Assembly: GCA_017547395.1 (NCBI GenBank) | Contig: JAFYPS010000032.1 | Location: forward strand, 1 to 17,275 | DNA length: 17,275 nucleotides | Reading direction: 5' to 3' | Origin: Clostridia bacterium | Lineage (GTDB): Bacteria > Bacillota_A > Clostridia > Oscillospirales > CAG-272 | Shown here: positions 1 through 17,275 of the stretch, in pieces | Numbering within the stretch: the stretch's first letter is position 1 | Layout of the letters: every line of letters starts with the position of its first letter | Translations under genes and position numbers: made by a program | Notes under the pieces: generated by a model | What the model saw: only the letters and a program-made list of their open reading frames with translations | What the model was told of the DNA's origin: nothing | The model's database searches: none

Positions 1-1
1 C

Positions 2-697
2 GCAAAAATGGCTCTGCTTACCGCGCGTGACGGGCTTTGCGTAAACCTTTACTTTGACGGTGAGATAAAAACTCGCCTCTTTGACGGTACTGCAGTGACA
101 GTTACTACGTCTACCGAGTATCCGAGGTGCGGAGAGGTGAAAATTACCGTTAATCCCGAAAGGGAAACCGAGTTTACTCTTATGCTGCGCAACCCTGCGT
201 GGAGCAAGACGACTTCGCTTAAAGTAAACGGTGAAAGCGCGGCTGTATGTGACGGATATATCAGGGTTAAGCGTTTCTGGAAATGCGGCGACACTGTTGA
301 ACTGTCACTTGATATGCGTGCCGAGGCTATTTACCCAACACCTTACGGTTCACAGATAATTATGTCAAAGCCAATCTGGGGCGCAAACTATATGATCCCT
401 GTCTTTGACGAAGAGGATGAAATGGCAAAATACCATATCGCAATTCGTCGCGGACCGATAATTCTTGCAGAGGATAACCGCCTTGGATACAGTGTTGATG
501 CACCTGTAGACGTCTCTGTAAACAACGGCTATGCGGACGTTACTCTTACCGAGGGTAAGGCTACGTATCCGTGTATGGTTGAAGCAGAGGTTAAACTCTG
601 TGACGGAAAGTCGCTTTTAGTCACCGACTATGCTTCGGCGGGCAAGACATTTGACGAGCGCAGCAAAATGGCGGCGTGGATACTTACAAATAAATAA
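2..697 (+). CDS. Glycoside hydrolase family 127-like (beta-L-arabinofuranosidase), C-terminal part
   Basis: The reading frame is open from the first bases, so this is the 3' end of a longer gene; the Met at position 8 is probably internal. The visible 231 residues match the C-terminal beta-sandwich region of GH127 (formerly DUF1680) enzymes. There is a 'LMLRNPAWS...LKVNGE...GYIRVKRFWKCGDTVELSLDM' type block (the family's 'LRIPGWA ... VNG ... R.W..GD.V.L.LPM' pattern), followed by 'IAIRRGPIILAED', which corresponds to the 'valqRGPlvy..E' strand. Family members release L-arabinofuranose from plant glycans or glycoproteins. The catalytic (alpha/alpha)6 barrel lies outside the window, so activity cannot be judged. 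The gene ends 26 nt before the first isomerase paralogue with no terminator between, so it is probably in the same transcript. The family call is fairly safe; the exact substrate is inference. Confidence 0.72.
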   Translation, partial: AKMALLTARDGLCVNLYFDGEIKTRLFDGTAVTVTTSTEYPRCGEVKITVNPERETEFTLMLRNPAWSKTTSLKVNGESAAVCDGYIRVKRFWKCGDTVELSLDMRAEAIYPTPYGSQIIMSKPIWGANYMIPVFDEEDEMAKYHIAIRRGPIILAEDNRLGYSVDAPVDVSVNNGYADVTLTEGKATYPCMVEAEVKLCDGKSLLVTDYASAGKTFDERSKMAAWILTNK

Positions 698-723
698 AGT
701 ATATAAATTCAGGAGAAATTGTT

Positions 724-1683
724 ATGAAAAAAGAACTTGCAGTATCGATTCAAACATCAGGTTGGTACAATCCGCTTTTTGGCGGCGACACAAATCCGCT
801 CGTAGCATTTACAGAGCTTAAAAAGCACGGTTTTGATGCTATTGACTATAACATTGATACCAAGTATTTTCCGACGGATATAAGAGCAGGCAAGCACAGC
901 ACCTTCTACTCTCAGGATCTTGAAACTATTCTTGACTACTTCCGCCCGATAAAGGCGGCGCTTGACGAAGCCGGTATTGCGGTAGCGCAGACCCACTCGC
1001 CTTTCCCGAGCTATGTTGAGGATAATGTCGATATCAACGAGCATATTATCGAAGTTATAGGAAAGTGCCTTGCAGTATGTCAGTTTCTCGAATGTCCGGC
1101 TACTGTAGTTCATCCTTACACCAATGCCAAGGATAAGGACAAAGAACGCGAGGTAAATCTCAAGCTTTACCGCAGTCTTATTCCTTATGCAAAGAAGTAC
1201 GGCGTAAAGGTATGCCTTGAAAATATGGTAGGCTGGGGCTGCGGCGCTCATCCTATCAAGGGCGCTTGTGCTGATATGAACGAAACCGTTTGGTACATTG
1301 ATACACTCAATGCTGAGGCAGGCGAGGACGTATTCGGCTTCTGCCTTGATATCGGACACGCAAGCATCACAGGTAATAATATTTATCAGGATATTGTTAC
1401 TCTCGGAGACCGCCTTACCGTGCTTCATCTTCACGATAACGATGCAAAGGGCGATCTTCACCTTGCACCGTACACCTGCAAGTCACCCGGACACAGTAAC
1501 ATAGTTCACTGGAACGGACTTATGCGCGCGCTTCGTAAGATAGGCTACAAGGGGGCAATCAACTTTGAGACATTCGCCGCATTTGTAAATACTCCTAAAG
1601 AAGCGGCACCCGCATTGCTTTCATATATCGGTGCTATCGGTAATTATTTCAGAGACAAGATACTTAGTGAAGAGGAAATCTAA
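724..1683 (+). CDS. Sugar phosphate isomerase/epimerase family TIM barrel, paralogue 1 of 9 (divergent)
   Basis: A 319-residue protein of the xylose-isomerase-like / AP-endonuclease-2 superfamily (PF01261), the fold of D-tagatose 3-epimerase and related ketose epimerases, isomerases and C-glycoside eliminases. The putative metal-site positions are present: Glu166 (VCLEN), Asp209 and His212 (FCLDIGHA), His235/His237 (LHLHDND) and Glu282 (INFET). The family 'HSPFP' (91-95) and 'VHP' (129-131) motifs are also kept. It is the outlier of the array: where the other eight have DQHxAP followed by an RKTDW block, it has 'GDLHLAPY' and then 'SPGHSNIVHW' (254-263), nearer to the canonical D.H..PG....W loop of the wider family. 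It follows the GH127 gene by 26 nt with a good AGGAG site at 711-715. No signal peptide, so cytoplasmic. It could be the ancestral enzyme or one with a different specificity; the reaction is not known. Confidence 0.85.
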   Translation: MKKELAVSIQTSGWYNPLFGGDTNPLVAFTELKKHGFDAIDYNIDTKYFPTDIRAGKHSTFYSQDLETILDYFRPIKAALDEAGIAVAQTHSPFPSYVEDNVDINEHIIEVIGKCLAVCQFLECPATVVHPYTNAKDKDKEREVNLKLYRSLIPYAKKYGVKVCLENMVGWGCGAHPIKGACADMNETVWYIDTLNAEAGEDVFGFCLDIGHASITGNNIYQDIVTLGDRLTVLHLHDNDAKGDLHLAPYTCKSPGHSNIVHWNGLMRALRKIGYKGAINFETFAAFVNTPKEAAPALLSYIGAIGNYFRDKILSEEEI

Positions 1684-2607
1684 ATGAAAGAACTTTCGAT
1701 CTCTGTTCAAACCGCCGGATGGCTTAACCCTCTTTTTGGAGAAGAAAGAGCGAGTGAAGCCTTTGAGTTTATAAAAAAGTGCGGTTTTGAATCGCTTGAT
1801 TACAACATAGACACTAAACTTATTCCGCGACAGATTGACAAGAATGACCGCGGTACGTTTTTTACCAAAAGTGTTGATGAAATTCTTGAATACTACGCAC
1901 CTATCAAGGAAGCACTTGATAAAAGCGGAATAACAATGACGCAGGCGCACGCACCGTTCCCGCTTTTCAGACGCTCAAGCGAGGAAATGAGCGACTTTCT
2001 TATCGAAGCACTCGAAAAGTGTCTTGCCGCATGTAAATTCCTTGAAATTCCCGCTATTGTTACCCACCCATGTAACTACCTTGACAGAGAAAACGAGAAA
2101 AAGTGCAATCTTGCACTCTTCCGCCGCATAATTCCGATTGCAAAGCAGTATGGCGTTAAGATTTGTCTTGAAAATGTACCGAACGTAAGTGCAGGGCATG
2201 TGGTTTCGGGCACATGCTGTGACGTAAACGAGGCGAATTGGTATATTGATATGTTTAATGACGAAGCGGGTGAGGATATTTTCGGATTTTGCTTTGACAT
2301 CGGACATGCGAACATTTCAAGCGTAAATATGTATGACTACATTACAAAGCTTGGCAGTCGCCTGACTGTGCTTCATCTTCACGATAACGATGCGGTTTCC
2401 GACCAGCATTTTGCGCCTATGACACAGCGCAAGACCGACTGGGAAGGTTTTATTGAAGGTCTTCGTGCTATAAATTACCGCGGACCGATTAATTTTGAAA
2501 GTTGCAAGTCAATTATGCAGTATCCGAGAGAACTTATTCCCGCAATGCTTAACTATACTGCAGAGATTGGCGAATACATCAGGGGGAGAGTGCTAAAAAG
2601 TGAGTAA
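1684..2607 (+). CDS. Sugar phosphate isomerase/epimerase family TIM barrel, paralogue 2 of 9 (type A)
   Basis: 307 residues, starting on the base right after the stop of paralogue 1, with AGAGG at 1671-1675. The metal-site positions are intact: Glu163 (ICLEN), Asp205 and His208 (FCFDIGHAN), His231/His233 (HLHDND) and Glu272 (NFES). 'QAHAPFP' (87-93) and 'THP' (127-129) line the barrel mouth. It carries the array-specific DQH (240-242) and QRKTDW (248-253) block. It is co-linear with paralogue 8 without gaps over residues 1-280, with about 171 identical positions by hand count (about 61%). Shared 'GWLNP', 'PLFRR' and 'HPC.YLD' motifs make the two a sub-type, here called A. Identity to paralogue 4 is lower, about 55%. 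Cytoplasmic enzyme; the reaction is probably epimerisation, isomerisation or elimination on a sugar or keto-sugar, substrate unknown. Confidence 0.87.
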   Translation: MKELSISVQTAGWLNPLFGEERASEAFEFIKKCGFESLDYNIDTKLIPRQIDKNDRGTFFTKSVDEILEYYAPIKEALDKSGITMTQAHAPFPLFRRSSEEMSDFLIEALEKCLAACKFLEIPAIVTHPCNYLDRENEKKCNLALFRRIIPIAKQYGVKICLENVPNVSAGHVVSGTCCDVNEANWYIDMFNDEAGEDIFGFCFDIGHANISSVNMYDYITKLGSRLTVLHLHDNDAVSDQHFAPMTQRKTDWEGFIEGLRAINYRGPINFESCKSIMQYPRELIPAMLNYTAEIGEYIRGRVLKSE

Positions 2608-3553
2608 CGAACTTGACATATCGGTTATAAGCAGTTGGTTGCATTATTACGGCGGAGAAGCAAATCCAACCGAGGCATTTGAGGTTGCAAAAGCGGTAGG
2701 AATTGAAGCGCTTGACTTCAGTTTTGGCACCAGATACTATTGGAAAGACGTAATAAAAAGAGAGAGAAGCGCATTCTTTTCGCAGGATATTGAAACTATT
2801 ATAAAAGCGTATACTCCCGTAAAAGAAGCGATGGAAAAAACGGGAATCAGACTTTGTCAGGCACACGCACCTTTCCCGCTTTGCTTTATACGCGGGGAGG
2901 TAGAGGAGTTCAATCTGTATTTAATTGATGTTGTAGAAAAATGTCTTGCAGTTTGCAAGTATCTTTCTATACCCGCGCTTGTTGTTCATCCGTCAGGATA
3001 TTTTGTCAAGGAAATCGAGCGTAAAACTAATCTTACTATGTACAGGCGAATGATTCCGCTCGGCAAAAAGTACGGAGTGAAGCTTTGCCTTGAAAATCTG
3101 TTTTACCGTCCTTCCGAGATACAGCCGGGTGTGGCGCCTCCTAATACTATTGTCGGCGGAGCATGCTCCGAGGCGGCAGAAGCCGCGTGGTATATTGACA
3201 CGCTGAATGCTGAGGCAGGCGAGGATATTTTCGGATTTTGCTTTGACCTTGGTCATGCTAATCTTTGTAAGCGCAATATCCGAGAGGAGCTTAATATTCT
3301 TGGACACCGTCTTACCTTACTCCATTTGCACGAAAACGATTCTGTTGACGACCAGCATGCTTTGCCTATGACACAGCGTAAAACCGACTGGGACGGACTT
3401 ATCGAGGGACTTCGCGATATAAACTATCGTGGAGCTATCAGTTTTGAGACCGCGCCTTCATTGCCTGATCCCAAGGAACTTGTTCCTGTCAAACTTAAGT
3501 ATATCGCGAAAGTCGGTCAGTATATAAGAGATAAAATTCTCGAGGAGAGATAA
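2600..3553 (+). CDS. Sugar phosphate isomerase/epimerase family TIM barrel, paralogue 3 of 9 (type B)
   Basis: 317 residues with a GTG start that overlaps the end of paralogue 2 by 8 nt; a G-rich ribosome site lies at 2582-2587. The metal-site positions are kept: Glu165 (LCLEN), Asp216 and His219 (FCFDLGHAN), His242/His244 (LHLHEND, with Glu where most copies have Asp) and Glu283 (SFET). After the first metal Glu it has a proline-rich insertion at about 168-186, longer than in any sister, in the loop that normally covers the active site. It shares 'EKTGI', 'FFSQDIETI' and the 'CKRN.R.ELNILG' helix with paralogues 5 and 7 (type B). The substrate-loop residues differ from its sisters ('DQHALPM' for 'DQHFAPM'). 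The longer loop and altered pocket suggest a different or larger substrate, but this is inference. Confidence 0.86.
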   Translation: MSNELDISVISSWLHYYGGEANPTEAFEVAKAVGIEALDFSFGTRYYWKDVIKRERSAFFSQDIETIIKAYTPVKEAMEKTGIRLCQAHAPFPLCFIRGEVEEFNLYLIDVVEKCLAVCKYLSIPALVVHPSGYFVKEIERKTNLTMYRRMIPLGKKYGVKLCLENLFYRPSEIQPGVAPPNTIVGGACSEAAEAAWYIDTLNAEAGEDIFGFCFDLGHANLCKRNIREELNILGHRLTLLHLHENDSVDDQHALPMTQRKTDWDGLIEGLRDINYRGAISFETAPSLPDPKELVPVKLKYIAKVGQYIRDKILEER

Positions 3554-3554
3554 A

Positions 3555-4475
3555 ATGAACAATGAGCTTTTAGTATCCGTTCAGGCGGCAGGCTGGCTTA
3601 ATCCTATGCTTGCAGAGGGGAAATGTAAAGAAGGCTTCAAACTTATGAAAGAGTGCGGAGTTGAGGCTCTCGACTACAACTTTGAAGCAAAGCTTACCGG
3701 AAAACAGATAAGCAATAGCGAAAAAGGCGACTTCTATACAAAGAGTATTGACGAAATCATCGATTATCTCCGCCCGATTAAAGAAGCGGCTGACGAATTC
3801 GGTATAAAGTTTTCGCAGTCACACGCACCTTTCCCCGCGTACAGACGCAGTGACCTTGAATATGACGAATATCTTTTTGAGGTTATGGAAAAGTGTCTTG
3901 CGGGATGTAAGTTCCTTGAGTGCCCGCAGATAGTTGTACACCCGTATTGCTGTCTCAGCAAAGAAGAGGCGCTTGAAACAAATCTTGCAATTTATCGCCG
4001 TCTTATGCCTATCGCAAAGAAATACGGTGTAAAGATTTGTCTTGAAAACATCTGGTTCTATAACAAGGGTCGCATTACTGCAATTGACTGCTCTGATGCA
4101 AATAGAGCTGCTGCGCTTGTGGATCAGCTCAACGAAGAGGCAGGCGAGGAAGTCTTCAGTTTCTGCTTCGACCTTGGTCATGCTACTCTTCTCAATACAA
4201 ACGTGCGCGAATTTCTTCTTACCATGGGCAAGAGAATTACCGCGCTCCACCTCCACGATAACGATGCGATTTCCGATCAGCACTTTGCACCCATGACTCA
4301 GCGCAAGACCGATTGGGACGGACTTATTTCAGGACTTCGCGAAATAGGTTACCGCGGTCCCATCAATTTTGAAAGCGCAAACTCTATAATGGGTTATCCA
4401 AAAGAACTTTGGGATGCAATGATTGAATATACCGTAGAGGTAGGCAAATACATAAGAGAGAAGGTACTCGCATAA
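3555..4475 (+). CDS. Sugar phosphate isomerase/epimerase family TIM barrel, paralogue 4 of 9 (type C)
   Basis: 306 residues, 1 nt after the previous stop, with GAGGAG at 3542-3547. Metal-site positions: Glu164 (ICLEN), Asp206 and His209 (FCFDLGHA), His232/His234 (LHLHDND) and Glu273 (NFES). DQH at 241-243 and QRKTDW at 249-254. It is co-linear with paralogue 6 over residues 1-280, with about 204 identical positions by hand count (about 73%), the closest pair of the array. Both begin with the same 18 residues and share 'SQSHAPFPAYR' and 'DCSDANRAAALVD', which replaces the 'EEAVWYID' helix of the other copies. Loss of the Trp-Tyr pair in that helix is the clearest mark of type C and may change oligomer contacts. 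Function beyond a metal-dependent sugar isomerase, epimerase or eliminase fold cannot be stated. Confidence 0.87.
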   Translation: MNNELLVSVQAAGWLNPMLAEGKCKEGFKLMKECGVEALDYNFEAKLTGKQISNSEKGDFYTKSIDEIIDYLRPIKEAADEFGIKFSQSHAPFPAYRRSDLEYDEYLFEVMEKCLAGCKFLECPQIVVHPYCCLSKEEALETNLAIYRRLMPIAKKYGVKICLENIWFYNKGRITAIDCSDANRAAALVDQLNEEAGEEVFSFCFDLGHATLLNTNVREFLLTMGKRITALHLHDNDAISDQHFAPMTQRKTDWDGLISGLREIGYRGPINFESANSIMGYPKELWDAMIEYTVEVGKYIREKVLA

Positions 4476-5413
4476 TGAGCAACGAACTCAGAGTATGCAT
4501 TCAAAACGGCTCATGGATGAACGATTTCTACGGTGGCGATGCGAATGCACTTCTCGGCTTTACCGCCGCTAAAGAAGCGGGATTTGAGGCAATCGACTTT
4601 AATATAAACGACCGTTATCCCGGAAAATTTATAAATGCAAAAGAGCAGAGCGCATTCTTTTTACAGGATATCGAAACGATTCTCAAAAGCTTTATTCCCG
4701 TGAAAGAAGCAATTGAAAAGACAGGAGTAGTTCTCGATCAGGCTCACGCATCCTTCCCGCTTTATATAGACAAATGCGAGGAAATGAACGACCACCTTAT
4801 TATGGTAGTTGACAAGATGTGCGCAGTTTGTCAGTATCTCGGATGTCCTGCAATTGTTGTTCACCCCTGGAGCAGTTTTGACAAGAAAAAAGAGCGCGAG
4901 GTAAATCTTGCAATGTACCGCCGTATGATACCGATAGGCAAAAAGTACGGAGTAAAGCTTTGTCTTGAGAATATGTTTATGTCAAAGCCCGGTACAGGAT
5001 ACGTCGGCGGCGCTTGTGCAGAAGCAGAAGAAGCTGTCTGGTATATAGACACTCTTAACGCCGAGGCAGGCTTTGATTGCTTCGGTTACTGCTTTGACCT
5101 TGGCCACGCTAATCTTTGCAAGCGTGACGTGCGCGACGAGCTTAATATTCTCGGCCACCGTCTTACCTGTCTGCATCTGCACGATAACAATTCAACCAAT
5201 GACCAGCATTTCGCGCCAATGACACAGCGCAAGACCGACTGGGACGGACTTATTGCAGGTCTTCGCGATATAAATTACCGCGGCGCGCTTAGTTTTGAAA
5301 CTTTTGCTTCTATGCAGAAGTATCCCAAGGAACTTGTGCCTGCTATGCTTAAATATACTGCAAGAGTAGGCAAGTACATAAGAAGTAAAATTCTTGAGGG
5401 AGAGGTAAAATGA
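4475..5413 (+). CDS. Sugar phosphate isomerase/epimerase family TIM barrel, paralogue 5 of 9 (type B)
   Basis: 312 residues. Its ATG shares one base with the stop of paralogue 4 (TAATG), with AGAAGG at 4459-4464, so translation is probably coupled. Metal-site positions: Glu165 (LCLEN), Asp208 and His211 (YCFDLGHAN), His234/His236 (LHLHDNN) and Glu275 (SFET). DQH at 243-245 and QRKTDW at 251-256. It belongs to type B by 'EKTGV', 'QDIETIL', 'GGACAEAEEAVWYIDTLNAE' and 'CKRDVRDELNILG'. Two substitutions are peculiar to it: HASFP (91-95) where the others have HAPFP or HSPFP, and HDNN for HDND behind the metal-site His. Both lie near the expected active site, so its specificity may differ. No transmembrane or signal segment. 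Confidence 0.87.
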   Translation: MSNELRVCIQNGSWMNDFYGGDANALLGFTAAKEAGFEAIDFNINDRYPGKFINAKEQSAFFLQDIETILKSFIPVKEAIEKTGVVLDQAHASFPLYIDKCEEMNDHLIMVVDKMCAVCQYLGCPAIVVHPWSSFDKKKEREVNLAMYRRMIPIGKKYGVKLCLENMFMSKPGTGYVGGACAEAEEAVWYIDTLNAEAGFDCFGYCFDLGHANLCKRDVRDELNILGHRLTCLHLHDNNSTNDQHFAPMTQRKTDWDGLIAGLRDINYRGALSFETFASMQKYPKELVPAMLKYTARVGKYIRSKILEGEVK

Positions 5414-6339
5414 ACAACGAACTTTTAGTATCTGTACAAGCCGCGGGATGGCTTAATCCTATGTTTGATAAGGGTATGGGTGAAGATGGCTTTAAACTTA
5501 TGAAGGAGTGCGGAGTTGAAGCTATTGACTACAACTTCGAAGCAAAGCTTCCGCACAGACTGATTGAAAGCGGAGATAAGGGAACTTTCTTTACAAAGAG
5601 CATAGAGGAAATTCTCGATTACCTTAAGCCTATAAAAGAGTGGGCTGACAAATACGGTATCAAATTCGCTCAGTCACACGCTCCGTTTCCGGCATATAGA
5701 ATCGGTGACGATGAATATAATAAGTATATTGTTGAAGCAATAGAAAAGTGTATTATTGCTTGCGATTTTCTTGAATGTCCTGCAATTGTTGTACACCCTT
5801 TCTGCCACGTTGACAGAAAGGTAGCGGAGAATGCAAATCTTTCATTTTACCGCGCTCTTATGCCCACTGCGAAAAAGTACGGTGTGAAGATCTGCCTTGA
5901 AAATATCTTTTTCTATAACAATGGAGTCATAACCGTTATAGATTGCTCGGATGCAAACCGCGCGGCAGCACTCGTTGACAAACTTAACGAGGAGGCGGGT
6001 GAGGATGTATTCGGCTTCTGCTTTGACCTCGGTCATGCAAGCCTTCTCGGCACCAACGTCCGTGAATTCATTCGTACTATGGGAAAGAGAATTACCGCTT
6101 TGCATCTTCACGATAACGACGGTTATGTTGACCAGCATCTTGCACCTATGACACAGCGCAAGACTGACTGGGAGGGGCTTATTGCCGGTCTTCGTGATGT
6201 TGGCTATCGCGGACCTATTAGTTTTGAAAGCGCAAAATCTATCCTTGACGGATACCCAACGGTGCTTTGGGGCGCTATGATCGAATATACCGCTGATGTT
6301 GGTAAGTACATCAGAAAGAAGGTGCTTGAAAATGCGTAA
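5410..6339 (+). CDS. Sugar phosphate isomerase/epimerase family TIM barrel, paralogue 6 of 9 (type C)
   Basis: 309 residues; the start overlaps the stop of paralogue 5 as ATGA, with a GAGGGAGAGG purine tract at 5396-5405. Metal-site positions are at the same numbers as in paralogue 4: Glu164, Asp206, His209, His232/His234 and Glu273. DQH at 241-243 and QRKTDW at 249-254. The first 18 residues are identical to those of paralogue 4, yet 8 of those 18 codons differ, all silently, so the pair is old and under protein-level constraint rather than a fresh duplication. A Trp in 'KEWADKYGI' (78) and 'CIIACDF' (114-120) set it apart from its sister. It lies between two type B genes, as paralogue 4 does. 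Confidence 0.87.
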   Translation: MNNELLVSVQAAGWLNPMFDKGMGEDGFKLMKECGVEAIDYNFEAKLPHRLIESGDKGTFFTKSIEEILDYLKPIKEWADKYGIKFAQSHAPFPAYRIGDDEYNKYIVEAIEKCIIACDFLECPAIVVHPFCHVDRKVAENANLSFYRALMPTAKKYGVKICLENIFFYNNGVITVIDCSDANRAAALVDKLNEEAGEDVFGFCFDLGHASLLGTNVREFIRTMGKRITALHLHDNDGYVDQHLAPMTQRKTDWEGLIAGLRDVGYRGPISFESAKSILDGYPTVLWGAMIEYTADVGKYIRKKVLENA

Positions 6340-7276
6340 GGAACTTGCAATAGCAGTACAGTCCGCCCCATGGTATAACGTGTACGGCGGAGAGGACAAT
6401 GCAGAATATGCTCTTGAGGTGGCAAAGGCTTGCGGCTTTGAGGCTGTAGACTTTAACGTTGAAGCGAGATATACTTGTCCTCAGGTACTCACCAAAAAAC
6501 CTAGTGAGTTTTTCTCTCAGGATATTGAAACAATTCTTAAAGTATACGAGCCGCTTAAAAAGGCAACGGAGAAAACCGGAATTCAGCTTCTTCAGGCGCA
6601 TGCGCCATTCCCCTGCTATTTTATGAGCGGCCCTGATGAATTTAACGCACATCTTTATGACGTTCTTGATAAGTCCTGTGCTATCTGTCAGTATCTCGGT
6701 ATTCCCGCTGTAGTTATGCATCCTTTCATCTGTTATGACAGGGAAATCGAGAGAAAGGTAAATCTCGAGATGTACCGCAAAATGATTCCTTTTGGTAAAA
6801 AGTACGGAATAAAGCTTTGCCTTGAGAATCTGTGGATCAACAGAACTGAAATGTCAACGTCATTCATCGGAGGCGCCTGCGCCGAGGCAGAGGAGGCTGT
6901 CTGGTACATAGATACCCTCAATGCCGAAGCAGGTGAGGAGATATTTGCATTTTGCTACGATCTCGGTCATGCAACTATATGCAAGCGTAACGTACGCGAT
7001 GAGCTTAATATACTCGGTAAGCGCGTAATATGTGTGCATCTTCACGATAATGACGGAATGAACGACCAGCACTATGCGCCGATGATTCGTCGCAAGACCG
7101 ACTGGGAGGGACTTATTTTAGGACTTCGCGATATAGGCTACCGTGGTGCTATCAGCTTTGAAACGGGCGGTGCGCTCAAAAAGTATCCCAAGGATCTTAT
7201 TCCCTCGATGCTTAAATATATTGCAAAAGTAGGCAAATATATAAGAGACAGAATTCTCGAAGAAGAGGTAAAGTAA
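6332..7276 (+). CDS. Sugar phosphate isomerase/epimerase family TIM barrel, paralogue 7 of 9 (type B)
   Basis: The start chosen is the ATG at 6332 (MRKELA...), giving 314 residues. An in-frame ATG at 6296 would add 12 residues that match nothing in the sister proteins and would overlap paralogue 6 by 44 nt. With the chosen start the overlap is 8 nt and AAGG lies at 6319-6322. Metal-site positions: Glu165 (LCLEN), Asp210 and His213 (FCYDLGHA), His236/His238 (VHLHDND) and Glu277 (SFET). Type B by 'EKTGI', 'FFSQDIETILK' and 'CKRNVRDELNILG'. It has 'MIRRKTDW' (251-258) where the sisters have 'MTQRKTDW' or 'FTQRKTDW', and 'MHP' for 'VHP'. The change of Thr-Gln to Ile-Arg in an otherwise near-invariant active-site block is a credible specificity change. 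Confidence 0.86.
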   Translation: MRKELAIAVQSAPWYNVYGGEDNAEYALEVAKACGFEAVDFNVEARYTCPQVLTKKPSEFFSQDIETILKVYEPLKKATEKTGIQLLQAHAPFPCYFMSGPDEFNAHLYDVLDKSCAICQYLGIPAVVMHPFICYDREIERKVNLEMYRKMIPFGKKYGIKLCLENLWINRTEMSTSFIGGACAEAEEAVWYIDTLNAEAGEEIFAFCYDLGHATICKRNVRDELNILGKRVICVHLHDNDGMNDQHYAPMIRRKTDWEGLILGLRDIGYRGAISFETGGALKKYPKDLIPSMLKYIAKVGKYIRDRILEEEVK

Positions 7277-7277
7277 A

Positions 7278-8207
7278 ATGAAAGACCTTGCAATTTCCGT
7301 ACAGACTTCAGGCTGGTTAAACCCTATGGGCGGCGAAGCAAAGGCAGACGATGCCTTTAAGTTTATAAAGGACTGCGGATTTGAAGCAATTGATTATAAT
7401 ATTGACACACATCTCTCCTGGGGAATGATAGACAAGAGTGACAAGGGCGATTTTTACACTAAGAGCCTTGAAGAGCTTCTTGAATACTATGCTCCTGCAA
7501 AAGAGGCAATGCAGAAAAACGGTATTGCGGGCGCGCAGGCGCACGCACCGTTCCCACTTTTCCGCCGCAGGGATGCAGAGTACAGTGAATTTCTTATGGA
7601 AACCATGGAAAAGTGTGTTGCGATCTGCGATTTTCTCGGCATTCCTGCGATAGTTGCACATCCTTGTACCTACCTTGATAAGGATCAAGAGCGCGAGGTA
7701 AACCTTAATATGTACCGCCGTATGATGCGGTTTGCAGGCAAGTACAACGTAAAGATATGCCTTGAAAATCTGTTTGGAAATCACGCGGGCCATTTTATGA
7801 ACGGTGCTTGTGCTACCGCAGAGGAAGCAGTCTGGTATATCGACAAGCTTAATGCGGAGGCAGGCTTCGATTGCTTTGGCTTTTGCTTTGACCTTGGCCA
7901 TGCAAACGTTTGCAATATGCATATCCGTGAGTTCTTGCGCACTCTCGGCAACCGTCTTACCGTGCTTCATCTTCATGATAATGACAGTGTTACCGACCAG
8001 CATTTTGCACCTATGACTCAGCGCAAGACCGACTGGGAGGGACTCATTCTCGGTCTCCGCGATATAAATTACCGCGGCGCACTTAACTTTGAAACCTTCA
8101 ACGCACTTGTAAACTATCCCGCAGAGCTTCGCCCGGTAATGCTTAAGTATATTTCGGGTGTCGGCGAGTATATCCGAAACAAGATACTTGAGGAAGAGGT
8201 AAAGTAA
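7278..8207 (+). CDS. Sugar phosphate isomerase/epimerase family TIM barrel, paralogue 8 of 9 (type A, mosaic)
   Basis: 309 residues, 1 nt after the previous stop, with AGAGG at 7264-7268. Metal-site positions match paralogue 2 exactly: Glu163 (ICLEN), Asp205 and His208 (FCFDLGHAN), His231/His233 and Glu272 (NFET). DQH at 240-242 and QRKTDW at 248-253. The first half is type A ('TSGWLNP', 'IDKSDKGDFYTKS', 'PLFRR', 'HPCTYLD'). Residues about 177-211 are type B-like ('GACATAEEAVWYID', and 'EAGFDCFG', shared only with paralogue 5). Then 'IREFLRTLG' is type C-like. This patchwork fits old recombination or convergent constraint among the copies. Cytoplasmic enzyme, reaction unknown. Confidence 0.87.
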   Translation: MKDLAISVQTSGWLNPMGGEAKADDAFKFIKDCGFEAIDYNIDTHLSWGMIDKSDKGDFYTKSLEELLEYYAPAKEAMQKNGIAGAQAHAPFPLFRRRDAEYSEFLMETMEKCVAICDFLGIPAIVAHPCTYLDKDQEREVNLNMYRRMMRFAGKYNVKICLENLFGNHAGHFMNGACATAEEAVWYIDKLNAEAGFDCFGFCFDLGHANVCNMHIREFLRTLGNRLTVLHLHDNDSVTDQHFAPMTQRKTDWEGLILGLRDINYRGALNFETFNALVNYPAELRPVMLKYISGVGEYIRNKILEEEVK

Positions 8208-8208
8208 A

Positions 8209-9132
8209 GTGAAAGAACTTGCAATTTCCGTTCAAATGGCAGGCTGGTTCAATCCCTTGTTTGGCGATGAAAAGGTTGATGATGGGTTTGCTTTTGCAAA
8301 AGAACTCGGATATGAGTCGCTCGACCTTGGGCTTGACGGTAAATACTGGTGCGGTTATATCGAAAAGGGAATTATAGACGAGTTCTATACCCGCGATATT
8401 CCGGCACTGCTTGAATATTATAAGCCGTATAAAGACGCGGCTGAAAAATACGGTATTGCATTCGGTCAGGCACATGCTCCTTTCCCGCTCCACCTTGAGG
8501 GCAATGACGAGATAAACGCGCATCTTATAACCGTTGTTGAAAAATGTGCGGCAATATGTGAATATCTCGGATGCCCCGCTCTTGTTGTGCATCCTTGGGT
8601 ATGTCACGATAAGGACCGTGAGCGCGAAGTAAATCTCGATATGTACCGCCGTATGATACCAATCGGCAAAAAGTACAAATCGGTTAAACTGTGCCTTGAA
8701 AACATATATGACAGATATGGCGGAACTCCCATGAGCGGTTGTTGTTGCGATGCGAGCGAGGCTGTGTGGTATATTGATACCTTGAATGGTGAGGCGGGAG
8801 ACGACGTTTTCGGATTTTGTTTTGATCTCGGTCACGCAACTGTCACCCGTCGTAATATCCGTGCAGATATAAGGATTTTAGGCAACAGAATAACTGTTCT
8901 TCATCTGCATGAAACTGATGCGGACAACGATCAGCACTATGCTCCGTTCACTCAGCGTAAGACAGACTGGGATGGGCTTGTTGCAGGACTTCGCGATATA
9001 AACTATCGCGGCAGCATTAATTTTGAGACCTGCGCATCCGTAATGAAGTATCCGAAAGAACTTATACCGTCTATGCTCCGTTATATTGCGGACGTAGGAA
9101 AATACATAAGAAAGAGATTATTTGAAGAATGA
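8209..9132 (+). CDS. Sugar phosphate isomerase/epimerase family TIM barrel, paralogue 9 of 9
   Basis: 307 residues with a GTG start 1 nt after the stop of paralogue 8, with an AGGAAGAGG ribosome site at 8191-8199. The 'KELAISVQ' N-terminus aligns with its sisters from that GTG. The metal-site motifs are intact: LCLEN, FCFDLGHA, LHLHETD and INFET. The third has Glu-Thr where others have Asp-Asn, echoing the Glu in paralogue 3. It keeps DQHYAP but has 'FTQRKTDW' for 'MTQRKTDW'. It does not fit types A, B or C cleanly: the N-terminus is A-like, 'REREVNLDMYRRMIPIGKKY' resembles types B and A, and it has a one-residue insertion in 'KKYKSVKLCLEN'. It is the last copy before the dehydrogenase gene and overlaps it by 4 nt. 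Confidence 0.87.
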   Translation: MKELAISVQMAGWFNPLFGDEKVDDGFAFAKELGYESLDLGLDGKYWCGYIEKGIIDEFYTRDIPALLEYYKPYKDAAEKYGIAFGQAHAPFPLHLEGNDEINAHLITVVEKCAAICEYLGCPALVVHPWVCHDKDREREVNLDMYRRMIPIGKKYKSVKLCLENIYDRYGGTPMSGCCCDASEAVWYIDTLNGEAGDDVFGFCFDLGHATVTRRNIRADIRILGNRITVLHLHETDADNDQHYAPFTQRKTDWDGLVAGLRDINYRGSINFETCASVMKYPKELIPSMLRYIADVGKYIRKRLFEE

Positions 9133-10388
9133 ATATTAAAGAACTTGTAAAAGGAATTGACAACTGCGAGTGTGGCAAGAGCCACGCTTGCCCTATTGAT
9201 TACGTTGAAATCGGACACGGCGCAACCAAGATTCTTCCCGAAATCTGTAAGGATTACAGCAATATACTTCTCGTTTCCGATAAGAATACCTATCGCGTTT
9301 GCGGAGCAGACGTTGCGGCACTTCTTGCCGACAAGGTAAGTGCAAGCGTTGTTATGGAGGATAACGGCGACGTTGTTATTCCTAACGAAGAAAAGATTGC
9401 AGAGATCGAGAGTTACCTCACCGATAAGACAGATCTTATTATCGGTGTCGGCTCAGGCGTTATCAATGACCTTTGCAAATATGTCAGCCACAAGCATAAC
9501 CTTTATTACTATATAGTTGCTACCGCACCCTCTATGGACGGTTATGCATCTGTAGGTTCGGCGCTCATACTCGAGGGTATGAAGATTACTCTTAATGCAC
9601 GTCCTCCTAAGGCTATTATTGCGGATACCGCTGTGCTTAAGGACGCGCCTGTGGATATGATAAGAGCAGGTTACGGTGATATCGTTGGTAAGTATTCCTG
9701 CCTTAACGACTGGAAACTCAGCGCATTTATCAACAATGAGTACTTCTGCAAGACCGTATATGACCTCACGTATAGCTGCGCAAAGCAGGTTGAAACCCTT
9801 GCAGACGGTATTAATGACCGCGATGAGAACACTGTCGGCGTACTTATGGAAGCACTTGTTGCAGTTGGTATTGCAATGGCATACGTTGGCAATTCACGTC
9901 CCGCATCGGGCAGCGAGCATCACCTTTCTCACTATTTTGAGATTACCTGTATTCTTGAAAAGAAAGAATATTTTGCTCACGGCATTGACGTTGCATTCTC
10001 TGCAGTGGCTACTGCGGCACTCCGTGAAAAGATGCTTAAGAGCACTCCTAAGAAAATCGCGTTTGACAGAGCCGATTGGGAAAAGAACATCCGCCGCGTT
10101 TACCACACTTCTGCAGACGGTGTAATCGCACTTCAGGACAAACTCGGCTGGTACAATAACGATGACAGCGAAATTGTCGAGGGCAAGTGGGAGGAGATCA
10201 AGAAGATTCTTTCCGAGGTTCCTACCGAGGGTGAGTTCAAGGCTATGGTTGAGCGCGTAGGTCTTAAGTATGCCGATTTTGAAAAGATGTACGGTGCAGA
10301 GAAGATAGCGGACTCTATTCTCTATGCAAAGGACCTTAAGGATCGCTATACCGTTCTCTGGCTCTACTATAACTATTTCAGAGGTTAG
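9129..10388 (+). CDS. araM: sn-glycerol-1-phosphate dehydrogenase family protein (AraM-like iron-type alcohol dehydrogenase fold)
   Basis: A 419-residue protein of the AraM/EgsA branch of the metal-dependent dehydroquinate synthase / glycerol dehydrogenase superfamily. Visible marks are the family N-terminal Cys pair and 'IGHGA', the nucleotide-binding 'GVGSGVIND' (106-114), 'TAPSMDGYAS' (132-141), and metal ligands Asp184 (GYGDIVGKYS), a His in 'GSEHHLSHYFE' (His264/His268) and His284 (AHGID). Characterised AraM (Bacillus subtilis) reduces dihydroxyacetone phosphate to glycerol-1-phosphate with NAD(P)H and lies in the arabinose operon. Here the gene overlaps paralogue 9 as ATGA with only a weak ribosome site, so it probably depends on coupled translation. 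Placement at the end of a sugar-epimerase operon makes a different sugar- or polyol-phosphate substrate possible. Family assignment is firm, substrate is not. Confidence 0.85.
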   Translation: MNIKELVKGIDNCECGKSHACPIDYVEIGHGATKILPEICKDYSNILLVSDKNTYRVCGADVAALLADKVSASVVMEDNGDVVIPNEEKIAEIESYLTDKTDLIIGVGSGVINDLCKYVSHKHNLYYYIVATAPSMDGYASVGSALILEGMKITLNARPPKAIIADTAVLKDAPVDMIRAGYGDIVGKYSCLNDWKLSAFINNEYFCKTVYDLTYSCAKQVETLADGINDRDENTVGVLMEALVAVGIAMAYVGNSRPASGSEHHLSHYFEITCILEKKEYFAHGIDVAFSAVATAALREKMLKSTPKKIAFDRADWEKNIRRVYHTSADGVIALQDKLGWYNNDDSEIVEGKWEEIKKILSEVPTEGEFKAMVERVGLKYADFEKMYGAEKIADSILYAKDLKDRYTVLWLYYNYFRG

Positions 10389-10438
10389 TTTGAAGGACAA
10401 ATCTTTCAAACGGCATGCGCAAATTTCGGCGTATGTCG
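10388..10438 (+). other. Two adjacent intercistronic RNA hairpins
   Basis: The 95-nt gap before the oxidoreductase gene is the only sizeable non-coding gap in the operon part visible here. Its first half can fold into two back-to-back stems. The first pairs 10388-10397 with 10402-10411 (10 bp, one G-U, CAAA loop) and begins inside the dehydrogenase stop codon. The second pairs 10412-10420 with 10429-10437 (9 bp with two G-U pairs, 8-nt loop); C10411-G10438 could extend it if the first stem opens. No U-tract follows, so it is not a standard terminator. A role in mRNA processing or stability, or in setting the level of the last gene, is inference. Confidence 0.5.
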
Positions 10439-10465
10439 GAACCGGCAAAAATTCGCGCTTTGCAA

Positions 10466-10472
10466 AAAGGAG
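10466..10472 (+). promoter_or_regulatory. Ribosome binding site deciding the start of the FAD oxidoreductase
   Basis: An AAAGGAG tract stands 11 nt before the ATG at 10484. It favours that start over the in-frame ATG at 10415, which lies inside the second hairpin and has no comparable site. Confidence 0.75.
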
Positions 10473-10483
10473 TTCTCATTGAT

Positions 10484-11773
10484 ATGATTACTTACACAAA
10501 AGAAGTTGAGTCCTTCGGTCACTATGACGTTGTAGTTATCGGTGGCGGTCCTGCAGGCGTTTCTGCCGCTATCGAAGCGTCAAGAAACGGTGCAAAGGTA
10601 CTTCTTATCGAGGGAAGCGGTATGCTCGGCGGTATGGCAACAACCTCTCTTGTCGGACCTTTTATGACTTGCTATAACGGTAATGCCGACCGTCCGCTTG
10701 TAGGAGGAGTGTTCCGCGAGATAATAGATGAACTTAAAAAGGCGGATGCGGTAATTCCCCCCGAGGAACTTGATGCACCGAGTATTTATACTACTTATAT
10801 TGAAAAGTATCATAAGCACGTTACCGCTTTTGATTCATTCGGACTTCAGGTAGCGCTTGATAGCCTGACCGAAAAATACGGAGTAGAGGTTCTGCTTTAC
10901 ACGAGATTTGTTGACTGTATTACCGAAAACGGCAGGATAAAGTCTGTTATCCTTGCGGCACTTGAAGGAATAAAGTGTGTAAGTGCGGATATCTTCATCG
11001 ACTGTTCGGGAAATGCAGACGTTGCTGCAGCAGCAGGGGTTCCCACCTGGAAAGGCGAGGAAACAACCAACGTTCCGCAACCCGGTACTCTTATGTTCGA
11101 GGTTAACGGTGTTTGCGATGATGACGTTGTTGCATTCGGAAAGAACGTTGCATGGCCTGTAAAGTTTTACCGCACGCCAAAGAGCGGTACGTATAAAATC
11201 AATCATTATCGCGTGTTTGATACCGATGCTGCAAATTCGCAGAGTATGACCAAGGCGCATATCGAGGCGAGAAAGCAGGTGCTTAAGGCACATTCGGAAC
11301 TTAAAGCAAAGATACCCGGTTTTGAAAACTGCAATATCACTCAGGTTGCTTCTGTTTTCGGAGTGAGAGAAAGCCGTCATATTGAGGGTGAGTATAAACT
11401 TACTGTAGATGACGTTGCGAGCGGCAAAAAGTTTGATGACCGCATTGCAGCATATGCTTTCGGTATGGATGTTCATCCCCGTTCATCTACGGAAAACAGC
11501 GGCAATTTCAAGATTGCTACGGCTGATGCATATTATATTCCGTATCGCGTACTCGTTCCTAAAAACTGTGACAATCTGCTTGTTGCGGGCAAGACAGTTT
11601 CCTGCGAGTCGCAGGCGGCAGGCGGGCTTCGCGTTATGCCTTGTGCAATGGCAATGGGACAGGCGGCAGGTGCAGCGGCTTCTATCGCCGTAAAGGGAAA
11701 ACTTGCTCTCAAAAACGTTCCTTACGCCGACGTGCAGAAGATACTTCTCGACCACGGTGCAATACTTGATTAA
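10484..11773 (+). CDS. FAD-dependent oxidoreductase (PF12831 FAD_oxidored type)
   Basis: 429 residues from the ATG at 10484. The extra 23 codons back to 10415 look non-native (basic, unlike the family) and that start has no ribosome site. A Rossmann dinucleotide fold opens the protein: GGGPAG at 20-25, the acidic residue Glu43 in 'LIEG' that should bind the ADP ribose, then 'GMLGGMATT' (46-54). A C-terminal FAD-domain block 'LLVAGKTVSCE...GGLRVMPCAMAMGQAAG' completes the cofactor site. Such proteins are widespread in sugar and glycan operons of gut bacteria and are often misnamed xanthan lyase-like; few have known substrates. There is no signal peptide, so it acts in the cytoplasm. It is the last gene of the operon. 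A role in oxidising a sugar or sugar acid made or used by the isomerase array is plausible but unproven. Confidence 0.83.
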   Translation: MITYTKEVESFGHYDVVVIGGGPAGVSAAIEASRNGAKVLLIEGSGMLGGMATTSLVGPFMTCYNGNADRPLVGGVFREIIDELKKADAVIPPEELDAPSIYTTYIEKYHKHVTAFDSFGLQVALDSLTEKYGVEVLLYTRFVDCITENGRIKSVILAALEGIKCVSADIFIDCSGNADVAAAAGVPTWKGEETTNVPQPGTLMFEVNGVCDDDVVAFGKNVAWPVKFYRTPKSGTYKINHYRVFDTDAANSQSMTKAHIEARKQVLKAHSELKAKIPGFENCNITQVASVFGVRESRHIEGEYKLTVDDVASGKKFDDRIAAYAFGMDVHPRSSTENSGNFKIATADAYYIPYRVLVPKNCDNLLVAGKTVSCESQAAGGLRVMPCAMAMGQAAGAAASIAVKGKLALKNVPYADVQKILLDHGAILD

Positions 11774-11777
11774 AGTA

Positions 11778-11807
11778 AAAAAGCTGATGCATATGCATCA
11801 GCTTTTT
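11778..11807. terminator. Bidirectional intrinsic terminator, perfect palindrome
   Basis: The core GCTGATGCATATGCATCAGC (11783-11802) is a perfect 20-base palindrome, flanked by a run of A on the left and a run of T on the right. It can form a stem with U-tract in both directions. It lies 4 nt after the stop of the FAD oxidoreductase and 4 nt beyond the stop of the convergent D-lyxose isomerase gene, so it should end both transcripts. Confidence 0.93.
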
Positions 11808-11811
11808 GTTT

Positions 11812-13141
<1,330 letters not shown>

Positions 13142-13161
13142 AACAACCTCCTATCATATTT

Positions 13162-13190
13162 ATAATAGCACTGTTTTATGGAAAAAGCAA
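13162..13190 (-). promoter_or_regulatory. Predicted sigma-A promoter for the AraC regulator / D-lyxose isomerase unit
   Basis: Read on the minus strand, TTGCTT (complement 13185-13190) is followed after 17 nt by TATTAT (complement 13162-13167), about 20 nt upstream of the coding start at 13141. One AAGCAAT repeat overlaps the -35 box, which would suit self-regulation. Confidence 0.6.
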
Positions 13191-13262
13191 TTTTATACAA
13201 GAAATAAGCAATATTTTTATTGTATTGCCTAAAACGTAGTGATATTCTAAATAAAAAGCAAT
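13185..13262 (+). repeat. Three AAGCAAT direct repeats in the divergent regulatory region (candidate operators)
   Basis: AAGCAAT occurs at 13185-13191, 13206-13212 and 13256-13262. The first two are spaced 21 bp apart, two helical turns, as in direct-repeat half-sites used by AraC-family proteins. In addition GCAATA (13208-13213) and TATTGC (13223-13228) form an inverted repeat with a 9-nt spacer. A short A/T-rich motif can recur by chance, so binding by the adjacent regulator is a hypothesis. Confidence 0.45.
13220..13248 (+). promoter_or_regulatory. nanA: Predicted sigma-A promoter for the N-acetylneuraminate lyase gene
   Basis: TTGTAT (13220-13225) and TATTCT (13243-13248) are separated by 17 nt, and the gene starts 25 nt after the -10 box with AGGAG at 13263-13267. 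The second AAGCAAT repeat lies just upstream and the third just downstream of the expected start site. Confidence 0.55.
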
Positions 13263-13273
13263 AGGAGATTACT

Positions 13274-14143
13274 ATGAAAAACTTTGGTGGAATATTTACG
13301 GCACTTCTGACCCCGTTTGATAAGAACGGAAAAATAAATGAAAAAGAGCTTGAAAAACTCGTAAAATACAATATTGATAAGGGAGTAAGCGGCTTTTACG
13401 TGTGTGGAAGCACTGCGGAGGCATTTTTGCTTTCGACCGACGAGAGAAAGCAGGTGCTTGACGTCGTAAAGGCTTCTGCAGAAGATAAGACTCTCATTGC
13501 CCACATCGGCTCGGTAAATGAAATAGAGGCGACCTGCCTTGCAAAATATGCAGAAACTCTTGGCTACGATGCAATTTCATCGGTTTCGCCTTTCTATTAT
13601 AATTTCACCTTCAAAGAAATAAAGGACTATTATTTCCGTCTTGCAAACAGCGTTTCGCTTCCAATGGTTGTTTACAATTTTCCCGCGTTTTCGGGTGTAA
13701 ACCTCGGTATGAAAGAGATTTCGCAGTTCCTCTCGGATGATAAGTTTCTCGGTCTCAAGCATACCTCAAATGATTATTTCACGCTTGAACAGGTGAAGGC
13801 TGCGTTTCCTGAAAAAACAGTCTACAACGGATTTGACGAAATGTTTCTTGCGGGACTTTCTATGGGAGCAGACGGCGGAATAGGAAGCACGTATAATTTT
13901 ATGGCTGATAAATTTGTAAAGATTAAAGCGCATTTTGAAAATGGAGAAATCAAAGAAGCGCAGGCACTTCAGGCTACTGCTAATAAGATAATAGCCGTGC
14001 TTTGCAAGGTTGGTGTTATGGCGGGCGAAAAAGAAGTCTTAAATCAGCTTGGATTTAACTTTGGCGAGTGTCGTAAACCCTTTAAATCTCTTAACGAAGA
14101 TGAAAAAGAACTTATTAAAAATGAAATAATTCCTTTAGTTTAA
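13274..14143 (+). CDS. nanA: N-acetylneuraminate lyase (class I aldolase of the DapA/NanA family)
   Basis: 289 residues, the usual NanA length (about 290-305). It should cleave N-acetylneuraminate to N-acetylmannosamine and pyruvate through a Schiff base. Visible are the pyruvate carboxylate motif GSTAE (45-49), Tyr134 (YNFPAFSG), the Schiff-base Lys162 (GLKHTSNDY) and the NanA-specific 'NGFDEMFLAGLSMGADGGIGSTYNF' block (185-209). The Asp, Glu and Ser in this block point to sialic acid rather than dihydrodipicolinate. No nanE or nanK or sialic-acid transporter is in the window, so the rest of the pathway must lie elsewhere if this is its role. The gene has its own promoter and lies divergent from the AraC gene. 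A related 2-keto-acid aldolase role cannot be excluded. Confidence 0.86.
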   Translation: MKNFGGIFTALLTPFDKNGKINEKELEKLVKYNIDKGVSGFYVCGSTAEAFLLSTDERKQVLDVVKASAEDKTLIAHIGSVNEIEATCLAKYAETLGYDAISSVSPFYYNFTFKEIKDYYFRLANSVSLPMVVYNFPAFSGVNLGMKEISQFLSDDKFLGLKHTSNDYFTLEQVKAAFPEKTVYNGFDEMFLAGLSMGADGGIGSTYNFMADKFVKIKAHFENGEIKEAQALQATANKIIAVLCKVGVMAGEKEVLNQLGFNFGECRKPFKSLNEDEKELIKNEIIPLV

Positions 14144-14150
14144 ATATGGC

Positions 14151-14180
14151 TTGACCGCACCTCTTTTTTTGTGTTAGAAT
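14151..14180 (+). promoter_or_regulatory. Predicted sigma-A promoter for the ribokinase / nucleoside hydrolase unit
   Basis: TTGACC (14151-14156) and TAGAAT (14175-14180) with an 18-nt spacer stand just after the nanA stop. The ribokinase gene starts 23 nt later. This implies that the kinase and hydrolase can be expressed apart from nanA. Confidence 0.68.
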
Positions 14181-14198
14181 AAACGAAAAGAGAGGTGC
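14157..14198 (+). repeat. Inverted repeat GCACCTCT / AGAGGTGC around the ribokinase promoter
   Basis: GCACCTCT (14157-14164) directly follows the -35 box, and its exact complement AGAGGTGC (14191-14198) covers the expected Shine-Dalgarno sequence. The arms are 34 bp apart centre to centre and enclose the -10 box. It could be a two-site operator. The left arm lies upstream of the expected transcript start, so it would act as DNA rather than as an RNA hairpin unless transcription reads in from nanA, in which case the hairpin would hide the ribosome site. Confidence 0.4.
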
Positions 14199-14203
14199 TT
14201 TTT

Positions 14204-15097
14204 ATGCGTATACTGAACTTCGGTTCTTGTAATATTGACTACGTTTACTCTGTAGAACACAGTGCTATGCCGGGTGAAACAGTTTCGTCGTCTTCTCTTA
14301 ACCTTTTTGCCGGAGGAAAGGGACTCAATCAGTCGATAGCTGCTGCAAAAGCAGGCGCAGCCGTTTATCACGCCGGAAATATTGGTGCTGACGGAAAGAT
14401 GCTTCGCGAAATTCTACGAGAAAGCGGAGTTGACGATACGTATCTTAAAGATACCGATGCTAAAAACGGTCACGCTATTATTCAGGTGTCGGCAAGCGGT
14501 GAAAATTGCATTGTACTTTATCCCGGCTCAAATTTTATGCTCACTGAAGAATATATCGACAGTGTACTTGACAGTTTTTCTGCGGGCGACATTCTGCTTT
14601 TACAAAATGAAACAAACCTTGTGGGATATATCGTTGACGGTGCTTTTGAGCGCGGTATGCAGGTAGTGCTGAACCCGTCTCCCTTTAACGATGCACTGAA
14701 AGCGATTGATTTTTCAAAACTTTCCTATATTATATTAAACGAGGTTGAGGCAAGCGCCTTTACCGGATGTGAAAAAGCCGAGGACAGTCTTTCATACGTT
14801 AAGAAACACTATCCTTTGCTTAAAGTAATGCTTACCCTTGGAAAGAACGGGTGTATTTACACAGACAGCGACAGTTATCTCACACAATCTGTTTTTCGCG
14901 TGAAAGCGGTGGATACTACGGCCGCGGGCGACACCTTTACCGGATATTTTCTTGCTGCAGTTGCTGACGGTAAGCCGTATTCGGATGCGATAAGAATGGC
15001 ATCTGCGGCATCCGCAATAGCCGTTTCGAGAAACGGTGCAGCACCGTCAATCCCGTATAAAAATGAAGTAGAGGAGTTTTTAAAGAACTATGACTAA
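14204..15097 (+). CDS. Ribokinase-like PfkB-family sugar kinase
   Basis: 297 residues from the ATG at 14204, 6 nt after AGAGGTGC. The in-frame GTG at 14195 sits inside that ribosome site and is less likely. The PfkB fold is clear: N-terminal 'GSCNIDYVYSV' (7-17), 'GGKGLNQS' (37-44) with the ribokinase-type GG-KG-N substrate motif, 'NPSPFN', 'LNEVEA' and the C-terminal signature DTTAAGDTFTG (237-247), with Asp243 as catalytic base. It is expected to phosphorylate ribose or a similar sugar with ATP in the cytoplasm. It overlaps the nucleoside hydrolase gene by 8 nt, which supports ribose as substrate: the hydrolase frees ribose and the kinase traps it. Another furanose or deoxyribose is possible. 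Confidence 0.85.
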   Translation: MRILNFGSCNIDYVYSVEHSAMPGETVSSSSLNLFAGGKGLNQSIAAAKAGAAVYHAGNIGADGKMLREILRESGVDDTYLKDTDAKNGHAIIQVSASGENCIVLYPGSNFMLTEEYIDSVLDSFSAGDILLLQNETNLVGYIVDGAFERGMQVVLNPSPFNDALKAIDFSKLSYIILNEVEASAFTGCEKAEDSLSYVKKHYPLLKVMLTLGKNGCIYTDSDSYLTQSVFRVKAVDTTAAGDTFTGYFLAAVADGKPYSDAIRMASAASAIAVSRNGAAPSIPYKNEVEEFLKNYD

Positions 15098-16010
15098 CGA
15101 ACAGAGAATAAAGAATCTTACCGTTCCTTCGAAAAAAGTTGACGTTGTGCTTGACACAGATGCGTACAACGAAATCGATGACCAGTTTGCAATAGCGTAT
15201 CTTATTAAAAATAAGGAAAAACTCAATACCGTAAAGATTTACGCGGCTCCTTTCTTTCTTAAACCTCACAATAAAAAATCCGAAAGTCCGAAAGACGGTA
15301 TGGAAAAGAGCTATAACGAGATTTTAAAGGTGCTTTCTCTTATGGGGGAAAACGTGCCTGTGCTTCGCGGCTCGGACGCTTTCCTTTCTGATGAGAAAAC
15401 CCCCGTAATTTCCGATGCTGCAAAGGATCTTGCATCGCTTGCGATGAAATACAGCCCCGAAAATCCTCTTTACGTTGTGGCAATAGGCGCTATAACCAAC
15501 GTTGCTTCCGCAATACTTGTAAACCCGGATATTTGTGAGAATATCGTTGTCGTATGGCTTGGCGGACATGCGCTTCATTATCACGATACCGCTGAGTTCA
15601 ATATGGTTCAGGACGTTGCTGCTGCAAGAGTTGTAATGTCGAGCGGTGCGCCGCTTGTAATTCTTCCTTGTGCGGGTGTAGTAAGCGGGTTTACAATTTC
15701 AAAGCCTGAGCTTGAGTATTGGTTTGTCGGCAAAAATCCTCTTGCAACCTACCTTGCGGAAAACGCAATAGAGGAAGCGGATGGATATGCGCTTGGAAAA
15801 CCGTGGACGAGAGTTATCTGGGACGTAACGGCAGTTGCCTGGTTGCTTAACGATAATAATTGCTTTATGCGTTCGAGAAAAATCGAAACACCGATTCCTT
15901 CTTATAAATGTATATATAATGAAAAGAATGAAAACGTCTGCGAATATGTGTATAGCATTAAGCGCGACAGACTTATGAGAGACCTGATTGATAAAATATG
16001 TGACAACTGA
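15090..16010 (+). CDS. Nucleoside hydrolase (IUNH family), Trp-Asp (group II-like) active site
   Basis: 306 residues, close to the family's usual 310-340. The N-terminal calcium and ribose site reads LDTDAYNEIDDQ (21-32), a variant of the DTDPGxDDA motif with Asp22, Asp30 and Asp31. EFN (169-171) with the following Asp175 and 'GAITNVA' (133-139) belong to the ribose pocket. Near the C-terminus the 'HD' that provides the catalytic His in group I enzymes is Trp244-Asp245, as in trypanosomal purine-specific (IAG) nucleoside hydrolase, where a Trp stacks on the base. This suggests preference for purine nucleosides; it is an inference from alignment by eye. The start overlaps the kinase end by 8 nt, with GAGGAG at 15071-15076. 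No signal peptide. The reaction is hydrolysis of the N-glycosidic bond to base plus ribose. Confidence 0.86.
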   Translation: MTNEQRIKNLTVPSKKVDVVLDTDAYNEIDDQFAIAYLIKNKEKLNTVKIYAAPFFLKPHNKKSESPKDGMEKSYNEILKVLSLMGENVPVLRGSDAFLSDEKTPVISDAAKDLASLAMKYSPENPLYVVAIGAITNVASAILVNPDICENIVVVWLGGHALHYHDTAEFNMVQDVAAARVVMSSGAPLVILPCAGVVSGFTISKPELEYWFVGKNPLATYLAENAIEEADGYALGKPWTRVIWDVTAVAWLLNDNNCFMRSRKIETPIPSYKCIYNEKNENVCEYVYSIKRDRLMRDLIDKICDN

Positions 16011-16011
16011 T

Positions 16012-16040
16012 AAAAAAGTGCCGCTATGCGGCACTTTTTT
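16012..16040 (+). terminator. Intrinsic terminator after the nucleoside hydrolase
   Basis: GTGCCGC (16018-16024), loop TAT, and GCGGCAC (16028-16034) make a perfect 7-bp G+C-rich stem with six A before it and six T after it. It directly follows the stop codon and separates the nucleoside unit from the antiporter. Confidence 0.93.
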
Positions 16041-16053
16041 GTTAATTTACCTA

Positions 16054-16082
16054 TTGCATTTGTTAAAGTTCAGTGCTATAAT
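16054..16082 (+). promoter_or_regulatory. Predicted sigma-A promoter (extended -10) for the antiporter gene
   Basis: TTGCAT (16054-16059), a 17-nt spacer and the consensus TATAAT (16077-16082) preceded by TGC, an extended -10 motif. The coding start is 41 nt further on, with GGAG at 16114-16117. This is the strongest-looking promoter in the window. Confidence 0.78.
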
Positions 16083-16123
16083 TCGGTGGTATGATAAAAA
16101 TATGAAAAAATATGGAGATTCTT

Positions 16124-17275
16124 ATGAACATATTACTTTCCGTGTCAATAGCGCTTCTTATGGGCCTTCTTATGACACGTGCTTTCAAACCCCTTAAACT
16201 CCCGTCAGTTACGGCATATCTCGTTGCGGGCGTGCTTATCGGACCTTACTGTCTTGGTGCTCTCGGTCTTAACGGCGTTGGTTTTCAGAGTATGGAATCG
16301 GTACATGCTCTCGGACTTATCGCAGACGTTGCGCTTGGATTCATTGCTTTTTCTATAGGTAGTGAGTTCAGAGTAGAAGAACTCAAAAAGATAGGTAAGC
16401 AGGCGTTTGTAATCGGTATTTTTCAGGCGCTCGTGGCAACGCTTTTAGTTGACCTTGCACTTTTTGCAGTATATTTCCTTATGCCGGGAACTATCACTCC
16501 TGCGCAGGTATTGACACTCGGCGCAATTGCTACAGCTACCGCTCCTGCGGCTACTCTTATGGTTGTACGTCAGTACAAGGCTAAAGGACCGCTCACCAAT
16601 CTTCTTCTTCCTGTAGTTGCGCTTGACGATGCGGTTGGCCTTATTGTTTTTGCAGTATCCTTTGGTATTGCAAAATCGCTTGCAGACCCCAACGTTGCAA
16701 TTGATATTTTCTCGGTTCTTGTAAATCCGCTTGTTGAGATTGTTTGCTCGCTTGTACTCGGAGCGGTAATGGGCTGGATTCTCACGCAGCTTGAAAAACT
16801 TTTCAACTCCAATACAAACCGTCTTAATATGACTATTGCGCTTGTATTTCTTACTGCTGCAATTTCGTCATTCAAATTCCATATCGGTCCCGTACATATC
16901 GGATTCTCTTCGCTTCTCGTATGTATGATGCTCGGAACTGTATTCTGCAATATCTGTCCGCTTTCTCACGATCTTATGGGTGCATCGGATAAGTGGACGT
17001 CACCGCTTTTCGCCCTCTTCTTTGTAATCAGCGGTGCAGAGCTTGAACTTTCCGTATTTACCCAGTGGACAGTAGTTGTTATCGGTGTTGTATATATCAT
17101 CTTCCGTTCTCTCGGTAAGTATATCGGTTCTTATGCAAGTGCAAAGGCTACCAAGTGCGACAATTCTATTTGCAAGTATCTTGGTATCACACTTTTGCCT
17201 CAGGCGGGCGTTGCACTCGGTATGTGTACAATAGCTTCTGCAGAACTTGCAGGCGGTCAGGGCGACCTTATCAGA
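16124..17275 (+). CDS. Cation:proton antiporter, CPA2/Kef type (N-terminal part)
   Basis: The frame is open from the ATG at 16124 (GGAG 6 nt upstream) to the end of the window, 384 codons without a stop, so the gene continues outside. It is a very hydrophobic membrane protein with about ten or more segments. The first reads 'ILLSVSIALLMGLLMTRAF', followed by the family's 'LPSVTAYLVAGVLIGPYCLG' (26-45). The unwound-helix motif 'ATATAPAATLMV' (136-147) and the ion-binding 'ALDDAVGLIVFA' with Asp168-Asp169 are those of the Na+/H+ exchanger domain (PF00999). The paired Asp suggests electrogenic exchange of Na+ (or K+) for H+. The C-terminus, where a regulatory TrkA-N or universal-stress domain may lie, is not visible. 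It has its own promoter and is unrelated in function to the sugar genes. Confidence 0.86.
   Translation, partial: MNILLSVSIALLMGLLMTRAFKPLKLPSVTAYLVAGVLIGPYCLGALGLNGVGFQSMESVHALGLIADVALGFIAFSIGSEFRVEELKKIGKQAFVIGIFQALVATLLVDLALFAVYFLMPGTITPAQVLTLGAIATATAPAATLMVVRQYKAKGPLTNLLLPVVALDDAVGLIVFAVSFGIAKSLADPNVAIDIFSVLVNPLVEIVCSLVLGAVMGWILTQLEKLFNSNTNRLNMTIALVFLTAAISSFKFHIGPVHIGFSSLLVCMMLGTVFCNICPLSHDLMGASDKWTSPLFALFFVISGAELELSVFTQWTVVVIGVVYIIFRSLGKYIGSYASAKATKCDNSICKYLGITLLPQAGVALGMCTIASAELAGGQGDLIR

Follow-up and report, generated by a model that had tools for sequence, protein, structure and literature searches.

Nine consecutive PF01261 TIM-barrel genes as a possible specificity repertoire in a Clostridia bacterium

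Gene Organization of the Locus

The window (the whole stretch analysed, 17,275 nucleotides) came from a Clostridia bacterium, probably a gut organism. Nine full-length PF01261 TIM-barrel genes lay head to tail on the + strand at 724–9132, each with an open reading frame of 306–319 codons: W1 (724..1683), W2 (1684..2607), W3 (2600..3553), W4 (3555..4475), W5 (4475..5413), W6 (5410..6339), W7 (6332..7276), W8 (7278..8207), and W9 (8209..9132). The successive junctions were 0, −8, +1, −1, −4, −8, +1, and +1 bases; therefore, no other gene lies between the copies. The longest open frame of W7 began at 6296.

Upstream, a GH127 (beta-L-arabinofuranosidase-type) gene, of which the window includes only the 3′ part (2..697, + strand; PF20736, the GH127 middle domain, 5.9e-22), ended 26 bases before W1. 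Downstream, an iron-type dehydrogenase of PF13685, glycerol-1-phosphate dehydrogenase-like (9129..10388, + strand; 7.6e-32), overlapped W9 by 4 bases. Its best match was sn-glycerol-1-phosphate dehydrogenase NF002022 at 189.5 bits, below the cut-off of 413. A gap of 95 bases separated it from a PF12831 FAD-dependent oxidoreductase (10484..11773, + strand; 6.8e-111), taking the start at 10484, which is uncertain as the frame is open from 10415. The original prediction had described nine homologous genes with nothing between them, held between a GH127 enzyme and two oxidoreductases. The open reading frames, PF01261 scores, and junctions confirmed the row, the three Pfam matches bore out the flanks, and the unusual layout with operon-like spacing was supported.

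Two genes followed on the − strand. A gene whose product weakly matched D-lyxose isomerase (11812..12357; PF07385, 24.4 bits against a cut-off of 20.8) adjoined the operon, and we are unsure that it belongs to it. An AraC-family gene with a cupin domain (12359..13141; PF00165, PF12833, and PF07883) is a possible regulator of the operon. No sugar transporter was found by Pfam among the 18 window proteins scanned, in a window that starts inside the GH127 gene.

Family Assignment and Fold

All nine copies passed the PF01261 gathering score (74.8–100 bits against 31.1, W1 reaching 100 bits), and the (beta/alpha)8 barrel fold of the family was found. The structure was predicted for W8 only, with a pLDDT of 95.8. 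The best NCBIfam match of every copy was CbiR (NF041277), at 36.8–45.7 bits against a cut-off of 105. D-tagatose/D-psicose 3-epimerase (NF051856) matched all nine at 23.8–40.4 bits, against a cut-off of 300. The endonuclease IV model TIGR00587 matched only W8 (18.5 bits; cut-off 129.65), and deoxyribonuclease IV models gave 20.6–27.5 bits for W1, W2, and W8 (cut-offs 244–333). No copy reached any NCBIfam cut-off, which leaves no basis for naming an activity. CbiR, psicose epimerase, fructoselysine epimerase, IolO, IolE, L-ribulose-5-phosphate epimerase, and endonuclease IV were rejected as family names since all fell below their NCBIfam cut-offs. In the PF01261 superfamily, sequence is a poor guide to function.

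Sugar epimerases and isomerases headed the list of fold matches, which included the 3-keto-glucoside enzyme YcjR. No endonuclease IV chain was among the 50 fold matches listed, which excludes nothing. Identity to UlaE, D-tagatose/D-allulose 3-epimerases, and YcjR was 13–19%, and the copies scored far below the epimerase cut-offs. The epimerase-like protein MJ1311 of Methanocaldococcus jannaschii (PDB 3wqo) showed about 20% identity. To our knowledge, MJ1311 has no assigned activity; its publication reportedly noted the nine zinc residues of endonuclease IV.

Conserved Metal-Type Residues

E166, D209, H235, and E282 (copy 1 numbering) were invariant in all nine copies, as the original prediction had stated for a Glu, Asp, His, Glu site. 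That description was correct but incomplete: H91, H130, H212, D244, and H246 were likewise invariant in all nine. The nine residues, of the three-metal endonuclease IV type, were kept in 165 of 167 family proteins, the nine copies included. We know of no UlaE, D-tagatose/D-allulose 3-epimerase, or YcjR family in which the five additional metal-type residues occur. At the sequence level, every copy resembled endonuclease IV in the types of metal-binding residue, in their order (H, H, E, D-x-x-H, H, D-x-H, E), and in the D-x-x-H and D-x-H spacing. The order and types are the same as in the endonuclease IV ligand list given in the cited portion of PMC13113976. The number of metals that the site would hold is read from these residues.

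A profile match to endonuclease IV 3aal was obtained at 5.8e-05. Automatic alignment to two endonuclease IV proteins placed six of the nine metal positions, while the D-x-H and the last E were set by motif and spacing. With hhalign and two endonuclease IV proteins, the local alignment reached no further than the stretch around the first pair of His motifs (15% probability), and the global alignment was meaningless.

These data bear on an alternative in which family members hydrolyse phosphoesters at an endonuclease IV-type site that binds two or three metals. The array would then cleave a range of phosphodiesters of sugars or polyols, and a polyol phosphate so released would be oxidised by the glycerol-1-phosphate dehydrogenase-like enzyme. 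The conserved nine residues, their agreement with the endonuclease IV ligands, and the nearest relationship of the PF13685 neighbour to glycerol-1-phosphate dehydrogenases argue for it. So does the best NCBIfam match of all nine copies, CbiR, a cobamide phosphodiesterase of the same superfamily that hydrolyses a phosphodiester according to the cited portion of PMC7733943; however, the CbiR scores were below the cut-off. No cobamide gene was named among the window proteins scanned. Cytidylyltransferase-like and glycosyltransferase genes also lay near distant relatives, in one locus by Pfam (L014) and in three by clustering (L012, L015, and L017). On the other hand, the first-listed fold matches were sugar epimerases and isomerases, three of the nine positions were matched to endonuclease IV by motif and spacing alone, and the profile alignment was weak locally and failed globally. 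We regard the hydrolase reading as unlikely.

The fold is shared with the C-glycoside deglycosidases. Their alpha-subunits (DgpC and its counterparts) are TIM barrels whose metal ligands include Glu, Asp, His, and Glu, as in the array. According to the cited part of PMC8563793, these enzymes are alpha-beta complexes with Mn bound by Glu, Asp, His, Lys, and Glu; the Lys (Lys271) stands two residues after the metal His, a place held by His in all nine array copies. The original prediction had named glycoside deglycosylation, with DgpB/CarB-type eliminases as the model, as one option. For cleavage of 3-keto-glycosides or C-glycosides in this manner, the FAD oxidoreductase would make 3-keto-glycosides, and the TIM barrels would release the aglycone. 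An FAD oxidoreductase is present in the operon and adjoins a TIM gene in two other loci (L082 and L084), and the fold match YcjR acts on 3-keto-glucosides. Nevertheless, no beta-subunit partner was named by Pfam among the 18 proteins scanned in a window that starts inside the GH127 gene, the Lys is replaced by His, and no C-deglycosidase was among the 17 PDB sequence matches. The option was thus unsupported, cleavage of this type is very unlikely, and identity with a C-glycoside deglycosidase was rejected.

Divergence and Order of the Copies

Protein identity among the nine copies was 43–73%, highest between W4 and W6. In the five copy pairs tested, dN was 0.17–0.31 and dS was saturated. At the DNA level, ungapped comparison of the copies gave at best 75% identity over 300 nt and 78% over 55–80 nt. 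Each copy had its own relative elsewhere with 82–93% identity: P0018 for W1 (93%), P0002 for W2 (91%), P0015 for W3 (82%), P0009 for W4 (88%), P0005 for W5 (92%), P0014 for W6 (88%), P0006 for W7 (91%), P0001 for W8 (90%), and P0010 for W9 (85%). The nine copies look old and kept by selection.

All copies belong to one family and run in one direction, as would be expected of redundant dosage copies, of drift after a recent duplication, or of an assembly artefact. This explanation is hardly credible in view of the inter-copy identities, the saturated dS with low dN in five pairs, the retention of all metal-type residues, and the separate relative of each copy. The concern in the original prediction that the array might be an assembly artefact was answered in the negative by the inter-copy DNA matches, the saturated dS, and the per-copy relatives. 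Recent amplification was rejected in view of the divergence between copies, dS saturation, and the distinct relatives.

The tree placed W2, W4, W6, and W8 in clade A (support 100/99) and W3, W5, and W7 in clade B (100/98), with W1 and W9 outside both. The two clades strictly alternated along the array, one of the 126 ways in which four copies can be set in nine positions, and a pattern noticed post hoc. Within the tree, copies paired in mirror order (W4–W6, W3–W7, and weakly W2–W8); because of this pairing, a one-step duplication of an A-B pair leaves part of the pattern unexplained.

The original prediction had also raised hetero-oligomers. The proteins of clades A and B may form A-B hetero-oligomers, the array then supplying active-site combinations and not nine separate enzymes. 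Strict alternation fits this idea without showing it, and the genes overlap or nearly touch. However, only 9 alignment columns cleanly split A from B, of which 2 lay in catalytic-face loops, and duplication of a two-gene unit would also give alternation without protein contact. Hetero-oligomers are a minor possibility.

Across the copies, loops on the catalytic face varied more than either the helices or the loops on the opposite face, with loop limits drawn by hand from the predicted secondary structure of W8 and columns treated as independent.

Occurrence in Other Genomes

At E ≤ 1e-10, the family had at least 1045 members. A further array, with at least eight copies and a PF13685 oxidoreductase, appears to lie on one 15,798-base metagenome contig. 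It was grouped from relatives each on 15,798-base contigs among the 120 of 1045 homologues listed, and a 7,807-base set was grouped likewise. The PF13685 relative (P0122, 91%) was on a 15,798-base contig, like eight array-member relatives.

In the 395-genome survey, up to five candidates were scored per genome; three genomes (G003, G276, and G380) reached five and were rescored fully with 17 others. The class-wide PF01261 survey lists too few places for row counts, so nine copy-rich genomes were searched fully. Their longest uninterrupted PF01261 row was three (279 matches), and the longest row overall was four, in G003, rows being counted by eye. Because these genomes are split over many contigs, some rows may be truncated at contig ends. 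Runs of this kind are common at lengths of two to four, but a row of nine was not met again, and an array of at least eight is indicated elsewhere.

Only 2 of 38 family-bearing genomes (G094 and G383) had a relative of the PF13685 enzyme no more than about 5 kb from one of the TIM matches listed, and again only two (G001 and G002) had a relative of the PF12831 enzyme so close. GH127, TIM, and PF13685 genes occurred together in one other genome. In many fetched loci, TIM genes stood amid ordinary genes, without conserved sugar neighbours. Among viral contigs, 47 pattern matches included no relatives. None of the ten open-access papers listed for tandem PF01261 arrays named the fold, and no such array was evident from the titles and abstracts of open-access papers listed on 3-keto-glycoside breakdown, deglycosylation, C-glycosides, or zinc centres.

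Proposed Function

The reading we prefer, with a probability of about 50%, is that the nine genes are a specificity repertoire of metal-dependent PF01261 enzymes for plant-wall sugars. Such a repertoire was among the functions proposed originally, and it is supported by the invariant ligands, the more variable catalytic-face loops, and the old copies with low dN. The copies would have a common catalytic core and differ in their pocket loops, each serving its own stereoisomer or linkage form of these sugars. In this scheme, GH127 would release arabinofuranosyl-type units, and the TIM barrels would act on the resulting sugars, keto-sugars, or sugar phosphates to convert them. The two oxidoreductases (PF13685 and PF12831) would introduce keto groups or take them away. 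The sugar substrates, the match of one substrate to each copy, and the order of steps are proposed from sequence. Against this reading stand the lack of conserved sugar neighbours in many of the other loci, the few genomes with PF13685 or PF12831 relatives near TIM genes, the NCBIfam scores below every cut-off, and the lack of a sugar transporter among the 18 window proteins scanned.

As for the reaction type, an isomerase or epimerase has slightly better than an even chance, a lyase or other enzyme about a quarter, and a phosphoester hydrolase about a fifth. The nine-residue set and the best match to CbiR point to hydrolysis as much as to isomerisation. A broader proposal, clearly improbable as a whole, is a new PF01261-superfamily enzyme class: endonuclease IV-type multi-metal barrels for sugar or polyol chemistry, in which an A-B pair was duplicated into a nine-member array whose mixed A/B oligomers form a combinatorial plant-wall-sugar repertoire.

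If each copy is a specialist, nine closely comparable enzymes sit in a single operon, their core constant and their pockets varied, and form a natural panel for the study of substrate choice. Should two or three metals bind at the nine-residue centre, sugar epimerase-like barrels would be linked to phosphodiester hydrolases, and a chemistry would be given to a family of at least 1045 proteins. Where its members carry any database label, it is only "sugar phosphate isomerase/epimerase".

Organization of the Array and Conserved Residues

Nine full-length open reading frames (W1–W9, in map order) formed a row at 724–9132 of the window. Each matched PF01261 in the profile scan with 74.8–100 bits, and the junctions in order were 0, −8, +1, −1, −4, −8, +1, and +1 bases, which bore out the unbroken row of nine genes in the original prediction. 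The GH127 gene ended 26 bases before W1, W9 overlapped the start of the PF13685 dehydrogenase gene by 4 bases, and the FAD oxidoreductase gene followed 95 bases further on, provided that its start is 10484. This spacing is that of a predicted operon. Past the operon, at 11812–16010, a minus-strand lyxose isomerase-like/AraC pair faced a row of genes on the plus strand: an aldolase of the N-acetylneuraminate lyase type that scored above the NF003164 cut-off, a kinase of the PfkB type, and a gene resembling nucleoside hydrolases.

Nine residues were invariant across the nine copies: H91, H130, E166, D209, H212, H235, D244, H246, and E282 (W1 numbering). The Glu, Asp, His, and Glu metal positions expected to be intact were among them. 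All nine metal-type letters were kept in 165 of 167 proteins, a set of the nine copies, 120 listed homologues (P0013 being W3 itself), and 38 proteins from loci picked by score. The exceptions were L005_9102 and L051_10849. The former (L005:9102–9977) is a diverged member with an open frame; it differs at four of the nine positions and directly precedes an intact family member at 9944–10927, of which it is a possible pseudoenzyme partner. In the latter (genome G003), the match covered only positions 5–215 of the 308-position model, in an open frame 354 aa long, suggesting that the copy is decaying or that its sequence contains an error.

An endonuclease IV structure paper gives His75, His115, Glu153, Asp187, His190, His229, Asp237, His239, and Glu269 as ligands of three metals, with His229 appearing as His224 in a legend (PMC13113976). 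The nine residues of the array copies agree with these ligands in order, in residue type, and in the spacing of D-x-x-H and D-x-H. Direct alignment with two endonuclease IV proteins put six of the nine positions in shared columns; for D-x-H and the final Glu, where the aligner gave gaps or another residue, the assignment relied on motif and spacing. A profile-level comparison against the same pair was weak. When the family profile was searched against the PDB, endonuclease IV chains matched at 5.8e-05 to 5.1e-04. The best match was MJ1311, whose alignment with the profile showed all nine residues. The MJ1311 publication reportedly remarked on nine endonuclease IV zinc residues there.

Divergence of the Copies

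Pairwise protein identity between copies was 43–73%. In the five copy pairs tested, dN was 0.17–0.31; dS was 1.8–3.2 in four pairs and could not be computed for the fifth. Each of W1–W9 had a distinct relative of 82–93% identity among the 120 homologues listed of 1045, and each copy joined its own relative on a starred branch (support 98–100 and 88–100). Together, these results indicate that the divergence of W1–W9 predates the split from related organisms and that the copies have been kept since.

In the tree of 87 proteins, W2, W4, W6, and W8 formed clade A (support 100/99), and W3, W5, and W7 formed clade B (100/98), with W1 and W9 outside both. The map order was therefore 1, A, B, A, B, A, B, A, 9. 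A copies take all four even places in 1 of 126 placements, for a pattern spotted after the fact. Duplication of a two-gene unit would be the simplest cause. The closest pairs were in mirror order around W5 (1684–8207): W4–W6 (100/100), W3–W7 (90/86), and, weakly, W2–W8; events besides this duplication would thus be needed. The mirror order was seen although all array genes face the same way. Only nine columns cleanly separated A from B, and two of these lay in catalytic-face loops; judging from the alignment, the clades are therefore not obviously two different chemistries.

Excluding ligands, mean entropy was 1.47 in the catalytic-face loops. It was 1.07 across all the other non-strand positions (a difference as large arose in 0 of 5000 permutations), 1.14 in helices alone (11/5000), and 0.75 in opposite-face loops (2/5000). 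The most variable loops were 42–58 and 164–180 of W8, the copy with a predicted structure; the latter also differed in length, by as many as nine residues. The loop carrying D-x-H was conserved (0.78).

The best-fitting reading of the array is a set of metal enzymes, kept and diversified, that belong to a plant-sugar operon. The specificity repertoire among the originally proposed options agrees with this, the ligands being invariant and the catalytic-face loops more variable. The reaction cannot be named: fold and neighbours point to an isomerase or epimerase, while the metal-type residues and likeness to CbiR, a cobamide phosphodiesterase family (PMC7733943), point to a hydrolase. The DgpB/CarB-type route of C-glycoside breakdown, also proposed, was not supported. 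The Lys ligand given in PMC8563793 was absent, as was a partner subunit as far as the window shows.

Distribution in Other Genomes

Eight of the 120 listed homologues (P0008, P0012, P0017, P0022, P0024, P0026, P0027, and P0053) had a longest contig of 15,798 bases, as did P0122, a 91% relative of the PF13685 dehydrogenase. The tree placed the eight as counterparts of W1, W2, W6, and W8, two further W1-like proteins, one B-type, and one A-type. P0121, 92% identical to the dehydrogenase, and P0004, 87% identical to W2, had a length of 7,807 bases in common; both are labelled Clostridia bacterium. From the equal lengths, we infer co-location of each set. Neither length occurred among the 120 listed relatives (of 988) of the FAD oxidoreductase; therefore, only the window shows its link to the array.

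A match at E ≤ 1e-60 was found in 62 of 395 surveyed genomes. Most of the 20 loci from named genomes belonged to members of Oscillospiraceae, Lachnospiraceae, or other Clostridia; three came from Selenomonas, and three were remote archaeal loci. In eight cases the title named a sample from cattle, deer, or rabbit ("Lapin"). These sources, with the labels of P0004 and P0121, suggest that the window probably comes from a gut member of the Clostridia. The 20 loci held at most four copies each (L003). Among 20 genomes rescored in full, G003 had nine matches at E ≤ 1e-50, of which at most four stood in a row; G276, G348, G380, G136, G219, and G216 had pairs. G155 had a row of three, weaker members included. 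Nine copy-rich genomes (G488, G453, G416, G415, G380, G276, G166, G484, and G457) held 24–52 PF01261 matches each. Among 279 such matches, the longest same-strand row, read by eye and allowing gaps of up to about 650 bases, was three (G488 C7 and C55, G380 C31). Short PF01261 rows are common. A second row of nine was not found in the 20 loci, the 20 rescored genomes, or the nine copy-rich genomes, where contig ends may conceal longer rows. The layout predicted to be unusual was thus unusual in its length, and short rows were widespread.

Neighbouring Genes

In G383, genes for PF13685 (45%), SIS, GH127, and one TIM copy (34%) ran in the same direction, bounded at one end by a divergent DeoR gene and at the other by a GH39 gene. 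In G094, PF13685 (46%), SIS, and one TIM copy (34%) were adjacent, with a GH28 gene nearby. An FAD oxidoreductase gene overlapped the TIM gene in L084 and adjoined one in L082. Among 38 genomes with family members, PF13685 relatives occurred in 23 (E ≤ 1e-60) and PF12831 relatives in 25 (E ≤ 1e-40); each kind lay near a listed TIM match in two genomes only. Conserved neighbours were not found around the TIM genes in many other fetched loci. Both results weaken the claim of one fixed pathway.

In L007, L008, and L012–L017 (Selenomonas, Hungatella, and Lachnospiraceae), a longer, weak TIM relative of 406–441 aa lay directly or one gene before a standard copy; PF01261 was confirmed in L014 and L016 and not in L012. 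Cytidylyltransferase-like and glycosyltransferase genes nearby (L014 by Pfam; L012, L015, and L017 by clustering) hint at activated polyols or surface glycans.

A HAD-type phosphatase was fused to six of the 120 listed PF13685 relatives (P0134, P0140, P0148, P0157, P0162, and P0177). Its gene lay beside a PF13685 relative in L094 (Pfam) and, going by the start of the sequence alone, in L091, L093, and L095. These fusions and pairs resemble araL-araM, which are neighbours in Bacillus.
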